From NCBI GenBank assembly GCA_018269075.1, contig JAFDVJ010000013.1:62001-126000 (forward strand): 64,000 nt of DNA, in the 5' to 3' direction. The position numbers and the translations under genes were made by a program. The notes beneath the pieces were generated by a model. The model ran no database searches. It was not told the origin of the DNA and saw only the letters and a list, made by a program, of their open reading frames with translations. The stretch is from Acidobacteriota bacterium. Lineage in GTDB: Bacteria; Acidobacteriota; Blastocatellia; Pyrinomonadales; Pyrinomonadaceae. Shown here one piece after another: positions 1 to 64,000 of this stretch (the stretch's first letter is position 1; the number at the start of each line of letters is the position of its first letter).

Positions 1-269
1 TGTCGCGGATAATCAGCGCCAAAGGCCTGCCGGACTTCGAGAATATCGCCAAAGTGTGCGACTGGCTGAATATGCCGTACGCGAATTTTTTGGAGGCGAC
101 CGAGGACTGCGTTGTCTTTTATGAAGATCAGGACAAACTCGAGATCATCGTCGCTCTGATCAATGGGGACGAAAACCTTGCGCCGGAAGACAGGCGGAAG
201 CTGATCGACATCTTTATTGCCGCTTACGACGGCTTTGCGAGGGTTCAAAATGCGGCAACAAAGGTATAG
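1..269 (+). CDS. XRE/Cro-type transcriptional regulator, 3' end (5' truncated by window edge)
   Basis: The reading frame is open from base 3, so the gene starts outside the window. The visible N-terminal part reads SRIISAKGLPDFENIAKVCD, which matches the recognition-helix and following part of Cro/C1-type helix-turn-helix domains (an S-R-I-x-x-G-K-x-x-P-D pattern followed by a 'CDWL' helix). The remaining 70 residues are acidic and helical. A GTG at base 54 would start a 71-residue protein, but it would cut the HTH domain, so it is unlikely to be the start. It probably regulates phage early genes; the operator is not visible here. Confidence 0.7.
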   Translation, partial: SRIISAKGLPDFENIAKVCDWLNMPYANFLEATEDCVVFYEDQDKLEIIVALINGDENLAPEDRRKLIDIFIAAYDGFARVQNAATKV

Positions 270-765
270 CTCCGATCCGGCAAGACAGGCGCGAATCGAT
301 TACGAAAACGAATTGGAGCAGATGCTGGAAAAACACGAAGCCGAACTCGCCCGGCGTCCGGTTCGTCCGATCGAGGCCATCAGGATCTCGCGCGATTACG
401 GCAAAACGTGGATGCTCGTCGCGATTTGTGACGAATGCCGCGCCGGGATCGAGCCGCCGGTCCAGCGCCGTCGCGAAGGAGTGGCCGGCGTCCGGTACTG
501 CGATTGGTGCGGGCGCGGAATGAGATTTTTAAGGGAAAGAAATAAAACAGATTTTGGTAGAAGGAGATTGATTATGGACGCATTAGACGAACGCGAAAAA
601 GAAATTATCAAGGAAGCCCGGCGCAAACTGAAAGAAGCTCAGGATCAACTCAGGCACGCGATCGATGTTTCTCAAAATATCCCGGCGCTCGACAAATTTG
701 CTTCGATTTATGAAGCAATCGGCAAGCAAACAGGCAGGCTTAACAAACTGCTGAACGAAAAATGA
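250..765 (+). CDS. Small zinc-ribbon protein with helical C-terminal part
   Basis: The start at 250 (MRQQRYSSD) is preferred over an upstream in-frame ATG at 217 because it overlaps the previous gene less. The first half has two cysteine pairs (CDEC and CDWC about 30 residues apart), a likely zinc ribbon. The second half is a charged helical segment. A strong Shine-Dalgarno (AGAAGGAG) followed by an in-frame ATG at 574 (MDALDEREK) suggests that the C-terminal 64 residues can also be made alone, or that two genes have fused. Function unknown; phage early region. Confidence 0.55.
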   Translation: MRQQRYSSDPARQARIDYENELEQMLEKHEAELARRPVRPIEAIRISRDYGKTWMLVAICDECRAGIEPPVQRRREGVAGVRYCDWCGRGMRFLRERNKTDFGRRRLIMDALDEREKEIIKEARRKLKEAQDQLRHAIDVSQNIPALDKFASIYEAIGKQTGRLNKLLNEK

Positions 766-1052
766 AAAGACGCTTCGAACAAATGCCGCACGAGATTCAG
801 GCGCGGATGAAAATTCCGGCCGGCTACGTCGTCGTCAAGGGCTCGCGGCCGCCGCTCCCGGACGATCTCGTCTGGTCGGTTTATTCCTACGAGTACCTTC
901 GCGCTGATTCGCCCGAATGGCTCCGGTCGCCGCTCCTCGATCCGATCGACGACTGCCTGTGCGTCGTGCGGCGGGCAAACCGGACGGAATTCGTGAGGAA
1001 TGTTCCGGCGACGAGAGTTTACAAGATGCAGCAGGGAGGACTTTTCGAATGA
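762..1052 (+). CDS. Hypothetical phage early protein (96 aa)
   Basis: The ATG overlaps the stop of the preceding gene in an ATGA junction, which indicates translational coupling in a rightward early operon. The protein is small, rich in Arg and Pro, and has no membrane segment or motif I recognise. It ends just past the start of the next gene, again with a four-base overlap. Confidence 0.5.
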   Translation: MKRRFEQMPHEIQARMKIPAGYVVVKGSRPPLPDDLVWSVYSYEYLRADSPEWLRSPLLDPIDDCLCVVRRANRTEFVRNVPATRVYKMQQGGLFE

Positions 1053-1378
1053 ACGAAAAACAATATCAAATGATCGGCGTCATTGAGGCGCAAAGAGCGG
1101 AAGGAAAGAACAAAATCAACGTTTATTCCTGCCTCGGGTGCGCCCGTCAAACTATCACAATCGACCGTGACAGCGGCGTGACGCCTTTTAATATATCCTG
1201 CCCGTCGTGCGGCAAAACGGCAATGTCGGCAATCTACCGCGTTTCGCAGGATTTGACGCCGACACACGAATTTTACAGGCCGAGTTTTGCCTACTACCAA
1301 AACATTCCAAGCCGCGAGATGCGGCGGCACATTGAAAATGGCGGGTTGATGTTTCGAAAGTTAGGGAACCTTAAATGA
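1049..1378 (+). CDS. Zinc-ribbon hypothetical protein (109 aa)
   Basis: The start at 1049 (MNEKQYQMIG) is chosen because it overlaps the previous stop by four bases and follows a GGGAGGA Shine-Dalgarno. The open frame extends upstream, but that part only shadows the previous gene. Two cysteine pairs, CLGC and CPSC about 30 residues apart, form a probable treble-clef or ribbon zinc site near the N-terminus. The rest is not recognised. It is one of several small Cys-pair proteins in this early region. Confidence 0.6.
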   Translation: MNEKQYQMIGVIEAQRAEGKNKINVYSCLGCARQTITIDRDSGVTPFNISCPSCGKTAMSAIYRVSQDLTPTHEFYRPSFAYYQNIPSREMRRHIENGGLMFRKLGNLK

Positions 1379-1379
1379 T

Positions 1380-1838
1380 ATGAAATTAATCTACTTACTC
1401 GCTCAACTCATCGGCTTTATCTTCCCCAAACCGGCCCCGCCGAAGGAGGAGGAGGTCGAACCAATCGCGTTTGAGCCCGCGGCGCCGAAACCCGAGATCG
1501 ATCCGCGCATCCGGGAACTGCGGGACGTTTTCGTTCCCGACGTCTTCTACGGCCGCTGGACGGCCCGGGAGCACTCGTCACCGCACATCGAGGTTTTGCT
1601 CGACAACTGGGCAAAACGGGCGGCGCGCGACCGTGCTCACCTTCACCGGATGACCGGCGCGCTTCTGCCGGCGGCGGAAATGCACGGGGTGGCCTTTACG
1701 GCCGGGCGCTGCGAGTTCTTTTCGTGCCGGTTCGACTTCCGGGACCTGAATTCCGAAACGGCGCTCGCGATCCCGTGCGGTAAGGACGTCGAGCGGCTTC
1801 TGGATCTCGATAAAAGACTCAAGAGGTTTTTGAACTAA
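1380..1838 (+). CDS. Hypothetical protein with N-terminal hydrophobic segment (152 aa)
   Basis: It starts two bases after the previous stop. The N-terminus (MKLIYLLAQLIGFIFPKP) is hydrophobic and could be a membrane anchor or signal, followed by a Pro/Glu-rich linker and an Arg-rich domain. There is a GGAGGAGGAGG run at 1445-1455, which codes for Glu here. No family recognised. Confidence 0.45.
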   Translation: MKLIYLLAQLIGFIFPKPAPPKEEEVEPIAFEPAAPKPEIDPRIRELRDVFVPDVFYGRWTAREHSSPHIEVLLDNWAKRAARDRAHLHRMTGALLPAAEMHGVAFTAGRCEFFSCRFDFRDLNSETALAIPCGKDVERLLDLDKRLKRFLN

Positions 1839-1851
1839 AAAGGAGAAAATT

Positions 1852-2091
1852 GTGGAAAGCGAACAACCAAAAGAAAACGACAATCTGCGGGATGTGGTAC
1901 GAACCCTGTCCGAGGCTCTGAAAAACGATCCTGAGCTGTTCTACGCCTATCAGGCCAATATCGCGATGGCCTTCAAGGACAATGTCCGCTGGTACAAACA
2001 GAAGACCGGCAAAAAGTCGCTCTCGATGGGGGATCTTCACGAGATCGCCAACGATGCGGCGAAGTATTTTCTGAACCAGTTTTGTAAATAG
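1852..2091 (+). CDS. Hypothetical helical protein (79 aa)
   Basis: A GTG start preceded by AAAGGAG at good spacing. The protein is small, mostly alpha-helical by composition and charged, with no cysteine. It lies in the rightward early operon between two unknown genes. No family recognised. Confidence 0.5.
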   Translation: MESEQPKENDNLRDVVRTLSEALKNDPELFYAYQANIAMAFKDNVRWYKQKTGKKSLSMGDLHEIANDAAKYFLNQFCK

Positions 2092-2101
2092 AGGAAATTA
2101 T

Positions 2102-2956
2102 ATGAAAGCACTTATCCAAAAATTTACGGGCGATCTCGAAGGCCGTCCTTGGTTTTATCATTCGGGCGAAGGATCGTTTCGCCTTTTTACGTGGATCTCG
2201 GGCCAGCTTGTCTGGTGGGGAATGAAATACGGGCGCGGGCGGCACGGGTGGTGCAAGCCCGCGATCGGTCTCGATTTTTACTGCGGCGACAGAAATCTTG
2301 ATTTTCGCTTCCATATCGGCCTGATCTTTTTCACGTTCTACCTGACGTTCGAGGACGTTCTGCCGCGCCGTTTCCAGCCGGGATATATTTCAACCTACGA
2401 CAAAAAGACGAGGCTCGCGAGCAAGCGCGAATTCAGGCTCTATTACCTCGACCGGGCGATCTGGCTGAACCTGTGGGACAACGAGGACGAACACACCGCC
2501 AAACAAAAATGGATCAACCGGATGCACGTCTTCCGTTTCCCGTGGAATTACGACTGGATCCGCACGTCGAAGCTGCTCGCCGACGGCTCCTGGTATCACG
2601 ACACGTATAAAAATCGCCTGCCGTGGAAAGAAAAAAACGCAATTGAAAAGACGCTCGATTTTTTCAAAGAAACTCACCCTTACCGGTATGTTTTGCGGTC
2701 GGGCGAGGCGCAGGACGTTTCGGCGACGATCGGCGTGACCGAACAGGAATGGCGCTGGCGCTCGCGCCTTTTCAAATGGCTCGGGTGGCCGAAAAAGGTG
2801 CGCCGGACGATCTCGGTCGAATTCTCGGACGAAGTCGGCGAAGAGCGCGGTTCGTGGAAAGGCGGGACGGTCGGGTGCGGCTATGAGCTAAAAGACGACG
2901 AGACGCCCCTTGAATGCTTAAGGCGGATGGAACGGGAGAGGAGGTTCGAACGGTGA
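2102..2956 (+). CDS. Hypothetical phage protein, aromatic-rich (284 aa)
   Basis: Starts MKALIQKFTGD ten bases after the previous stop. Very rich in Trp, Tyr and Arg in its first 200 residues (for example LVWWGMKYGRG), with a charged C-terminus. It is not an obvious membrane protein and I recognise no catalytic motif. Single long ORF with codon use like its neighbours, so a real gene; function unknown. Confidence 0.55.
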   Translation: MKALIQKFTGDLEGRPWFYHSGEGSFRLFTWISGQLVWWGMKYGRGRHGWCKPAIGLDFYCGDRNLDFRFHIGLIFFTFYLTFEDVLPRRFQPGYISTYDKKTRLASKREFRLYYLDRAIWLNLWDNEDEHTAKQKWINRMHVFRFPWNYDWIRTSKLLADGSWYHDTYKNRLPWKEKNAIEKTLDFFKETHPYRYVLRSGEAQDVSATIGVTEQEWRWRSRLFKWLGWPKKVRRTISVEFSDEVGEERGSWKGGTVGCGYELKDDETPLECLRRMERERRFER

Positions 2957-3426
2957 CGGAAGAAGAAAACACGATCGAGGAAGGCGTTTTGTTTGCCGAA
3001 AGCCTGTTCGGGTTTCATACCCGGAAGCCGCTCGTCCGGATCTCTTACGGGATCACGTTCGAGGTGATGACGTCGCCGGCCGAAGCCCGGCGGTTCGCGC
3101 TTTCCGTTCTGGAGGCGGCGGAAGCGGCCGAATCCGACGCTTTTCTCTGCAACTGGATGAAAAACAGGATCGGCATCACGGACGACGAAAAGCTTGTTCA
3201 GATCCTGCGCGATTTTCGCAGTGAGCGGATCAAAAACTCCGAAGAAGACAAGGCGGAAAACTACGATCCGATGCCGCCCGCGATCCGCAAAGCTTACGAG
3301 AAACAAAAGATCATCTGCCGGTGTGGCCATTCGATCCTCAGTCACGGCGATTTCGAGGAAGAGGGCCGCGAGGGCTGCAAGCTCATCGGCTGCCGGTGCG
3401 CTCGGTTTGAGAAACGGGAAAAATAA
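2953..3426 (+). CDS. Hypothetical protein with C-terminal Cys/His cluster (157 aa)
   Basis: The GTG at 2953 overlaps the previous TGA by four bases and gives MTEEENTIEEG; an in-frame ATG at 2914 lies deeper in the upstream gene and is less likely. The last 35 residues hold C-R-C-G-H, a histidine, then C and C-R-C, a likely zinc-binding cluster. The first 100 residues are acidic and helical. No family assigned. Confidence 0.55.
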   Translation: MTEEENTIEEGVLFAESLFGFHTRKPLVRISYGITFEVMTSPAEARRFALSVLEAAEAAESDAFLCNWMKNRIGITDDEKLVQILRDFRSERIKNSEEDKAENYDPMPPAIRKAYEKQKIICRCGHSILSHGDFEEEGREGCKLIGCRCARFEKREK

Positions 3427-3705
3427 ATGCCCTGCGAAACCGTCAAAATCGGCGATTCCTACGCCATTGTCTGCTCACGCGGGCGGCGGCGGAAAACCTG
3501 CTTATACTGCTCGCGCGAGCACGAGTTTCTGTGCGATTTCCCGGTCGGCAAAACGAAGGGCGGAAAGACGAAAACGTGCGACCGGCCGCTCTGCAGAAAA
3601 CACTCGCTCAAGGGAGTTTCAGAGGGCGTCGATTTTTGCCGGGAGCATTACCCGATCGCCAAGGCCGCCTACGAGCGGCGAATGGCGGCATTTAAGAACG
3701 ATTAA
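3427..3705 (+). CDS. Small Cys/His-rich protein (92 aa)
   Basis: Starts immediately after the previous stop. Contains CLYCSREHEFLCDF, a CDRPLCRKH segment and a C-terminal C-x2-H, in total about eight Cys and four His. This pattern suggests one or two structural zinc sites. The context is a string of small zinc-ribbon proteins. Function unknown. Confidence 0.5.
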   Translation: MPCETVKIGDSYAIVCSRGRRRKTCLYCSREHEFLCDFPVGKTKGGKTKTCDRPLCRKHSLKGVSEGVDFCREHYPIAKAAYERRMAAFKND

Positions 3706-3733
3706 GAACGATTAAGAAAAATTTATATGAGTA
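3675..3733 (+). repeat. Short direct repeats before the AAA+ gene
   Basis: A GATTAAGAAC unit is repeated in tandem and then leads into AAAATTTATATGAG, where the AAA+ gene starts. A similar block of TTTAGAA/TTTAAGAACG units leads into ATTTATATGAG before the gene at 5454. No Shine-Dalgarno is present at either start, so these may be an AT-rich initiation or regulatory element. Confidence 0.35.
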
Positions 3734-4716
3734 AAGAAAATTTCGAACAATTAATGGAATCATTCGGCAGCGAAGCCGGCGAAAATTACGGAAACTGTTC
3801 CGCGACGCCGACACCTTGCGAACCGGCAAGCCCGTCGCGCGAGCGTCTTTTCGATCCGACCGGCGAGCGGAAATGGCAGTGTCTCTCGGACGGAGCTTTC
3901 CGGCCCTGCGGCGAGACGGTGGCGGAACTGCCGGCGCAGGCCTTCCGGATCGTGCTCGACGAATTCAATAACCCGGTTTTCAAAATTCTCGACCTGCAGA
4001 CGGACGATCTTTTTTGTCTGCCGGACTCGCAGACCGATCGTGTTCTTCGGTCGATCGAAAAGTTCTGGGATTCGAAGGAAAAATTCGTCCGGCGCGGTTT
4101 TCTCTACAAGCGCGGGATCCTGCTGACGGGCGCGCCGGGCGGCGGGAAAACGACCTGCATCCAATTACTCGTCGCGCAGCTCCTCGAAAGGCGGGGAATC
4201 GTCGTTCTCGGCGAAAATCCGTACGCGACAGGCAAGGCGCTCGAATCGCTTCGCAAGATCGAGCCGGAGCGGCCGCTGATCGTGATCCTCGAAGATCTCG
4301 ACGAACTCGTCCGGCGCTACAGTGAGGCCGAATGGCTCGCGCTCCTCGACGGCGAAAACCAGATCAACAACATCATTTTTATCGGGACGACCAATTACCC
4401 GGAGAAGCTCGACCGGCGTTTCGTCAACCGGCCTTCGCGCTTTGACGAGATCATCGAGATCCCGATGCCGACTGCCGAGGCGCGCCGCGCCTATCTCGAA
4501 AAGAAACTCCTGCCGGCGGATTTGATCGCGCTCGACCTCGAACGATGGGTCAGGGACTCCGAAGGCTTCAGCGTCGCCCATTTGCGCGAGCTGTATGTCT
4601 CGGTACTTTGTCTCGGTCGCGATTACGAGGAAGTGATCGAACGCCTGAAGGTGATGCAGAAGGTCAAATTTCGGGAATTCGGAAAAGAAGACATCGGCTT
4701 CGGGGCGAAAAGATGA
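3727..4716 (+). CDS. AAA+ ATPase (BCS1/FtsH-like core)
   Basis: Clear P-loop at residues 135-143 (GAPGGGKTT), Walker B at about 184-193 (LIVILEDLDE), a sensor-1 region (FIGTTNYPEKLD) and an Arg-finger-like stretch (RRFVNRPSRFDE), all in the order typical of the classic AAA clade. The first 110 residues are a phage-specific leader. No protease domain or membrane segment is present, so it is a soluble remodelling ATPase, perhaps acting on replication or recombination proteins. Its stop overlaps the start of a RuvC-like gene by four bases, which suggests coupled expression. Confidence 0.8.
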   Translation: MSKENFEQLMESFGSEAGENYGNCSATPTPCEPASPSRERLFDPTGERKWQCLSDGAFRPCGETVAELPAQAFRIVLDEFNNPVFKILDLQTDDLFCLPDSQTDRVLRSIEKFWDSKEKFVRRGFLYKRGILLTGAPGGGKTTCIQLLVAQLLERRGIVVLGENPYATGKALESLRKIEPERPLIVILEDLDELVRRYSEAEWLALLDGENQINNIIFIGTTNYPEKLDRRFVNRPSRFDEIIEIPMPTAEARRAYLEKKLLPADLIALDLERWVRDSEGFSVAHLRELYVSVLCLGRDYEEVIERLKVMQKVKFREFGKEDIGFGAKR

Positions 4717-5141
4717 AAAAACGTTACGCCATCGGCATCGACGCAGGCCTCACGACCGGGGTTTGCGTGTACGACCGGACGACCCGAAAGATCGCCGCGC
4801 TCTTCTCCTCGTCGTTCTGGGAGGCGTACGGGCTGATCCTGCGCGATTACACGCCCGAAGACACGCTGATCGTCGTCGAGAATCCGCGAAAGAATTTCGT
4901 CTACAACCGGAACAGCCGGCAGAAAACGGAAGTTTTAACGAAGATCGCTTTCAACGCCGGCGAGAACAACCGCGAGGCGACGCTTCTGATCGAAGGCTTC
5001 GGGAAAGCCGGCTTCGAGGTCAGAACCCAAACGCCTGAAGGCGAGAAATGGAACGCCGCGTATTTTCAGACGATCACGCGCTGCGATCTTCGGACCAACG
5101 CTCATGAACGTGATGCGGCCCGGCTCGTCTTCGGGCTTTAG
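4713..5141 (+). CDS. RuvC-like Holliday junction resolvase / RNase H-fold nuclease
   Basis: The start at 4713 overlaps the AAA+ stop (ATGA). The fold signature is clear: first strand IGIDAGLTTGVCV with catalytic Asp, a second acidic strand LIVVENPR with Glu, and a C-terminal helix NAHERDAARLV carrying the last acidic residues. Length (142 aa) fits phage RuvC-like resolvases. It would cut branched DNA during phage recombination or before packaging. Tight linkage to the AAA+ gene suggests they may work as an ATPase-nuclease pair, though that is inference. Confidence 0.75.
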   Translation: MKKRYAIGIDAGLTTGVCVYDRTTRKIAALFSSSFWEAYGLILRDYTPEDTLIVVENPRKNFVYNRNSRQKTEVLTKIAFNAGENNREATLLIEGFGKAGFEVRTQTPEGEKWNAAYFQTITRCDLRTNAHERDAARLVFGL

Positions 5142-5150
5142 GAAGCAATT

Positions 5151-5423
5151 ATGAACAGATTTGATTATTACGCATATCGATACGGCTACCCGGTAATTAA
5201 ACAACCACCGCCGCTTATTTTAACGACGGTGGAGACCGCGCCGATCAAATACGAGCCTGAGCCGCCGAAACAGTTTATCTCAAGGATGCTCGGGCTTTAT
5301 CGGCGCAAGGGCTACCCCTTAGGCAAAACCCGGCGCGGCTTTAAGAAATGGCTCAAGCGCATGATCTTAAAAGCGGTCGGCTGCAAATCGATCAGGGCGG
5401 CGAAACGAAAGTACAAAATTTAG
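5151..5423 (+). CDS. Small basic hypothetical protein (90 aa)
   Basis: Starts MNRFDYYAYRYGY after a GGAAG ribosome site. The N-terminus is Tyr-rich, the C-terminal half strongly basic (many Lys/Arg), as in a DNA-binding or nucleoid-associated small phage protein. No recognised motif. Follows the resolvase in the same operon. Confidence 0.45.
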   Translation: MNRFDYYAYRYGYPVIKQPPPLILTTVETAPIKYEPEPPKQFISRMLGLYRRKGYPLGKTRRGFKKWLKRMILKAVGCKSIRAAKRKYKI

Positions 5424-5453
5424 AACGGTTTAGAAAATTTAAGAACGATTTAT

Positions 5454-5870
5454 ATGAGTTTAGAAAACGCAACACCGATGGAGAAATTCCGCAACAGCTG
5501 CGGCTTTCAGTTTAATTTCGTCTTTCACTCGGGCCTTCCGGTCGAGGAGGCGATCGATCACATCTGCGAGCGCGCGGAAGATTACCGGCGGGCGATGGCG
5601 GAGGAGGAGGCGGCGAAAACGCTCGTTTTGAGCGGCGACGGGCTGATCACGGCGTTTCAGACGGCCGACCCGCAGAACCCTTTAACGCGGCTGTCCTTCT
5701 GGCGTTCGATGGAGGACTTTAAGGCGCAAACGCCGCCCGTTCTCGAGATCAACTTCGGATCAGCTGAAGCTTTACGCGATTACTGGATTTTGAACCTGAA
5801 CGCGTTGGCGCAAATCTGGTTCGAGGTGTTCAAGGAGCCGATCATCCCGCAGGAGGGGGCGGAGGGTTAA
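5454..5870 (+). CDS. Hypothetical phage protein (138 aa)
   Basis: Begins in the AT-rich context ATTTATATGAG, like the AAA+ gene. Acidic helical protein with an EEEAAKT stretch coded by a GGAGGAGGAGG run (5600-5610). No family recognised; the codon use supports a real gene. Confidence 0.5.
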   Translation: MSLENATPMEKFRNSCGFQFNFVFHSGLPVEEAIDHICERAEDYRRAMAEEEAAKTLVLSGDGLITAFQTADPQNPLTRLSFWRSMEDFKAQTPPVLEINFGSAEALRDYWILNLNALAQIWFEVFKEPIIPQEGAEG

Positions 5871-5872
5871 AC

Positions 5873-6370
5873 GTGAAAAACAAAACCCGCTACAACGTCG
5901 ATCTGACTGTCTCGGATCTTTACCCGGACCGGGCGGACGGGCTCTGCCGGCGATGCCGCAAAGCCTTGACCGGCCGCCAGACGAAATGGTGCTCGACGGC
6001 ATGCTCTTACGCCGCGTTCGACGAAATGATGATCGCCAAAGGATCCTCGACCTACATCCGAAAGGCGCTCCTCGCGCGCGACAAAGGCGTCTGCGCGCTT
6101 TGCGGGTGCGATACCGAGAAAATGCAGAGAATCCGCAAGCACGCCCAGAGCTCGTCCTGGCGCTGGCGAACCGACGAAGGGATTTATGTCAATTCTTTTA
6201 CGGAGAATGAGGAGATTTTTCGCCGTCACGAGCGAAACGGGAGCCTCTGGGAGGCCGATCACATTCTGGAGGTCGTAAACGGCGGAAAACACGCTCTGGA
6301 TAATCTTCAGACGCTCTGCGTGCCGTGCCATAAGGAAAAGACGAAAGGGATGAAACGGAATAAAAAATGA
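5873..6370 (+). CDS. HNH endonuclease with N-terminal zinc knuckle
   Basis: GTG start three bases after the previous stop. The first 50 residues carry C-x2-C and C-x3-C (CRRC, CSTAC). The HNH core is visible in the C-terminal half: CALCGC, then EADHILEVVNGG (the first His of the ββα-metal motif), then DNLQTLCVPCHKEKT with the second Asn/His and a closing zinc CxxC. Length 165 aa. It may serve in packaging or as a free-standing homing nuclease; position in the early region favours the second or a role in DNA metabolism. Confidence 0.8.
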   Translation: MKNKTRYNVDLTVSDLYPDRADGLCRRCRKALTGRQTKWCSTACSYAAFDEMMIAKGSSTYIRKALLARDKGVCALCGCDTEKMQRIRKHAQSSSWRWRTDEGIYVNSFTENEEIFRRHERNGSLWEADHILEVVNGGKHALDNLQTLCVPCHKEKTKGMKRNKK

Positions 6371-6987
6371 TTGAAGCAAAATTGATTTTTAACAGGACCA
6401 GAGGCGGCGCTCCGCTTTTCGGCTGCGAAGTCGAAAAGCGGGTGATCTATTTTACGCCGGTCAAACGCACCTACGAGGAAGGGGCGACATTCGCCCGGGA
6501 TCTGACTCTTGGATCGGATATCCTTCATATCTCGCCGGAAAGCCTGCCGCTCGTTAAAGCCGTCTACTACGAGAACAAGGAATTCGTCCAGGGCTTTTTC
6601 GATTCGCTCGTATACGGGTCGTCTTATCCGCAAATCAAATACCTGACCCGCTACGCCGCGCTTCGGCTTAACAGCAGAGAACAAGAACGTCTCGATCTTG
6701 CGAAGTCGCGGATAACTAACGTTTATCTGATCCGGGACAAAGCGACCGGGTACGTCAAGATCGGACGAAGCCGCGATCCGGAGGCGCGTTTCAGGCAGCT
6801 CGTCAAGCAGGACACGTTGATGCCGAAACCGAACGAGTTCGAACTGCTTTTCTTCTGGCCGGCATATGCGCTGACCGAACAGATCCTTCACGACGCTTAC
6901 GCGGAAAAGCGAATCCGCGGAGAATGGTTCGAGCTGACCGACGCCGCCGTCGAGGAAATCAAAAAAAATTACTTCAATCAGGATTAA
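6367..6987 (+). CDS. T5orf172/MUG113-type GIY-YIG-like nuclease domain protein
   Basis: Starts in an ATGA overlap with the HNH gene. The C-terminal 90 residues match the GIY-YIG superfamily branch found in T5orf172 and MUG113 proteins: NVYLIRDKATGYVKIGRS, an Arg-rich helix (DPEARFRQLV), a Glu-containing helix in the ALTEQILHDAYAEKR stretch, and GEWFEL near the end. The N-terminal 115 residues are unassigned and may bind DNA. Likely a phage nuclease or regulator. Confidence 0.7.
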   Translation: MIEAKLIFNRTRGGAPLFGCEVEKRVIYFTPVKRTYEEGATFARDLTLGSDILHISPESLPLVKAVYYENKEFVQGFFDSLVYGSSYPQIKYLTRYAALRLNSREQERLDLAKSRITNVYLIRDKATGYVKIGRSRDPEARFRQLVKQDTLMPKPNEFELLFFWPAYALTEQILHDAYAEKRIRGEWFELTDAAVEEIKKNYFNQD

Positions 6988-6990
6988 ACA

Positions 6991-7962
6991 ATGGCGATCG
7001 TGCCCGGCGAATCGATAAAGGAATTCACTTCATTGAAACCATCGACGGTGGTGGTCTGGTGTCTGCTCTGCGAAGTAAAGCAGGGCGAAACGGTTTATTT
7101 GGAGCTCGAAAAGGCCGAGAAATACGGAGTCAAAAAGAGCGCTTTTTATCACGCCTTTAATGAACTGGTAGGTAGAGGGTGGCTCGAACTGGCGGGAAAT
7201 TTCGACGGCCGGAAGTGGTGGAGACCGGTCAAAGGGTTCCGGAGAGATTCCGCAAACGCGGAAAACTTGTCCGCAAACGTGGAAAGTTTTTCCGCAAACG
7301 CGGAATCTCGCAAGGAAACACCGGCTCAAAATTCCGCAAACGTGGAAAATTTTTCCGCAAACGTGGAAAAACCGCCCGAAAAAGAGCTTGATAATTCCGC
7401 AAACGTGGAAAATTCCATAAACGCGGAAAAAATCGGAAAAGAAAATTCCGCAAACGTGGAATCTCCTTTTCCTTATATAAAACCCCCTTTAAAGCCTCAA
7501 GAGACTATCGTCTCTTTCGGCGGAGGAGGAGAGGCGCGCGCGCCAAAACCGCCGCCTCCGCCGCCGCCGCCGGAACGGGAGAGAAAAAAATCGGCGCCGA
7601 AAAAATTCCGGCTGCCGGCGGACTACCCGCTTTCGGACGAGATGATCGACTGGGCGAAAAGGGAGCTGCCGGGGATCAAATTGATCGAAGCGCACGAGAA
7701 TTTCGTCGAACACTGGTCGAACCGGACGGACGACAAAGCCGAGCGTTTCGACTGGGATCTGACGTGGCGCAAAGGGATGCGGCTCGCCTACCAGTGGCAG
7801 CTCGAAGACGAAGAAAAAGCGAAAAGAAAGGAGGAGAAAAATGCAGCGATTAAAAATGCCGAAGCTGAACGTGCCGGACGAAGAACCAACTACGAGATCG
7901 GCCGCGACCGCGACTACTCGGCCTTCGAAGGTCTCGACCCTGCAAAAGCTTTCAAAGCCTGA
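6991..7962 (+). CDS. Lambda-O-like replication initiator carrying the origin in its gene
   Basis: The N-terminal 85 residues look like a winged helix: VVVWCLLCEVKQGE, then a helix pair around KKSAFYHAFNELV and a wing (GWLELAGNFDGRKWW). The middle third codes for repeated SANVE/SANAE units that exist because eight DNA iterons lie in this stretch (7248-7461), the arrangement known from lambda O, where origin iterons sit inside the initiator gene. A Pro-rich linker and a C-terminal helical domain (about residues 205-323) follow, where a helicase or loader contact would be expected. The gene overlaps the next one by 122 bases. Assignment rests on architecture, not on sequence identity to O. Confidence 0.65.
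   Translation: MAIVPGESIKEFTSLKPSTVVVWCLLCEVKQGETVYLELEKAEKYGVKKSAFYHAFNELVGRGWLELAGNFDGRKWWRPVKGFRRDSANAENLSANVESFSANAESRKETPAQNSANVENFSANVEKPPEKELDNSANVENSINAEKIGKENSANVESPFPYIKPPLKPQETIVSFGGGGEARAPKPPPPPPPPERERKKSAPKKFRLPADYPLSDEMIDWAKRELPGIKLIEAHENFVEHWSNRTDDKAERFDWDLTWRKGMRLAYQWQLEDEEKAKRKEEKNAAIKNAEAERAGRRTNYEIGRDRDYSAFEGLDPAKAFKA
7248..7461 (+). repeat. Eight phased iterons: putative phage replication origin
   Basis: The unit is TTCCGCAAACGYGGAA, an imperfect palindrome (TTCCGC, spacer AAAC, GCGGAA). Copies begin at 7248, 7269, 7290, 7332, 7353, 7395, 7413 and 7446. The first six starts differ by exactly 21 or 42 bases, so they sit on one face of the helix. The seventh copy is degenerate (TTCCATAAACGCGGAA). 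An AT-rich stretch (7463-7492) follows and could be the melting region. Confidence 0.75.
7463..7514 (+). other. AT-rich stretch and small dyad after the iterons
   Basis: Directly after the last iteron come a pyrimidine-rich, TATATAAAA-containing segment and then a perfect inverted repeat GAGAC-TATC-GTCTC (7501-7514). In lambda-type origins the AT-rich DNA beside the iterons melts first; this placement fits, but melting is inferred. Confidence 0.45.
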
Positions 7963-8737
7963 AATCAATGCCGGCTCGATCGTCGGCGACCTGATCGACC
8001 GGTTCCGGCGGCAGGCGGGATGGAACCTTGCGGACGAGCAGACCGAAGAGGCCAAAAAAGACCGGCAGGAGCTGATTCTGGTCTTTCTCGAAGTCCTCGG
8101 AGCGGCGGGAGCACCGCGCGAGCGCTACGAGCAGCTTTACCGGCGGGCGATGCGGACCCGCGCCTCGCGCCGCGCGAACGGCGAGCGCCTCCCCTTCCAC
8201 ATCACCGCCGAGGAGATGGCGGCCGAATGGTTTCCGCTCGAAAAAGAGCTCCGCGAGGCACCGGCGGAAAAACCCGAAGAGCTCTGCGGCTTCCGGGCGA
8301 ATCACGAGAACGGCGAGCGGATCGTCACGTATTTCCCGTACGGCGAGCCGATGGTTTTGCCGTGTCACGAATGCCGGCCCGCCGCGCACGCCGCCCGCAA
8401 AGCCTATCTGATCGAGGTCAGAAACAAATCTTTCGCGAACCGGCGGCTGGCGGCGGCTCCTTTGACGCCGGCGGAAGCCGTCCACGAGGCCTTCAGGCCG
8501 CCGAAAGAGACGTTTCTGGATCCGGCGGCGGCAAAAGAGATCCGGGACGAATACAACGAGCTCGTCCGGCTCCTGGTCGAAGACGAAACGGCGCGCAATC
8601 GCCTGTTCGTGATCTTCGACGAGGGGGCGAATGTGTTCCGTCATCCGGAGCGGGTCGACGTGGTTTACTCGGAAAAGGTGATGCGCGACAAGATCGAGCG
8701 GTACCGGCAAGTTTTGGAGGAACGGAATGGAAAATAA
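7841..8737 (+). CDS. Hypothetical protein downstream of the initiator (298 aa)
   Basis: The start at 7841 is supported by a strong AAGGAGG site inside the end of the initiator gene, so the 122-base overlap is probably real. A basic N-terminal tail is followed by helical segments. Residues around 150-190 contain C-GFRANHENG and LPCHEC, a possible zinc site. In lambda the gene after O is the helicase loader P; the position invites that role here, but I see no P-loop or loader motif and do not assign it. Confidence 0.55.
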   Translation: MQRLKMPKLNVPDEEPTTRSAATATTRPSKVSTLQKLSKPEINAGSIVGDLIDRFRRQAGWNLADEQTEEAKKDRQELILVFLEVLGAAGAPRERYEQLYRRAMRTRASRRANGERLPFHITAEEMAAEWFPLEKELREAPAEKPEELCGFRANHENGERIVTYFPYGEPMVLPCHECRPAAHAARKAYLIEVRNKSFANRRLAAAPLTPAEAVHEAFRPPKETFLDPAAAKEIRDEYNELVRLLVEDETARNRLFVIFDEGANVFRHPERVDVVYSEKVMRDKIERYRQVLEERNGK

Positions 8738-9158
8738 TCTCAATCGATGGATCCACGAAAATATTTTCGGGCTGAAATGCGGCGAGCAATTCTGGGTCGT
8801 CAATAAAGACGGAAGCGTCGATGTCACAGTTCCTTTCAAGGCGCAAAGCCGCGACCACGCCGAGAAATGGCTGAAACAAGGAGTCGAGCCGTATTACCTT
8901 GATCACGAAATCGAAATCCGACCCGACTGCCCGAATTACTCCGGCGATATCGCCGAAGCGTGGAAGGTGATCGAAAAGATGCGCGAGCAGGGTTTCGGAT
9001 ATGAGTGCTATCGGCGCGTTTTGGACGCGCAGCACACGGCGGTTTTTTCGAAAGACGAAATAACCAGATTTTATATTTTTGCTGAAAACTTGCCGGAAGC
9101 GATCTGCCTTGCCGCGAAACTGGCAATTGAACATCAGAAGGAGTGGAAAAATGTTTGA
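8727..9158 (+). CDS. Phage ABA-sandwich-domain-like protein (143 aa)
   Basis: MENNLNRWIHENIFG, the central PNYSGDIAEAWKVIEKM segment and the late ENLPEAICLAAKLAIEH segment match the layout of the small 'phage ABA sandwich' domain proteins, which are common in phage early regions and have no known function. Overlaps the previous gene by 11 bases. Confidence 0.55.
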   Translation: MENNLNRWIHENIFGLKCGEQFWVVNKDGSVDVTVPFKAQSRDHAEKWLKQGVEPYYLDHEIEIRPDCPNYSGDIAEAWKVIEKMREQGFGYECYRRVLDAQHTAVFSKDEITRFYIFAENLPEAICLAAKLAIEHQKEWKNV

Positions 9159-9564
9159 CTCGTGGATTTGCGGCAAATGCGGCCGAAGGTGGAAATTTTC
9201 CGAACCGGTTTCGCTTGAAAGGCTCTATAACGCAACGGCGAAACTCAAGAATTCTGGAAGATGCTCGCCCGAATGCGCCGCGATCCGGCCGCCAAAACAG
9301 CCCGAATACGTCTATTTTCCGCCCGAAAAATGGACTTATCCGGTGTTGGCGGTAATGCCGTCCCGAAAAAACCAGCGGCGGCGGCTGACGGCGGCGGCGA
9401 TGTCCGCGACGTCGGCGGTTTTATTCGCGCATTCGGGAGATCTCGTTTTCTCGCTCGCGATGCTGTTTCTTTCGAGCTGGTTTTATCTCAGATACTGGCG
9501 CTTTAAGAATCTGCGGGTGATGGATGATGACGGCGTGAGGCCGGAGGAGGCGGAAAATGGCTGA
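9151..9564 (+). CDS. Membrane protein with N-terminal zinc knuckle (137 aa)
   Basis: The start at 9151 (MFDSWICGKCG) follows GAAGGAG; the longer open frame upstream only shadows the previous gene. The N-terminus has CGKCG and a later CSPEC, a probable zinc knuckle. Residues about 83-115 form a hydrophobic hairpin (two short membrane segments) before a charged tail. Function unknown. Confidence 0.55.
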   Translation: MFDSWICGKCGRRWKFSEPVSLERLYNATAKLKNSGRCSPECAAIRPPKQPEYVYFPPEKWTYPVLAVMPSRKNQRRRLTAAAMSATSAVLFAHSGDLVFSLAMLFLSSWFYLRYWRFKNLRVMDDDGVRPEEAENG

Positions 9565-9976
9565 AAATTATTTTATTTTGCAGGGCGGCGCGGAGCTGCT
9601 CGACTGGTTTAGAAAATACGCGAAATGGATCGGGACGACGCAGCAGTTTTTCTGGACGTGCCCGAAGACGGCGAAAAAGGGCGACAAGGCTTTTATTTAC
9701 CTGTGCGCGCCGGAATCGAGGATCGTCGCCTCGGTGGATCTCGTCGCCGAACCGTTCCAAAACGTCGGCAATATGTTCGAAAACAAAATTATGCAGGACA
9801 AATGGTGCGTCGAGATCGGCAGCGCCGTTTATTTCGAGCCGCGCCGCAACCTGGCTATGAAAGGGCTGCGCGAGCTGTTCGCCGTGGACTGGCCGTGGCT
9901 TCGGTACCCGCGCGGAAATACCAAAATACCGGCCGATCTGATCGAGCCGTTTCTGGAGTTGATAAATCAAAAATAA
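9557..9976 (+). CDS. EVE/PUA-like domain protein (139 aa)
   Basis: The sequence order, an FFWTCPKTAKKGD loop, then AFIYLCAPESRIVASVDL and a WLRYPRGNTKIPADL end, resembles EVE-type PUA-like domains, which read modified bases in DNA or RNA. The first aromatic-cage residues are not certain by eye. Overlaps the previous gene by eight bases. If correct, it could sense modified host or phage nucleic acid. Confidence 0.5.
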   Translation: MAENYFILQGGAELLDWFRKYAKWIGTTQQFFWTCPKTAKKGDKAFIYLCAPESRIVASVDLVAEPFQNVGNMFENKIMQDKWCVEIGSAVYFEPRRNLAMKGLRELFAVDWPWLRYPRGNTKIPADLIEPFLELINQK

Positions 9977-9992
9977 ATGGAGGGATATTTTT

Positions 9993-10406
9993 ATGGGATG
10001 GTCAATCGGGTATGACGACAATTGGAATCGCGACATCGGCTACGGTGTGCCGGCCGTTTGCGACAAGCCGGGATGTACGACAAAGATCGATCGAGGGCTT
10101 GCTTATGTTTGCGGCTCCGATCCTTACGGCGGACAAAACGGCTGCGGGCTTTATTTCTGCGCGGAGCACCTAGATTTTAAGGACCTCAAGAATAATCGGA
10201 CGATCCGGCTTCCGGGCGAGGACGAGATCACTGTACAGCTTTGCTCAAAATGCTGCAACGGAAAACCGCCTTACGAACCAAAGCCCGACATCGCCGAATG
10301 GATCGAATGGAAACTGACCGACGAAAGCTGGTCGGTTTGGCGAGAGGAAAATCCGGAAGAGGTCAAAAAATTAAGTGAGGATTTGCAAAAAGAGAAATCC
10401 GATTGA
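9993..10406 (+). CDS. Cys-rich hypothetical phage protein (137 aa)
   Basis: Has AVCDKPGCTTKI, CGSDPYGGQNGCGLYFCAEH and LCSKCCN, that is eight or more Cys and a His spaced as in a binuclear zinc (B-box or RING-like) fold. Starts after GGAGGGA. It ends where the convergent leftward genes of the switch region begin. Confidence 0.55.
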   Translation: MGWSIGYDDNWNRDIGYGVPAVCDKPGCTTKIDRGLAYVCGSDPYGGQNGCGLYFCAEHLDFKDLKNNRTIRLPGEDEITVQLCSKCCNGKPPYEPKPDIAEWIEWKLTDESWSVWREENPEEVKKLSEDLQKEKSD

Positions 10407-10425
10407 GGAGGAGGCCGAAGCCTCC

Positions 10426-10626
10426 CTACTCGATCACGTCCGCCTGTAAAATCTCGTCCTCGCGATTCCAGTTGACGCGCCGGACGAATTTCCGCATCCG
10501 ACGTTCCTTTCGCCGCTCGGCTTTTTCCAGAACTTCGAAGACTCGCCGGTCGTCCGCCTTTTTCCATAAAGCGGAAAGCCGGTCACAAAGATTCAGGGAT
10601 TGCATCATCAGTTTTGTTTCTTTCAT
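10426..10626 (-). CDS. Small basic protein in the leftward regulator operon (66 aa)
   Basis: Reads leftward behind the ribbon-helix-helix gene with a 75-base gap and an AGGAT ribosome site nine bases before ATG. Very rich in Arg/Lys with helical pattern (LEKAERRKERRMRKFVRR), suggesting nucleic-acid binding. Its place beside the repressor suggests a partner in immunity control; no family recognised. Confidence 0.5.
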   Translation of the reverse strand: MKETKLMMQSLNLCDRLSALWKKADDRRVFEVLEKAERRKERRMRKFVRRVNWNREDEILQADVIE

Positions 10627-10701
10627 AAAATTAAATCCTATTAATGAAATGACCGAAACGCGCCAAGATCGGAAGCGAAATATTAAAAAATTAAATAAAA
10701 A

Positions 10702-10875
10702 TTATTTCGTTTTCTCGACCCACTCCTCAATCGCTTTCCGGGCTACGAAGGAGATCGAAACGCCGGTGGATTTCGATTTTTCCCGCGCTTTTTCGAGTAA
10801 AGGCTTCGGAAGCTTCAGCGAGATACTGGCGTCCATTTCTTTTTTGTTGTCTGTTTTTTCGTCGGTTCTGTCCAT
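10702..10875 (-). CDS. Ribbon-helix-helix (Arc/CopG-type) repressor
   Basis: The start at 10875 (MDRTDEKTD) gives 57 residues. After a polar arm, MDASISLKLPKPLLEKAREK, a turn, and a second helix (VSISFVARKAIEEWVEKTK) form the classic β-strand/helix/helix of an RHH dimer. It lies divergently from the SWIM gene over shared promoter DNA, as Arc/Mnt-type repressors do. The predicted transcription start falls on the A of the ATG, so the mRNA is probably leaderless. The TTG 36 bases upstream is part of the -35 box and is rejected as a start. Confidence 0.75.
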   Translation of the reverse strand: MDRTDEKTDNKKEMDASISLKLPKPLLEKAREKSKSTGVSISFVARKAIEEWVEKTK

Positions 10876-10881
10876 ATCTGA

Positions 10882-10911
10882 AATATATTTCAAAAAGTAT
10901 ATACCTGTCAA
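10882..10911 (-). promoter_or_regulatory. Leftward sigma70-type promoter of the RHH repressor
   Basis: On the minus strand TTGACA (10911-10906) and TATATT (10887-10882) are separated by 18 bases. The expected start point is at about 10875, the first base of the repressor ATG. The spacer contains a GTATATAC palindrome. Confidence 0.65.
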
Positions 10912-10967
10912 TACAAATTATCACTTTTGCGCTTGCATCGTATATAAAAGTATAGTAAAGTATATAC
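10897..10967. promoter_or_regulatory. Repeated GTATATAC operator boxes in the divergent region
   Basis: The perfect 8-base palindrome GTATATAC occurs at 10897-10904 and 10960-10967, with a one-base variant GTATATAA at 10940-10947. The boxes overlap the leftward promoter spacer and flank the rightward promoter. They are the natural candidates for repressor binding sites. Confidence 0.55.
10927..10956 (+). promoter_or_regulatory. Rightward promoter of the SWIM-domain gene
   Basis: TTGCGC (10927-10932), an 18-base spacer and TATAGT (10951-10956) face right toward the gene at 11006. Operator-like boxes lie within and just after it. Confidence 0.45.
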
Positions 10968-11005
10968 AGATTGAGAAATCAATAAACGAAAGGAGAATTC
11001 ACGAA

Positions 11006-11383
11006 ATGCTAAACATTACCAACCAAAAACTGCTGAAAGCGATCGCCGCCGAAAGCGTTCGGATGACGCACTACACGTCGATTTCTGAAACCCTGCGCGA
11101 TAAATGGATCCGCGCGATCGCCAAAGGCACTGCAATGCTCGAAGGCGACACGACCTTTATGCACTGGGATCGGACAAACAAAACTCTTTTGTTCTGGTCG
11201 GACGGCTCAAACGAAATCTACACGATCGGCAAAGAGTGCCAGTGCAAGGCCTTCGCGAACGGCGTGCCCTGCTATCACCGGGCGATGCGGCGGCTCGTCG
11301 AGCAGTATTACGACCGGCTCGAAAAGTTCAGCCGGGTTTCGCAGCCGTCGCGGGCCGCGAAAAAAGAAGCTGCTTTGGTTTGA
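11006..11383 (+). CDS. SWIM zinc-finger protein (125 aa)
   Basis: The start at 11006 (MLNITNQK) follows an AAAGGAG site. The motif CQCKAFANGVPCYH at about residues 79-92 fits the SWIM pattern C-x-C-xn-C-x-H, preceded by the usual YTIGKE strand. SWIM domains bind DNA or proteins. As the first rightward gene of the divergent switch it may be the counterpart to the repressor. Confidence 0.65.
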   Translation: MLNITNQKLLKAIAAESVRMTHYTSISETLRDKWIRAIAKGTAMLEGDTTFMHWDRTNKTLLFWSDGSNEIYTIGKECQCKAFANGVPCYHRAMRRLVEQYYDRLEKFSRVSQPSRAAKKEAALV

Positions 11384-11425
11384 GGATTCGGAAAGGGGCG
11401 CGGCTTTATACGCGCGATTTAATTT

Positions 11426-12016
11426 ATGGACGACAAAGTTATCGAAATTCCTTTGACTCTCGGCAAGGTGGCGCTGATCGATGCGGCGGACGCTCCGTTG
11501 GTCTGCGCGTACAAATGGACGGCAATGAAAATCTACCGGCGCAAGCGCGAAATGTTTTACGCCCGGCGCAGCGTATTGAGGGGCGGCAAAATGAAGACGA
11601 TTCTTCTTCATCGTTTTATTCTCGACGCGCCGGCCGGTCTGGAGGTCGATCACAAAAACGGCGACGGGCTCGACTGCCGGCGCGCGAACATCCGGCTCGC
11701 CACCAGAAGCCAGAACCGAGTGAACGGTCAGCAGATCAACAGCAGCACAGGCTATCGGGGCGTCTGTTTCGACGGCCGCAAGAAAAGCAAGCCCTTTTAC
11801 GCCAAGCTTACGTTCGAGCATAAAACTTATCGTTTGGGGTATTTCGAAACGGCGGCCGAAGGTGCGGCGGCGTATGACGCGAAGGCGCGGGAAATCTGCG
11901 GGGAGTTCGCATCGTTGAATTTTCCGCCCGACCCGACCAAAGAGGAAGTCGAACAGGTCGAGAAAGAGGCGGCGGCGGACTTCGAGGCGTGGTGTTATCT
12001 CAATGAGGTGGTTTAG
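11426..12016 (+). CDS. HNH homing endonuclease with AP2 DNA-binding domain
   Basis: The first half has the HNH_3 signature: LLHRFILDAP, EVDHKNGDGLDCRRANIRLAT with His, Asn and Asp in the expected order. The second half is an AP2/ERF-type domain: GYRGVCFDGRKKSKPFYAKL and YRLGYFETAAEGAAAYDAKA. This HNH-AP2 fusion is a standard phage homing endonuclease architecture. No interrupted gene is evident at its flanks. Confidence 0.85.
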   Translation: MDDKVIEIPLTLGKVALIDAADAPLVCAYKWTAMKIYRRKREMFYARRSVLRGGKMKTILLHRFILDAPAGLEVDHKNGDGLDCRRANIRLATRSQNRVNGQQINSSTGYRGVCFDGRKKSKPFYAKLTFEHKTYRLGYFETAAEGAAAYDAKAREICGEFASLNFPPDPTKEEVEQVEKEAAADFEAWCYLNEVV

Positions 12017-12018
12017 CA

Positions 12019-12297
12019 ATGGGCGCTTTCAAAAACTTTTATTTTAACCAGATTGGTTTGATGGAGGAGGAGGAGGAAAACCCGCGCAACTTCTTCGATT
12101 CATTGGAGGACGAGGACGAAACATCGGTCGATTGGTTTCCCGACCGGCGGATCGATTTCAAAGGCTACGAGGAATTCGACTGCTCATTCTGCGGCAAGCC
12201 GAACACTGTCGATAAGCTTCACCGGGAATGCGAGGACGAGGAGCGGGCGATCGGCGACGCCTCCGACGAATGGTGGTGGGAACGGCGGAGCTGGTAA
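12019..12297 (+). CDS. Acidic protein with zinc knuckle (92 aa)
   Basis: Starts two bases after the homing endonuclease. Very acidic, with EEEEE coded by a long GGAGGAGGAGGAGGA run (12063-12077), then CSFCGKP and a later Cys/His that could bind zinc, and a Trp-rich tail. Function unknown; last gene of the early block. Confidence 0.5.
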   Translation: MGAFKNFYFNQIGLMEEEEENPRNFFDSLEDEDETSVDWFPDRRIDFKGYEEFDCSFCGKPNTVDKLHRECEDEERAIGDASDEWWWERRSW

Positions 12298-12301
12298 AAA
12301 C

Positions 12302-12348
12302 GGAAAAGCCGGCGTCGAGGATCTGCAAATCTTCGAGTCGGCTTTTCC
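12302..12348. terminator. Long hairpin at the end of the early block
   Basis: Arms GGAAAAGCCG (12302-12311) and CGGCTTTTCC (12339-12348) pair perfectly, and an inner TCGAGGAT/ATCTTCGA stem extends it to a six-base loop. The A-run and T-run lie inside the arms, so it could act as a terminator in either direction. Confidence 0.5.
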
Positions 12349-12540
12349 AGTAAACGAAAGTGAATTACTTCACGGTTTCAGATTATAAGGGAAAAAGCGG
12401 GAACTGAAAAGGGCGTCCGATAATACCGGATCAATTCTATCGGACAAACCGGGCCGAATGGGTAATTGAAAATAGGCGGATATCGAAACGATATCGAAAT
12501 CGTATCGGTTTTATATGGGTTTCATATCAACCAAAAATTG
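12349..12540. promoter_or_regulatory. Structured non-coding stretch with dyads and direct repeats
   Basis: No gene is visible. The stretch has an inverted repeat GTCCGAT/ATCGGAC (12415-12421 and 12439-12445), a GTGAA/TTCAC hairpin near 12360, and two GATATCGAAA copies 11 bases apart (12479-12488, 12490-12499) followed by a TCGTATCGG variant. These look like binding sites upstream of the next promoter. Confidence 0.45.
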
Positions 12541-12569
12541 TTGAATGTCCGGTAGATGTCGGATAGAAT
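12541..12569 (+). promoter_or_regulatory. Promoter for the 12583 gene
   Basis: TTGAAT (12541-12546), 17 bases, TAGAAT (12564-12569). The start point would be near 12576, just ahead of the ATG at 12583. An alternative ATG at 12556 lies between the two boxes and so cannot be used from this promoter. Confidence 0.55.
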
Positions 12570-12582
12570 GGCGAATAGAATT

Positions 12583-12870
12583 ATGAAAAAACAAATCGCA
12601 TTGTCAGCTGTATTAACTCTGGGATTATTAGAGCAAATGGAAGCAAAGCAGAAGATTTTAGGAATACCGGTAATTACCGATCCGGCCTGCCCGAAAGGCA
12701 GTGTTTGTCTTGTGCCGTCCGTCTGGCCGGACGGCGAGCCGGCAAAGCTGCTTCTTGTCGAGGACGAGCTGCACCGGTACGAGCCGGGAGAGCGGTCGAC
12801 GCAGCCTTTGAACGACGAGGAAAAGAAAAGTTTTGCGATGATCAAGAATCTGGGCTGCGAAATGAAATGA
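12583..12870 (+). CDS. Hypothetical protein (95 aa)
   Basis: The start at 12583 (MKKQIALSAVLTLGLLEQ) is chosen from the promoter position. The N-terminus is mildly hydrophobic but ends in charged residues, so secretion is doubtful. A central ITDPACPKGSVCLV has two Cys. First gene after the structured regulatory stretch; function unknown. Confidence 0.5.
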   Translation: MKKQIALSAVLTLGLLEQMEAKQKILGIPVITDPACPKGSVCLVPSVWPDGEPAKLLLVEDELHRYEPGERSTQPLNDEEKKSFAMIKNLGCEMK

Positions 12871-13124
12871 GTGACAAACCTTTGAAACTTATTCAGAACA
12901 AACCGATTGATTTTGCGTCGATGGAGGACGCAATCGCTTTTTCGAACGGCGAGATCTCGCGCGAAGAGGCTGTCGAGCGTGCGGCTGCCGCGCGCGCCGG
13001 GAAACCGGCCGATTCCAGCGTCAGGTATGCGATCGAGCAAAAAGAAGGCGGCGCGGTCACGATTCAGGCTGTTGCCGTCGCGCCGGCGGATTTATTTTTT
13101 CGGAAATTTCGAACTGCAAAATAA
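12867..13124 (+). CDS. Hypothetical protein (85 aa)
   Basis: The ATG overlaps the previous stop by four bases; the frame upstream of 12867 is only a shadow. Contains a helical FASMEDAIAFSNGEISREEAVE-type region typical of small DNA-binding or regulatory phage proteins, but no family is recognised. A strong terminator follows. Confidence 0.5.
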   Translation: MSDKPLKLIQNKPIDFASMEDAIAFSNGEISREEAVERAAAARAGKPADSSVRYAIEQKEGGAVTIQAVAVAPADLFFRKFRTAK

Positions 13125-13159
13125 CAGCCAACCCGCCTAGAAAAACCTAGAATTTTGAG

Positions 13160-13192
13160 ACGCCGCGTCCCTTACGCGGCGTTTTCTCGTTT
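13160..13192 (+). terminator. Rho-independent terminator
   Basis: Perfect 9-base stem ACGCCGCGT/ACGCGGCGT with loop CCCTT, followed by TTTCTCGTTT. It closes the short 12.58-13.12 kb unit before the lysis and structural genes. Confidence 0.8.
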
Positions 13193-13251
13193 AAACTCCG
13201 CCATTTACGAAAAGAGGAAACGCGCCCGCGTCTCCTAACTTGAGATTTCTA

Positions 13252-13280
13252 TTGATTTATTCCGAAAATGGTTTTATCCT
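13252..13280 (+). promoter_or_regulatory. Putative late promoter
   Basis: TTGATT (13252-13257), 17 bases, TATCCT (13275-13280), just after a terminator and 18 bases before the endolysin ATG. It may drive the lysis and packaging genes. Confidence 0.45.
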
Positions 13281-13297
13281 AAAAGCGAAATTTACCT

Positions 13298-14074
13298 ATG
13301 AATATCACGATTGATCAAATCAAAAAACAGTACGAAAAGGTGAAAAGCCGCGGCTGGATGCCGTGGTTCGAGACGGAAGCGCAGCGTGCCGGGACGACCT
13401 GCGCGCATCTGCTCGGAATCGGCTCGCGCGAGACTAATTTGGAGAACATCCGCGGAGATTTCAGAGGCGGCGTCTACCACGGCTACGGCGTTCTGCAGGT
13501 GGATATCGGCACGTTTCCTGCCGCTCCGCGCGTCTGGTCGCCGGCGAACGCGAAGCCGTTTATCGAGAAAGGCGTCGGGATCTATCTCGGCAAGGTCAAC
13601 GACACCGTTGCCTGCGTCGGAAAGCGCGTCAACGTGCGCCGGACGTCGTTCGTCGGGAAAGCGGTCGACGCCGACGATCTCCGGAGGGTCGCGACGGCCG
13701 CCTACAACTGCGGGCGCTGGGCGCATTATCATTTCTCGCGCGGCGAGAACGTCGATTCGACGACGACCGGCGGCAACTACTCGCGCGACGTCTACGACCG
13801 CGCCGTCGAGTTCGCCAAATTGAGAGAAGCCGACGGCGAACGGGACGCTTTGCGCCGCGAGATCGCCCTGCAGGGCAAATACGCGCGCGAATCTGCCAAA
13901 CAGGCCGCCGGGTTCGATCCGACGGAGCGCGTAAAATTCCCGCCTGCTCTGGCGCAGGTGGTGCTGACGGAACTGAACCGGGCGGATTTCGAAAGAAGCG
14001 ACGGCGATCCCGCCGACATCCCTTCCGAACTCGTTCCGACTATCCCAAACCCGACCGACGAATCCGCTCTTTGA
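13298..14074 (+). CDS. Phage endolysin, goose-type lysozyme/transglycosylase-like
   Basis: The segment LLGIGSRETNLENIRGDFRG, with catalytic Glu45, followed by GYGVLQVDIGTFP is the hallmark of lysozyme-like (G-type/SLT) folds. A later ATAAYNCG matches the substrate-cleft helix. It cleaves peptidoglycan glycan strands at lysis. The last 80 residues are a Pro/Ala-rich tail with no signal peptide, so export would need a holin; membrane-protein candidates follow. First gene of the late block behind a promoter. Confidence 0.8.
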   Translation: MNITIDQIKKQYEKVKSRGWMPWFETEAQRAGTTCAHLLGIGSRETNLENIRGDFRGGVYHGYGVLQVDIGTFPAAPRVWSPANAKPFIEKGVGIYLGKVNDTVACVGKRVNVRRTSFVGKAVDADDLRRVATAAYNCGRWAHYHFSRGENVDSTTTGGNYSRDVYDRAVEFAKLREADGERDALRREIALQGKYARESAKQAAGFDPTERVKFPPALAQVVLTELNRADFERSDGDPADIPSELVPTIPNPTDESAL

Positions 14075-14160
14075 CCCGCCAGACTTAGCCGGGCAGACCT
14101 TCGGAATTCAATCGGTTCATAAACGCCCGCAAGGGCAAAACTCGAAAAGGAGAATAAAAA

Positions 14161-14559
14161 GTGAAAACCATTACGAATAAAATCCTGTGTACGATCGTCG
14201 CGATCTGCATCCTGGCTTTTTCCGCTTTTGCGCTCGCGCCGCCGGGCAATCTGCCGGCCGGTGAGAAAACGGTCAAATCGAAAACCGTCAAAAGCGATCC
14301 GGCCGGAAAGGTCTATAAAGTCACCGTTGAAACGCCCGTTGAGGCGGCGGAGGCGGCGGCTGAAACCGACATCATCAAAAGCGCCGCGAGGGAACCGGTC
14401 ATCTTCCGGGCCGCGGCCATTTACGAAACCGTTCAATACGCCGACAGGGACAAAAAACCGGATATCGTGTTAAGTCGCTCGGCAGTGAATAAACGAACCG
14501 GACACACCAAAGCCTTCGTCGGATTCGGGGCCGACAACAACGCCCGCGCTAAAATCTAA
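14161..14559 (+). CDS. Exported hypothetical protein (132 aa)
   Basis: A GTG start with an ideal AAAAGGAG site. A clear signal peptide (MKTITNKILCTIVAICILAF, then a small-residue cleavage region) is followed by a Lys/Val-rich mature part. The position between endolysin and holin-like genes suggests a lysis accessory or spanin-like envelope protein; no lipobox is present. A terminator follows directly. Confidence 0.55.
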   Translation: MKTITNKILCTIVAICILAFSAFALAPPGNLPAGEKTVKSKTVKSDPAGKVYKVTVETPVEAAEAAAETDIIKSAAREPVIFRAAAIYETVQYADRDKKPDIVLSRSAVNKRTGHTKAFVGFGADNNARAKI

Positions 14560-14607
14560 CCGCGCGTTTTCGGTCCGATGGATATAAATATTTTCTTTCC
14601 GAATTTT

Positions 14608-14646
14608 GGGCCGCTCGTCGTCGTCGATAAGCGGCCCCTTTTTTTA
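14608..14646 (+). terminator. Rho-independent terminator
   Basis: Stem GGGCCGCT (14608-14615) / AGCGGCCC (14630-14637) with a 14-base loop and a T7 run. The ATG at 14578 lies ahead of it in the same transcript, which argues against that start for the next gene. Confidence 0.85.
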
Positions 14647-14664
14647 AGCGAGGGATTTTCAACA

Positions 14665-14853
14665 ATGTGGAAAACGATTTTAACCTGGGTTCTGCCGATG
14701 GTTAAGGCCGCCGGCGAGGCGAAAAAGGCCGAGGATGCGAACGATACGGGCCGGGACGACGCGATCGGCGTCAGTCTTGTTTACGCCGCCGATCTTCTGA
14801 CGGCGATCATCAACAACAAGGAGCTGCCGAAAGCGCCCGACGTTCTGAAATAA
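14665..14853 (+). CDS. Small protein with hydrophobic N-terminus (62 aa)
   Basis: The start at 14665 (MWKTILTWVLPMVKAAG) follows GCGAGGG and lies after the terminator. The amphipathic N-terminal helix and small size would fit a minor lysis or virion protein. No family recognised. A weaker hairpin (GAAAGCAA/TTGCTTTC, 14871-14901) follows it. Confidence 0.5.
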   Translation: MWKTILTWVLPMVKAAGEAKKAEDANDTGRDDAIGVSLVYAADLLTAIINNKELPKAPDVLK

Positions 14854-14978
14854 AAACAAAAAGGAGCGGAGAAAGCAAAAGGCCTGAAACTTGTTGCTTT
14901 CCCCTGACACTTACGCCGACAGCGGCGGCGCAAATGCTGAAAGAGATTATATTTCTCCCGACGGATTAGCGCAAATAT

Positions 14979-15467
14979 ATGAAAGCGACAATGAAAACGG
15001 TTCCTGTGACACCTATGGACATACTCCTGAACAAAATCACCGGCGTGCTGCTGCCGGCCGCGCTCCTTGCGGCGGCTCCTATTTTTCTGCCCGGACGCAT
15101 TCTGATCATCGCCGGCGTTATTTTCGGCGCGGCGCTGACATCCGTCGCATGGCCGCTGGGCTTCGGCGCTTTGTCGGGCGCGGTCGGCGCCGCGGCCGTC
15201 CATCCCGAAAAACATTCGGCGGCGCAGGTCGGAAAGATTTTTGTCGGCGCGCTTCTCGGCATCGGGCTTGCCGCGCCGCTTTCGAAGTATTTTGATGTCG
15301 ACGCGTGGGAATACCTTCTGGGGCTCTCGACGCTTTGCGGGCTGGTCGGGCGGATCATCGCCCGGGCCGTCTACCGGGTCTTCGAGCGCCGGACGGAGCC
15401 CGCTCTGGAAGCGCAGGCCGACAAATATTTAGGAAAACCCGACAAACCCGACAAACCCGATAAATAA
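14979..15467 (+). CDS. Multi-pass membrane protein, holin candidate (162 aa)
   Basis: Three or four hydrophobic segments: about residues 20-38, 41-58, 62-75 and a longer one at 85-125. The C-terminal tail is charged and ends in a PDKPDKPDK repeat. With the endolysin 1 kb upstream, a holin is the simplest reading, but size and topology do not match one specific holin class. A second in-frame ATG at 15015 could give a shorter form. Confidence 0.5.
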   Translation: MKATMKTVPVTPMDILLNKITGVLLPAALLAAAPIFLPGRILIIAGVIFGAALTSVAWPLGFGALSGAVGAAAVHPEKHSAAQVGKIFVGALLGIGLAAPLSKYFDVDAWEYLLGLSTLCGLVGRIIARAVYRVFERRTEPALEAQADKYLGKPDKPDKPDK

Positions 15468-15488
15468 AAACGAGCAAGGAGCCGATCT

Positions 15489-15794
15489 TTGAGTACTCCC
15501 GAATTCTCCGATCAATTAAAACTGTGGTGCGTCAATCACTTTTTCAAAGCCGGCGGCCTGCTGATCTCCGCGACGCTGACGGTCGGATTTCTGATCGGAT
15601 ATTCGGCGAACCGCGGTTTAGAGAGCCGGGTCGTCACGCTCGAAGCGGAATTGAACGGCACGCGGGACGATCTGCGGATCATCGAGAACACGATGCAGGC
15701 CGTCAAAGCGATCACGACGGCGCGCGGCGATCGGGAAATTCAGGAGCTATTGCAGGAAAATAAACGACTGTTGGAGGAGAGAAGAAAAAAATGA
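15489..15794 (+). CDS. Single-TM coiled-coil protein (101 aa), lysis/spanin-like
   Basis: A TTG start behind AAGGAG gives MSTPEFSDQLKLW. One membrane helix at about residues 22-40 (AGGLLISATLTVGFLIGY) is followed by a coiled coil rich in Leu and Glu to the end. Membrane-anchored coiled coils of this size are typical of inner-membrane spanins or of holin antagonists. Overlaps the next gene by four bases. Confidence 0.5.
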   Translation: MSTPEFSDQLKLWCVNHFFKAGGLLISATLTVGFLIGYSANRGLESRVVTLEAELNGTRDDLRIIENTMQAVKAITTARGDREIQELLQENKRLLEERRKK

Positions 15795-16126
15795 CGCGAA
15801 ACGATTTTTCGAAAAAGAAATCCTGCTGCGGCGGGTTTTTGGCGCAGCGGCTCGCCGTCTACGAGCCGGATCAGGACCAGACCGACCAGTTCGTGACGGC
15901 GGCGACCGACTATATCGGCAAAGCTTCGTCACGGCTTGCCGGGGCGGGACTCGACGCCGAGATCCCGGTGCCCGTTCCCGAGAACGCCGACAACCGGCAG
16001 ATCTGTCTCGTTTATTTGGGCTCGGCGCTCGACGCGATGGGCCGAATGCTCGGGATGGACGTCCCGTTTCCGGACGACGAGTTCTGTCTGGCGCTGACCA
16101 ATGCTGAGGAAAACATACTGCATTAA
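15791..16126 (+). CDS. Hypothetical protein (111 aa)
   Basis: Four-base overlap at the 5' end and one-base overlap (TAATG) with the small terminase gene. Near the N-terminus a KKSCCGGFL stretch has a vicinal Cys pair. The rest is helical and acidic. Packaging-module position; function unknown. Confidence 0.5.
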   Translation: MTRNDFSKKKSCCGGFLAQRLAVYEPDQDQTDQFVTAATDYIGKASSRLAGAGLDAEIPVPVPENADNRQICLVYLGSALDAMGRMLGMDVPFPDDEFCLALTNAEENILH

Positions 16127-16917
16127 TGCCCGTACCTTCCAAACCAAAAAGAAAACCGACGCCCCGGCAGAAGAAATTCGTCGAGGCGATGGCCGATCCG
16201 AAAACGAAATCGGCCAGACAGGCCGCCTTAAAAGCCGGGTATGCTGAAACGACAGCCTCGGTCGACGCCTACCGGATGCTGCAGAAACCGCATATCTCGG
16301 AGGCGATCGAAGCGAGAATCAAACGGGCGATCGCTCACTCGACCGTTACGCCCGAAGAAGTCTTGGGCTCGGCGGTCTTCAATATGCGCGGCTCGGTAAA
16401 CGATCTGATGGACGAGGACGGTTTTTTTGATTTGAAGAAGGCCCGCGAGACCGGCGCGATCGATCTGGTCAAAGAGATCGAATTTATCGAGACGACCGAT
16501 ATCGAAACAAATAAGCGCGAGGTCAAGCACAAGGTCAAGCTTGAATCGATCGCCGCCGCCCGGAAAGAAGTCGCGAACTACATCGGCCTCGAGAACTTCG
16601 GCGACGACCAGTCGGGCCGGCTCGCCGATTTCAAAAGGATCTGCAACCGCATCGCCGAGGAAGCGATCCTGCAGAAAGTTTCCGAGCGCGAGATGGCCGA
16701 ATTCTTCCTCTCCGACGAGCGCGCCGGGCGGCTCGACGGGCAGCTCGTCCGGATGATTGCCGAAAGATACTTAAAAGCTGATGAACCGGAGGAGGAGGAG
16801 GCGAAAAAGCCGGTTAAAAAAGCGCCGGCAAGGAAAACGAAAGCGCCGGCGAAGCGGACGAAACCGGCTAATAAAATCAGCGGGAAAGGACAAAAAGAGG
16901 CGGCGAAAAAGAAATGA
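16126..16917 (+). CDS. Terminase small subunit
   Basis: The N-terminal part (TPRQKKFVEAMADPKTKSAR, then QAALKAGYAETTASVDAY) is the helix-turn-helix region typical of the Terminase_2 family, which recognises the pac/cos site. The middle is helical for oligomerisation. The C-terminus is a Lys/Ala/Pro-rich tail (KKPVKKAPARKTKAP) much like histone H1 tails, which would bind DNA. It directs the large subunit encoded 1 kb downstream. Length 263 aa, long for the family because of the tail. Confidence 0.85.
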   Translation: MPVPSKPKRKPTPRQKKFVEAMADPKTKSARQAALKAGYAETTASVDAYRMLQKPHISEAIEARIKRAIAHSTVTPEEVLGSAVFNMRGSVNDLMDEDGFFDLKKARETGAIDLVKEIEFIETTDIETNKREVKHKVKLESIAAARKEVANYIGLENFGDDQSGRLADFKRICNRIAEEAILQKVSEREMAEFFLSDERAGRLDGQLVRMIAERYLKADEPEEEEAKKPVKKAPARKTKAPAKRTKPANKISGKGQKEAAKKK

Positions 16918-17246
16918 ATAGAGATTTGGACGCGGAAATCGTCGAAAAAATATTTAATTGGAAGCCGTTTCAGGTCGGCCCCGATGCTGACGGCGAAAAC
17001 GCCTGCGAAATCCTGACCGAAGACGGCAAACTGCCCGATGGCTACCAACTGCCGGGCAAGGGGCTTCTCGGGCGCGGATTTATGGCGCCGAGGTTTTCCA
17101 TCGATTGGATCGAGGCCTTGAAACTTGCAAAGCATATCAAGATGCCTCTCGACGTATCGGAGATCGACTTTAATGACTGGCAATTTCCGGAAAAGCTTTC
17201 GCGGCGGTGTCTCGAGTTTTGGAAGAATAAAAATAAAAATGACTGA
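16914..17246 (+). CDS. Hypothetical protein (110 aa), possible ABA-sandwich-type
   Basis: Starts in an ATGA overlap with the small terminase. It opens with LDAEIVEKIFNWKP and has a PRFSIDWIEALKLAKHIKM segment in the place where phage ABA-sandwich proteins have their conserved helix, so a distant relationship is possible. Function unknown. Confidence 0.45.
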   Translation: MNRDLDAEIVEKIFNWKPFQVGPDADGENACEILTEDGKLPDGYQLPGKGLLGRGFMAPRFSIDWIEALKLAKHIKMPLDVSEIDFNDWQFPEKLSRRCLEFWKNKNKND

Positions 17247-17667
17247 ATTAATTCTGCATCTTCTCGGAGACTACGTTCTCCAATCGGACTGGATGGCGCA
17301 GGGCAAAGTGAAAAGCTTCGTGCCGGCGCTCACGCACGCGCTCGTGTATTCGCTGCCGTTTCTGTTTCTGACGCGATCCCCTCTCGCTCTCTTCGTGATC
17401 TGCTCGACGCATTTTCTGATCGACCGGTACCGGCTCGCGAAATATGTCGTCTACGCGAAAAACTTTCTCGCGCCGGCGTCGGCCCGGAATGAAGTGATCG
17501 GCCCCGGCGATGACGGAAGCTGGACGCATTACAAGTTCGGATGGGGCAACTGCTTTGCAACAGGTTATCCATCCGAGACGCCGCCGTGGCTCGCGGTGTG
17601 GCTTTTGATAATTGCTGATAACAGTATTCACCTTTTGATAAACCATCTTTCATTGAGGTTTTTATGA
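17239..17667 (+). CDS. DUF3307 membrane protein
   Basis: The start at 17239 gives MTELILHLLGDYVLQSDWMA, matching the conserved first helix (H-L-x-x-D-Y-x-x-Q) of DUF3307 proteins. Four hydrophobic helices follow, with HFLIDRYR in the second and a C-terminal IHLLINH. DUF3307 proteins occur in phages and bacteria with no settled function. Overlaps both neighbours slightly. It lies between the two terminase genes. Confidence 0.7.
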   Translation: MTELILHLLGDYVLQSDWMAQGKVKSFVPALTHALVYSLPFLFLTRSPLALFVICSTHFLIDRYRLAKYVVYAKNFLAPASARNEVIGPGDDGSWTHYKFGWGNCFATGYPSETPPWLAVWLLIIADNSIHLLINHLSLRFL

Positions 17668-17894
17668 GCGACATCAAAATAATCTGGGAAAAATTGTTGT
17701 GCGAGTCCGTTCCGCGGCCGAAATTAGACAGCATCACCAAAACCGCGCGAAGCCCGCATACTTGTCCGGTCTGCAAGGGACGCGGCGAAGTCGGCCCCGG
17801 CTTTTATTCGGGACAAACCACGTTCGGCAGTCAGTTCGTAAAGGAATCGTGCCGGTCGTGTGCCGGCACAGGGGTAGTTTGGGCTAATAAGTAA
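17664..17894 (+). CDS. DnaJ-type zinc-finger protein (76 aa)
   Basis: Two CxxCxGxG-like units, CPVCKGRG and CRSCAGTG, separated by a flexible GPGFYSG stretch, make one DnaJ-like zinc centre without a J-domain. Might bind unfolded virion proteins or nucleic acid. Overlaps DUF3307 by four bases and sits just before the large terminase. Confidence 0.6.
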   Translation: MSDIKIIWEKLLCESVPRPKLDSITKTARSPHTCPVCKGRGEVGPGFYSGQTTFGSQFVKESCRSCAGTGVVWANK

Positions 17895-17895
17895 C

Positions 17896-20199
17896 TTGAG
17901 AATCAACCCGGCCACATTCAGAGACGACGACTTTCCGGCTGCCGACGGCGGCGGGGCGACAGCTTTGCAGGACACTCAGCCGAAGCCGTTTATCACCGAG
18001 ATCCCGCTCGTCGAAGTGTTCGAGCGTTTGAAAAGAGTCAAAGCGGACGTCTGGCAAAAAGACTTTTGCGACCGGCTGCAGAAAGCGACCGAAAACCGTC
18101 ACGAAAAAGGGACGCGGGCTTTGATTCACGCCCAGCCCCAGCTCGGCAAATCCGTTATCTTAGCCCAGGCTTTTCCCGTCTGGCTTTTGGGGCACGATCC
18201 CGCGCATCGTTTCGCGCTCGCGACCTACAACATCAAACGGAGCCAGCGGCACGCCAAAGTCGTCATCCGGATGATGCTGCTGCCGGATTACAAAGATATG
18301 TTTACGAACCGATTGTCGCATATCCCGGAATCGACGAGCCCCGATAATTTTTTTACTTTCGGCCGGTTCGAGCTCAACGACGGGCAGGCTTCGTTCAATC
18401 CGATGGGTTTGCAGTCCGGCTTTGTCGGATCGGGCGCGGACACGCTGGCGATGGACGACCCGTACAAAAATTCCGATGAAGCGAAATCCGAAACAATTCG
18501 CGAGAACATCGAGGCCTTCGCCGACGAGGTGGCCGACGTCCGTTTGACCGAATACGCCAACTGGTTCGGGATGTTTCACCGCTACCATCAGGCGGATCTC
18601 GCCGGGTATCTTTTATCGAAAGGAGAATTCGACTACTGGCGCTATGCGTCGGAAGCCGACGGCGATTACATCGACGACGAAACCGGCCTTGTTTATCGCG
18701 ATCCGCTCGAACGAAAAAACGGCGAATTCATTTCGACGCGTTTTTCCGCCGCCTATTACGAAAAACAAAAGAAAAACCCGAAAACGTGGTATTCGCAGTT
18801 TCAGGGAAAGCCCACCGGCGAAGAGGGTTCGACATTCAACGTTAAAAAAATCGAAATTCTCGATCCCGTCACGGACGCCGAAAGAATCGAAGAAATGCGG
18901 GCGCGCTGCCTGCATTGGGCGCGCGCGTGGGACAACGCGGCGACCGAAGAAGGCGGCGCGTATTCCGCCGGCGTTCGGATGGGGATCATGCCGGACGAGG
19001 GAATTCTGATCGACGACGTTAAAAGAGAACGCGTCAACACTGCCGAACGCTACGATCTGCAATTGGAAACGGCCGAGGACGACGGCTTCCTCGTCCCGGT
19101 TCTTGTTCCGCAGGATCCGGGCTCGGCCGGCAAAGATACGGCTTTCCAGACCAAACAGATGCTGGAAAACAAGCGGTACACCTGCTATACGGAGGTCGTG
19201 TCGGGCTCGAAGGAACTGCGCGCCAATCCTTTTTCTTTGGCGGTCAACGCCGGCCGCGCGGCGGTCGCTTTGACCGAACCGGTCCGGCGCGAATTTTTCA
19301 AGGAGCTTAAAAATTTTCCGCTCTCGACCTTCAAGGATCAGGTCGACGCTTCTTCCGACGCTTACCGGCATCTTTACCGGCTTCTCAAATCCGGCACGGT
19401 GATCAAAAACTACAAGGAATCCCGAAACGATGTGGACCGGCTCGTCTTCGCGGCTAAATACGGCGAAGGTGTGCCGGCGAACTGGAAGATTTACGCCGCC
19501 TGTTTTATCTCCGACGACGCTTCGAAGCCGTCGGGCGCGGTTATCGCCGCGCACGCCGCCGAAAACTCCGGTCTAAAAGACACGCTTTTTATTTTGGACG
19601 AATTCAAGCAGTTTTCGGGCGATCATTACCAAATCTTCAACTGGATTCAAAAAAGCGGTTACCGGATTCCGAACGTTTATCTTAAAACGGGGGCCGAATC
19701 GATCGTCAACGCCGCCCGAACCAAGCTTAAAATCCCGGTATCGATATTTCAGGGCGACGACACGGACGGAATCGCCGAATTGAACTGGCATTTTCTGCCC
19801 CGCAACGAGCCGCATCCGTTTAACCCGGGCGAGCGGGCGGCGGGAATTTACTTTTTGAAGGAAAAAGACGATTCGCTTCTTGCCGCGCGGCAGGAATCCG
19901 TCCTCTGGAAGTTCAACGAGAAGGGCGAGCCGCAACCTTTCGGCGGGGTCGTTATGAACTGCGTCCGGATGATCACATTTGCGTTTCGGACGTTTGCCGG
20001 GAGGCTGACAAACGAGGAACGGGAAGAAAAATCGCTTCCCGCCACGTTCCGGCTCGATCAAATCAACGCTCAGAAAGACGAGATAACCGAACAGGAATAC
20101 GGCCAAATGCTGATCACCAGACAGGCAAAGCTCAATATTCCAAAAATCCTCGGGGGAAAAAAGAAAATGCAGACCGGAATCGGGAGGTTTAAGAAATAA
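17896..20199 (+). CDS. Terminase large subunit with extra C-terminal domain
   Basis: A TTG start two bases after the previous stop. ATPase: Walker A-like QPQLGKS at residues 80-86 and Walker B TLAMDDP at 183-189. Nuclease: WARAWDNAA with Asp346, then LIDDVKRE and a PQDPGSAGKD loop (Asp407, Asp414), the usual RNase H-like site. These packaging domains end near residue 520, the normal length of the family. A further 240 residues follow, including WKIYAACFISDD (from 530) and LFILDEFKQF, which look like strands of a second RNase H-like fold. It pumps DNA into the procapsid through the portal. Confidence 0.85.
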   Translation: MRINPATFRDDDFPAADGGGATALQDTQPKPFITEIPLVEVFERLKRVKADVWQKDFCDRLQKATENRHEKGTRALIHAQPQLGKSVILAQAFPVWLLGHDPAHRFALATYNIKRSQRHAKVVIRMMLLPDYKDMFTNRLSHIPESTSPDNFFTFGRFELNDGQASFNPMGLQSGFVGSGADTLAMDDPYKNSDEAKSETIRENIEAFADEVADVRLTEYANWFGMFHRYHQADLAGYLLSKGEFDYWRYASEADGDYIDDETGLVYRDPLERKNGEFISTRFSAAYYEKQKKNPKTWYSQFQGKPTGEEGSTFNVKKIEILDPVTDAERIEEMRARCLHWARAWDNAATEEGGAYSAGVRMGIMPDEGILIDDVKRERVNTAERYDLQLETAEDDGFLVPVLVPQDPGSAGKDTAFQTKQMLENKRYTCYTEVVSGSKELRANPFSLAVNAGRAAVALTEPVRREFFKELKNFPLSTFKDQVDASSDAYRHLYRLLKSGTVIKNYKESRNDVDRLVFAAKYGEGVPANWKIYAACFISDDASKPSGAVIAAHAAENSGLKDTLFILDEFKQFSGDHYQIFNWIQKSGYRIPNVYLKTGAESIVNAARTKLKIPVSIFQGDDTDGIAELNWHFLPRNEPHPFNPGERAAGIYFLKEKDDSLLAARQESVLWKFNEKGEPQPFGGVVMNCVRMITFAFRTFAGRLTNEEREEKSLPATFRLDQINAQKDEITEQEYGQMLITRQAKLNIPKILGGKKKMQTGIGRFKK

Positions 20200-20201
20200 T
20201 T

Positions 20202-20543
20202 ATGATTTTAGGCTTAATCGCGGGTTTTTTTATGGGGGCGAGCGTCATTTTGTCGCTCTGGCTCTATTTCGAATTTCAATACATCGGGGCTCTGGATCAC
20301 GAGCGCCGGCTTTTCATCAATAAAACGCTCGTCCGGGACGGCCAGTCGAAGATCTTCGGTGACGCCGCGGTGCCGGACGCCGTTCCGAAGCCCGCGGCGC
20401 CGCTCAAAACGCCGTTTCAAGCGGGGCTCAACAGACTGAAGGAAACAGTCCAAACCGAGAAAGCCAAAGAAGCCGGCTCATATCTGCCGGACGAAATAAA
20501 ACAGGCCATTTTGAGGGCCAAACAGGAGGCCGGCAATGAATAA
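20202..20543 (+). CDS. Single-TM hypothetical protein (113 aa)
   Basis: N-terminal membrane helix (GLIAGFFMGASVILSLWLYF), then a Pro/Ala-rich linker and a charged helix. Lies between terminase and portal and overlaps the portal start by eight bases. Unknown role. Confidence 0.5.
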   Translation: MILGLIAGFFMGASVILSLWLYFEFQYIGALDHERRLFINKTLVRDGQSKIFGDAAVPDAVPKPAAPLKTPFQAGLNRLKETVQTEKAKEAGSYLPDEIKQAILRAKQEAGNE

Positions 20544-23214
20544 AGCCACACAGTCGCAGGCGATCGGCGCGCTGCCGCCGGGGGCCGACGCCCGGGCGCT
20601 CGTCCCGGTCGACGGGGAGATGCCCGATTCCGAGTACAAATCGCTCGTCAAATGCGAGGATTTCGCCAAATGGATGAACCGGATCGCCGATTACGCGGAC
20701 GCGCAGAGCAACAGCCCGCTCAACTGGGAGCGCCGCCGCAAAACCGTCAAACTTCGTAAGCAGTGGCTCGGCTATTATTACGGGATCTTCGACAAGCAGC
20801 GCGGTTTCGTGAGCGGCAAGGAAGAAGGCGACGGGATTTATTTCGAGCCGCAGATCGCCACCTTTTTAGAGACGATCCTCGCGCCGCTCGTCAAAACGAA
20901 ACCGGTCAAGGAATGCGCGCCGACGCAGGTCGACTCGATCTCGGCCCGCGAGGCCGCCCGCGTCGCGCAAAGTCTTCTCAGGCTCGACGACGAGCGGTCC
21001 TTCACGCCGAAAAAGCAGCAGCGCGAGTGGAAATGGAACCTGTTGGCCGGCGGCGAAACGTACCGCATCACTTATTTCAACCCGTCGAAAACCGGCGCGG
21101 GCGTCGCCGAGGAAGTCTACGAAGAGCAGGTCATCGAAGGCGGCGACAAGGCCTCGTACTGTCCTTTGTGCTCGGGAACGGCGACGGACGAGCACGAGAA
21201 CTGCCTGAATTGCGGCAATCCGCAGATGGATGTCGTCGAGGCCGTCAGCTCGACGATTACCGTCAAAAAAGGGCTGAAATTTAAACAGATCGGCGACGTC
21301 GACGACGACGTGCCGGATTGTCTGGAGATGACCGTGATCGGCGAAACCGACAATATCGCGGAGGCTCTCGTCGTGATGCGCGATCGAATGATCCCGCGGT
21401 GCGTGCTCGAGGACGCTCTGGGGATCGACGATCTGCCGTCGACCGATACGCCGCAGTCTTTGAACTACAAGCAGCTTTTCACGGACGACCGCGTCGTGCG
21501 CGATCAGAACGTCAGGGAGTTCGAGCTTCTGCATTATCAGGAGCTCTGGATCAGCCCGGCCGTCTACACGGCCTACAAGTTTCCGACCGACACGAAGACC
21601 GAAAGCGCCGTCATTCCCGCCGGCACGCGCGCGAAAGACCTGTTCCCGCAGGGGCTGTATTTCTCGCGCGTCAAAAAGAGGATCTGCGAGCTTTTCCCGC
21701 AGGGAGCCGGCGAATGCCTGTCGCACGCCGTCAATTCGGTCGGCGAGGGCTTTCACGGTCAGGGCGAGTGGGATTTATCCGAGCAGCAGGACCAGCTCAC
21801 CGAAGCCCATTCGATGAAAATGAATTCGATGCTGCTCGATTCGACGCAGCCCCTGCTCGTCCGCGAAGGCATCATCGACACCGAAAACTTCGAAAACAAA
21901 TTCGGCCTGATCGTCCCGGTCTCGCAGGACTTTCCGATGGAGCAGCCGCTCGAAAACCTGATGATGCGAACCAAACCCGCGACGCCGCCGCAGGAAGCCT
22001 ACCAGATCGGCGAGGAGATCCGCGGCTCGATGCAGCAGAGGGTCGGCGCGTTCTCCACGCAGTCGAACGCGCCGGACGTCGAGGCGATGGGCACGGCGAC
22101 CGGCGTCGCGACGATCACGCAGCAGACTCTGGAGCGCCGCGCGCCCGCGCTCCAGCTCTACGCGCAGATGGAAGTCGAGCAGGCCTACCAAAAGCTCGAG
22201 CTTCGCCAGAAAAACTGGTGCAAAAAAATGTACGCGGAAGTCGCCAGGGATCTCGGTGACGACGCGATCAAATGGTTCATGCAGTGCAACATCCGGCAGG
22301 ACATCCGGATCACGGTCGCGCCGGATTCGTGGATGCCGCGCCTCGAGCAGCAGAAACAGGCCGATTTTGGCACGTTTATGCGGATGTGCGGCGAGATGAT
22401 CGCTCTTAAGAACGATCCGAAGATGATCGACGACGTTCTCCGGAAAGCGAACGAGATCTTCGGCGGCGGGATCGATTTCAACGACTACGAGCAGGAGGCC
22501 ACCGAAGCGCAGCTCCGACTCGACGCGCTCAAGGAGGTCGCCGCGTTCGTCGAAAAAACGTTCGGCCCGAAAATCTACCTGCAGGGCCAAATCGCGCCGC
22601 AGGCTTCCGAGGTCGCGCTGACGCAGACCGCCGAGATGCTGAGGCTCCGCCACCCGCAGTCGGGGGACGTCGATATGTTCTCGGATCTTCCGCTCGACGC
22701 GATGTTCGACACGCACTCGGAATTTACCGAAGCCTACACGGACTGGCTCAAATCGGCGGAAGGCCGCGCCGCCGGCGAGTTTCTCCGCACGCTCGTCTGG
22801 GAGCTCGCCGATTATCACAATCAGGCCGAAGGCTACCGGCAGATGAAATTGAAAGAATACGCGCTCGTCGCGCAGAAACCGGATCTCGAGGCCGCTTTGA
22901 TCGAAAAACAGGCAATGGAAGGAGGAGGAGGCGAACCCGCCCCGCCGCCCGAGCCGCCGCCGGTCGACCCGAACCGGCAGATGGAGCTTGAGCGGCAGTC
23001 GGCGGACGCGGAAGCCGAAAGAGCGCATCAGCTCGAAATCCAGCAGCGCGAAGCCGCCGAGAACGAAAGCGCCCGCGAGCACGCCCGCGAGACCGCGCAA
23101 ATGGAGGCCGACGAGGCCCAAAAGCAGCGCGATCACGAGGCGCAGATGAACCGGGAAAGCGCGCCGGCCTCCGCGCCTGCGCCGCCCGCCAAACAGGAGG
23201 CTCAAAATTATTGA
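20536..23214 (+). CDS. Portal protein with inserted zinc ribbon
   Basis: The start follows AGGAGG. Length (892 aa), position between terminase and scaffold, and acidic helical composition with a long C-terminal coiled, Gln/Glu/Ala-rich barrel-like tail (about residues 800-890) fit a large podovirus-type portal. An insertion at residues 209-226 has C209-x2-C212 and C223-x2-C226, a zinc ribbon not usual in portals. The portal forms the dodecameric DNA gate. The family is assigned mainly from context and size. Confidence 0.7.
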   Translation: MNKATQSQAIGALPPGADARALVPVDGEMPDSEYKSLVKCEDFAKWMNRIADYADAQSNSPLNWERRRKTVKLRKQWLGYYYGIFDKQRGFVSGKEEGDGIYFEPQIATFLETILAPLVKTKPVKECAPTQVDSISAREAARVAQSLLRLDDERSFTPKKQQREWKWNLLAGGETYRITYFNPSKTGAGVAEEVYEEQVIEGGDKASYCPLCSGTATDEHENCLNCGNPQMDVVEAVSSTITVKKGLKFKQIGDVDDDVPDCLEMTVIGETDNIAEALVVMRDRMIPRCVLEDALGIDDLPSTDTPQSLNYKQLFTDDRVVRDQNVREFELLHYQELWISPAVYTAYKFPTDTKTESAVIPAGTRAKDLFPQGLYFSRVKKRICELFPQGAGECLSHAVNSVGEGFHGQGEWDLSEQQDQLTEAHSMKMNSMLLDSTQPLLVREGIIDTENFENKFGLIVPVSQDFPMEQPLENLMMRTKPATPPQEAYQIGEEIRGSMQQRVGAFSTQSNAPDVEAMGTATGVATITQQTLERRAPALQLYAQMEVEQAYQKLELRQKNWCKKMYAEVARDLGDDAIKWFMQCNIRQDIRITVAPDSWMPRLEQQKQADFGTFMRMCGEMIALKNDPKMIDDVLRKANEIFGGGIDFNDYEQEATEAQLRLDALKEVAAFVEKTFGPKIYLQGQIAPQASEVALTQTAEMLRLRHPQSGDVDMFSDLPLDAMFDTHSEFTEAYTDWLKSAEGRAAGEFLRTLVWELADYHNQAEGYRQMKLKEYALVAQKPDLEAALIEKQAMEGGGGEPAPPPEPPPVDPNRQMELERQSADAEAERAHQLEIQQREAAENESAREHARETAQMEADEAQKQRDHEAQMNRESAPASAPAPPAKQEAQNY

Positions 23215-23240
23215 CACACGAAAGGTCTCTCTTATATACT
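23211..23240 (+). promoter_or_regulatory. Consensus promoter inside the late operon
   Basis: TTGACA (23211-23216), 18 bases, TATACT (23235-23240). A perfect inverted repeat CACGAAA (23217-23223) / TTTCGTG (23241-23247) brackets the spacer and -10 box and could be an operator. The portal stop codon lies inside the -35 box. Confidence 0.7.
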
Positions 23241-23261
23241 TTTCGTGACATTTTGTGAAAG

Positions 23262-23447
23262 ATGTCGAAAACCGACGCCGAGAAACAGGCGGAAAAATTG
23301 AAAGAAGCGGCACGATTGATGAACGGTCAGCACGACCGGACCATCAATCTGCTGGTCGAAACGGTGGTCAGGCTCTGCGAGGAAGTCGCCGAGCTTAAAG
23401 CCGCTTCGATACGAAAGGTCTACAGGGCGCAGAACGCGCCCGATTGA
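23262..23447 (+). CDS. Moron-like small coiled-coil protein (61 aa)
   Basis: Begins MSKTDAEKQAEKLKEAARLM. It is almost wholly helical, with heptad Leu/Val positions (TINLLVETVVRLCEEVAELK), so a coiled-coil oligomer is likely. It has its own consensus promoter and a strong terminator (23507-23550) although neighbours are co-oriented structural genes. That is the definition of a phage moron, often expressed in lysogens. Function unknown. Confidence 0.6.
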   Translation: MSKTDAEKQAEKLKEAARLMNGQHDRTINLLVETVVRLCEEVAELKAASIRKVYRAQNAPD

Positions 23448-23506
23448 CAAAAATTTTAACCCGACTTTCGGAACAGAAGTTTACGCGTTAAACCTGTTCA
23501 ACAAGC

Positions 23507-23550
23507 AAAGCCGAACCGTGACGGAAAAGCCGTCCGGTTCGGCTTTTTTT
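23507..23550 (+). terminator. Strong rho-independent terminator
   Basis: Twelve-base perfect stem AAAGCCGAACCG / CGGTTCGGCTTT with an inner GACGG/CCGTC pair and a T7 run. Related in sequence to the terminator at 35080-35112. Confidence 0.9.
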
Positions 23551-23594
23551 ATTTGCTCAAAACCCGACTTGCACGGGTAAATGCACAGTAATTT

Positions 23595-24839
23595 ATGAGT
23601 GAAATGATCGATGCCGGAGGAGTTCAGGGGGCGGTCCAGACGGACGCGCCGCCAATCGATTCCTTTTCGGCTTCCGAAGCGAGCGCGCCGGATTTCAGTT
23701 TCGGCGACGCCGACTACGACACAATCTTTAATCTGCCGCCCGAAACCGGTCAATCGGACGGCGCAAGCGATGACAAGGAGGCCCCGGCTTCCGAAACGGT
23801 AACTGACCCGCCCGGCACTCATCAAGCCGCAGAGGTTCTGAACAAAGAAGAGGAGGCCCCGGCCGATTCTTCGAGCGCAAAGACCGACACGCCCGCAAAA
23901 CCCGACGGACTTCGGTTCAACGAAAAGCTGAACTGGGACGACGACAAGGTGCCGTTCCGCGCCGAGTATAAGGCCCTCAAAGCCGAATATCTCGCACTGA
24001 AAGACGCCGACCCGATGTCGAATTACGTCAACAATCCGAGCGAATTTGCGGGAATCCTGAAGGAAACGAGCCCGACTTCCTACGCGGAGTTAGGCACGAG
24101 ACTGGCAACCGAGAGCGCCGAGGCGAACCCTCGGGGCTGGATCGATTACTTTCTCGAGACGCAGCCCGACCTTCTCGCCGAGATGGTCAGCGGGCGTCAG
24201 GGAATGACGGCTTCGCGCCTTAAGGCGGAGCTCGAATTCGTCCTCGACGACGACGCGGTTCCCGAAAAGGAAGAACCATTGCCGGCGTCGGAGACAGCCG
24301 AGCAGAAAGAGATCCGGGAGCTCAAAGAGTGGAAGGCCAAACAGGACGCCGAGGCTCACGCCCGGCAACTTGAAGGTGTCCGCAATGCCGTATTCACGCC
24401 GATCCACGAAGCGGTCGACGTCCTCGTTTCCGGCGCCGGGTTGGGAATCGACCCCGCGGCTCTGCAGGGCAAGGACTTTGCCGCCCTCGACGACGACACA
24501 AAATTCAAGATGGTCGTAAACGAGCTGATGCCCGTTTACGTCGCGAACCGGATCCAATCGGATGAAAAGCTGCGCAGTCTGGAAGCGCGCCTGACCGAGT
24601 TTATCGAGAAAGGCGACGAGAAAAGCGCGAAGGCTCTTCTTCACCCGGCGAAGATCGCGGTCACGAATTTCGCCAGCGAATTTCTGTCGATCATGACGGG
24701 GCAGAAGGCCAAAACCGTCAAAGCCGAGACCAGAGTTCCCGACCAGAAAAAAAGAATACCCGTTAAATCGTCCGGGCTTGCCGCCGGCGCAATCGATCTG
24801 ACGAGCGCGCCCGACTGGACGGCCGAGGGCTTTGTGTAA
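23595..24839 (+). CDS. Scaffolding-like protein (414 aa)
   Basis: Lies directly before the major capsid gene. The first 110 residues are acidic, Ser/Ala/Pro-rich and probably disordered. The middle and C-terminal parts are charged helices (EQKEIRELKEWKAKQDAEAH), ending in a Lys-rich tail that could bind the capsid. This composition and position are typical of scaffolding proteins that guide procapsid assembly; no sequence family is assigned. No Shine-Dalgarno is evident; the start context is AATTTATGAG. Confidence 0.65.
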   Translation: MSEMIDAGGVQGAVQTDAPPIDSFSASEASAPDFSFGDADYDTIFNLPPETGQSDGASDDKEAPASETVTDPPGTHQAAEVLNKEEEAPADSSSAKTDTPAKPDGLRFNEKLNWDDDKVPFRAEYKALKAEYLALKDADPMSNYVNNPSEFAGILKETSPTSYAELGTRLATESAEANPRGWIDYFLETQPDLLAEMVSGRQGMTASRLKAELEFVLDDDAVPEKEEPLPASETAEQKEIRELKEWKAKQDAEAHARQLEGVRNAVFTPIHEAVDVLVSGAGLGIDPAALQGKDFAALDDDTKFKMVVNELMPVYVANRIQSDEKLRSLEARLTEFIEKGDEKSAKALLHPAKIAVTNFASEFLSIMTGQKAKTVKAETRVPDQKKRIPVKSSGLAAGAIDLTSAPDWTAEGFV

Positions 24840-24863
24840 CGGGTCGCGAGGAACTAAAAGAAA

Positions 24864-26144
24864 ATGGGAGATACCGTAACTACATTAAATGCTTTGATGG
24901 GCGAAAAGTTCTCGAAGAACGTCGTCCGCTCTTTCCATAACGAGCCGATCCTGCTGAATATGTTCGACAAGATCACGCCCGAAGAGATCAACCAGCGCGC
25001 TGCCCGGCTTCCCGTCGAGACGCGCCGCCAGGGATCGTTTCAGGGCGGCTCGGAAAACCAGTCGATGCCGACTGCCGTCAACCCGGAATGGAAGTACTGG
25101 ACGCCGTCCTTGAAGGCCGTCTATTCCACCGGCGAATTTTCGGGCTTCGCGCACTGGCAGACCAACGTCGAGACCGTCGACGGCCGGGCCAACAAGCTCA
25201 AACTCGGCGGGATGCTCGGCGAAAAGGTCGCGTCGCACCTCGAGTCGTTCAAGTTCTATCTCGATCAGGCGTGTTTTCGCGACGGCAAGGGCAAAATGGC
25301 CGACGCGATCGCGGCCCGTGTGACCGGCGCGGCCGGCACGGCGACCGTTACGCCGTCGTCGGCGAATTTCACGGTCGACGATATCCCGATCGGCGCGCGC
25401 TGCAACTTCTACTCGTCGGCTGGTACGATCCACAACACGGCGGCGTCCGTTTCGACCGTCACGGCCGTCAACGAATCGACCGGCGTCGTCACGTTCGACT
25501 CCGTTCCGACCGACGCGGCCGTCGGCGATTTCATCGTCTGGGAAGGCTCGTGGGATCTTCTGCTGAACGGCCTGACAGGTCTCGTGCAGGACCAGTCGAT
25601 CACCTTTCAGGGCGTCGACGTCACGAACTACCCGAATCTCAAGGCGAACACGTATTCGGCCGGCGCGGCGTTCGACATCAAGTTCGTCAACCGCATGCAG
25701 ACCCGGTCGAAGAAACGCCTCGGCGTGCAGCGTCCGCGCAACGACTACGTCATCCTGACGCATCCGAAGCAGGTCGATGCCTACCGCAACGCCGGTTACG
25801 CCCTGAACACGATCATTTCGGCGGACTCGAACCGCGAATCGAAAGTTCTGGACCTCGCTTACAGCAAAGTCCAGATCTCGGGGATGGACATTTACGAGTC
25901 GAACTCCTGCGGCGAAACGGATCTGTTCGGCCTGCGGATGAACGCGTTCAAACGGTACGAATTGTTCGCTCCGAACCTTCTGCCTTTGGGCGACGGCGAG
26001 AGCCAGTACCTGCTGCCGGTGCCCGGAACGAGCACCTACAAGCACCAGTACCAGTTCTACTTCGCGTTCTACGGCAACCTGCTTAACCTGCAGCCGGCCG
26101 CGAACTTCCGCATTTACGCGCTCGACAAAAGTAATTTGGGCTAG
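24864..26144 (+). CDS. Major capsid protein
   Basis: Follows the scaffold and precedes connector genes. The N-terminal helix (LNALMGEKFSKNVVRSFHNE), a long β-rich insertion with Thr/Val/Ser-rich strands (about residues 150-235), and the late PRNDYVILTHPKQVDAYRNA segment are characteristic of HK97-fold coat proteins of the P22/N4-like kind. Length 426 aa is normal. It builds the icosahedral shell. A hairpin and a homing endonuclease gene follow. Confidence 0.75.
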   Translation: MGDTVTTLNALMGEKFSKNVVRSFHNEPILLNMFDKITPEEINQRAARLPVETRRQGSFQGGSENQSMPTAVNPEWKYWTPSLKAVYSTGEFSGFAHWQTNVETVDGRANKLKLGGMLGEKVASHLESFKFYLDQACFRDGKGKMADAIAARVTGAAGTATVTPSSANFTVDDIPIGARCNFYSSAGTIHNTAASVSTVTAVNESTGVVTFDSVPTDAAVGDFIVWEGSWDLLLNGLTGLVQDQSITFQGVDVTNYPNLKANTYSAGAAFDIKFVNRMQTRSKKRLGVQRPRNDYVILTHPKQVDAYRNAGYALNTIISADSNRESKVLDLAYSKVQISGMDIYESNSCGETDLFGLRMNAFKRYELFAPNLLPLGDGESQYLLPVPGTSTYKHQYQFYFAFYGNLLNLQPAANFRIYALDKSNLG

Positions 26145-26181
26145 TTAAGTGCTTTGTTTGATATCATTTGCGGTGTGTAGG

Positions 26182-26190
26182 TGGTATAAT
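26182..26190 (+). promoter_or_regulatory. Extended -10 promoter of the inserted homing gene
   Basis: TGGTATAAT is a perfect extended -10 element (TG-N-TATAAT). No well-spaced -35 is evident. Transcription would begin near 26197, at the foot of the hairpin below. Confidence 0.5.
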
Positions 26191-26195
26191 AAAAC

Positions 26196-26232
26196 AGAAG
26201 GGAAAAAGAACTCGACATTCCTTTTCCCTTCT
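26196..26232. terminator. Hairpin between capsid gene and homing endonuclease
   Basis: Perfect 11-base stem AGAAGGGAAAA / TTTTCCCTTCT with a 15-base loop. It may terminate read-through from the capsid gene, or form the leader structure of the homing gene mRNA. Confidence 0.55.
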
Positions 26233-26268
26233 TAACCAAAAATCAATTTCTGTATAGGAGAAATCAAT

Positions 26269-26898
26269 ATGGCTAACGAAAGTGTAGCAAAAAAGAAAGC
26301 TCTTTCAAAATTTTGTTCGGTCGAGGGCTGCGAGAGAAAATCAAGCGCCCGGACTTACTGCACGATGCATTATCACAGGTGGCAGCGTTACGGCGATCCG
26401 ACGATTGTCAAAGGCTCGAACGGCGTGATCGGCGAAACGCCCGAAGAAAGGTTCTGGGCGCAGGTTGATAAAAATGCGCCGAACGGCTGCTGGGAATGGC
26501 GCGGCAGCGTGAATTCGGTCTGGGGCTACGGCCGGTATCTTTTTAAGGGCACAGTCAAAAAGCCGCACCGGCTCGCGTGGTTTTTAATCAAGGGCAAATG
26601 GCCGCAGATGTTGCTGCTTCATTCGTGCGACAACCGGATATGCGTCAATCCCGATCATCTTCGGGAGGGAACGCAGAAAGAAAACGTGGCCGATGCGGTC
26701 GAGCGAAACCGCAATCCGAAAGGCGAAACGCACGGTCAGGCGAAAATAACGGAGGAGGACGTGAAGGAAATCAGGCAAAGATATCAGCGGTACAACCGCA
26801 AAGGCGGCGACACGCAGGCCAGTCTTGCCAGAGAATTCGGAGTCAGCCAGTCCGTCATCAGCAAGATTATTTTGAGGGAATCGTGGAAACACGTTTGA
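26269..26898 (+). CDS. HNH homing endonuclease (209 aa)
   Basis: An N-terminal zinc finger (CSVEGCERKSSARTYCTMHY) is followed by the HNH core (NGCWEWRG, then KPHRLAWFLIKG, LLHSCDNRICVNPDHLREG) and a C-terminal helix-turn-helix (ASLAREFGVSQSVISKII) for DNA binding. This is a complete free-standing homing endonuclease. It has its own promoter element and an AGGAG ribosome site, lies between capsid and connector genes, and has no head function itself. Confidence 0.85.
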   Translation: MANESVAKKKALSKFCSVEGCERKSSARTYCTMHYHRWQRYGDPTIVKGSNGVIGETPEERFWAQVDKNAPNGCWEWRGSVNSVWGYGRYLFKGTVKKPHRLAWFLIKGKWPQMLLLHSCDNRICVNPDHLREGTQKENVADAVERNRNPKGETHGQAKITEEDVKEIRQRYQRYNRKGGDTQASLAREFGVSQSVISKIILRESWKHV

Positions 26899-26931
26899 GA
26901 TTTTAGGGGTACTCCCACACCCGCTTTATTT

Positions 26932-27657
26932 ATGGGACAAAACGTCGCTCAGACTTTTTACGAGGAATTCACCGACGACCCGCGCACGTACCGCGTCGGG
27001 CGTCCCTGTTTCGATCTGGAAGATTTCCAGAAAAAACTTTCGACGGCCGGCGGAAGCGCTTTCGGCAAAGACCGTCTCCGGATCAGGTGGGGCGGCGACT
27101 GCGAGGAGTATATTCTCGAAGTTTTCGAAACGCAGACCGGCTGGGTCTACCGCGAAGACGGGCAGGAAAAATTCGTCGACATCAAAAATACTTCCTTCGA
27201 ATTTCCCGACGACGCGATGGTCGGCGCGTTTTTCGAAACGCTGACGGTTTACGTGCCGCGCTTCGTCGTCGAGGAGCTCGCCGCGGACGGGAATTATTAC
27301 CGGGCGTGGTGGGTCGAAACGACTTCCGAAACGCTGACGGAATCGGGCCGCGTCGACATCGTGTCGCGCTACCGCGAGCCGTCGAACCGCGATCTCCTGA
27401 TGGCCGCGCATTTAAAATTCCTGCGCGAAAACCTGACGAAATTCGACATCGAAAAAGGCCTTGCGGCCCGAAAAGAGCTCGAAGAGCGCCGGCGCGCGCT
27501 CTCCCGCGAGGAGCTCGTCGACGAGATGGCCGAAGAGTTCACGCAGGCTTTGACCGACGGCATCAAGCCGGCAAAGGAGATCGATTTTACGAAAGAATTT
27601 TCTCCCCAGTACATCAGGGAATACACAGAGGCGCTGATCGAAGCACATAACGGATAA
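26932..27657 (+). CDS. Hypothetical structural protein (241 aa)
   Basis: First structural gene after the inserted endonuclease. The N-terminal half alternates β-strand and charged turns; the C-terminal half is helical (KGLAARKELEERRRALSREE). No family is recognised. Position suggests a head-completion or minor capsid protein. Confidence 0.5.
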   Translation: MGQNVAQTFYEEFTDDPRTYRVGRPCFDLEDFQKKLSTAGGSAFGKDRLRIRWGGDCEEYILEVFETQTGWVYREDGQEKFVDIKNTSFEFPDDAMVGAFFETLTVYVPRFVVEELAADGNYYRAWWVETTSETLTESGRVDIVSRYREPSNRDLLMAAHLKFLRENLTKFDIEKGLAARKELEERRRALSREELVDEMAEEFTQALTDGIKPAKEIDFTKEFSPQYIREYTEALIEAHNG

Positions 27658-27671
27658 TTTAGAGATAATTT

Positions 27672-28679
27672 ATGGAAAATTACACGAGTTTCGAAGAAAT
27701 GATGGCGGCTGAGGAGGAGGAGGGGAATTTCTCCGGGCGGACGAGCCTTCGATCGGGAGCGGCGGGGAATCTCGAGGATACCCGCAAAATCCCGGTCGGC
27801 GAGAACCCGCACGCGATCCGCTGGCTGTTCAATCCGTTCGAGGTGATCGATCTTCGGAATGAGCCGACGTCCTGCGGAATGCTTTATCTTGAAAACATCG
27901 TTTTCAACCGCGTCAAAAGCCTCGACGTGCAGGTCGGAAAAAGTTTCGAGGACACGGCGCAGATGCCCGGCACGGCGCACAACCCGCAAAACTACAGCCA
28001 GTTCGCCCGCACGGCTTATATGATCTCGCGCGAGCTTTGCGGAAAGCACGGCGACAAGGGCGTGATCGAGATCTCGGAGCTGACCGGCTACGACGACGAC
28101 ACGCCGGCGAATCTCAACACGCTGCTCTTCGGCGACGAGATCGAATGCGCGGTCGATCTCAACAACCCGGACTTTCCGGTGCCGAATCTGCCGAACCTGC
28201 TCGAAGTTCTCGAGGCGAACGCCGCCGGCTTCAAACGCCTCGACGCCGGAACGCGGGAGATCGTCACGGTGATCGCCCGGAACGTCCGCCAGTCGATCGC
28301 GCTGGCGATCCGCTACGCCCGCGCGCGGATCGACGAAGCGCAAAAACGGCTGCTCGACGAGAAAAACCCGAACCGGACCCTGAGCGCGGCCGAAAAACGC
28401 TGCTATCTGGCTTTGGGCGAGGAAATCCCGAACCAGATGCCGTTTTTGACGAAATCGAAGACGAATCCCGAGAATCTCGTCGCCACGGCCGTCGCCGCCG
28501 GCATGCAGGCCGCGCTCGCCGTGCTCCCGCAGGACTACCGGAACGCGCCGACCGCGCCCGAACCGGAGAATTTCGCGCCGGCTGCGCCCGCAACGGCCCC
28601 GGACTTCTCGGTCGACGAAGGGGATGTCGAGCAAGCGGAAAAAACGGTCAAAACGACCGTCAAAACAGGTAAAAAATAA
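27672..28679 (+). CDS. Hypothetical virion-module protein (335 aa)
   Basis: Begins MENYTSFEEMMAAEEEEG, with a GGAGGAGGAGGG run coding for Glu. The central part is a mixed α/β domain; the last 50 residues are Pro/Ala-rich then Lys/Thr-rich (KTVKTTVKTGKK), a likely flexible tail. No family recognised. A one-base stop/start overlap (TAATG) links it to the next gene. Confidence 0.5.
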   Translation: MENYTSFEEMMAAEEEEGNFSGRTSLRSGAAGNLEDTRKIPVGENPHAIRWLFNPFEVIDLRNEPTSCGMLYLENIVFNRVKSLDVQVGKSFEDTAQMPGTAHNPQNYSQFARTAYMISRELCGKHGDKGVIEISELTGYDDDTPANLNTLLFGDEIECAVDLNNPDFPVPNLPNLLEVLEANAAGFKRLDAGTREIVTVIARNVRQSIALAIRYARARIDEAQKRLLDEKNPNRTLSAAEKRCYLALGEEIPNQMPFLTKSKTNPENLVATAVAAGMQAALAVLPQDYRNAPTAPEPENFAPAAPATAPDFSVDEGDVEQAEKTVKTTVKTGKK

Positions 28680-29419
28680 TGTTTACAGCCGGAGACGTAC
28701 GCCGCGAGGCGCTGGATTTGTGGCAGAACCCGCCAGTGACGGAGCTGCCGCCCGAAACCGTGATGGACGCTTTTAACCGGGCGCTCTCGCGGCGGTTTCT
28801 CGATCTCGATCTGACGCCGAACGCGTCGTTTCTGGCGCAGCGCTCGAAGCCTTTCACCTTTTCGAGCCCGGACGCGCGGGAAAAGAACATTTCGTCGATC
28901 GGCGATCTGTCGCGCATCCTGAGGGTCGAATCAAGAGCCCTGTCGTCCGTTTCCGACGACGACTGGATCGAGGAGCGGATCACGGATTTCGAGAACTGGA
29001 ACGACACGATGGAGCGAACGGACGGGAATTTCGTCGCCTTTTACGGCACGCCGCCCGTTTTGACGATGATCGTCTCGGGCGACGTGTCGGCGTATGAATT
29101 CCGGATCGTCTACGAGCAGCAGCAGGCGGCCGTCACATCGGACACGGCGGACATCCTGCTGCCGGACAATTTCAAGCCGCTTCTCGTCTACGATCTCGCG
29201 CTGGAATTCGGGGAACTGATCGACAATCAGTCAATGGAGTTCGCCGTCAAAAAGAAATCGAAGATGGTTTATTTGCTTGAACGGCAAAGCGAGGCCAAAG
29301 CGCAGATCGACCGCTGGCGAAAGGCGCAGAAAGGCACTTCCATTACGACCCGGCGCGGATTCAACGACCGGCAAACGACGTTCAACACGCGCCGCCGCCG
29401 GTTCTCGATAACTTACTGA
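28679..29419 (+). CDS. Putative head-tail connector/adaptor (246 aa)
   Basis: The opening helices (DVRREALDLWQNPP, ETVMDAFNRALSRRFLDLD), the central β-segment and the late helix FKPLLVYDLALEFGELIDN resemble podovirus adaptor proteins that ring the portal. The Arg-rich tail (TRRRRFSITY) could touch DNA. Assigned by pattern and place only. Confidence 0.45.
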   Translation: MFTAGDVRREALDLWQNPPVTELPPETVMDAFNRALSRRFLDLDLTPNASFLAQRSKPFTFSSPDAREKNISSIGDLSRILRVESRALSSVSDDDWIEERITDFENWNDTMERTDGNFVAFYGTPPVLTMIVSGDVSAYEFRIVYEQQQAAVTSDTADILLPDNFKPLLVYDLALEFGELIDNQSMEFAVKKKSKMVYLLERQSEAKAQIDRWRKAQKGTSITTRRGFNDRQTTFNTRRRRFSITY

Positions 29420-29420
29420 A

Positions 29421-30119
29421 ATGGCATTCGATCTCGACACGGTAAAAAAACAGGCGATCGCGCTGATGAATCTTTCGACGCGGAATCTCGACGGCACTCC
29501 CGTCTATTCGACGGCTTTGGGCGATACGTCCTACGGCGCGAGCGAGATCGCGCGCGGCGCTCAAAACGCCGCGACCTCTATTATGCGGGCGATCTGCGAG
29601 ACGGACGGCCACCCGCACCGGTACTTTTTCGATACGATTTTAACCTTAACGCATCAGGAGAAAATCCCCGATCACTACGGGTCGATCGGCGTGCCGCGGA
29701 TCACGCCGTATTCGGGAGCGGGTTATGCGCTGACGGGCAAAAGAAAATCCGTCGAGGAAATTCTTTCCTACCGCGCCAATCCGAATTATTATTATTCGAA
29801 AATCGCGCACGACGCCGCCGGCTCGAAGCTTGCGGGCTATTACGCGATCGAGAACAACATTTTTTATTTTACGGGCTTTTCGGCCGACGCCGCCGGCGCG
29901 GTCTTTACCGAGAGCTCGTACACCGCGCTCCCCGATTCCTATTACCCTTTGGCGATCGAGCTGACGATCGCGGCCTTGAAAAAGGACGGCGATCTGTCGG
30001 ACATCTTCGCCTATTACGAGCGGCGTTCGATGGAAGGGCTGCAGGTCGTCCGGGCGCAGGGCACGGACCAGCCGAGCCCGAAGAAAACCATCGGGCGGCG
30101 CGATTCAGGAGATAAATAA
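29421..30119 (+). CDS. Putative connector/tail-accessory protein (232 aa)
   Basis: Helical opening, then Tyr/Ser-rich β-strands (SYRANPNYYYSKIAHDA), then a helix IELTIAALKKDGDLSDIFAY, the order seen in adaptor-type connector proteins. Neighbours on both sides are virion genes; one-base overlap with the next gene. Confidence 0.45.
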   Translation: MAFDLDTVKKQAIALMNLSTRNLDGTPVYSTALGDTSYGASEIARGAQNAATSIMRAICETDGHPHRYFFDTILTLTHQEKIPDHYGSIGVPRITPYSGAGYALTGKRKSVEEILSYRANPNYYYSKIAHDAAGSKLAGYYAIENNIFYFTGFSADAAGAVFTESSYTALPDSYYPLAIELTIAALKKDGDLSDIFAYYERRSMEGLQVVRAQGTDQPSPKKTIGRRDSGDK

Positions 30120-30424
30120 TGTCAAAAAAGAAAGAACCGGTCGAACCGGTCGAAACCAAAGAACCCGAAGCGACCGCGGTCGAACCGGCCGCCGAGCTGA
30201 TCGAGCCGTATCCGCTCCAAACGCTGCCTTTGGACGAGGCGATCGCTCTCGGCAAAGAAAACCTCGACAGGATTCTCGAAGCGGCAATAACGAACGGCGC
30301 ACCGCATCGCGAGCTTATCTGCCGCGCGATCAAGCACGAGCCCGGCACGATCGGGGACGGCCAAGAATTCGATTACTACATCACGGGCTTTCCGGACGGA
30401 ACGACGGGGGCGGAGCTCGTTTGA
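30119..30424 (+). CDS. Hypothetical protein with EP/VE-rich leader (101 aa)
   Basis: A Lys/Glu/Pro/Val repeat (EPVEPVETKEPEATAVEP) in the first 30 residues gives an extended acidic arm; the remaining 70 residues look like a small α/β domain. Small virion or assembly protein; unknown. Confidence 0.45.
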   Translation: MSKKKEPVEPVETKEPEATAVEPAAELIEPYPLQTLPLDEAIALGKENLDRILEAAITNGAPHRELICRAIKHEPGTIGDGQEFDYYITGFPDGTTGAELV

Positions 30425-30897
30425 CGCCCGAATTCCTGCAATTACCGGAGGCACTGCTCGAAGCCGACAAACGGCGGCAGGACGCCCTGCGACGCAAGTT
30501 CAACGCGCGCGTCCGGATGAGCCCGGCCGAAATGGAGACGGCGCGCAGCCTGATCCTCGAGAAAGAACTGCGCGCCGAATTCGAAAGAAACCCGGACGAT
30601 CACACGGCGAACCGGCTCGCCGAGCAGCTGTCTTTCCAGGGGCGGTTCGAGGAGGCGGCGAAGGTCGCCCGCGACCCTGACTGGATCCGGTTTTACCAAA
30701 TGGCGGCCGCCGCGATCGAGGCCGAACCGTGCGACTGCCCGAATGGTTACGCGGCCGTCGGGCAGGAACGGATAAAACTGCCGCGTCTTCGCGCGATCAA
30801 ACAGATCTACTCCCGAAAACACGGCGCTCACGGCTACCTTGTCGAATGCGCCGACGGACACCGATTTTTTTCAAATGCTGCGCCAACCGCTGATTGA
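30421..30897 (+). CDS. Hypothetical helical protein (158 aa)
   Basis: A TTG start overlaps the preceding stop (TTGA). Arg-rich helical first half, then CDCPNGYAAV and a basic C-terminus. The reading frame and codon use are good. Unknown function in the connector region. Confidence 0.45.
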   Translation: MTPEFLQLPEALLEADKRRQDALRRKFNARVRMSPAEMETARSLILEKELRAEFERNPDDHTANRLAEQLSFQGRFEEAAKVARDPDWIRFYQMAAAAIEAEPCDCPNGYAAVGQERIKLPRLRAIKQIYSRKHGAHGYLVECADGHRFFSNAAPTAD

Positions 30898-32662
30898 ATT
30901 CAACCCCGTCGAGTACGAGTCCTCGGGAATCGAATCCGCCGTCAAGCCCTATATTATGGCGGACGGGTCGAGAAACGTCCTCGTGACCGGCAATCTCAAA
31001 CCGCAGGCCTACAAGGGAAGTCTTCTTCAGGTCGGGAAACTCGGCTCACGCTTTATGACGCAGGCCGGCGACGGCTTTGCCGGTTTGGGAGCGTTCGGAG
31101 ATTTGGAGGGCATCGGCTCGGTCGCCCGCGTGATGGCCGGCCTCTTTTTCTCCGGCGCCGGCACTCTTTACTACAACGGCGTTTCGCAGGCCGCCTCGGC
31201 TTCGTCGATCCTGCAGCTCAAATTACTGGCCTCCGGCGCGTTCGGCGCGACCTATCAGGCCGGGCTTTCGCAGCCGTCCGCGCCGACGATCGCGACCCGC
31301 ACCTCTTTGGGCGTCGGGATGAGCGGGAAACTCAAAAACGGGACCTACAGCATAAAAATCTACAAGATCCGCTCGGCGACGGGCGCGCGCTCGGTCGCAA
31401 GCGAGGCCTCGAACCTCGCCGTCGCGGTCGAAACGGACGGCGTCGGCCAATCTTTGCGAGTCACTTTTCCGGCCGCCGACACGAACGGCGGCGATCGCTG
31501 GGGCGTCTGCGTGACGCCGCGCTCTTTCGGGTCGACCGGCCCGTATTTTTTATACAAGGAAATAGACGAAGCGGATCTCGGGACGGTCGATTCGGTCGCC
31601 CGCAGCGTCGAGATCGAATGGTCGGACGGCGATCTCGTCGATCAGCCGCTTGCGCCGGTCGACTCCTACCCGCCGCCCGCGTGCGTGTTTTGCGGCGCTT
31701 TGGGCAACTCCGTTTTCGTCGACGGGGCTTACGGCGATACCGTCGACGGCGTCTCCGCGTCGAATCCCGGCACGGTCATCGCGTCGAGCCTGCCTTTGCG
31801 GCCCGAGGAATTCCCGCTCGACTGGCTCTCTTTTCCGCCCGACGCGCCGACGGCTCTGCTCAGGGGCGGCGACGGCTTTTACTACCGGTTCGGCCGCAAT
31901 TCCTTAGGCGTCATCTCCTATACGGGCGGCGAGCCCGCGATCACTTATCAGCTCTACTGGGGCACGACCGGCGTCGCCTACCCGCACAACGCAGTCGTCG
32001 CCGAGGGCGGCAGGCTTTACGCCAAAACCGGCACGAAAGGACTGGTCAGGATCGGCGCGGGCGGCGAGCCCGACGCGGCGTGGGCCGTGCCGGTGCTCGA
32101 CGATCTCGAAAACCTGTCGGACGCGGAAACCGTTTTGGGCTGGGACGAGAACAACCAGACCGTCTGCGTGATGAACGGGACGACCGTCTGGCCGTTCAAT
32201 TCGACTTTGGAGAAATGGGGCGCGCCGCTCGACCTGTCGGGAGAGGTGACGGGGAGGATCCTGTCGGCGGCGACATATCAGGGCGCTTTGTATTTCTCGT
32301 GTCTCGACGCGGCGTCGATCAATCTGTACAAATTCAACGCCGGGACGGGCTCGGTGATGAAGGTCTTTACGGACTGGTCGGTGTCGGCCGACAAGAACGA
32401 TTATATTCGCCAGATCCTGATTTATATGAGGGCGGATTCGACGAATCCCGTGACGGTCCGGGTCTTTAAAAACGAGGACGCCGTGACTCCGGTTTTCGAA
32501 AAGCAGCTGACGCCGGAAATCGGCAAACCGTCGATCCTGCCGGTCATCGATACTTTGATCCCGGACCTGAACACCTACTGCGTTTATCTCGAACAGGAAA
32601 CCGCCGGCGGCGACGCCGGGTTCGAAAGGGTCGTCGTCAAAGGATATTCGAAGCTCAAATAA
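30875..32662 (+). CDS. Tail hub/nozzle-like protein (595 aa)
   Basis: The ATG at 30875 (MLRQPLIEFN) is preferred to a TTG at 30839. The protein is almost all β, with repeated short strands and loops rich in Gly, Asp and Ser (YYRFGRNSLGVISY, LYAKTGTKGLVRIG, LYFSCLDAASINLY) that suggest β-propeller blades, as in the tail hub (nozzle) proteins of short-tailed phages such as P22 gp10. It would close the channel below the connector. Assigned by architecture and place. Confidence 0.5.
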   Translation: MLRQPLIEFNPVEYESSGIESAVKPYIMADGSRNVLVTGNLKPQAYKGSLLQVGKLGSRFMTQAGDGFAGLGAFGDLEGIGSVARVMAGLFFSGAGTLYYNGVSQAASASSILQLKLLASGAFGATYQAGLSQPSAPTIATRTSLGVGMSGKLKNGTYSIKIYKIRSATGARSVASEASNLAVAVETDGVGQSLRVTFPAADTNGGDRWGVCVTPRSFGSTGPYFLYKEIDEADLGTVDSVARSVEIEWSDGDLVDQPLAPVDSYPPPACVFCGALGNSVFVDGAYGDTVDGVSASNPGTVIASSLPLRPEEFPLDWLSFPPDAPTALLRGGDGFYYRFGRNSLGVISYTGGEPAITYQLYWGTTGVAYPHNAVVAEGGRLYAKTGTKGLVRIGAGGEPDAAWAVPVLDDLENLSDAETVLGWDENNQTVCVMNGTTVWPFNSTLEKWGAPLDLSGEVTGRILSAATYQGALYFSCLDAASINLYKFNAGTGSVMKVFTDWSVSADKNDYIRQILIYMRADSTNPVTVRVFKNEDAVTPVFEKQLTPEIGKPSILPVIDTLIPDLNTYCVYLEQETAGGDAGFERVVVKGYSKLK

Positions 32663-32774
32663 GAGTGGAGAGTGGAGAGTGGAGAGTAGAGAGTAGAGAG
32701 TAGAGAGTAGGGAGTGGAGAGTAAAAGAAATAAAATGCCCCGGACTCTCCACTCTCCACTCTCCACTCTCCACT
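32663..32774. repeat. Heptad-repeat hairpin inside the tail operon
   Basis: Nine tandem 7-base units (GAGTGGA/GAGTAGA/GAGTAGG) at 32663-32725 face an inverted arm of four and a half GAGTGGA units (32743-32774), with a 17-base loop. The whole 121-base gap between two tail genes is this element. The next gene has no visible Shine-Dalgarno. It has the same architecture as hairpins in the host flank at 53663-53737, 61777-61939 and 63636-63701. Confidence 0.85.
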
Positions 32775-32783
32775 AAAAAAATT

Positions 32784-34670
32784 ATGATTTCGTCGAACAG
32801 AAATCCGGACATTCAAAGGGGGCAGATCCAAATGCTGCTCAATACGGCGCGGGTTCCGAACGACGGGCCGACCGGCGTGCCGATCCTGCCGTACGATCCG
32901 GCGAACGCGCCGGACGACGATACGACGATCCAGATCCTCGCGCCGAACTGGCTCGATAATTCCGATTTCGATTACTCCAAGGACGGCTACGTCAACAATC
33001 CGACCGTCGGCGGCGACGTATCGGAAGAATGCTACAATCTTTACCGCCAAAGATTCGTGATGGTGACGGATCTCGCGACCACCTCCGGCAGTCCTACCGT
33101 GACGAGCGCGTCGAATCCCTTCAACGCCGCCTACACGTACCCGATGGATTTCATCCTTTTGAACGGGAACGGCTCGGGCGCGGGCGTGACGGGAACGCTG
33201 ACGAGAGTTTCGGACGGAACGGCGACGCTGTCGGTGAACGCCGGCGCGACCTTGACGAACGCGATCCTCTGGTTCGGCACCGCGCTTGCAGAAACGAGCG
33301 CGAACGCCCTCAAATCTTCGGGCCATTCGACGTTCGCGGCGAACGAGGGCACGAACACCGTGATCCCGCGCTGGGACAAAACGAACGGCTGGATGGAAAT
33401 GGGCGCGACCGGTTCCGACACGTTCGACATCGCGACGCCGCTGCCGCTCAATTTCGTCCGCTCGGGCCTGACCCTGTGGTTCCGCTGCATCGTCGCTTTG
33501 AATACCGGCGGGACGCCCGCGCCGGTCAGAATATTTGCCGGCATCTGGGACGCCACGAGCTCGCAGAAAAGATTTTTGGAATCGACGAATTTCGATCTCG
33601 CGGCCACGGTCGTCGGCGGTACCGGCGCGACCTCTTATACCTACAAGGTGATCGCTGATCTCGACGACGGCCGCACGATCGAATCGGATGCGGTGACGAT
33701 CGCGAACGGACCGGCGTCTTTGTCCGCCTCGAACTACATCCGTTTGACCTGGACGAACGCTTCGGGGATCTTGAATTTCCGGATCTACCGCACAAAAGGC
33801 GGCACGACCTCGCGGGTTTTTACAATCCGCAACGGCGCGCGCGACTACAACGATTACGGGACGAACGAAGAGACCGGCATTTCGATGCCGTCGGCGTCCG
33901 CGCTGAGGCCTCAGGCCTACGGCGTGTCACAGGTTTTCACGCCGGCCGGCGAAAATATCTGGGAAAGCGTCCTTATCCCCGTCTATATCCCGGCGACCTA
34001 CGACACGAGCGCGACGACCGGCAAACAGTGGCTTCGCTTCGGCATCGTCGGCGCGGCCGGGTCGGCGCGAATGCTCCTCCTCGACCGGATTCTTCTGTCG
34101 ACGTCGAACGGCGGGTGGCAGCGGTCGGCGCGCGACCAGAACAAGATCCTGAATCAGAACCCGACGTCTTCCCCGACCTCGTCGACGCAGGGCGGAACGG
34201 GAATCGTGCCGACCTGCTTTACGCTCGACACTCCGGTTTTCGTCTGCGATGAAGACGGCCGAAACGTTCGAATAGCCCCGATCGGCGAGATCGAGCCGGG
34301 AGACTACGTTTTGACCGGCACTTCGAAGATCTCGCGCGTCGTCAAGGCGACCGACAGCCTTTCGGAGACCGTTTACAGCGTCCTTTTGACGAACGGGGTC
34401 GGATTCCGGTGCTCGCCGTCGGAACGGTTCATTACTTCCAGAGCGGACAAGACCGGCACGAGGATCGACGAGCTGACTTTAGGCGACGACATCCTCTGCT
34501 GGAGCGCGGAGGGCGTCGAAAAGGCGCAGATCGCGGCCTACGGGATCGGCCACGTGCCGGAACCCGTCAGGACGCTCTCTTTGAAGGGGCTCAAAACCTT
34601 CGTCGCCGGCGTGAACGAGGAGGGAAAGGGCGCGATCGCGCATAATCGCAAGGCGGATCCCGGAATATGA
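32784..34670 (+). CDS. Tail protein with C-terminal Hint (intein-like) domain
   Basis: Residues 1-470 are β-rich virion sequence; about 270-370 resemble fibronectin-type repeats (YTYKVIADLDDGRTIES, LRLTW-like strands). From Cys478 a Hint domain begins: CFTLDTPVFVCDEDG and IGEIEPGDYVLTG form block A, SVLLTNGVGFRCSPSERF is block B (with Ser where inteins often have His), and VRTLSLKGLKTFVAG ending in AIAHNRK (His620-Asn621) is the C-terminal block. Only seven residues follow Asn621, so cleavage rather than splicing is the likely chemistry. Its stop overlaps a GNAT-like gene. Confidence 0.75.
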   Translation: MISSNRNPDIQRGQIQMLLNTARVPNDGPTGVPILPYDPANAPDDDTTIQILAPNWLDNSDFDYSKDGYVNNPTVGGDVSEECYNLYRQRFVMVTDLATTSGSPTVTSASNPFNAAYTYPMDFILLNGNGSGAGVTGTLTRVSDGTATLSVNAGATLTNAILWFGTALAETSANALKSSGHSTFAANEGTNTVIPRWDKTNGWMEMGATGSDTFDIATPLPLNFVRSGLTLWFRCIVALNTGGTPAPVRIFAGIWDATSSQKRFLESTNFDLAATVVGGTGATSYTYKVIADLDDGRTIESDAVTIANGPASLSASNYIRLTWTNASGILNFRIYRTKGGTTSRVFTIRNGARDYNDYGTNEETGISMPSASALRPQAYGVSQVFTPAGENIWESVLIPVYIPATYDTSATTGKQWLRFGIVGAAGSARMLLLDRILLSTSNGGWQRSARDQNKILNQNPTSSPTSSTQGGTGIVPTCFTLDTPVFVCDEDGRNVRIAPIGEIEPGDYVLTGTSKISRVVKATDSLSETVYSVLLTNGVGFRCSPSERFITSRADKTGTRIDELTLGDDILCWSAEGVEKAQIAAYGIGHVPEPVRTLSLKGLKTFVAGVNEEGKGAIAHNRKADPGI

Positions 34671-35026
34671 TCGTCAAGGAGCTCAAACCGGAGAAATGGG
34701 AGCGTCTCAAAGAGATCTTCGAGCAGGAATTCGATTCCGATCTTCCGAAGCCGGAAAATTCGCGCATTTTGGCCTGTTTCGAGGATGGGAAAATGGTCGG
34801 GTTCGTATTGGCCGAACAGGTGCTGATGATCGGACAGATTTACGTCGTACCGCCGCGCCGCGAAAAGTCTGGCGAAATCGTCAGATCTCTGCTATCATAC
34901 ATTCGGGAAAAAATCGCGCCCCGGAACGTTGTCGGCGCGGTCGCATCCGAAAAACGGTTCGAGGCGCTTTACCGGGCTTTCGGAATGCAGAAGATCGAGG
35001 GGAAATTTTACAGAAAGAATTTTTAA
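34667..35026 (+). CDS. GNAT-family-like acetyltransferase (119 aa)
   Basis: The strand order ILACFEDGKMVGFVLAE, then IGQIYVVPPRREKSGEIVRSLL (the acetyl-CoA-binding β4/α3 V/I-x-P-x-x-R region, with RREKSG in place of the usual Q/R-x-x-G-x-G/A loop), then ALYRAFGMQKIEGKFYRK at the end is typical of small GNATs. It overlaps the Hint-domain gene by four bases and is followed by a terminator. It could modify a tail protein or a host target; the substrate is unknown. Confidence 0.65.
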   Translation: MIVKELKPEKWERLKEIFEQEFDSDLPKPENSRILACFEDGKMVGFVLAEQVLMIGQIYVVPPRREKSGEIVRSLLSYIREKIAPRNVVGAVASEKRFEALYRAFGMQKIEGKFYRKNF

Positions 35027-35079
35027 GCTTTTGGAAAACGGTTAAATTTTAATCTTTTCCGCAAGTCCCGAAGGGGGAT

Positions 35080-35112
35080 AAAGCCGAACGATGAAAAATC
35101 GTTCGGCTTTTT
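35080..35112 (+). terminator. Rho-independent terminator
   Basis: Thirteen-base perfect stem AAAGCCGAACGAT / ATCGTTCGGCTTT, loop GAAAA, then T-rich. The outer AAAGCCGAAC is shared with the terminator at 23507. The next gene starts only eight bases further on. Confidence 0.88.
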
Positions 35113-35119
35113 ATATTTT

Positions 35120-35674
35120 ATGGGTACAGGAAGAGGAAAAGACAGACAACAGGAGCAAAGCCTGCTTCAAAACGCGCAAAATGCGCAGAACGCGATGCAG
35201 GCCGACCCTCTGGAAACCGCGCAGCGCGCGCGCGTGCAGGGTTTTCTGGACGATATGAAAGCCGGCAAAGACGTCCGGGATATGGAGTACGTCAGGCCGT
35301 ATTTTAATCTCTACAACAGCGCGATCAACCGCCAAACGGACGAAAAAGGCGTCGGAACTCTCGGGTTCAACGCGCTGTCGGGGGGCGGCGGCGGCAAGAT
35401 GGCGGGGTTGATCGGCGAGCAGCTGAAGGCCAGACGCGATCAGGACGCCTCGGGCCAGCTCTACAACTCGTTCAACGCAGCGCAGGCGGACGCGACCAAC
35501 AACCAGCTCCCGTTTTTGATCGGCACGGAACAATCCAGAATGGCCAATAAGGCCAATATGGCGACCGGGCTTTATTCGACTTATCTGAACCGGCCGCAGC
35601 GCCAGTCGATCTGGGAGCGCATTCTGCTTGCGGGCATTCAGGGCGGCTCGCAGATCGCGGCCGCGGCGGTATAA
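35120..35674 (+). CDS. Hypothetical virion protein, Gln/Asn-rich (184 aa)
   Basis: Opens MGTGRGKDRQQEQSLLQNAQ; Gln, Asn and Ala dominate, with a Gly5 turn in the middle and a hydrophobic Ala/Gly-rich end. Such composition is common in small internal or ejected virion proteins of podoviruses. No Shine-Dalgarno is visible at its start. Confidence 0.45.
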   Translation: MGTGRGKDRQQEQSLLQNAQNAQNAMQADPLETAQRARVQGFLDDMKAGKDVRDMEYVRPYFNLYNSAINRQTDEKGVGTLGFNALSGGGGGKMAGLIGEQLKARRDQDASGQLYNSFNAAQADATNNQLPFLIGTEQSRMANKANMATGLYSTYLNRPQRQSIWERILLAGIQGGSQIAAAAV

Positions 35675-35680
35675 AAACTT

Positions 35681-35962
35681 ATGGCAAAATACGGCGGAAC
35701 TTTAGTTGCAAATACGAATACTCCGGTCGCGACCGCGGACGGCAACCGGATGGCGGTCGCGATCCAGAATCTGGACGCGGCGTCGGCGATCAAGGTCGAA
35801 TTCGGCGCGGCGGCCGACACGGCGGCCGGCTCGTCGAGCTGGCATCTCGCGCCGAGCGGCTCGCTTGTCTTAGCGCGCAAGGATTTTCCGGAAATCGCGC
35901 TGTCGATCAATCTGAAATCGACGGGCACGCCGGCCTACGTCGTGCGCGATCACACGATCTAA
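35681..35962 (+). CDS. Small β-rich virion protein (93 aa)
   Basis: Strand-rich and Ala/Ser/Thr-rich (TLVANTNTPVATADGNRMAV, SSWHLAPSGSLVLARKDFPE). Looks like a small immunoglobulin-like or decoration domain protein. Precedes the fibre genes. Confidence 0.45.
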   Translation: MAKYGGTLVANTNTPVATADGNRMAVAIQNLDAASAIKVEFGAAADTAAGSSSWHLAPSGSLVLARKDFPEIALSINLKSTGTPAYVVRDHTI

Positions 35963-35993
35963 AGCCTATTCCGGCGAAATTCAGGAGGTTTAT

Positions 35994-36686
35994 ATGGCGG
36001 ATTCTATTATTTCATCGCCCGGCACGCCGAGTCTTTCCGATCAGGGGACGAAGCTCTCGACGAGCGTTCCGATCGTCGGCAAAGGCACGTTTTCTTCGAC
36101 GGTGCCGGCTTTTACGTTTCAGGGGGCGGAAAATCTGGGTTTAACCCAGTCTTCCAATAACGCGTTGTACTTTGTCTACAACGGCACGACGATGACGATG
36201 AATTTCGGACTGTCACAGTTCATTATTCCATCGGCTTTCATCTTCGGCATTTCGCCATCCGACCCGTCGAGCGCGGCGGCGGACGTTGGGCTCGGGCGCG
36301 GCGCTGCGAACGTCTTCAAGATCACCAACGGCTCGACGGGCGGCGGAACCATTTCGACGCCCGCGACGACGCCGACGACGCTCGCGGCGAACCAGAACGA
36401 CTACGCTTTGGCGGGCGGCACGGGAAAATCTTATTTCATCCGGCTCGCGGCATCCGGCGCGGTCAACATCACCGGTCTTTCCATCTCGCAGGTGGACGGA
36501 CAGGAGCATTTTCTGGTCAACACCGGCGCGAACAACATCACTTTGACGCATCAGGATGCGTTATCGGCGGCGGGGAACCGTTTTTTGTGCTCGACCGGCG
36601 CAAATATCGTGCTTAGCCCGAATCAAGGAGCCGATTTGCTGTTCGACGCGACACAAAACCGGTGGCTTGTTTTTAAGAGGAACTAA
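35994..36686 (+). CDS. Short tail-fibre protein (230 aa)
   Basis: Starts after CAGGAGG. β-rich with Ser/Thr/Gly repeats. The last 105 residues (from TLAANQNDYAL to WLVFKRN) are homologous by eye to the last 105 of the tailspike that follows (from ITSNQNNYNP to WAVFKRN): shared N-Q-N-x-Y, GEKHLI/GQEHFL, NRFxCSTGA and VFKRN. This is probably a trimeric tip module. One-base overlap with the tailspike gene. Confidence 0.65.
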   Translation: MADSIISSPGTPSLSDQGTKLSTSVPIVGKGTFSSTVPAFTFQGAENLGLTQSSNNALYFVYNGTTMTMNFGLSQFIIPSAFIFGISPSDPSSAAADVGLGRGAANVFKITNGSTGGGTISTPATTPTTLAANQNDYALAGGTGKSYFIRLAASGAVNITGLSISQVDGQEHFLVNTGANNITLTHQDALSAAGNRFLCSTGANIVLSPNQGADLLFDATQNRWLVFKRN

Positions 36687-39493
36687 TGTCCAGCGCAATT
36701 ATTACAGCACATACCGCGATCTGGCCGCACGGCGGGACGGCGGCCTATCTTTATATCTTTGCCGACGATACTTTTCGCCCGGCCGGCGACGCGGTAACGG
36801 TTCTCGGCGGCAATTTTAACACCGGCGTCTACGCCAAAAAGATCACCTGCTCGGTCGCTTCCGGCATACTGACGATCCCGTCTTTTACGCTTTACGCGAC
36901 GACCGACGCCGTTCCGGACGATGTGCGCTATACGGCGTGGCTTTACGACGAGAACGACAACCGAAAAGAGGTTTTCTTGGCGGATTTCGACGTTCGGTCG
37001 ACCGATACGACGTGGGACACGATCATTGCCTATAATTCCGCGCACCGTTTTCGGAGCAAAACTTCGGAATTTTACGACAAAGATCAGATCGACACCAAGC
37101 TCGCCGCGCTCGCGCTCGCCCCGCTTGCGAGCGACGTGCAGATCGGGCGGTCTCGTCTTTCTGAACTGCCGTCGTCGCTCACGGATCCGGTCTCGATAGC
37201 GGACAACGACAAACGCGTCGGCGCGCGATACGACGCGGCCGGCTCTTTGCAGGCGACGGTGACGGCCATCGCCGGGGCCGGCGGAGGAATTATCGACGTG
37301 CATAAGTCTTTCACGCTGTCCTCAGCCGTGACGGTTCCGTCAACGGTATATCTGAGACAGCAGAACGGGGCGGTGATTACCAAATCCGGTTCCGGTGCGA
37401 TCACGTTTCAGGGCGTCGGTCTTACCGACCCGGAATCGCCGCTTCCGTTCTTCAAATCCTTTGCGGCCGGCGACATCCTTTTTACGGGATCGGTCTGGCC
37501 GCGCCGAATCTCGACCGAATTGTTCGACACCGGCAACTCATCGCTTTCCGACCGCCTGAGCCGGCTTAATTCCGCGTTCGGCACGAAACAGGTCTGTTTT
37601 TTGTGTTTTCCGCGCACGATTACCGCGCGGGTCGATTTTAATCCGAATAAGGAATTTTATTTTCTTCCCGGGGATTACCCGAACACGTCGAGCGCAAGCG
37701 GGTATTCCGTGTTCGGCCTTGAATCCAACACTGTGTTTCACGGAACGAGGGCGGCGCGGATTTATGAGTCCCCGAACGCTTACGGGATGCGGATCATCGG
37801 CATCGCCGCCAACGATCTTTACGGGTCAAAGACGGACATCGTAATCGAAAACCTGACCTTTATGGGGGATCCGGCTGCGGTGTACGACGGCACGAGCAGC
37901 ACGATTATTTTGGGAAATGTTACGCGCGGGGCCGTACGCAATTGCTCGATGTACCAAACTCACGCTTACGGAGTGATCCTTGGCGGCTACGGCGACACGG
38001 GCAATTACACACAGGACTCTGAGGTTACCGGCAACATCTTCACCGACATCGGCACGCAGGTTATCGCAATTATCAACGGTTACGGGAAAATCTCCCGAAA
38101 TTATATCGATGTTCGACACGCCACCTCGGCAGGCGCTTTAATCGATGTCGAGCCGAACAACGTGACCGATTTGGTCGGCAGCATCGAAGTATCCGATAAC
38201 TGGATAGATTGTTCCGGCGCGGTCGACGGCCTTTATTTTGGCGGAATCGATGTACAGGCAGCAGGCGGGGTCTCGACTTTGCTTACCGCCTCAATTCGAA
38301 ATAACGTCATTTTAGGACGCGAGCTTGATCCTTCAATCTCCGATTCAGGACGATTGTCCGGCGGCATTATTGCAATCGGCATCAATAATCTGACAATGGA
38401 AAACAATCTCGTTCGCTCCGCCAACGGCCGCGGTTATCACGTTTGGGACTGCCGTTACGCGGTCATTCAAAATAATGTCGCGGTCGGATGTGTGGATAAT
38501 TCCGGTAATTCGTCCTCGCTCGAGCTTCTTTCAACAGCGGATTCGGTTGTTAGAAATAATACGTTTCTCGAAACGTTTAATAGTTATACGCAGAGCTCCG
38601 GCATTCACGAAGCGGAGGTGTTTCATACTGCCACGTCGAGCGGGTCGGTTATAACAAAAACCACAACCGCCGGGATTCCGCGCCTTTATTCGCACCATAA
38701 AGGACTGTCGGTTTTTTTTAACGGCAGCACTTATTTGATCTCGTCGGTTAATACGACCACCCAAGCGCTGACGCTGAGCTCGGCAGTCGGTACGGTCGCC
38801 GTGAAAACGTGCGCGAGCGCGACGGACATCAATACCGGCACCGATACGATCACGATCAACTCGCACGGCTACTCAAACGGCTGTATTTTGCAATACACAG
38901 CCGGCACGGGCGCGATTGGCGGCCTGACGAGCGGATCTTACTACTACGTCGTTTCGGCGGCGGCGAATACCTTTAAACTGGCCTCGACTTTGGGCGGCAC
39001 TGCTATCGACTTAACGAGTACGGGGACGGGCACGCAAACCTTTACACCGGCTTTTGAGACGCGATTTTCAAACAATCTCTTTATCGGAAATAACGCGCCT
39101 GACGGGACGTTCCTTTGCTCGACCGGCACGAGTGTCATTAAATCCGACGGTCTGCGGGAGGTCGCGGACACCGCTGCGCCGGCGCAAATTACCTCGAACC
39201 AGAACAACTACAATCCGGGTCAGCAGGCCTACCGGATCGATCTTCAGACGGACGCGAGCCGGGACGTCACAGGCCTTGTTTTTACGTCGCCCGCGCAAAT
39301 CAACGGCGAAAAGCACCTGATCTACAACGCCGGCGCACAGAACATCGTGCTGAAGAATCAGTCGGCTTCGAGCACGGCCGCGAACCGCTTCGCCTGCTCG
39401 ACCGGCGCGGACATCACTTTGGCGGCGGGGCAGGCCGCCGATATCGAATACATCGGCTCGGCGCAGCGCTGGGCGGTTTTTAAGAGGAACTGA
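36686..39493 (+). CDS. Tailspike with right-handed β-helix (935 aa)
   Basis: Residues 1-110 form an attachment domain; a coil (KDQIDTKLAALALAPLASD) follows. Residues about 230-640 have β-helix coils, for example NLTFMGDPAAVYDG, VRNCSMYQTHAYGVILGG, TGNIFTDIGTQVIAIING, SIRNNVILGREL, MENNLVRSANGRGYHVWD, QNNVAVGCV, as in pectate-lyase-like polysaccharide-degrading tailspikes. A Thr/Gly-rich domain (about 710-790) and the tip module shared with the short fibre close it. It would bind and cleave host surface polysaccharide. Confidence 0.8.
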   Translation: MSSAIITAHTAIWPHGGTAAYLYIFADDTFRPAGDAVTVLGGNFNTGVYAKKITCSVASGILTIPSFTLYATTDAVPDDVRYTAWLYDENDNRKEVFLADFDVRSTDTTWDTIIAYNSAHRFRSKTSEFYDKDQIDTKLAALALAPLASDVQIGRSRLSELPSSLTDPVSIADNDKRVGARYDAAGSLQATVTAIAGAGGGIIDVHKSFTLSSAVTVPSTVYLRQQNGAVITKSGSGAITFQGVGLTDPESPLPFFKSFAAGDILFTGSVWPRRISTELFDTGNSSLSDRLSRLNSAFGTKQVCFLCFPRTITARVDFNPNKEFYFLPGDYPNTSSASGYSVFGLESNTVFHGTRAARIYESPNAYGMRIIGIAANDLYGSKTDIVIENLTFMGDPAAVYDGTSSTIILGNVTRGAVRNCSMYQTHAYGVILGGYGDTGNYTQDSEVTGNIFTDIGTQVIAIINGYGKISRNYIDVRHATSAGALIDVEPNNVTDLVGSIEVSDNWIDCSGAVDGLYFGGIDVQAAGGVSTLLTASIRNNVILGRELDPSISDSGRLSGGIIAIGINNLTMENNLVRSANGRGYHVWDCRYAVIQNNVAVGCVDNSGNSSSLELLSTADSVVRNNTFLETFNSYTQSSGIHEAEVFHTATSSGSVITKTTTAGIPRLYSHHKGLSVFFNGSTYLISSVNTTTQALTLSSAVGTVAVKTCASATDINTGTDTITINSHGYSNGCILQYTAGTGAIGGLTSGSYYYVVSAAANTFKLASTLGGTAIDLTSTGTGTQTFTPAFETRFSNNLFIGNNAPDGTFLCSTGTSVIKSDGLREVADTAAPAQITSNQNNYNPGQQAYRIDLQTDASRDVTGLVFTSPAQINGEKHLIYNAGAQNIVLKNQSASSTAANRFACSTGADITLAAGQAADIEYIGSAQRWAVFKRN

Positions 39494-39495
39494 CT

Positions 39496-41139
39496 ATGTT
39501 CGAAACGCAATCGGGAGGCGGCGGATTGTTCGGCCGCAAAAAAAGACGCTACGGGTACGGCGACGACGACGGATCGACGCCGCTTTCCGCCGCCGATCAC
39601 GACGCTCTGGCCGCCGCTTTCGACGCGACGCCGGTCGACCAGATCCCGCAGAAGCGGGATTTCACGCTTTTTCAGCCGGTCGAAGCGCCGCAGTTTTCTC
39701 CGCAGATGCCGAAAGACGTCGACGATCCGCCTTCGCCGGCCGATCCCGCCCAGACGGAAACCGTTACTTTCTTCCCGCAGATGCCTAAAAAGCAGGATTT
39801 TACCAATGACAATCAGGACGCTTTGCTGAAGTACGGCGAAACGCAGGATCGGCCGCAGCAGGCTTTAATGACGGACACCGGAGGAGGAGGAAATTTTGCT
39901 CCCGTCGTGCCGCAGCTCCGAATGAACGAGACCGTCGAAACCGCGCCGCCGATTGCACCGACCGCACCGACCGCACCGGCTCCGGTGTACGGCCCGCGCG
40001 ACCGCGTCCGGCAGGCCGAAGACCGGCTTTCCGAAATCCAGAACCGCGAGTACGGCTTCAAAAAATACCGTCAGGGCGATCAATTGGAGCCCGGCCAGAC
40101 GGTCGATAAAAAAGGCTACATCCGGGACGCCGACGGCAAGAAGATCCCGGGCAAAGACCGCGATAAAACGCACAATTTCTGGGACTTTCTGCGCGCTGCG
40201 GGCCTCGGCGCTCTGGGCGGCCTGCAGGCGGGCGGGCTCGGCGGCGCGATCGTCGGGGCCGGCATCGGCGGGGTCGGCGGCATTATCGACCGGAACTTCG
40301 ACGATAAACTCAAAGACAAAATGTTCGGCATTCCGAAGGCGCAGCGCCAACTGGAACAGGCGCGGCAGGCGGAGGAGGCGGATACCAGGCAGCGCGTGAC
40401 GGACGCTCAGGTGCGGAACATCGACGCCGACAACCAGTACCAGCGGGACAAAATGAGACAGGACGCGGACAGCAAACAGGCGCAGCAGTTGGAGCAGAAA
40501 CGCAAAAACTGGTACGCCAGAAATAAATATTTCGATCCTGCCAAAGCGACCGAAGCGCAACGGCGCGAGCTGGCCGAATTCGGCGAAACGCCCGAATCGG
40601 TCGGAAAATTCGATATGACGAAGCCGGAATTTAAGCAGATCGCGGGCCAAACCTTTAAATGGAGTCCGACCGAACAGGCTTTCGTCGACACGAATTTGCC
40701 GGCGGATAAATCCAAGTCAATGACGGAAATTACCGTCAAAGACCCGACCGACGGCAAGAGTTACACGTTCGTCACGACATCCGACCGTGCCGCCGGAATG
40801 CTCAACTCGCGACAGGTCGCGGGGCTTCAGATCGAAGCGGCGAAAGACCGGCAGATTTCCCAGCAGACGTGGCAGTCGCAGGAAAATGAAAAAAACCGGC
40901 AGCAGGCCGCCGCACTTGCCCGCGAACGAATGGAAATTTCGCGGCAGTCGCTCGCGCAGGCAAAAGCTCGATGGGAAGACGCCGTACAGCGCAATGACGA
41001 GAAAGCAAAGCGGCAGGCCGAAAAGGAACTGCGGGACGAAAAAGCTCGCGCTTTGCGGCTTAAAACGTTCATCAAGAGCAACAAATACACGAAGAACGAC
41101 ACCGACCTTCTGGACGAACTCGACGATTTGGATCAATAA
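39496..41139 (+). CDS. Internal virion (ejection) protein with glycine zipper (547 aa)
   Basis: First of four contiguous ejection-type genes. Disordered Pro/Gln-rich start; residues about 235-262 form a glycine zipper (GLGALGGLQAGGLGGAIVG), a membrane-inserting helix pair seen in ejected proteins; then about 200 residues of charged coiled coil (KDRQISQQTWQSQENEKNRQ). It may help form the trans-envelope channel. Stop and next start are adjacent. Confidence 0.55.
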   Translation: MFETQSGGGGLFGRKKRRYGYGDDDGSTPLSAADHDALAAAFDATPVDQIPQKRDFTLFQPVEAPQFSPQMPKDVDDPPSPADPAQTETVTFFPQMPKKQDFTNDNQDALLKYGETQDRPQQALMTDTGGGGNFAPVVPQLRMNETVETAPPIAPTAPTAPAPVYGPRDRVRQAEDRLSEIQNREYGFKKYRQGDQLEPGQTVDKKGYIRDADGKKIPGKDRDKTHNFWDFLRAAGLGALGGLQAGGLGGAIVGAGIGGVGGIIDRNFDDKLKDKMFGIPKAQRQLEQARQAEEADTRQRVTDAQVRNIDADNQYQRDKMRQDADSKQAQQLEQKRKNWYARNKYFDPAKATEAQRRELAEFGETPESVGKFDMTKPEFKQIAGQTFKWSPTEQAFVDTNLPADKSKSMTEITVKDPTDGKSYTFVTTSDRAAGMLNSRQVAGLQIEAAKDRQISQQTWQSQENEKNRQQAAALARERMEISRQSLAQAKARWEDAVQRNDEKAKRQAEKELRDEKARALRLKTFIKSNKYTKNDTDLLDELDDLDQ

Positions 41140-44100
41140 ATGGACGGATTCAGAGAAGATTTAGATCTGATTATGGCGGGCAAAAAGCCCAAAAAACGGG
41201 AGGCCGCGCCGCCGCCGGCGACGACGGACGTGTCTTCGATTCTCGACCGGATGCGCGGCGGCGAATCGATTCAGGAATCCGGCGGCCGAACCGGGATCGT
41301 CAACCCCGATTCCGGAGCCCTCGGCGAGTTTCAGGTAATGCCCGGCAACGTCAGGGACTGGACGCGCCGGCATTATAAACAAACCCTTACACCCGAACAG
41401 TTTCGCACCAATCCGGAAGCGCAGCGCGCGGTCTTTGACGGCGAAATGGGCGATTATTTGCGAAAAGCCCTTGCCCGTACCGGCGGGGACGAAGATAAAG
41501 CGATCCGGATGGCCGCCGCCGCCTGGTATGGCGGAAAAGGTTCGATGGGCCGTTACGACGATCCGACACCGCAGTATTACAAGGGTAAAAAATACCCGTC
41601 GTTTCGCGATTACACAAACGGCGTTTTAGGCCGCACGAAAGGACAAAAACCGAATAAAGACGGATTCGCCGACTTTCTCAAAGGACTCGATTCGATCGTG
41701 CCGGCAAAATCCGCAACGACGAACGGAATCGACGATTTTAAAAAAGGGCTCGATCAGGCGGCCGGCATCGGCCCGCCGCCCACAAATCCGCAGAACGCCG
41801 CAACGCCGCCTGTTGCGGTCAAAGCGCCCGTATTTAACAAAGAAGGCAATCAGGTGCCGGTTATCGGCGGCGAAGAACCCGTCCCGCAAACCGTTCCCCG
41901 GATCGCGCCACAAGTGCGAACGCTCGAACCCCAACAAACTCCAATCAACTACATTCCGACGCCGGCGATCGACACTCCGCCGCAGCCGACCGCGCCGACC
42001 CTTGCCGTCCGCCCGCGCGTCGTGCCGGCGACGCAGGTCGACCAATCCGCACCAGTCGCTCAAAACCAGCAGCCCGCGCCGCCGCAAACCGCTGTTCCCG
42101 GTCTTTCGGAAGAGGATACGATCGCCGTCCTCAAATACAAAAATTTACCCGACACGCCTGAAAACCGCGCGATCGTGCAAAAAGAAGCGAGCCAAAATGC
42201 GGATTTCGGTAAAGGCGTGGAAGTCAAAGCGACGGTCGACGCGCCGGCGCTTCGGGCGCAGAACGTCAGCCAAACGGCTCCGCCGGCAGTCATTCCGCCC
42301 GATGCCGTACAGGAAATCCAGTCCCCGAACGTTAAAACGTATAAAAACGTGCAGGAATCGCTCGACTCGTCGGCGGGAAGCTACCGTGTCGATTTGTCGA
42401 AAAAACCTGCGGGGATGAATTTGCGGGATTATATCTTTCGCGCCACCTTTGCGCCCGTCGCCGCCCGCTACGGCCTCAGCGTGGACGACGCGATGCGGAA
42501 GATGCAAGCCGGGCAGGGCGGCCTTTTGCAGCAGAACGACGCGGAACTCGCCGCGATGGGCGACAAGGAAACCGCCGAATATATCCGAACGCACGGCAAT
42601 AACTACACCGTGTCCTACAGCCGCGGGCTCGTCAACTGGCTTTTGGGCGGAACGCCGGACGATCCGGCCGAACCGCTCAAAAAGGAATTTAGCGAACGGC
42701 AGACGGATTCTTCGATGAATGCGGCGCTGCGCGATCCGATGCAAATCGATCCGCAGAACCAGAACGAGCTCGACGCGCGGTTTCGCACGGACGACTATCA
42801 GCGCGAAGCGGCGAAAAAACAAGACCTGATTAATCGCGGCATCGACCCGGATCTTTACGCCAAAGCCGAAGAATACGTCCGCACCTCGCCGACGGCGGGC
42901 GGAACACAAGCCGACATCGACAAGCAGTATCGATTGCTCAGGGACGCTCAGGTTTCCGAGGAGGGGCGAAAGCAGCTTGAAGATATGGGCGCCGCGATGC
43001 GCGACCCTTCGAATTCATACGGCGAGCTGACCGGTTCGTTTCTCGGCACGCTCGCCGAAAACGTCGGCGACTACGGCGCGGGCGCGGCCCGCATTTTTTC
43101 CAATTTGACCGGTTACGGCGACGGCGCTTTCACGAATCTTCAAAAACTCGGCAACGGGGCGCGCATCTTCGAGGCGAACGCCGCGAACCCCGACTTGATC
43201 GGACAAATCAACCGTTTTGCCGGTTCCGGTCTTGTCGAAGTGCCGAAATATATGGCCTTGTCCGCGCTTCCCGGCGGCGCGGTCGTCGGCTTCGGCGTCG
43301 ATTCGGGCCTTCGGTCGGCCGGACAGGGTAAAAACCCGCTCGAAGTCGGAAAAGACACGGCGAAAGGGATGCTTTTGGGCGGCCTGTTTTCCGCCGCGCC
43401 GAAAATCGAAGCTCTGGCCGAAAAAGGATTCACGCGGGCACTGGTCAATCCCGTGTTCGATGCCGGTAGGACGGCGGGGCCGGACATCGTGCTGGCGTCG
43501 AAACTGTTCGGCACGGGCGCGCGCATCGGCACGATCGGCGTCGGCGGATTCACCATCGAAAAAGGGTTCGGCGCGTCAAACGCCGACGCCGCGAAAAGCG
43601 CGATCCTGCTTGCTTTGACCGACGTGTTGATGGACGGCCGGCGGTTCGGGGAAATGAAAGACCTCGCCGGCAAAATCTTCAGATTCGGCAACCGCAGAAC
43701 CGGTGAAACGGTCAATGCGACGGTCAACAAAGACGGCAGCGTCGAACTGCTGAACGGCGAAGTTCCGCCCGCTGCCGTCGATGCCGAATTCGATCTTTCG
43801 AACGTTAAAGATGTGACGCCGGACGCCGACGGCGTTTATCGCGTCGCCGGCGACGGGGAGCCCGTCCGCGCGAAAGAAACCCGCAAAGCGCTCCCCGAAG
43901 CCCCGCAGGACGCGGCAAAGACCGAAACCGTTCAGCCCGAACCGCCGAAACCTTCAGGCGGCGAAGATATCGTCAAAACCTTAGACGAGTCGGACGTTTC
44001 GGTTACGTTCAAATCGCTGACCGAAGCCGGTTACTCGCCGGTCGAGGCCGGCAATCTGATCGAAAATGAGATGGCGAACCGCAGAAACGCGGATGCCGCG

Positions 44101-45000
44101 CCGAAGAAAACACTCGAAGTTAAAGATGCAAAAAATCCTGAACAAACCGCACCCGAAAGCACGAACGACGTTCTGCCGCAAACAAAATCCGCCTCATCCG
44201 AAACGACAGTGGCGGACAGAAATACGGTCGCCGACGATTTAAACAAGTTCGACACGGAAAGTCGGCAGACGGGCGGCGCGCTTGAGAAAAAAGCGCCGAC
44301 GAACCTTTCGCGCAATTTTCGCGCAGGCACGAACGACGCCACGCTGACGTTCGATTCCGAAGCGCAGCGCGACCTTTACGACTACTACGCCAACGAAAAG
44401 AAGGCGATGCGCGGCGGCGGCCAGCGCGCGGGAGATTCGCGCGTCAAGGATTTGTCGGCAATGCGCGACGATCTGGCAAAGCGCCTCAACGTCGAACCGG
44501 GCGCGATCTACGGCATCGCCAAACAGGTCGCCGAGGACGTCAAGGCGCAGATGAAGGGCGTCAGGCATCTCGAAGAACGAAAAGTCGCGGACAATGTTCT
44601 GACGAAGCGGTTTAAACAAACGAATCTGGCGGCGGGCGAGAATTCCGTTGCCGCCCCCGCGACGGCTCCGACTGAGGGGGCAAACGGCGCGGAAAATATG
44701 CAGAATAATATTCCGCCGGATGTACAAACCGCGCCCGAACCGGTGCAAGCGGAACCTGTAAAAGCGCCGGAAACGCCGAAAACTGAGCCTAACGCGCCTG
44801 TACAAGCGCCGGTCGAGATGTTCAAAAAGATCGACTCTCTCGCTCAAATGCCGAAAGAAGAGCGTCAGGCCGCGCTCAAACAGATGAAATCCGATTACGA
44901 CGGCTCCGGTTTCGAGCGCGCGCGCCGGATCAACGGCAACATCGCGGAGATTGTCCGGAGAATGGAAGAAAAAGGAATTTTGGAGAAAATATGCGATTAA
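41140..45000 (+). CDS. Internal virion protein with N-terminal lytic transglycosylase domain (1286 aa)
   Basis: Residues about 30-165 form a lysozyme-like SLT domain: catalytic ESGG motif at 46-49, then NPDSGALGEFQVMPGNVRDW, and AAAAWYGGKG. Its job would be to open peptidoglycan during DNA entry, like T7 gp16. A long Pro/Gln-rich linker (about 200-440), a helical body with a hydrophobic Gly-rich stretch (about 700-860) and a second disordered region follow. A short motif (DDLNKFDTESRQ) recurs as DELNKFDAESRQ in the giant at 45510. The stop overlaps the ferritin start. Confidence 0.75.
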   Translation: MDGFREDLDLIMAGKKPKKREAAPPPATTDVSSILDRMRGGESIQESGGRTGIVNPDSGALGEFQVMPGNVRDWTRRHYKQTLTPEQFRTNPEAQRAVFDGEMGDYLRKALARTGGDEDKAIRMAAAAWYGGKGSMGRYDDPTPQYYKGKKYPSFRDYTNGVLGRTKGQKPNKDGFADFLKGLDSIVPAKSATTNGIDDFKKGLDQAAGIGPPPTNPQNAATPPVAVKAPVFNKEGNQVPVIGGEEPVPQTVPRIAPQVRTLEPQQTPINYIPTPAIDTPPQPTAPTLAVRPRVVPATQVDQSAPVAQNQQPAPPQTAVPGLSEEDTIAVLKYKNLPDTPENRAIVQKEASQNADFGKGVEVKATVDAPALRAQNVSQTAPPAVIPPDAVQEIQSPNVKTYKNVQESLDSSAGSYRVDLSKKPAGMNLRDYIFRATFAPVAARYGLSVDDAMRKMQAGQGGLLQQNDAELAAMGDKETAEYIRTHGNNYTVSYSRGLVNWLLGGTPDDPAEPLKKEFSERQTDSSMNAALRDPMQIDPQNQNELDARFRTDDYQREAAKKQDLINRGIDPDLYAKAEEYVRTSPTAGGTQADIDKQYRLLRDAQVSEEGRKQLEDMGAAMRDPSNSYGELTGSFLGTLAENVGDYGAGAARIFSNLTGYGDGAFTNLQKLGNGARIFEANAANPDLIGQINRFAGSGLVEVPKYMALSALPGGAVVGFGVDSGLRSAGQGKNPLEVGKDTAKGMLLGGLFSAAPKIEALAEKGFTRALVNPVFDAGRTAGPDIVLASKLFGTGARIGTIGVGGFTIEKGFGASNADAAKSAILLALTDVLMDGRRFGEMKDLAGKIFRFGNRRTGETVNATVNKDGSVELLNGEVPPAAVDAEFDLSNVKDVTPDADGVYRVAGDGEPVRAKETRKALPEAPQDAAKTETVQPEPPKPSGGEDIVKTLDESDVSVTFKSLTEAGYSPVEAGNLIENEMANRRNADAAPKKTLEVKDAKNPEQTAPESTNDVLPQTKSASSETTVADRNTVADDLNKFDTESRQTGGALEKKAPTNLSRNFRAGTNDATLTFDSEAQRDLYDYYANEKKAMRGGGQRAGDSRVKDLSAMRDDLAKRLNVEPGAIYGIAKQVAEDVKAQMKGVRHLEERKVADNVLTKRFKQTNLAAGENSVAAPATAPTEGANGAENMQNNIPPDVQTAPEPVQAEPVKAPETPKTEPNAPVQAPVEMFKKIDSLAQMPKEERQAALKQMKSDYDGSGFERARRINGNIAEIVRRMEEKGILEKICD

Positions 45001-45503
45001 AATCACTACTCGGCGCGGACGCGCGGAAACTCGTCCAGAAGGCGGTCTACTTCGAACTGTTTGCCTCGCATCTTTACCGTCAGATCGCGGCCTGCATGCA
45101 GAGCGCCGGCTTTTTCGGCGTTCAAAAATGGTTCGAGCAGGAGGCGGCGGACGAGCTCGTGCATTTCGGGATCTGGCGCGATTACCTGAACGACCGGTCG
45201 GATATGGCCGAGATCCCGCAGCTTCCTCTGATCAAGGAACGGCCCGAAACTTTGGGCGATGCGCTTCAGCTCGCCTTTAAGACCGAAAAAGATCTCGGCG
45301 ACTTCTATGCTGATATGTACGATCGGCTCGAAGACGATATCCGCGACATTACGACGGCGACGAGGGTGCTGAAATTCATCGAGATCCAGACGGAATCGAT
45401 CGGCGAATACGGCGATTATCTGGCGCGGCTCGAACGCTGCGCGGGCGACGCGGCGGCGATCCTTGCTCTGGATCAATTTATCGGCGATAAGGCGAACGGC
45501 TAA
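44991..45503 (+). CDS. Phage-encoded ferritin (170 aa)
   Basis: A four-helix ferritin by pattern, with every expected ferroxidase ligand in register with E. coli FtnA: Glu22 in AVYFELFASHLYRQ (FtnA Glu17), Glu55 and His58 in AADELVHFGIWRDYLNDR (Glu50, His53), Glu99 in AFKTEKDLGDFY (Glu94), and Gln133 in EIQTESIGEY (Gln127). Length matches bacterial ferritins. It would oxidise Fe(II) and store Fe(III) in a cage, or bind iron in the virion. It overlaps the preceding ejection-protein gene by ten bases, has a GGAG site, and lies seven bases before the next ejection gene, so it is expressed with the virion internal proteins. Confidence 0.85.
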   Translation: MRLKSLLGADARKLVQKAVYFELFASHLYRQIAACMQSAGFFGVQKWFEQEAADELVHFGIWRDYLNDRSDMAEIPQLPLIKERPETLGDALQLAFKTEKDLGDFYADMYDRLEDDIRDITTATRVLKFIEIQTESIGEYGDYLARLERCAGDAAAILALDQFIGDKANG

Positions 45504-45509
45504 AGTAAA

Positions 45510-48500
45510 ATGAATAATTGCAGGTTTTACCCGTTAATCGACGGCAAAAAAGAAGAAATGGATTTCGACCGGTTTCGCGCGTGGCTTCACGCGGGCGGCT
45601 TGGAAAAGATGCTGCCGGACTATCGTCTTCCGGGTAAAATATCAAGGGCAAAAGAAACCGCGCCGGCGGCGGAGGAGGAGGAGGCAAACCCGTTCGTGTC
45701 CGTCGAAGCCCCGAAAGAGTCTCGCGCGACGGCTGTCAAAGAACCGAGCCTTGCGGACGAGCTCAACAAATTCGATGCGGAAAGCCGGCAAAGAGCCGAA
45801 TCGCCCGCAAAACCTGCAAACCACACGCAGCGCGCCGCGCTGCGCCGCTCGGGCGACGAGGCGGATCTTGCCGAGCACGGAATCGAACCGCTCGGGCCGA
45901 AGGGCGAATACGGTCAGACGTCGTTCCATCTGCGCCGCGCGATGCTTGGCCGCGATTCGTCCTTGCTCGACTCTTTCGGCCGTGGTTTCGGTCTCGATCT
46001 CGATCAGAAAGACCGCGCCAATTCCGTCAATGCCGTGATGGATCATCTGGCGAGTCTCGGCGGCAAAAGCCGTTCGTCGAACCTTTCGCCGGAAGATTAC
46101 GACGGTATTTTGAAAAATCACGCCGACCGGCTGCCGGACGACGCGATCGACGCGCTCGTCGCGGCGATGAATCACCAGACCGAATGGTTCGCCGACCGGA
46201 ACGCTTTCACGGACGCTTTGACGCCGATCTTAGAAAAAATAGATTATAATTCGGTCAAATCATTAAAGGACGTGCCGATTTCTTTAAGGCGCGAAATATT
46301 CGACTTAAGTAAAAAATATGAAAAACTCGGCCAAACCGCCGTCAAAAACGCATTCGACGAAGCCTTCCGAAATTTTCAAAGAAGAACTGAGGAAAGCGCT
46401 GCTCGCGCCGAAAGTCGCGCCGATCAGGGAGCGATACAAAAAAATAGCGAAGGCGAGACGCAAAAGGAATCCGGCGCTGATCGACGATTACCCGGCGAAT
46501 CTGGAATAGCTTTTGCAAAAGCCAGTCCGGATGACGCCTTTTATCCGCCGGATTTTTACGAGCATGAGGCGTCGTGGTTTCGCGCGGTCGATAACTTCGT
46601 CAAAGACGGGGACTGGGCGCAGCCTAAAAGGGTTCTCGGTCATACGCCGCAGGTTTTAATAAAACTCGGGTTTACCGACAGGTTGATTACGATTACGCCG
46701 TCGATTATAGCCAAAGCGATGCGCGACCACGATTTGAGCCCGGCGATCATGAAACAGATCCCGCGCCAGATCGCAAGCCCCGTGATGGTTTTCGAATCCG
46801 CCAAGCAAAACGGCTCGAAAGTCGTCGTAACCTCGCTTTTCGATAACCGCGGCCGGCCGGTGACGGTCGTCTTGATGCCCGACGGCAAAATCGAGCACAT
46901 CGACGTCAACCCGATACTGAGCGCATACGGACGAAACGATAAAGCGGATTTTAAGAGATGGTTTGAAAAAGGACTGCTGAGGTATGCTAACAAAGAAAAA
47001 AGCCGGAAGTGGTTTCAGTCTGCCGGGCTACAATTGCCCATAGAGAAAACCGTTGCCTCCGGTACTTCCAGAATACTAAATGAGCAGGATATTGTCAAAA
47101 AATCCGGGCCACAGATGGCCGCCGCCAAAGATAAAGCGGAAAGCATCGAATCGAAACGCTTCGATGCCGACGCCGCGCGGGCGTTCGAGGCGCTCGACCG
47201 GCTCGCCAAGGCGCGCGTTCGCGATCTGGCGCGCAACGCGACCTTTTCGGTCGCGGACGGTCTTTTTACGGCAAACCCCGAAGGGATGACGCTTTTCCGG
47301 CTGGCGATTATGAAGGTGCAGGGCGAAGACCCGTCGATGTTTTACGGATTTTACGCCGACCCGGAAAGAAAAGAACTGATCGGGCGCGAGCTCGACCGGT
47401 TCGCCGGGGAGCTCGCGCGCCTGAGCCCGCCGCTCGGCCGCCGGATGGCTAAATTCAGCGAGGCGTGGAATGGCGCAGGAAGCGACGCGGCGGCCGTGCT
47501 CGGAGGTTTCGGGCGCGTCACGAAATACGCGACGCAGGAAGAACTCCTGCACCGGGCGGACTTTCGCGTCAGAAATCACACGAACCGGAGCCTCAAGCCC
47601 TACGTGGCGCTTGACTCGTACAATAAAGCGTTTCAGAATCTAAAAGAAGGCGCGTACCGGGACGGATCGGCCTATACCATTCATAACGAGATCATCGGAA
47701 AACTAGGACGCGACGATGCTGCGGAGGAATTGGGCATCAGTTGGAATGAGGTTGACGAAATCGAAGCGCTTCATCATGAGCAGCTTGCCAAGCACGAAGT
47801 AAGCCCCGAAGATTATCGCGAGCGGTATCAGGACATCAGCGAACGCGCCGATAAAGGAATCGAAAAATATGAACGAATTTCTGGAAAACTTGACGCCCGC
47901 AATGGAGAAAATGACGCCATCACAGGTGGATCGGACGGTGCTTTTGATGAAGGTTCGGGAGCAGTTGGGCCCGGAAGCTCTGAAACCCGCGCAGATTCTA
48001 CTTCGCGAAACTCCGATTTCCTCCCCGCAGTTCGACGAGGCGGCGTTCTGGACGGAAGTGGAAAAAGCACTGAAATAGCTTTCGCCAAAGCGACCGCGAC
48101 GCGCAAAATTCTGGATGCTCTCGACAAAACGCTCGCCAAATCGACGAATCTCTCGCCGACGCGCGCGCTGGAGAACGTCGTCAACAAGAACCTCCAGCAG
48201 CTCCGTCACGCCGACGAAGACGCCTACAACGCCGTCCTGAAGCTCGCCGGCGAGCAGGCCCAGTTGACCGCGCATCTTTTGACCGGTCTCGACCCGTCGC
48301 AGACCACGGCCGCCGGCAAAACCCCGCAGGAGATCGCCGAAGCGATCCACGCCCGCAATCTCGTCGACACGGTGAACGCTCTTCAAGTCGCGGGCCTGAT
48401 TGTCCCTGTTACGAAAAGCGCGCCGACGCCGACCGCGATCGGCGGCAAAACCGCCGGCGTGATGCGGATCGCCGGCGTCCCGTACGCCGCCCCGCTGTGG

Positions 48501-49922
48501 CTCAAAAAAGAGCTCACGCCGGTTTTCGAAGGAACGCCCGATCCGAACGCCGTTCAAAAGGTCGTCCGCGTCCTTAACCGCGTCGGCGCGGCCGGCATCT
48601 TCGACGCCGTTTTTCACTCGGCGAACGTGATCGGGTCGGTCATCGGCACGACGCCCTACGTCGGCAAAGACATCGCGAGCCGCACGATCGGCAATACGCC
48701 GGCGACGAAATGGCTGACGACGCTCCTGCATCTCGCCTTTACAAATCCTGAAAAGGTCGATCCCGCCATCTTGCGGGAGATGGCCGACGCGGGCGTGATC
48801 CCGGCGCGTTACGGGCGGGAAACTTACTCGAAGAAACTCGCCGCGCGGCTCGGCGCGCACCGGAAAATGACGAGTCTCGGCCCGGCGATCAGCGGCCCGA
48901 AAGGTCTGGACATCCGGGCACGAATCGTGATGTGGAAAATCGGAAAGCACATCAACCCGAAAGCCTCGAATTCCGAGATGGCGGATTTCGTCAACCAGCT
49001 CGGGATTTATTCCCGCGCGATGGAATCGCAGTTGTCGCGTTCGCTGAAGCGTTCGGACATCGCGCCGTTCTTTACGGCCGGCTCGCAGATGTGGAAAAAC
49101 GGCGTTCTGATGTGGCTCGGCAAAACGCCGATGCCGAACGAGGATCTGCCGCTCGCAAATCGAATCGCCGCCCGGCTTCAGCAGCAGTTCGGCGCGGGCG
49201 TTCTCGGGCTTGTCGCGATGTGGATCGCCCTGTCTTTGCTTTACCGGCAAAAACTGCCGTGGGATGACAAGGATTCGCGGTTTATGCAAATTCCTTTGAA
49301 TGACGACGACCGAAAATCCGACCTGGCTAAAAAGATTTTCGGCGATAACGAAAAAACCGCCTATGTCGGTCTCGGCTTTTTCTCGCCGCTCGTCGAGCGC
49401 GGCGGCCGCGCGCTCGGCCTGACCGGAATTTACGATACGGCCGTTTTGGGCGGAACTAAAACGCAAATGGCGGAGGAAGGGGAAAAAGATGCCATCAACT
49501 CGCTGCTGCATCCGATCACGACCGGCCCGGCCGTCCACGCCGGCTTTATCGGTCTGACCGGCCGCGAGCCGCAAATTAAGGCGATGCGCGAAAGCAACGG
49601 CGAGTTCGGCGCCACGTTCTGGAAAGCGGAACTTCCGAAGGGAGCCGGCGCGGGCCGGTCGCTTCTCGAAGGCGCGCTCGAACTTAACCCGATGGCCGGC
49701 GATATTCTTCATAACCTCGGCGTCAACCGCGACCAGAAGGACAAACCGACCGAAGGGGAGGCAAACGTCTACTTGAGATCGGTGATGGATATGTCGTTCC
49801 CGCGGCTTTTCAAAGGCCCGGTCGACCGGGACAAGGCGCGCGCGCGGATGGCGGACGATACGCCGCCGGCCGGCGCAGGGGTCGGTCCGGCGATTCGCAG
49901 GGGGCTCAAAAGAAAAAAATAA
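45510..49922 (+). CDS. Giant internal virion polyprotein with MuF-C domain (1470 aa)
   Basis: Modular. Residues about 345-508 match the phage MuF C-terminal domain: VLGHTPQVLIKLGF, ITPSIIAKAMRDHDLSP, QIASPVMVFESAKQNGSKVV and KGLLRYANKEKSRKW, a predicted polymorphic-toxin or nuclease-like module. The C-terminal third (about 1010-1290) is a helical, partly hydrophobic region (SQLSRSLKRSDIAPFFTAGS, then a membrane segment GAGVLGLVAMWIALSLLY) typical of the largest ejected protein of podoviruses. A junction motif IAFAKA occurs twice, after each of two linkers that also code out of frame (46318-46509, 47869-48078). Confidence 0.7.
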   Translation: MNNCRFYPLIDGKKEEMDFDRFRAWLHAGGLEKMLPDYRLPGKISRAKETAPAAEEEEANPFVSVEAPKESRATAVKEPSLADELNKFDAESRQRAESPAKPANHTQRAALRRSGDEADLAEHGIEPLGPKGEYGQTSFHLRRAMLGRDSSLLDSFGRGFGLDLDQKDRANSVNAVMDHLASLGGKSRSSNLSPEDYDGILKNHADRLPDDAIDALVAAMNHQTEWFADRNAFTDALTPILEKIDYNSVKSLKDVPISLRREIFDLSKKYEKLGQTAVKNAFDEAFRNFQRRTEESAARAESRADQGAIQKNSEGETQKESGADRRLPGESGIAFAKASPDDAFYPPDFYEHEASWFRAVDNFVKDGDWAQPKRVLGHTPQVLIKLGFTDRLITITPSIIAKAMRDHDLSPAIMKQIPRQIASPVMVFESAKQNGSKVVVTSLFDNRGRPVTVVLMPDGKIEHIDVNPILSAYGRNDKADFKRWFEKGLLRYANKEKSRKWFQSAGLQLPIEKTVASGTSRILNEQDIVKKSGPQMAAAKDKAESIESKRFDADAARAFEALDRLAKARVRDLARNATFSVADGLFTANPEGMTLFRLAIMKVQGEDPSMFYGFYADPERKELIGRELDRFAGELARLSPPLGRRMAKFSEAWNGAGSDAAAVLGGFGRVTKYATQEELLHRADFRVRNHTNRSLKPYVALDSYNKAFQNLKEGAYRDGSAYTIHNEIIGKLGRDDAAEELGISWNEVDEIEALHHEQLAKHEVSPEDYRERYQDISERADKGIEKYERISGKLDARNGENDAITGGSDGAFDEGSGAVGPGSSETRADSTSRNSDFLPAVRRGGVLDGSGKSTEIAFAKATATRKILDALDKTLAKSTNLSPTRALENVVNKNLQQLRHADEDAYNAVLKLAGEQAQLTAHLLTGLDPSQTTAAGKTPQEIAEAIHARNLVDTVNALQVAGLIVPVTKSAPTPTAIGGKTAGVMRIAGVPYAAPLWLKKELTPVFEGTPDPNAVQKVVRVLNRVGAAGIFDAVFHSANVIGSVIGTTPYVGKDIASRTIGNTPATKWLTTLLHLAFTNPEKVDPAILREMADAGVIPARYGRETYSKKLAARLGAHRKMTSLGPAISGPKGLDIRARIVMWKIGKHINPKASNSEMADFVNQLGIYSRAMESQLSRSLKRSDIAPFFTAGSQMWKNGVLMWLGKTPMPNEDLPLANRIAARLQQQFGAGVLGLVAMWIALSLLYRQKLPWDDKDSRFMQIPLNDDDRKSDLAKKIFGDNEKTAYVGLGFFSPLVERGGRALGLTGIYDTAVLGGTKTQMAEEGEKDAINSLLHPITTGPAVHAGFIGLTGREPQIKAMRESNGEFGATFWKAELPKGAGAGRSLLEGALELNPMAGDILHNLGVNRDQKDKPTEGEANVYLRSVMDMSFPRLFKGPVDRDKARARMADDTPPAGAGVGPAIRRGLKRKK
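46318..46509 (+). CDS. Embedded +1-frame ORF in the giant ejection gene (63 aa)
   Basis: From about 46370 the +1 frame uses the GC-rich codons usual here (gcg, ctg, ctc, ccg, atc) while the main frame uses rare ones and codes a low-complexity linker. The product ends KKIAKARRKRNPALIDDYPANLE and is basic and helical. No Shine-Dalgarno at the ATG. The stop is followed at once by the 14-base palindrome GCTTTTGCAAAAGC. It may be a true overprinted gene or the relic of one. Confidence 0.4.
   Translation: MKNSAKPPSKTHSTKPSEIFKEELRKALLAPKVAPIRERYKKIAKARRKRNPALIDDYPANLE
47869..48078 (+). CDS. Embedded +1-frame ORF with ribosome site (69 aa)
   Basis: ATG preceded by AAAGGA at ten bases. The product (MNEFLENLTPAMEKMTPSQV..., ending FDEAAFWTEVEKALK) looks like a normal soluble helical protein and has the local codon preference, while the host frame of the giant gene reads a Gly/Ser/Asp-rich linker here. 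The stop lies beside GCTTTCGCCAAAGC, a near copy of the palindrome found after the first embedded ORF. Confidence 0.5.
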   Translation: MNEFLENLTPAMEKMTPSQVDRTVLLMKVREQLGPEALKPAQILLRETPISSPQFDEAAFWTEVEKALK

Positions 49923-49965
49923 AACCTCTTGCTGCGGGTATTTCTGTTTTTGATTTTCTGATACT

Positions 49966-50469
49966 ATGATTTCTCAAAACTATAAAATCGGAAACGGAGC
50001 ATTTTTTGTGGCGAAATACAATAAATTCGAAGACATCAGACTCAAGGTGAAAAACTGGGCACTCGAAGGCAAATGCGCGATCCGGGAGATTCAGAACCCG
50101 GGCGACGCGTGGGTTCTGAATATCGCCCCCGACGCATCTTACGGCGTCGCCGTCAGTATGAAGCTCGACACGCCGGATCTTATCAGTTTCGGAACGACTC
50201 TCCAATTAAATGAATATTCGTCCTCGATCGGTTCGATGACCCACAAAGAGCGAAAATCTCTGGTGCTGGGCATAAGGCTTTACCTCGCTTCTTTCGAAAG
50301 ATTCGGCTTCGACGTGCCGGACGATCTTTCTTACGTAAACATCAATTATTTTCTTTTTCTTGACGAGTTGACGAAGGCCCGCTTCTGGACTGCCCTTTAC
50401 GGGATCGATAAAATGCTTTCGGCTTCGACTTGGATGATCGATAAAAAGCTGCTTTCGGCAAACGAATAG
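49966..50469 (+). CDS. Hypothetical protein, DUF2299-like pattern (167 aa)
   Basis: Last gene of the phage-side block; separated from the giant gene by 43 bases and lower in GC. α/β protein: CAIREIQNPGDAWVLNIAPD, then helices ERKSLVLGIRLYLASFERFG and a hydrophobic INYFLFLDELTKARFW. A distant likeness to DUF2299 is possible. It could be a moron or the first host gene; start at 50008 (GTG, VAKYNKFED) is an alternative. Confidence 0.45.
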   Translation: MISQNYKIGNGAFFVAKYNKFEDIRLKVKNWALEGKCAIREIQNPGDAWVLNIAPDASYGVAVSMKLDTPDLISFGTTLQLNEYSSSIGSMTHKERKSLVLGIRLYLASFERFGFDVPDDLSYVNINYFLFLDELTKARFWTALYGIDKMLSASTWMIDKKLLSANE

Positions 50470-50826
50470 CGCGCGCGAATCGTCCGAAACGCTTCCTGAG
50501 CACATCGAAACGAACGCTCCGATTTTTCGTCAAAAAATACCGGTGAAAAAGGATAAAAAGCGATAAAACGGAAAATTCGCGGCGGATACGCCGACAAAGG
50601 CCGTAAAAACGAATAATTTCAGATATAAAAACCAGACGCAAAAGCGTTCGAAAGTGAGTCGGGGGTGCATAAGCAAAAGCTTAACAAACCCGCGAACGTT
50701 CGGCAACGGTTTTCTCGTTTTTCGGCAAAATTTCGTCATTTTTTCAAGCTCTCAGTACAATTCTTAGGTAAAAGTGGATTTTAAGCAGTTTTGACGACCT
50801 TGTTTTAGTCCTTATTTTATAAGGGT
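50470..50826. other. Non-coding phage/host boundary stretch
   Basis: No gene supported. AT-richer than its surroundings. Contains a small hairpin TAAGC-AAAA-GCTTA (50670-50683) and a 10-base palindrome CGAACGTTCG (50693-50702). The right attachment site is probably here or near, but it cannot be proved because the left prophage end is outside the window. No tRNA or tmRNA fragment was seen. Confidence 0.35.
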
Positions 50827-51023
50827 TTTAGAGATTTGAGAATGTCAGAGCTTTTCCGTATCAGGGAAAAGACCTGCGATATCTGGCCGAGTTTCTCGAT
50901 CATCTCGAATATCTTTCGGCACTGATGATCAGGAAAAAGGACGAGACCGAATTGTTCGACCATTATTTCGGCGGCATCTGCGAAAAGTTCGACTGCCGCG
51001 AGCTCGCCGAGCGAAACGATTGA
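50827..51023 (+). pseudogene. Truncated coding remnant at the boundary
   Basis: After a TAG at about 50824 the frame is open to TGA at 51021 and codes about 64 residues of protein-like sequence (GKDLRYLAEFLDHLEYLSAL, then RKKDETELFDHYFGGICEKF) with no usable start codon at its 5' end. This looks like the C-terminal part of a helical protein whose beginning was lost, possibly at phage integration. Convergent with the fatty acid hydroxylase. Confidence 0.4.
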
Positions 51024-51040
51024 GTCTCGAAGTCCAGTGA

Positions 51041-52273
51041 TCAGGCGGCGGCCGGTTTCGGCGCGGTCGGCCGGAAAAAGGCGAGCGTCCAGAAGATCGA
51101 GAACAGCGAAACGGCCGCGACCGCGAACAGCAGGGCCGACGGCTGATAGATTTCGCTGAAGACGACGACCGCCGCGGCCGTCGCGAGACTGCGGAGCGTT
51201 TCCGAAATCCGGACCCACGATTTGGCTTCGAGGATGCCGCTCCAGTTGACGATCTGCCACCACAAAAGCCCGGCGCCGAGCCATTTTTCGCCGGCGCTCC
51301 AGTGATAGACGTTGGCGATCACGCCGATCATCAGCGCGATGCCGAGCGCGACTTGCAGCGTCAGGTAGATTTTCGCGCCGGCGAACGCTTCGGGGCGGAA
51401 CTTGACCTGATTGGCGGCCGTGATGTCGGGCTTCTCGGGTTTTTCGAGCCCGCGCGGGACCCAGCCGGCGGGCATCAGCCAGATCCTCAGCTTGTCCCAC
51501 CAGAACGGCGCGGCGACCGCGTATCTCCACAAAACGATGTAGAAATGAAAATTGATGTAGATCGGATTCCACGTTTGCGGGTGATCGAGAATGCCGTAAG
51601 CGACCTTTTCGTCCTCGACCTCGAACGTGCCGAAAAGCCGGTCCCAGATGATCAGAAACTCGCCGTAGTTCTTGTCGAGATACTGCCGGTTGACGCCGTG
51701 ATGAACGCGGTGATGCGAGGGCGTCGTGAACAGAAACTCGATCGGCCGCCAGAGCTTCGGGACGAACTCCGTGTGGTGCAGAAACGCGATGAAGAGATGG
51801 ATCGCGACGACCGTGTAGATATGCGCCGGCTCGAAGCCGACGATCGTCAGCACCCAGAAAAACAGAAACGAGCAGAGCCGCTGCGTGACGCTCGCGCGCA
51901 GGGCGACAAAGAAGTTCATCTCTTCGGCCGAATGATGCGGCGAATGCGCGGCCCACAAAATGTTGATCTCGTGGCCCCAGCGATGCACCCAGTAGAAAAC
52001 GAAATCGACGCCGAGCAGCAGCAGGATCGAGCTCCACCAGTTGACCGGGATCGTGAAGATGCGGAAATGCTCCCACAAATAGCCGTAGACGTAATAAACG
52101 CCGATCATCACGAGCACGTTGGTCGTCTGGTTGCCGAGCTGCGTGCCGAAGTTCGCGACCGCTTCGGTAAACGTGATGTAGCGGCGCCTGAAGACGAGAC
52201 AGGCGGCGATTTCGAGCAGCAGAAAGATCAGCGCGACGGGCGTGATGTAAAAATAGACGTTCGTTTCCTGCAT
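51041..52273 (-). CDS. Fatty acid hydroxylase / sterol desaturase family membrane enzyme
   Basis: The start at 52273 (MQETNVYF) is set by the promoter upstream; a TTG at 52309 falls in the -10 box. The di-iron histidine motifs are complete: HRWGH (97-101), HSPHH (110-114), HHTEF (166) and HHRVHH (187-192), between membrane helices. The family uses O2 to hydroxylate or desaturate lipids; overall shape (410 aa, extra C-terminal helices) is like alkylglycerol-monooxygenase-type members. Acts in the cytoplasmic membrane; substrate unknown. Confidence 0.85.
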   Translation of the reverse strand: MQETNVYFYITPVALIFLLLEIAACLVFRRRYITFTEAVANFGTQLGNQTTNVLVMIGVYYVYGYLWEHFRIFTIPVNWWSSILLLLGVDFVFYWVHRWGHEINILWAAHSPHHSAEEMNFFVALRASVTQRLCSFLFFWVLTIVGFEPAHIYTVVAIHLFIAFLHHTEFVPKLWRPIEFLFTTPSHHRVHHGVNRQYLDKNYGEFLIIWDRLFGTFEVEDEKVAYGILDHPQTWNPIYINFHFYIVLWRYAVAAPFWWDKLRIWLMPAGWVPRGLEKPEKPDITAANQVKFRPEAFAGAKIYLTLQVALGIALMIGVIANVYHWSAGEKWLGAGLLWWQIVNWSGILEAKSWVRISETLRSLATAAAVVVFSEIYQPSALLFAVAAVSLFSIFWTLAFFRPTAPKPAAA

Positions 52274-52305
52274 AACGGTTCTGATTGTCGATTCGGAATT
52301 CAGAG

Positions 52306-52340
52306 CCAATATAATGCAGAAAAGCGTGAAATTGCAAAAA
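52306..52340 (-). promoter_or_regulatory. Promoter of the fatty acid hydroxylase gene
   Basis: On the minus strand TTGCAA, an 18-base spacer and TATATT precede the ATG at 52273 by about 35 bases. No clear Shine-Dalgarno is visible before the ATG. Confidence 0.5.
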
Positions 52341-52753
52341 TCGACCGGACGAACGGCGGATTCCGCGCGGACAGCCGCCGTTCGCTCTCGATTTCGAAGC
52401 GCCGATTCCGCCGTCGATCCGTCGATGACCGAACAGCCGAATACCTGCCTTATTTTATAGACGACGTTCGCCGCGTTCCGTCCGGCGGAAGAAACGACGC
52501 TTCGAAAACGATCCTGTTCGATTCGGCCCGCCGGCGCGCGCGGCCTCCGGTTCGAGCGCCCGCAGAATCCGCGAAAAGCCGCGAAAAGAAATGGATTCGA
52601 AGATTTCTCGACTCTTTTCGCATCCTTCGCCGGATTTTGCGGCCCGCCTTTCCCGAAGCCCGCCGGCCGGCCGGCGGAATCGGTTTATTTCCGAACGGAC
52701 GTCTTCATCGAATAACAAATCCCGCTTTTCGTCGAAATTTACGTCGGAAAGCG
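52341..52753. other. Non-coding stretch between convergent-upstream genes
   Basis: Several short ORFs cross this stretch on both strands, but all are Arg/Ser-rich shadows of GC-rich DNA. Apart from the flanking promoter and heptad repeats I see no structure. Confidence 0.4.
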
Positions 52754-52788
52754 AAATCCGAAATCCGAAATCCGAAATCCGAAATCAG
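52754..52788. repeat. One-armed heptad repeat (AAATCCG)
   Basis: Four tandem AAATCCG units and one degenerate unit run into the stop codon of the peptidoglycan-binding gene. No inverted arm is found nearby. The same unit makes both arms of the locus at 61777-61939. Confidence 0.8.
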
Positions 52789-53384
52789 TTTGCCGCGTTC
52801 GCCTTTTGCTTGTCGGTCAGCGCGATGCCCATTTTTTCGAGCGTCGTCTGATTGAGCGTGCCGGTCGCCTTGAGGCCGTTCGCTTCCTGAAAGGCTTTCA
52901 AAGCGGCGCGCGTCGACGAGTCGAGCGTGCCGGTCGGTTCGCTCGCGAACAGGTTTTTTTCGCGAAGCAGCCGCTGGGCGGCGACGATCTGATCCTTCGT
53001 CGCCTTGAAGACCGGCCCGCGTTTGGCTTTCGGTTTGTTGTCGTCGGCCGTCGCGAAGGACTTCGGATCGACCGGGATCGTCTTCTGGCGGTCGGTCAGC
53101 GGGATGCTCATCTTTTCGAGCGTCGCGCGGTTGAGCGAGCCGGTCGCCTTGAGGCCGTTGGCCGATTGATATTTCTTCACGGCGTCGCGAAAGACGTCGT
53201 CCATTTTGCCGGTTTCGGGCGACTGCAGCATCTTTTGGGCCTGCGTGATTTGTTCCTTGGTGGCGCGGAAAACCGTTCTTTTCGTGGTTTCGGTTTTCGG
53301 TAAAGTGGTCGTCGTGGTCGTTTGAGCATAAAGAGAAACGCTCAAAAAGATGGTCGTCAAGACCAGAATGATAAGGTTTTTCAT
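52785..53384 (-). CDS. Secreted protein with two peptidoglycan-binding (PG_binding_1) domains
   Basis: Signal peptide at residues 1-20 (MKNLIILVLTTIFLSVSLYA) followed by a Thr-rich linker. Two homologous helical repeats (about 40-93 and 128-192), each with Q-x-x-L near the start and KxYQSANGLKATGSLNRATL / KAFQEANGLKATGTLNQTTL, are PG_binding_1 units that hold peptidoglycan. No catalytic domain is attached. Its promoter is a perfect sigma70 match. The stop lies in a heptad repeat array. Confidence 0.85.
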   Translation of the reverse strand: MKNLIILVLTTIFLSVSLYAQTTTTTTLPKTETTKRTVFRATKEQITQAQKMLQSPETGKMDDVFRDAVKKYQSANGLKATGSLNRATLEKMSIPLTDRQKTIPVDPKSFATADDNKPKAKRGPVFKATKDQIVAAQRLLREKNLFASEPTGTLDSSTRAALKAFQEANGLKATGTLNQTTLEKMGIALTDKQKANAAN

Positions 53385-53523
53385 TTTTTTATTCTCCGTT
53401 TAGTGTGTTTGTGAGTTTTAGAACGGGAATCCGATTCGGACAAGAAACTGGAGACGTGAGTATTTTTTGAGGCGTCCTTAATTCTTGAGGAAATGATCCA
53501 CGTTCTTGTGTTGCAACGAAAGC

Positions 53524-53551
53524 ATTATAAACCCGTTTTCCGGGTTGTCAA
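53524..53551 (-). promoter_or_regulatory. Perfect-consensus promoter of the PG-binding gene
   Basis: Minus strand TTGACA (53551-53546), 16 bases, TATAAT (53529-53524). The spacer is itself an inverted repeat (AACCCG-GAAAA-CGGGTT), a likely operator. The leader to the ATG is about 130 bases and holds no ORF. Confidence 0.8.
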
Positions 53552-53662
53552 CCATTTTTTTCGGCCCCGACAAAAAATTATTGCGCGGCGCCCGGTCCCG
53601 CTCGCGTCCCGACTTTTCGAATGACAGCCGGCGGCGCGCTGCGGTAAAATATCGTTAAGTGG

Positions 53663-53737
53663 AGTCTTGAGTCTGAAGTCTTGAGTCTTGAGTCATCGAT
53701 TTGACTCAAGACTCAAGACTTCAGACTTCAGACTGAA
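53663..53737. repeat. Heptad-repeat hairpin (AGTCTTG unit)
   Basis: Left arm AGTCTTG, AGTCTGA, AGTCTTG, AGTCTTG, AGTC (53663-53694); right arm GACTCAA x2, GACTTCA x2, GACTGAA (53703-53737); loop of eight bases. It ends eight bases before the DUF1992 start, replacing any Shine-Dalgarno. Confidence 0.9.
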
Positions 53738-53744
53738 AAACCGT

Positions 53745-54071
53745 ATGTCGCTCGAAAAACTGCTCGACGAGCAGATCAAAAACGCGATCGCCGAGGGCAA
53801 GTTCGACAATCTCAAAAACGCCGGCAAGCCGCTCGATCTCGACGATTACTTCGCCGCGCCGGCCGAGATCCGCGCCGGTTATCAAATGCTCAAGGATCAC
53901 GAGTTCGTGCCCGAAGAGGTCGGGCTGCTCAAAGAAATCGGCGCGCTCCGCGAAAAAATAAGACTTTCCGCGGACGACGCCGAAAAAACGCTGCTCAACA
54001 AAAAGCTCAACGAGCGCAATCTGGCGCTGGCGTTGATTCTCGAACGCAACCGCCGGAAATCCGGAAGATAA
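53745..54071 (+). CDS. DUF1992 (DnaJ-C28-type) protein (108 aa)
   Basis: The start at 53745 (MSLEKLLDEQIKNA) removes a leader that is only translated heptad repeat. The sequence DEQIKNAIAEGKFDNLKNAG, then KPLDLDDYF and the helix pair PEEVGLLKEIGALREKI is the DUF1992 signature found in bacteria and in eukaryotic DNAJC28. Function unsettled, perhaps chaperone-related. Single gene between hairpin and the GGDEF gene. Confidence 0.85.
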   Translation: MSLEKLLDEQIKNAIAEGKFDNLKNAGKPLDLDDYFAAPAEIRAGYQMLKDHEFVPEEVGLLKEIGALREKIRLSADDAEKTLLNKKLNERNLALALILERNRRKSGR

Positions 54072-54235
54072 TGCCGGACAATATTTTACGACATAATTTA
54101 GGTTGAAATCGGGCGCCTCTTTAAGGTATTATTGAATGTGGCCGCTGCGGCCCGTCCCTGTTATTTTCTTCTTCAAACCCCTATAAAAAGCCCAAACCGA
54201 AGTCCGAGTCTTAACACGAAAGCTTTTATCGAGGA

Positions 54236-55795
54236 ATGTCGAATCCATTGAATTTTTATGTAATTTATCTTATTTTTGCGATCATCGTCTCGACCTTTAT
54301 CAACCTTTACGCGTGGCGCAATCCGCAGACGCGCGGAAGCCGGGCCTTTATGGCGGCGAGCGTGATTTCGATAACCTGGCTGCTGGGCGACGTCGTTTGT
54401 CGTTTGAGTACGACTATGGCCGGCAAATGGGCGGGCGAGGAGATTCGTTATCTCGGGATCGTGCTGCTGCCGGTCAGTCTGCTCGTGTTCACGTTTCAAT
54501 ACTGCGGCAAGCACATCGGCCGCCGGAAGCTCGCGCTGCTGCTCGTCGTGCCGTGCGCGACGTGGCTGACGATGGTCACGAATTCGTGGCATCAATTGTT
54601 TTTCCGGAGCATCGAATTCCGGTTCGACGATCTGCCGAAGGTCGAATACGGCCCTTATTTCTGGTTCGTTCACCTGCCTTACTGCTACGGCGTGATGCTG
54701 ACGGTGCTCGGCACGATCCTGATGGAGTTCAGCCGCGCGTCGCGCAATTACCGCAAACAGATTCTGCTGCTTTTCGTCTCGTTTTCGATCCCGCTGGTCG
54801 TCAACGTGATCGGCGTTTTCAAGCTTTTCGGCGACGTCAGCTACACGCCGCTGAGCATCCCGATCTTTTTTTCGGTCGTCGCCTACGCGGTCTTTCGCTA
54901 CCAGTTTCTGGGCAGCAATCCGATCGGCTACGAGGCCGTTTTTCAGACGATCCGCGACGGCGTGCTGATCCTCGATCAAAGGGACGTGATCCGCGACATC
55001 AACCCGGCGGCCGCGAAAGGGCTCGCCAAAGATCCGGTCGAGGTCATCGGCCTCCACGTTCGCGAGGCGTTCGGCCCGTGGCCGTCGGCGATCGAGCTCT
55101 ACGAGAAAAATCCGCGGACGCTCGGCGAGATCGAGGTCACGTTGTTCGGCAAGACGCGTTTTCTGGCGATCGATTCGACGCCGATGCATAATCGCGGCGG
55201 CCATCTCAAGGGCCGGATCATCACGATCCGCGACATCACCGACCGCTACCAGTATCTGCTGTCGCTCGAATCGCTCGCCTTTCACGATCCGCTGACGCGC
55301 GTCGCCAACCGCCGCAAATTTCAGGAAGAGGTCGAGCGCGCGATCGAAAAGGCGCAGGAAACCGGCGACGGCTTCGCGCTGCTCTATATCGATCTCAACC
55401 GTTTCAAGGCGGTCAACGACACGCTCGGCCACGAAACCGGCGACGAGCTTTTGAAATACGTCGCGGCGCGGCTCGCGTCGGTCCTCAGAAAGCCCGACAC
55501 GGTCGCGCGGCTCGGCGGCGACGAGTTCGGGCTGCTGCTCAACAAATGCGACGCGCACGGCGTCGAGATCGTCGTCGAACGGCTGCTCGACAACGTCCAG
55601 CGGCCGTTTCAGGTCGGCGCGCACACGCTCGTCGCCGATCTCAGCATCGGCGCGGCCTTTTATCCCGAGGACGGGAAGAATCTGACCGAGCTGCTCCGCG
55701 TCGCCGACGTCGCGATGTACCGCGCCAAACAAAACGGCGGCGGCCTTGCTCTGCTCACGACCAAGATCGAAGAGGTTGTTCGTATGCCTATGTAA
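54236..55795 (+). CDS. Diguanylate cyclase: 7TM (HisK_7TM-like) - PAS - GGDEF
   Basis: Residues 1-225 hold seven hydrophobic helices in the HisK_7TM arrangement; 235-335 form a PAS-like sensor domain (LILDQRDVIRDINPAAAKGL); 350-519 are GGDEF with the intact active motif GGDEF at 427-431 and the substrate helix DPLTRVANRRKF. It should make cyclic di-GMP from GTP at the membrane. No RxxD inhibitory site is obvious just ahead of the motif, so feedback control may be absent. A terminator follows. Confidence 0.9.
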   Translation: MSNPLNFYVIYLIFAIIVSTFINLYAWRNPQTRGSRAFMAASVISITWLLGDVVCRLSTTMAGKWAGEEIRYLGIVLLPVSLLVFTFQYCGKHIGRRKLALLLVVPCATWLTMVTNSWHQLFFRSIEFRFDDLPKVEYGPYFWFVHLPYCYGVMLTVLGTILMEFSRASRNYRKQILLLFVSFSIPLVVNVIGVFKLFGDVSYTPLSIPIFFSVVAYAVFRYQFLGSNPIGYEAVFQTIRDGVLILDQRDVIRDINPAAAKGLAKDPVEVIGLHVREAFGPWPSAIELYEKNPRTLGEIEVTLFGKTRFLAIDSTPMHNRGGHLKGRIITIRDITDRYQYLLSLESLAFHDPLTRVANRRKFQEEVERAIEKAQETGDGFALLYIDLNRFKAVNDTLGHETGDELLKYVAARLASVLRKPDTVARLGGDEFGLLLNKCDAHGVEIVVERLLDNVQRPFQVGAHTLVADLSIGAAFYPEDGKNLTELLRVADVAMYRAKQNGGGLALLTTKIEEVVRMPM

Positions 55796-55821
55796 TGCGG
55801 CGATTGAAGTTTAATCTGAAA

Positions 55822-55850
55822 ACGACCGGTCTGGTGCCGGTCGTTTTTTT
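55822..55850 (+). terminator. Rho-independent terminator after the GGDEF gene
   Basis: Perfect 8-base stem ACGACCGG / CCGGTCGT, 7-base loop and a T7 run. Confidence 0.9.
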
Positions 55851-55918
55851 GCGGGCCGGCGGCGATTCCGGGACGATAGGCGAAAAAAATAAAAAAATAT
55901 TAAAATTTCAAAAAACTA

Positions 55919-55948
55919 TTGACTCGTAAGACGTCTGTTTACTATGAT
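55919..55948 (+). promoter_or_regulatory. Promoter of the thioredoxin/Cys-peptide pair
   Basis: TTGACT (55919-55924), 18 bases, TATGAT (55943-55948), 41 bases before the ATG at 55990. The DNA ahead is A-rich, like an UP element. Confidence 0.65.
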
Positions 55949-55989
55949 GGGGACACCAAAAAAATAATTCAATTTATGGAGAAACTCCC

Positions 55990-56496
55990 ATGGCAGGTAA
56001 AATTTCCCAAAAAATAGAACTCATAACCAATATTGTCATCATTCTGGTCGCAATCTTATTTGCGTATTTTCTGATTCAAAAGTTCCTGCTGCCGGCGTCC
56101 GTTCAGCCGGCGCCGATCCGGGAAATCGCCAAAGGCACGAAGATCGATCTGCCCGAGGTCGATTGGCAGGCGAATCGGAAAACGCTTTTGTTGGTGTTGC
56201 AAAAGGGCTGTCGTTTCTGTACGGAAAGTATGCCTTTTTATAAAACATTAATACCGAAGGCTTCTGAAAAGGGAGTGAAAGTGATCGCCGTATTACCTAA
56301 TTCCCCGGAGGAAAGTGGCCGCTATCTCAAGGAAAACGAACTGCCGATCGAAAATGTCCGCAGCGCTTCCCTGAATGCGGTCAACGCGCAGGGAACTCCT
56401 ACTTTGATGTTAGTCAACGAAAAGGGGGAAGTTTCCGATTCATGGGTTGGTAAATTGCTTCCTGAAAAAGAACAGGACGTGATCGACCGACTGTAA
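55990..56496 (+). CDS. Membrane-anchored thioredoxin-like protein (168 aa)
   Basis: One membrane helix at about residues 12-33 (TNIVIILVAILFAYFLIQKF), then a periplasm-facing thioredoxin fold: TLLLVLQKGCRFC with the redox pair C-R-F-C, and the cis-Pro segment AQGTPTLMLVNEKG. TlpA/ResA-like by layout. It would reduce or exchange disulfides outside the membrane. The next gene, for a small Cys-rich secreted peptide, is 32 bases downstream. Confidence 0.8.
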   Translation: MAGKISQKIELITNIVIILVAILFAYFLIQKFLLPASVQPAPIREIAKGTKIDLPEVDWQANRKTLLLVLQKGCRFCTESMPFYKTLIPKASEKGVKVIAVLPNSPEESGRYLKENELPIENVRSASLNAVNAQGTPTLMLVNEKGEVSDSWVGKLLPEKEQDVIDRL

Positions 56497-56528
56497 CGTT
56501 CAACAAAAATCACCTGAAGGAGAACAAT

Positions 56529-56792
56529 ATGAAGAAAATAATCACTTCGAAAATTTTTCGCAAAATGCTGATCCTGAGCTTTTTGCTGACCGGGCTGGCA
56601 TTTATGATTTTCACCAAAACGCCGCCGGTCGCGGCCGCGCCGGGCTGCTGTGTCTGCGCCGAAGCCGAGGCCTGGTGTCTTGAAAACAGCGGCGGCCCGA
56701 ACGATCCGTACAAGAACGTGCCGGCCTGTATGCGCGATCTGGGACTCGGCAACTGCTGGGCGATCTGCATCCCGGAACCGGGCTGTCCCTAA
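56529..56792 (+). CDS. Secreted cysteine-rich peptide (87 aa)
   Basis: GAAGGAG site. The signal sequence covers residues about 1-36 (basic start, LILSFLLTGLAFMIF, then VAAAPG cleavage region). The mature part of about 50 residues has eight Cys (CCVC, C, C, C, C, C) and many Pro, Gly and Trp, so it is probably disulfide-bonded. It shares a promoter with the membrane thioredoxin, which may handle its disulfides. No family recognised; natural-product-like, toxin or maturation roles are open. Confidence 0.6.
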   Translation: MKKIITSKIFRKMLILSFLLTGLAFMIFTKTPPVAAAPGCCVCAEAEAWCLENSGGPNDPYKNVPACMRDLGLGNCWAICIPEPGCP

Positions 56793-56800
56793 AAAAGTGA

Positions 56801-56830
56801 CGGTTTGATCAGGCATCAAACCGCTTTCTG
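56801..56830 (+). terminator. Terminator after the Cys-rich peptide gene
   Basis: Perfect 9-base stem CGGTTTGAT / ATCAAACCG, loop CAGGC, then CTTTCTG. The T-run is poor. Confidence 0.65.
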
Positions 56831-56964
56831 AGCTTTAGAATCCGGCGTCGTTGGGAAAATTTTCCGGTGACGCCGCGTTTTTACGTATTTATCGATAAAA
56901 AACCGATTTCGCGTCGATTTCTGCGGAGCCGGCTCAAAATCACGATCACCCGGAGTTGAAACCG

Positions 56965-57435
56965 ATGCCTACTCTTTTTCGCAAATATCTGACATTCTTA
57001 CTGCTTGTTTTATTCAGCGCCGCCGCCGCGCACGCGCAGACGAAGGCCGCCGCCGGAAAAACGATCGATCTTTCGAAGATCAAAAACACGGAAGCGGCCA
57101 AAGCCTTCGATGACGCGAAGGAATCCGAAAAGCTCGTCCTGCTCGTGTTCGGGGCCGTCTGGTGCACCTACTGCCGGTATATCGAGGAAGGCGCGATGCA
57201 GGACGCGGCCGTCAAACGCACGCTCGACGGCTTCGTCAAGGTCGACATCGACGTCGACGAAAACCCCGACGACGCACAGCTTTTCGACAGCCGGCCGGCG
57301 AGCCGCGGCGGCAGCGGCATCCCGGCGATGGTCGTCTTCACGCCCGACGGCCGCGAGCTCGGCCGCCTGCTCGGCTACACGACCGCGCGCCCGTTCAATC
57401 TCTTTCTGAAGGGCACGCTCAAAAAGCGGAAATGA
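56965..57435 (+). CDS. Secreted thioredoxin-family protein (156 aa)
   Basis: ATG at 56965 is preferred to a TTG at 56956 because the GGAG site then has normal spacing. Signal peptide at residues about 1-24. Thioredoxin fold with FGAVWCTYCRYIEEGAM (active C-T-Y-C) and the cis-Pro segment GSGIPAMVVFTPDG. The long insertion before the β-strand is typical of the DUF255/thioredoxin_7 type. Probably a periplasmic oxidoreductase. Converges with the low-GC gene beyond. Confidence 0.8.
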   Translation: MPTLFRKYLTFLLLVLFSAAAAHAQTKAAAGKTIDLSKIKNTEAAKAFDDAKESEKLVLLVFGAVWCTYCRYIEEGAMQDAAVKRTLDGFVKVDIDVDENPDDAQLFDSRPASRGGSGIPAMVVFTPDGRELGRLLGYTTARPFNLFLKGTLKKRK

Positions 57436-57560
57436 TAATTCTTCCGGCGGAAAGATCCGTTAAATTTATTGACGGGAGGAATTTTATCAAAGGATTTTCC
57501 GGCAAATCAAGATTGACGGTCAGAAATGCCGATTGATATAAGTGTTTTTCCTTGTTCTGA

Positions 57561-59045
57561 TTAGACCAATTTTCGTCGAAGCGTTTCAAATACCTTCGCT
57601 TCAATTTTATCCAGCCGGATTTGTCCGGAATACGAACGCAATAATTCCTCGTCCAAAGCCCGATATTCGTCAAGATGACCGACCAGTTTCCCCCTTACTT
57701 TTGCAAAACAATGATCGATAGTCCAACCTGTTGCTCCTCCCAAAGCACCGCCAAGCAAAGGGCCGATAGAGGTTTCAGCCCCGGCTATGTTCCCGATGAT
57801 TCCGCCGCCTATCATGCTGCCAGCTTTAACAATCGGAGTTATATATTGCTCAAGCACCGAGCAATTTCTGGAGTTTTGATTTAAAGCTTTTTTCTCAAGC
57901 TTTCCTAGCTCATCACTTAACAGGCATTCTATTTTTTCGCTTATGTTGTCCAGATTCTTATTTCCCGTCATTATTGTCCAGCCCTGATCCGGAGGCGTAA
58001 TTTGGCGAGTTTTCTTCCAAAACTGCCGGAACAGACGTCCGTAATCATAAAAAATATCGATTGCCGATTCGACGATTCCCCGGGCTCCTAACCGAGGGTT
58101 TGCTTTCATTAAAGCAAATAAACCAATCGGCGGAAGCGCAATTGTTATATTGTGGTCTTCTCCGATCTCGCCCGCCATTTGCTCCTTAATTTCTTTACTT
58201 ACGGTATCGGTATATAGATTTTGAAAATGTTTGCGAACCGTATCGGCAAATGAAATGGCATGAAGCTCGGATAGTTGTTTCCAACGACCCGCCGGGACAT
58301 ATAGACTATTTGCGCCAAAGGACAATTGCCTGACATAAGTGAATCGAAACCGATTAATCAGCGCTCCCGCAGCAGATTCCGCACTTATTTTGTATAGTGT
58401 GGGAATTTTAAGGGCCGATTCGATGCCGTCTTTGCCTAACGAGGCAAGTCCGGCAACGCATTTGCTTCCTCGAAACCGACTGTTCAATAAAAAAATTATC
58501 TCGTCCTGACTGACTGTTTTATTTTCTTTTTTTGTTATCGAGTTTTTTAGTTCGGTAATTTTTTCAAAGAAGATCCGGGTGCTTTCAGTATCGAGCGGTT
58601 TGTCCAAAGAAGGAAAAACCGGAACATTTCGATCGTTTGGAGCGGCGCTATTCGGCAAAACTCCTAAATCATCCAGGGCTTTTAGGGCCGCAGCCTTAAT
58701 AAATCCGATTTGTTCCTTCTCATTACGAGGCTTAATCGCTCCCCAAAAATCGTTACGGTAAGGTGTTCCACGTATTAGTTTAGTTGTTTCTTTCTCGATG
58801 ATTAATAAATCTTTGACGGGTAAGGTTCCATCATAGGATAATCTTTTTGAAACGATAATAAGTTCCAATACCCATAAAGCTTCAAGCAAATCCGAAAGTT
58901 TTAATTCAGCATCCGGAGACGACTTTTCACTAAAAACTTCACACGCTAATAGAATAGACCGCTGATTCAGACAACTGCTTCCATCAAGACGCTGTTTAAG
59001 TCCATCCAACTTTGATTCTTTATTTATAAGCGGTTTCCACATCAA
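57561..59045 (-). CDS. Low-GC orphan protein with C-terminal glycine zipper (494 aa)
   Basis: No family recognised. Mostly helical with many Leu, Lys and Ser; residues about 415-455 are a glycine-zipper hairpin ([28 protein letters not shown]) that could insert in membranes. The gene is far poorer in GC than its neighbours, with codons such as tta, ata and aat common, which suggests recent transfer. Flanks show no transposase or repeats. Confidence 0.65.
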
Positions 59046-59326
59046 ATAGGTCTATTTAAAACTTTCTTAAATTTTGTGTTTGTCGATAATGAAATAAGTA
59101 GCAATTTAGACAATTTATTGCTTGAACCAAGTACCAATATTTTTGCAGTATAAGGAAATTTTAAAAAGCCCGATTTATCCGGGTTTTATTTCCAGAGCGC
59201 CTGAAAATTATTGGCCGCATACTTAAAATAGTCCGGCTTATTTGATTTTGCAATATTTTTACATCTCATTGATTAAGTCAAGTCTTTCACTTTTCTAAAA
59301 AGCGGCTTTAATTCCGTTACAGTTCC
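59046..59326. other. Low-GC non-coding stretch
   Basis: No gene. It holds a possible hairpin (AAAGCCCG / CGGG-TTTT, about 59165-59187) that could end transcripts from either side, and otherwise AT-rich sequence that matches the low-GC gene next to it. Confidence 0.4.
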
Positions 59327-59356
59327 TTGCTGAATGAACGCTCATTCATTTATAAT
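59327..59356 (+). promoter_or_regulatory. fadN promoter with FadR-type (TetR family) operator
   Basis: TTGCTG (59327-59332), 18 bases, TATAAT (59351-59356). Across the spacer lies TGAATGAACGCTCATTCA (59331-59348), a perfect palindrome of the form TGAATGA-N4-TCATTCA, as bound by Bacillus FadR and related acyl-CoA-responsive repressors. A repressor here would block RNA polymerase until long-chain acyl-CoA appears. Confidence 0.75.
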
Positions 59357-59398
59357 CTTTCCAACTCTAAATTCATCTAAAGAGAAGGAAAAAGAATT

Positions 59399-61771
59399 AT
59401 GCTGAATATCGGAAAAGCCGCCGTTTTGGGCGCGGGAACAATGGGCGCGGGAATCGCCGCGCATCTGGCGAACGCCGGGATACCGACTCTGCTGCTCGAC
59501 ATCGCGCCGCAGGGCGAGGACGCGAAGGACCACAATCAGATCGTCAAATCGCTTTTCGAGGCCGCGAAAAAGCTGAAGCCGGCGCCGTTTATGCTGGCGT
59601 CGAACGCGTCGCTGATCACGCTCGGGAATTTCACCGACGATATGGCGCGTCTTAAAGACTGCGATTTCGTGATCGAGGCGGTCGTCGAACGGCTCGACAT
59701 CAAGCATAAGGTATTCGCCGAGGTCGAGAAATACCGCAAGGCCGGCTCGGTGATCGCCTCGAACACGAGCGGCATCCCGATCGAGCAGATCGCCGAGCCG
59801 TTTTCGGACGATTTCAAAAAGCATTTCGTCGGCATCCATTTTTTCAACCCGCCGCGGTATATGAAGCTCGTCGAGGTGATCCCGACGCCCGACACCGACG
59901 GCGAGATCGCCTGCGCGATCTCGGGCTTTCTCGACCAGCGGCTCGGCAAGGGCGTCGTCCCGGCCAAAGACCGGCCGAATTTCATCGCCAACCGCGTCGG
60001 CGTTTTTTCGATGATGGCGACGATCAAGGAGATGATCGAGATGGGCCTGACGCCGACCGAGGTCGATCAGATCACCGGCAAGGCGATCGGCCACGCTTCG
60101 TCTGCCACGTTCCGGACGTCCGATCTCGTCGGGCTCGACGTCACCGCCCACGTCGTCAACAATCTCTACCCGGCGATTCCCGACGACGAGGACCGCGAAG
60201 TCTTCAAGCTGCCGGAAATGATCCAGACTCTTCTGGATAAAAAGATTTTAGGCGACAAGACGAACGGCGGATTCTTCAAGAAATCGAAGGACGAAACCGG
60301 CAAGCGCGTGATTCTCGAGCTTGATCTGAACACGTTCGAGTACAAGCCGCAGGCGAAGACGAAGTTCGCCTCGATCGACGCCGCGAAACAGGTCGAAGAC
60401 CTGCCGTCGCGGATCAAGACGCTCGTCTGGGGCAAGGACAACGTCGCCGAATTTTTGTGGAAGACGACCTCGCGGATCTCGCGCTACGCGGCGAACCGGA
60501 TCCCGGAAATCGCCGACACGATCGTCGAGATCGACAACGCGATCAAATGGGGCTTCGGCTGGGAGATCGGCGTTTTCGAGACGTGGGACGCGATCGGCGT
60601 TCGCGCGTCGGTCGAGCGGATGGAGGCCGAGGGCGCGGCCGTTCCGGAAAACGTCCGGAAAATGCTTGACTCGGGCGCGGAAACGTTCTACAAATACGAG
60701 AACGGCACGAAGTCTTTTTACGATCTGGTCAGCGGCGGCTACCGGGAAATCGCCGACAAGCCGGGCGTGATCGTGCTCAAATCGGTCAAGGACCGGACCG
60801 GCGTCATCAAGAAAAACAGCGCCGCGTCCCTGATCGACATCGGCGACGGCGTCGCCTGTCTCGAATTTCATTCGAAGATGAATTCTTTGGGCAGCGACAC
60901 GGTCGCGATGCTCAAATACGCGGTCGAAGAGGTCGAGCGCAATCACGTCGGGCTGGTCGTCGGCAATCAGGGCACCGCTTTTTCGGCCGGCGCGAACATT
61001 ATGATGATCCTGCTCGCCGCGCAGGAAGAGGAATGGGACGACATCGATCTCGGCGTCCGGCAATTGCAGAACGCCGTGATGCGGCTCCGCTACTCGTCGA
61101 AACCGGTCGTCACCGCGCCCTTCGGCCTGACTCTTGGCGGCGGCTGCGAGATCTCGATGCACGGCAACAAGACGCGCGCGGCGGCCGAAACCTACATCGG
61201 ATTGGTCGAAGTCGGCGTCGGCCTGATTCCGGCCGGCTGCGGTTCGAAAGAGATGACGATGCGCGCGATGGACAAGGCGAAGGCGACGCCCGACGCCGAC
61301 CCGCTCGCGTTTTTGAAAAAGACGTTCGAGACGATCGCGATGGGCAAGGTCGCGACCAGCGCGCAGGAAGCGCAGAGCTTCGGCCTGATCCGCGAAACGG
61401 ACGCGATCTCGATGAACGGCGACCGCCTGATCGCCGACGCGAAGGCCGAGGTCATCGCGCTCGCCGAGACCGGCTACGTCCAGCCGGTCGAGCGGACCGA
61501 CATCTTCGTGATGGGCGAGCCGGCGCAGGCCGCGATCAAGCTCGCGCTCCACACGATGCGGCAGGGAATGTTCATCTCGGACCACGATCAGCTGATCGGC
61601 AAAAAGCTCGCCAAAATCCTGAGCGGCGGCGATCTGAATCACGCGTCGTACGTGTCCGAGCGCTATCTGCTCGATCTCGAACGCGAGGCCTTTTTAAGTC
61701 TCTGCGGCGAACGCAAAACGCAGGAACGGATCGCGGCGATGCTCAAAACCGGCAAACCGCTGAGAAACTGA
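59399..61771 (+). CDS. fadN: 3-hydroxyacyl-CoA dehydrogenase / enoyl-CoA hydratase (FadN type)
   Basis: NAD-binding Rossmann motif GAGTMGAG at residues 11-18, a 3-hydroxyacyl-CoA dehydrogenase core with the IHFFNPPRYMKLVEVI signature at about 142-160, and HAD C-terminal domains to about 460. A crotonase domain follows (FHSKMNSLG, then NQGTAFSAGANI and GLTLGGGCEIS oxyanion-hole regions). This order, dehydrogenase first, and the length (790 aa; Bacillus FadN has 789) define the FadN type, opposite to E. coli FadB. It runs two steps of fatty acid beta-oxidation. The operator upstream supports acyl-CoA control. Confidence 0.9.
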   Translation: MLNIGKAAVLGAGTMGAGIAAHLANAGIPTLLLDIAPQGEDAKDHNQIVKSLFEAAKKLKPAPFMLASNASLITLGNFTDDMARLKDCDFVIEAVVERLDIKHKVFAEVEKYRKAGSVIASNTSGIPIEQIAEPFSDDFKKHFVGIHFFNPPRYMKLVEVIPTPDTDGEIACAISGFLDQRLGKGVVPAKDRPNFIANRVGVFSMMATIKEMIEMGLTPTEVDQITGKAIGHASSATFRTSDLVGLDVTAHVVNNLYPAIPDDEDREVFKLPEMIQTLLDKKILGDKTNGGFFKKSKDETGKRVILELDLNTFEYKPQAKTKFASIDAAKQVEDLPSRIKTLVWGKDNVAEFLWKTTSRISRYAANRIPEIADTIVEIDNAIKWGFGWEIGVFETWDAIGVRASVERMEAEGAAVPENVRKMLDSGAETFYKYENGTKSFYDLVSGGYREIADKPGVIVLKSVKDRTGVIKKNSAASLIDIGDGVACLEFHSKMNSLGSDTVAMLKYAVEEVERNHVGLVVGNQGTAFSAGANIMMILLAAQEEEWDDIDLGVRQLQNAVMRLRYSSKPVVTAPFGLTLGGGCEISMHGNKTRAAAETYIGLVEVGVGLIPAGCGSKEMTMRAMDKAKATPDADPLAFLKKTFETIAMGKVATSAQEAQSFGLIRETDAISMNGDRLIADAKAEVIALAETGYVQPVERTDIFVMGEPAQAAIKLALHTMRQGMFISDHDQLIGKKLAKILSGGDLNHASYVSERYLLDLEREAFLSLCGERKTQERIAAMLKTGKPLRN

Positions 61772-61776
61772 TATGG

Positions 61777-61939
61777 ATTTCGGATTTCGGATTTCGGATT
61801 TCGGATTTGTCTAAAGTGTGAAAAGAATCTTTCACTTTAGGCAAATCCGCGGCCGCAATTTTGGGATTGATTTAATGTGCGAAAAGAATTCTTCGTTGGA
61901 GAGCAATCCGAAATCCGAAATCCGAAATCCGAAATCCGA
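61777..61939. repeat. Composite heptad-repeat inverted element
   Basis: Left arm: four ATTTCGG units plus ATTTGTC (61777-61811). Right arm: five AATCCGA units (61905-61939), the inverse sequence. The 93 bases between hold a second hairpin (CTAAAGTG ... CACTTTAG) and two related GTG-GAAAAGAAT segments. The element fills most of the fadN-61952 gap. Confidence 0.9.
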
Positions 61940-61951
61940 ATTCGTTTTGTT

Positions 61952-62302
61952 ATGACGGAAAAATACGAACAACTGCTGGTCGATGCGGAGACTTTCGAGC
62001 CGTTCGTGCTGTGTCTCGCGCTCGGGACGCTCGAAGCGATGAAGGCCGGAATCTGGCCGCCGGACGCCGGCATCTGGACGGTCGGCCGGCCGAATTTTCT
62101 CGACGAGCTCGAAAAACTGCGGGTTTCCGAGGAGACGATGAACGTCCTCGCGCAGTTCGACGAATTGAGCGCGCTCGAAAAACTGGTCGAATCCGACGCG
62201 TTCGAAGAAGAGGTCCGCAAGATCGAACACGCCATCAAACGGCGGCTCGCCGATTTTTCGGACGTTTACTGGAACGCCCGCTGGGCGGGCGCGGTGACCT
62301 GA
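61952..62302 (+). CDS. Hypothetical protein (116 aa)
   Basis: The start at 61952 (MTEKYEQLLVDAE) excludes an upstream frame that only translates the heptad repeats. Acidic helical protein with a conserved-looking AGIWPPDAGIWTVGRP segment. No family is recognised; a real gene by codon use. Confidence 0.6.
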   Translation: MTEKYEQLLVDAETFEPFVLCLALGTLEAMKAGIWPPDAGIWTVGRPNFLDELEKLRVSEETMNVLAQFDELSALEKLVESDAFEEEVRKIEHAIKRRLADFSDVYWNARWAGAVT

Positions 62303-62323
62303 GAAATAAAGGGCAGGCATTTT

Positions 62324-62869
62324 ATGAACGAAATAATCCCCGAACTGCAGACGATTTCCGACGACGCGCGGAAAACCTTCGGCGCGCTGTCGGCCGAACG
62401 ACTCAACTGGCGGCCGGCGCCCGACGCGTGGAGCGTCGGCCAATGCTTCGAGCATCTGATCAAATCGAACGAGCTGCTTTTCGACGAGATCGACCGCGTC
62501 GCGGCCGGCGACCGGCGCAACTCGTTCTGGGAAAACTGGTCGCCGCTGACCGGTTTCGGCGGCGGATTCCTGATCAAATCGCTCAGATCCGACCAGAAAA
62601 AATTCAAGATCCCGACGCCGAAAATCGCGCCGCCGAGCGCGGTCGACGCCGCGATCATCGAAAAATTCGCCGATCATCAGGCGGAGCTGATCGGGAAGAT
62701 CGAACGCTGCGCCAACGTCGACCGGCGGAAAATCGTGGTCACGTCGCCGTTTCTGAAACTGATGACCTACCGGTTCGACGACGGTCTGACGATCATCGTC
62801 GAGCACGAAAAACGTCATTTTCGGCAGGCCGAGCGGGTCACGCAAACGGAAAATTTTCCGGCCGCCTGA
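62324..62869 (+). CDS. DinB-family protein (181 aa)
   Basis: Four-helix DinB fold by pattern: first helix LSAERLNWRPAPDAWSVGQC, then FEHLIKSNELL with the first metal His, and a late IIVEHEKRHFRQAERV supplying the other two His of the usual triad. Many members are metal-dependent thiol transferases or detoxifying enzymes. Substrate unknown. Starts after AAAGGG. Confidence 0.8.
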   Translation: MNEIIPELQTISDDARKTFGALSAERLNWRPAPDAWSVGQCFEHLIKSNELLFDEIDRVAAGDRRNSFWENWSPLTGFGGGFLIKSLRSDQKKFKIPTPKIAPPSAVDAAIIEKFADHQAELIGKIERCANVDRRKIVVTSPFLKLMTYRFDDGLTIIVEHEKRHFRQAERVTQTENFPAA

Positions 62870-62915
62870 GCTCCGGTTTTTGACCGGGTTCGGGGCCCGA
62901 AGCTCCGAAAAATCT

Positions 62916-63209
62916 ATGAGCGTTTACGTCATCGCGCAGATTTCGATCACCGATCCGGCGGCTTACGGCCGGTATCAGGCGAAGTTTATGGACGTTTTCC
63001 GGCAATTTCGCGGCCGGCTTCTGGCGGCCGACGAAAATCCGCGGGTCGTCGAGGGCGAATTCGGCCGCGAAAAAGTCGTCCTGATGGAATTTCCCGATCG
63101 CGAAGCGTTCGAGGAATGGGCGTTTTCGCCCGAATACGCGGAAATCGCGAAAGATCGGCGGGCCGGCTCCGAAGGCGTCGTGCTGCTCGTCAATGCCTTC
63201 AATTCGTAA
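62916..63209 (+). CDS. DUF1330 protein (97 aa)
   Basis: The start at 62916 (MSVYVIAQISITDP) gives the standard DUF1330 length. The ferredoxin-like dimeric α/β-barrel signature is clear: DPAAYGRYQAKFMDVFRQF, GRLLAADENPRVVEG, VLMEFPDREAFEEWAFSPEY. Role of the family is unknown. Confidence 0.85.
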   Translation: MSVYVIAQISITDPAAYGRYQAKFMDVFRQFRGRLLAADENPRVVEGEFGREKVVLMEFPDREAFEEWAFSPEYAEIAKDRRAGSEGVVLLVNAFNS

Positions 63210-63210
63210 T

Positions 63211-63594
63211 ATGACGACCGTACTTTTCATCGGCGCTTTATATAATCTGGCCTTTTTCCTCTTTCACCTGCTGTTCTGGAAGATTTTCGGCTGGAAGACG
63301 GAGCTGCGCACGCTCGGCCCGATCAATCGCGGCGTGATGCAGATTCTGAATCTGCGGCTGATGTGGGTCTTTCTGGTCTTCGCCTATGTTTCAGCGTTTT
63401 ACGGGCACGATCTCGTCACGAGCGGGCTCGGCCGGACGCTGCTCGCGGCGATCGCGCTGTTCTGGCTGATGCGGGCGGTCGAACAGATCGTTTTCTTCGG
63501 CCTGCGGTCGGCGGTCTCGGTCGGTCTGACGATCGTTTTCCTGATCGGCGCGGCGCTTTATTTTTACCCGCTGACGAGCGCTTTTCCGTTTTGA
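63211..63594 (+). CDS. Small four-TM membrane protein (127 aa)
   Basis: Starts right after the DUF1330 gene (MTTVLFIGALYNLAFF). Four membrane helices at about residues 3-25, 48-68, 77-95 and 102-122. No charged motif or family recognised. Confidence 0.65.
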   Translation: MTTVLFIGALYNLAFFLFHLLFWKIFGWKTELRTLGPINRGVMQILNLRLMWVFLVFAYVSAFYGHDLVTSGLGRTLLAAIALFWLMRAVEQIVFFGLRSAVSVGLTIVFLIGAALYFYPLTSAFPF

Positions 63595-63635
63595 ACGGAT
63601 CGCTAAATACTTTGGTTTTTAAATTTACAAAGAAA

Positions 63636-63701
63636 TGCGATCTTTGGTCTTTGATCTTTGCTTCATTTTCAAAGGTCAAAGATCAAAGACCAAAGATCGC
63701 A
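63636..63701. repeat. Heptad-repeat hairpin with perfect 25-base arms
   Basis: Arms 63636-63660 and 63677-63701 pair without mismatch around a 16-base loop. The stem is made of ATCTTTG, GTCTTTG and ATCTTTG units after a TGCG end. It lies in the gap before the thioesterase-like gene. Confidence 0.92.
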
Positions 63702-63740
63702 TATTTACTAAACTAAAATAAACGCAGTACTAAACTCATT

Positions 63741-64000
63741 ATGGCTGAAAGTTTGGCGACCAAAATCGAGCGCTGGAAGTTCAATCTCTTTCCCGCCTAC
63801 CGCGGCACCGGCGCGCGGGTCGTGTCGATCCGCGACGACTGGCGGCACGTTCGGATCAAGGTTCCGCTTTCGCGGCGGACGCGCAACTACGTCGGGACGA
63901 TCTACGGCGGCAGCCTCTACGGCGGCGTCGATCCGATCTATATGCTGATCCTCATCAAAAATCTCGGCCGCCAGTACGTCGTCTGGGACAAGGCCGCCCT
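63741..64000 (+). CDS. DUF4442 hotdog-fold protein, 5' part (3' cut by window edge)
   Basis: MAESLATKIERWKFNLFPAY, then GARVVSIRDDWRHVRIKVPL and TIYGGSLYGGVDPIYMLIL match DUF4442, a PaaI-like hotdog domain related to acyl-CoA thioesterases. The gene continues beyond the window. It may act on acyl-CoA, like the fadN product upstream, but no operon link is seen. Confidence 0.75.
   Translation, partial: MAESLATKIERWKFNLFPAYRGTGARVVSIRDDWRHVRIKVPLSRRTRNYVGTIYGGSLYGGVDPIYMLILIKNLGRQYVVWDKAA

What the first reader, a model, noticed from the sequence alone, without database searches (positions are those of the whole stretch)
44991..45503. Ferritin encoded between two virion-ejection genes
The 170-residue product keeps all the usual ferroxidase ligands in FtnA register (Glu22, Glu55, His58, Glu99, Gln133). 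It overlaps the upstream transglycosylase-type ejection gene by 10 bases and lies 7 bases before the giant MuF-C ejection gene, so it is transcribed and probably translated with proteins that leave the capsid. A true ferritin in this slot would suggest that the phage carries iron, delivers a ferroxidase into the cell at entry (protection from oxidative DNA damage), or uses an iron-bearing tail to exploit host iron uptake, as the 'Ferrojan horse' idea proposes. The virion location is inferred from the operon only.
Basis: partly seen in the sequence, partly recalled or inferred. Interest (0 to 1): 0.88.

Follow-up and report, generated by a model that had tools for sequence, protein, structure and literature searches.

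The report
Phage ferritin between injected giant proteins
A virus integrated in a soil-type bacterium carries its own iron-oxidising ferritin gene, wedged between two genes for giant proteins that such viruses probably inject into cells, and the same arrangement recurs in dozens of uncultured viruses, so iron chemistry may be part of how these viruses start an infection.

Summary
Window 44991-45503 encodes a true ferritin: Pfam PF00210 at 2e-14, a confident AlphaFold five-helix model, and TM about 0.9 to E. coli and Thermotoga ferritins. It lies in a roughly 63-kb prophage. It belongs to a phage-specific, monophyletic ferritin family found in at least 88 IMG/VR contigs but in none of 50,697 named phage records at family-level similarity. 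In all 81 members aligned, the A/B ferroxidase ligands and the adjacent Tyr are invariant, while the third-iron (C) site is lost. In 71 of 81 loci the gene sits between two giant genes encoding transglycosylase and polyvalent effector proteins. Their homologue in Pseudomonas phage H66 is one continuous chain annotated as confirmed by mass spectrometry. Searching with only the last 56 residues of the upstream giant retrieved 62 loci, 61 followed directly by ferritin. The upstream giant is nearly cysteine-free except for one Cys at its C terminus; the downstream giant has a single Cys at its N terminus. Most likely this is a virion-associated ferroxidase carried and deployed with the two ejected proteins. 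Virion presence, iron binding and ejection remain inferred. The 'Ferrojan horse' version has no support here.

The parts
44991..45503 (+). Phage ferritin, 170 aa; A/B ferroxidase ligands E22, E55, H58, E99, Q133; phage signature Q-x-x-S-[IV]-G-E-Y-G-D in place of the FtnA C-site motif EQxxEE
41140..45000 (+). Upstream giant protein, 1286 aa, transglycosylase-like N-terminal domain; its only Cys is residue 1285, the second-last residue
41272..41718 (+). Transglycosylase/glycosylase-like domain of the upstream giant (residues 45-193)
   Evidence: sequence shows ESGG and NPDSGALGEFQVMP
44914..44994 (+). C-terminal tail ERARRINGNIAEIVRRMEEKGILEKIC, equivalent of the conserved tail of upstream giants in the ferritin phages
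   Evidence: Profile HMM alone not significant; position-anchored score is best of 1260 positions, 12 of 100000 shuffles reach it
44982..44985 (+). GGAG, Shine-Dalgarno-like site 5 nt before the ferritin ATG
   Evidence: sequence
45510..49922 (+). Downstream giant protein, 1470 aa, MuF_C (phage-BECR) domain; its only Cys is residue 4
45510..45620 (+). N-terminal leader MNNCRFYPLIDGKKEEMDFDRFRAWLHAGGLEKMLPD, equivalent of the leader of downstream giants (C-x-[YF]-...-G-...-[FM]-[KR]-x-[YFW]-L)
   Evidence: Profile HMM alone not significant; resembles the divergent leaders of L220 and L227
46713..47006 (+). MuF_C domain of the downstream giant (residues 402-499)
   Evidence: E 7.8e-26
39496..41139 (+). 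547-aa protein with a glycine-rich hydrophobic stretch and no Cys; probable further internal or ejection protein
   Evidence: role inferred
36686..39493 (+). 935-aa tail spike or fibre-like protein
   Evidence: weak PHROG tail matches
17896..20199 (+). Large terminase (phrog_38, 3.3e-52)
24864..26144 (+). Major head protein (phrog_14242, 9.3e-16)
49966..50469 (+). DUF2299 protein, last gene of the operon
   Evidence: E 4.8e-08

Best explanation
This is a phage-specific family of ferroxidase-type ferritins that works as part of the virion ejection module. The ferritin is made late, translationally linked to two giant proteins: an upstream transglycosylase-bearing ejection protein and a downstream polyvalent effector protein. 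In ferritin-free relatives such as Pseudomonas phage H66, homologous regions lie in one virion polypeptide; in the ferritin phages that chain is split and the ferritin gene lies at the split. I propose that the ferritin is carried in the virion, probably docked through the conserved C-terminal tail of the upstream giant and perhaps the N-terminal leader of the downstream one. At entry it would bind and oxidise free Fe(II), consuming O2 or peroxide, and so shield the incoming DNA and effectors from Fenton damage. Loss of the C site suggests tuning of the di-iron reaction rather than long-term iron storage. Shown: ferritin fold, conserved catalytic ligands, monophyly, operon position, near-exclusive link to tail and leader. 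Inferred: packaging, docking, ejection, iron chemistry.
For: Fold and family: pLDDT 94.4, pTM 0.88; TMq 0.85-0.93 to solved ferritins. Catalysis kept: E22, Y29, E55, H58, E99, Q133 invariant in 81 of 81 sequences, 64 distinct, while the rest of the protein diverges to about 40% identity; purifying selection in close pairs (dN/dS about 0.03-0.24). Module: giant-ferritin-giant in 71 of 81 loci with gaps mostly -14 to +12 nt and in the very divergent L220, L227, L269. In other phages ferritin lies instead beside portal (L101, L103, L146) or a MuF minor head protein (L063, L150). Neighbours are virion-type: the two halves in L144 match one 3787-aa H66 protein at 56% and 63% identity annotated as verified by mass spectrometry and called structural in PMC5217972; polyvalent domains ART-PolyVal, LPD38, Zeta toxin, RelA_SpoT, MuF_C, which Iyer et al. 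2017 (PMC5512222) infer to be packaged and injected. Link: tail-only search gave 62 loci, 61 with ferritin next. Tail and leader give no match in 50,697 phage records. Single Cys at the facing ends: 50 of 50 tails and 57 of 57 leaders.
Against: No virion proteomics, iron measurement or enzyme assay exists for any member. Ten of 81 loci lack the giant pair, and three near-identical ones (L147-L149) place ferritin beside a GroES-like gene, so the giant pair is not obligatory. A late operon position alone does not prove packaging. Many IMG/VR contigs are near-copies, so the counts are not independent. The tail and leader of the window itself are weak by profile HMM and rest on position-anchored tests and resemblance. 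Tail sampling started from ferritin phages.
Confidence: 0.6

Rival explanations
1. Late-infection accessory enzyme: the ferritin is made from the late operon but stays in the dying host cell, where it captures iron or detoxifies oxygen species while virions assemble, as proposed for phage Dps and Mn-catalase. It is not in the virion.
For: Catalytic ligands conserved. The ferritin has mostly stronger Shine-Dalgarno matches than the downstream giant, giving more copies than an ejection protein needs. Phage Dps proteins are interpreted this way (PMC8008677). Beside a GroES-like gene in L147-L149.
Against: A free-standing cytosolic enzyme would not need to be pinned between two ejected proteins, nor to co-occur so strictly with a dedicated tail on one of them. 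In phages lacking the giants it still mostly sits beside portal or minor head genes.
Confidence: 0.25
2. Redox coupler: ferritin lies between two giant chains that each have one Cys at the facing ends. Ferroxidase turnover (Fe(II) plus O2 giving peroxide) drives or protects a disulphide or iron-thiolate link that holds the two halves together in the virion; the reducing cytoplasm releases them after entry. This is a special case of the virion-associated reading.
For: Upstream giants: exactly one Cys in 43 of 49 long examples, always one within 3 residues of the C terminus; downstream giants: a single Cys, within residues 2-9. In the window Cys 1285 of 1286 and Cys 4 of 1470. Related single-chain proteins without ferritin have no Cys at their C terminus.
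Against: No structural data. Cys scarcity may simply suit proteins that must unfold to pass a tail. The ferritin itself has no conserved Cys.
Confidence: 0.12
3. Structural repurposing: ferritin subunits serve only as a helical adaptor or plug in the ejection apparatus, with no iron chemistry.
For: Position beside portal, MuF and ejection genes. Ferritin-like structures are also predicted in uncultured-phage proteins annotated 'prohead protease'.
Against: All A/B ligands and the adjacent Tyr are invariant in 81 sequences that otherwise fall to about 40% identity, which a purely structural role does not predict.
Confidence: 0.08
4. Ferrojan horse: iron held by the ferritin is displayed at the tail so that the phage exploits host iron-uptake receptors.
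For: Proposed in the literature. Vi01-like phage gp217, called ferritin by Phyre in a mass-spectrometry study, was discussed this way, but TonB and FeoB mutants were infected equally well (PMC10892097).
Against: Here the partners are internal or ejected proteins, not fibres. No receptor-binding feature was seen. A cage is too large for the tail channel.
Confidence: 0.03

Closest known systems
Bacterial non-haem ferritin FtnA (E. coli) and Thermotoga maritima ferritin
   Same: Five-helix ferritin fold including helix E, intra-subunit A/B di-iron ligands, Tyr24 equivalent
   Different: About 17-25% identity; C-site Glu126 and Glu130 lost in the whole family; signature QxxSxGEYGD; 22.5 bits against the NCBIfam equivalog cut-off of 178; encoded by phages
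Phage-encoded Dps and Mn-catalase ('Gratiaviridae', Lactobacillus phages)
   Same: Ferritin-superfamily proteins in phages, possibly handling iron and oxygen (PMC8008677, PMC6669764)
   Different: Those are Dps or catalase families, and the Lactobacillus one lies near replication genes; not Ftn-type and no reported link to ejection proteins
Vi01-like phage Sajous1 gp217 ('ferritin' by Phyre)
   Same: Phage protein modelled on ferritin in a proposed operon with a tail completion protein, detected by mass spectrometry (PMC10892097)
   Different: Assigned by fold modelling only; no link to giant ejection proteins reported; not compared in sequence here
Polyvalent proteins (Iyer et al. 2017) and H66 / Bcep22-like DarB-type giant virion proteins
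   Same: Both neighbours carry the same domain kinds; H66 and JC1 giants were found in virions
   Different: Those are single chains without an associated ferritin; the polyvalent-protein paper never mentions ferritin
Canonical ferritins in phage contigs L056 and L057
   Same: Phage-borne Ftn-type ferritins
   Different: Fall on the cellular side of the tree, on long branches, and keep an EQxEEE-type motif

Membership tests
Ferritin (PF00210), Ftn type | Significant match to the ferritin family profile | tested here: met
   54.1 bits against 24.5; L055 member 76.3 bits
Ferritin (PF00210), Ftn type | Four-helix bundle plus C-terminal helix E | tested here: met
   Helices 9-39, 42-68, 88-117, 120-150, 154-168, pLDDT 94.4; TM about 0.9 to FtnA
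Ferritin (PF00210), Ftn type | A/B ferroxidase ligands E17, E50, H53, E94, Q127 | tested here: met
   Invariant in 81 of 81
Ferritin (PF00210), Ftn type | Bacterial FtnA C-site glutamates (E126, E130) | tested here: not met
   Never Glu at either position in 81 members: hydrophobic or Thr at 132, Ser or Ala at 136. Not a defining feature of all ferritins
FtnA equivalog (NCBIfam NF007638) | Score above the curated cut-off of 178 bits | tested here: not met
   22.5 and 49.6 bits
Ferritin (PF00210), Ftn type | 24-subunit cage and iron core | not testable with these tools
   Needs expression and microscopy
Dps | Site shared between subunits, no helix E | tested here: not met
   Ligands lie within one chain in Ftn register and helix E is present; the host's L001-L003 look Dps-like by eye
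Bacterioferritin | Glu and His ligands on helix D in place of Ftn Gln127 | tested here: not met
   Gln133 invariant, Ser or Ala at 136
Phage-specific ferritin clade (defined here) | Groups with phage members apart from cellular ferritins; QxxSxGEYGD motif | tested here: met
   Support 100/99 against 19 cellular ferritins, all drawn from the window's phylum; motif
Polyvalent-protein / ejection module | Large multidomain protein in the late operon with polyvalent domains beside the ferritin | tested here: met
   MuF_C in the window; ART-PolyVal, LPD38, Zeta_toxin, RelA_SpoT in relatives
Virion-ejected proteins | Physical presence in virions and transfer into the cell | not testable with these tools
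   Only homologues of the neighbours have virion evidence
Ferrojan horse phages | Iron exposed on the tail and use of iron-uptake receptors | not testable with these tools
   No sequence feature supports it

The most novel reading that the evidence does not exclude
A previously undescribed redox or iron module of phage virions. Two giant, nearly cysteine-free ejection proteins, separated by a ferroxidase ferritin gene, each keep one Cys at the facing ends; the ferritin assembles with these ends and uses iron-oxygen chemistry to couple, protect or release the injected proteins during entry. A ferritin thus becomes a working part of a phage ejection machine.
Probability: 0.25. Interest if true: 0.95.

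Novelty: new variant of a known kind. Interest (0 to 1): 0.83.

Why it matters
Whether phages carry iron or iron enzymes in their particles is an open question, with the Ferrojan idea as its best-known form. This family gives a concrete, testable set of genes with conserved catalytic residues in a module of probably ejected proteins, recurring in many phages across more than one head and tail architecture. If the ferritin is in the virion, iron and oxygen chemistry is part of infection entry. If not, late-phase iron control is linked to the ejection genes for reasons yet to be found. The single-Cys ends flanking the ferritin are a sharp clue to physical coupling that ordinary mutagenesis could settle.

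Tried and rejected
Degenerate-pattern scans of IMG/VR and GTDB with the window ferritin alone found nothing, and so did scans with the window terminase and upstream giant; a mixed alignment with cellular ferritins then found L055, which opened the family. Chance helical similarity was rejected by E-values, fold and ligands. A bacterial housekeeping origin was rejected: closest cellular ferritins are 20-30% identical, the clade is separate, 98 other genomes of the host family lack it, and the host's other clear PF00210 hits look Dps-like. A recent host-gene pick-up is unlikely for the same reasons. A frameshift or assembly artefact was rejected because the ORF is intact and conserved. The attempt to find prophage att sites gave only low-complexity heptamer repeats. 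G149 was tried as a ferritin-free sister prophage but is an unrelated phage with a tape-measure-like gene. Disulphide bonding of the giants to the ferritin itself was considered and set aside because the ferritin has no conserved Cys. A first tail alignment was too diverse to scan with.

Full report
WHERE IT IS. The window is positions 62001-126000 of contig C44 (127,121 bases) of a 7.4-Mb draft genome. Flanking genes are bacterial: a fatty acid hydroxylase at 51041-52309 on the minus strand, a GGDEF protein, and a fatty-acid oxidation protein; on the left a TonB-type outer membrane protein and ABC transporter. Their make-up resembles Acidobacteriota (inference from gene kinds, not tested). 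An integrase lies at C44:49406-50845. Small terminase, large terminase and major head protein follow in the window. It is therefore a prophage of about 63 kb ending near window 50,470-51,040. No att site could be assigned.

THE FERRITIN. The 170-aa product of 44991-45503 matches Pfam Ferritin at 2e-14 and solved ferritins at 1.7e-12; a profile of the family reaches 9e-34. AlphaFold gives the five-helix ferritin subunit with pLDDT 94.4. Foldseek finds T. maritima, E. coli, Vibrio and Helicobacter ferritins at TM about 0.85-0.93. The ferroxidase A/B ligands are all present. The third (C) iron site of bacterial ferritins is gone: FtnA Glu126 is Ile132 and Glu130 is Ser136 (FtnA letters from memory).

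A PHAGE FERRITIN FAMILY. Starting from one distant IMG/VR hit (L055, 40% identity), clade-specific scans found 12, then 82, then 88 viral contigs. Searches of 50,697 named phage records gave only weak matches at 23-29% identity or none. In 84,980 bacterial and archaeal species genomes the clade patterns found one clear carrier: a Zoogloea MAG contig where the ferritin end is again followed by a polyvalent giant. In 81 aligned members (64 distinct) E22, Y29, E55, H58, E99 and Q133 never vary. The C-site glutamates are never kept at 132 and 136. The motif G-x-Y-G-D is invariant. The family separates from 19 cellular ferritins with support 100/99; that cellular sample comes only from the window's phylum, and branches are long. 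Close pairs show dN/dS of about 0.03-0.24; deeper pairs are nearing saturation.

THE NEIGHBOURHOOD. In 69 of 81 loci the gene before the ferritin ends in a conserved 56-residue tail and the gene after it begins with a conserved leader. L110 lacks upstream sequence, and the window has weaker versions, making 71. The giants are mostly 900-2700 aa, and the ferritin start and stop mostly lie within about 15 bases of its neighbours. Three very divergent loci found last, L220, L227 and L269, keep the same order. The other ten: ferritin follows the portal gene in L101, L103 and L146 (probably L100 too, not tested), a Mu-F-type minor head gene in L063 and L150, uncharacterised genes in L145, and a GroES-like gene in L147-L149.

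WHAT THE NEIGHBOURS ARE. The upstream giants carry a lytic transglycosylase-like domain in several lineages (window; L066 region 601-787 matches phage transglycosylase/structural proteins at about 50%). Downstream giants carry ART-PolyVal, LPD38, Zeta toxin, RelA/SpoT or MuF_C. These are the polyvalent proteins of Iyer et al. 2017 (PMC5512222), inferred there to be packaged and injected; that paper does not mention ferritin. In locus L144 the upstream giant matches residues 773-950 of Pseudomonas phage H66 gp60 at 56%, and the downstream giant matches 2813-3658 at 63%. H66 gp60 is one chain of 3787 aa annotated 'verified by mass spectrometry as part ...', and PMC5217972 reports it as described as structural. 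The Bcep22-like phage JC1 DarB-like giant was also found in virions (PMC9144972). So in a ferritin-free relative the homologous regions lie in one virion protein, and in the ferritin phage the ferritin gene lies at the split.

A DEDICATED TAIL. Searching IMG/VR with only the C-terminal tail of the upstream giants returned 62 loci; 61 have the ferritin immediately after. The exception, L197, reads MTPTMIISADI, the ferritin start, and then departs, 386 bases before the contig ends. Tail and leader give no match in 50,697 named phages at E 1, and ferritin-free relatives DC33, ctEw122 and H66 lack both. The window's own tail is not significant by profile HMM, but anchored at its terminal Cys it is the best of 1260 positions in the protein and 12 of 100,000 shuffles reach its score.

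THE CYSTEINES. Every one of 50 distinct upstream tails has Cys within the last three residues, and every one of 57 distinct leaders has Cys in residues 2-9. Of 49 long upstream giants 43 have no other Cys, and the downstream giants have none beyond the leader one. In the window these are Cys1285 of 1286 and Cys4 of 1470, while other late proteins such as the terminase and the spike have 5-13 Cys. The ferritin has no conserved Cys. This looks like a functional pair of ends meeting at the ferritin. Its meaning (disulphide, iron-thiolate, docking) is open.

MECHANISM. Best reading: a virion-associated ferroxidase docked on the ejection proteins, acting on Fe(II) at entry. Established knowledge limits one variant: a 24-mer cage of about 12 nm cannot pass a tail channel, so subunits would have to travel unassembled or remain in the capsid. 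The main rival is a late cytosolic enzyme. The gene order, tail linkage and portal/MuF alternatives favour the virion; nothing here proves it. The ferritin's Shine-Dalgarno matches are mostly stronger than those of the downstream giant, which suits a higher copy number under either reading.

LITERATURE. Full-text searches found phage Dps and Mn-catalase (PMC6669764, PMC8008677) and one Phyre-based ferritin in Vi01-like phages whose iron-uptake test was negative (PMC10892097), but no description of this family or arrangement. The library holds only open-licence papers.

LIMITS. Counts include near-identical contigs; sampling was pattern-based and capped at 80 loci per scan; host identities are mostly unknown; no biochemical or virion data exist for any member.

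Noticed in passing
L057:3106-3594: A canonical ferritin (EQVEEE motif kept) lies between two large genes (1540-3093 and 3619-5478) read here as portal and scaffold/protease by eye, after a terminase-like gene, in a different phage; looks like an independent recruitment next to head genes.
   Followed up: partly
L056:1938-2426: Another Ftn-type ferritin in a phage contig among genes that look T4-like (reductase and DNA polymerase by eye).
   Followed up: no
BFVD matches (A0A6J7WIS1, A0A6J7WPK9): Ferritin- or Dps-like structures are predicted inside uncultured Caudovirales proteins annotated prohead protease, suggesting further ferritin-like domains in capsid assembly proteins.
   Followed up: no
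window 49966-50469: The operon ends with a DUF2299 protein (4.8e-08) directly after the MuF_C giant; role in the phage unknown.
   Followed up: no
C44:49105-49143 and window 52752-52786: A 35-base identical stretch of the heptamer CGAAATC lies beside the integrase and again right of the prophage; could be att-related or only a common intergenic repeat.
   Followed up: partly
L147, L148, L149 around the ferritin: In this lineage the ferritin follows a gene with a GroES-like C-terminal domain rather than a giant or head gene.
   Followed up: partly
L215 (PQ492659.1): Limnohabitans phage DC33 is filed under Inoviridae in its record, yet encodes a 3125-aa giant related to those of tailed podovirus-like phages; the taxonomy line looks wrong.
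   Followed up: no
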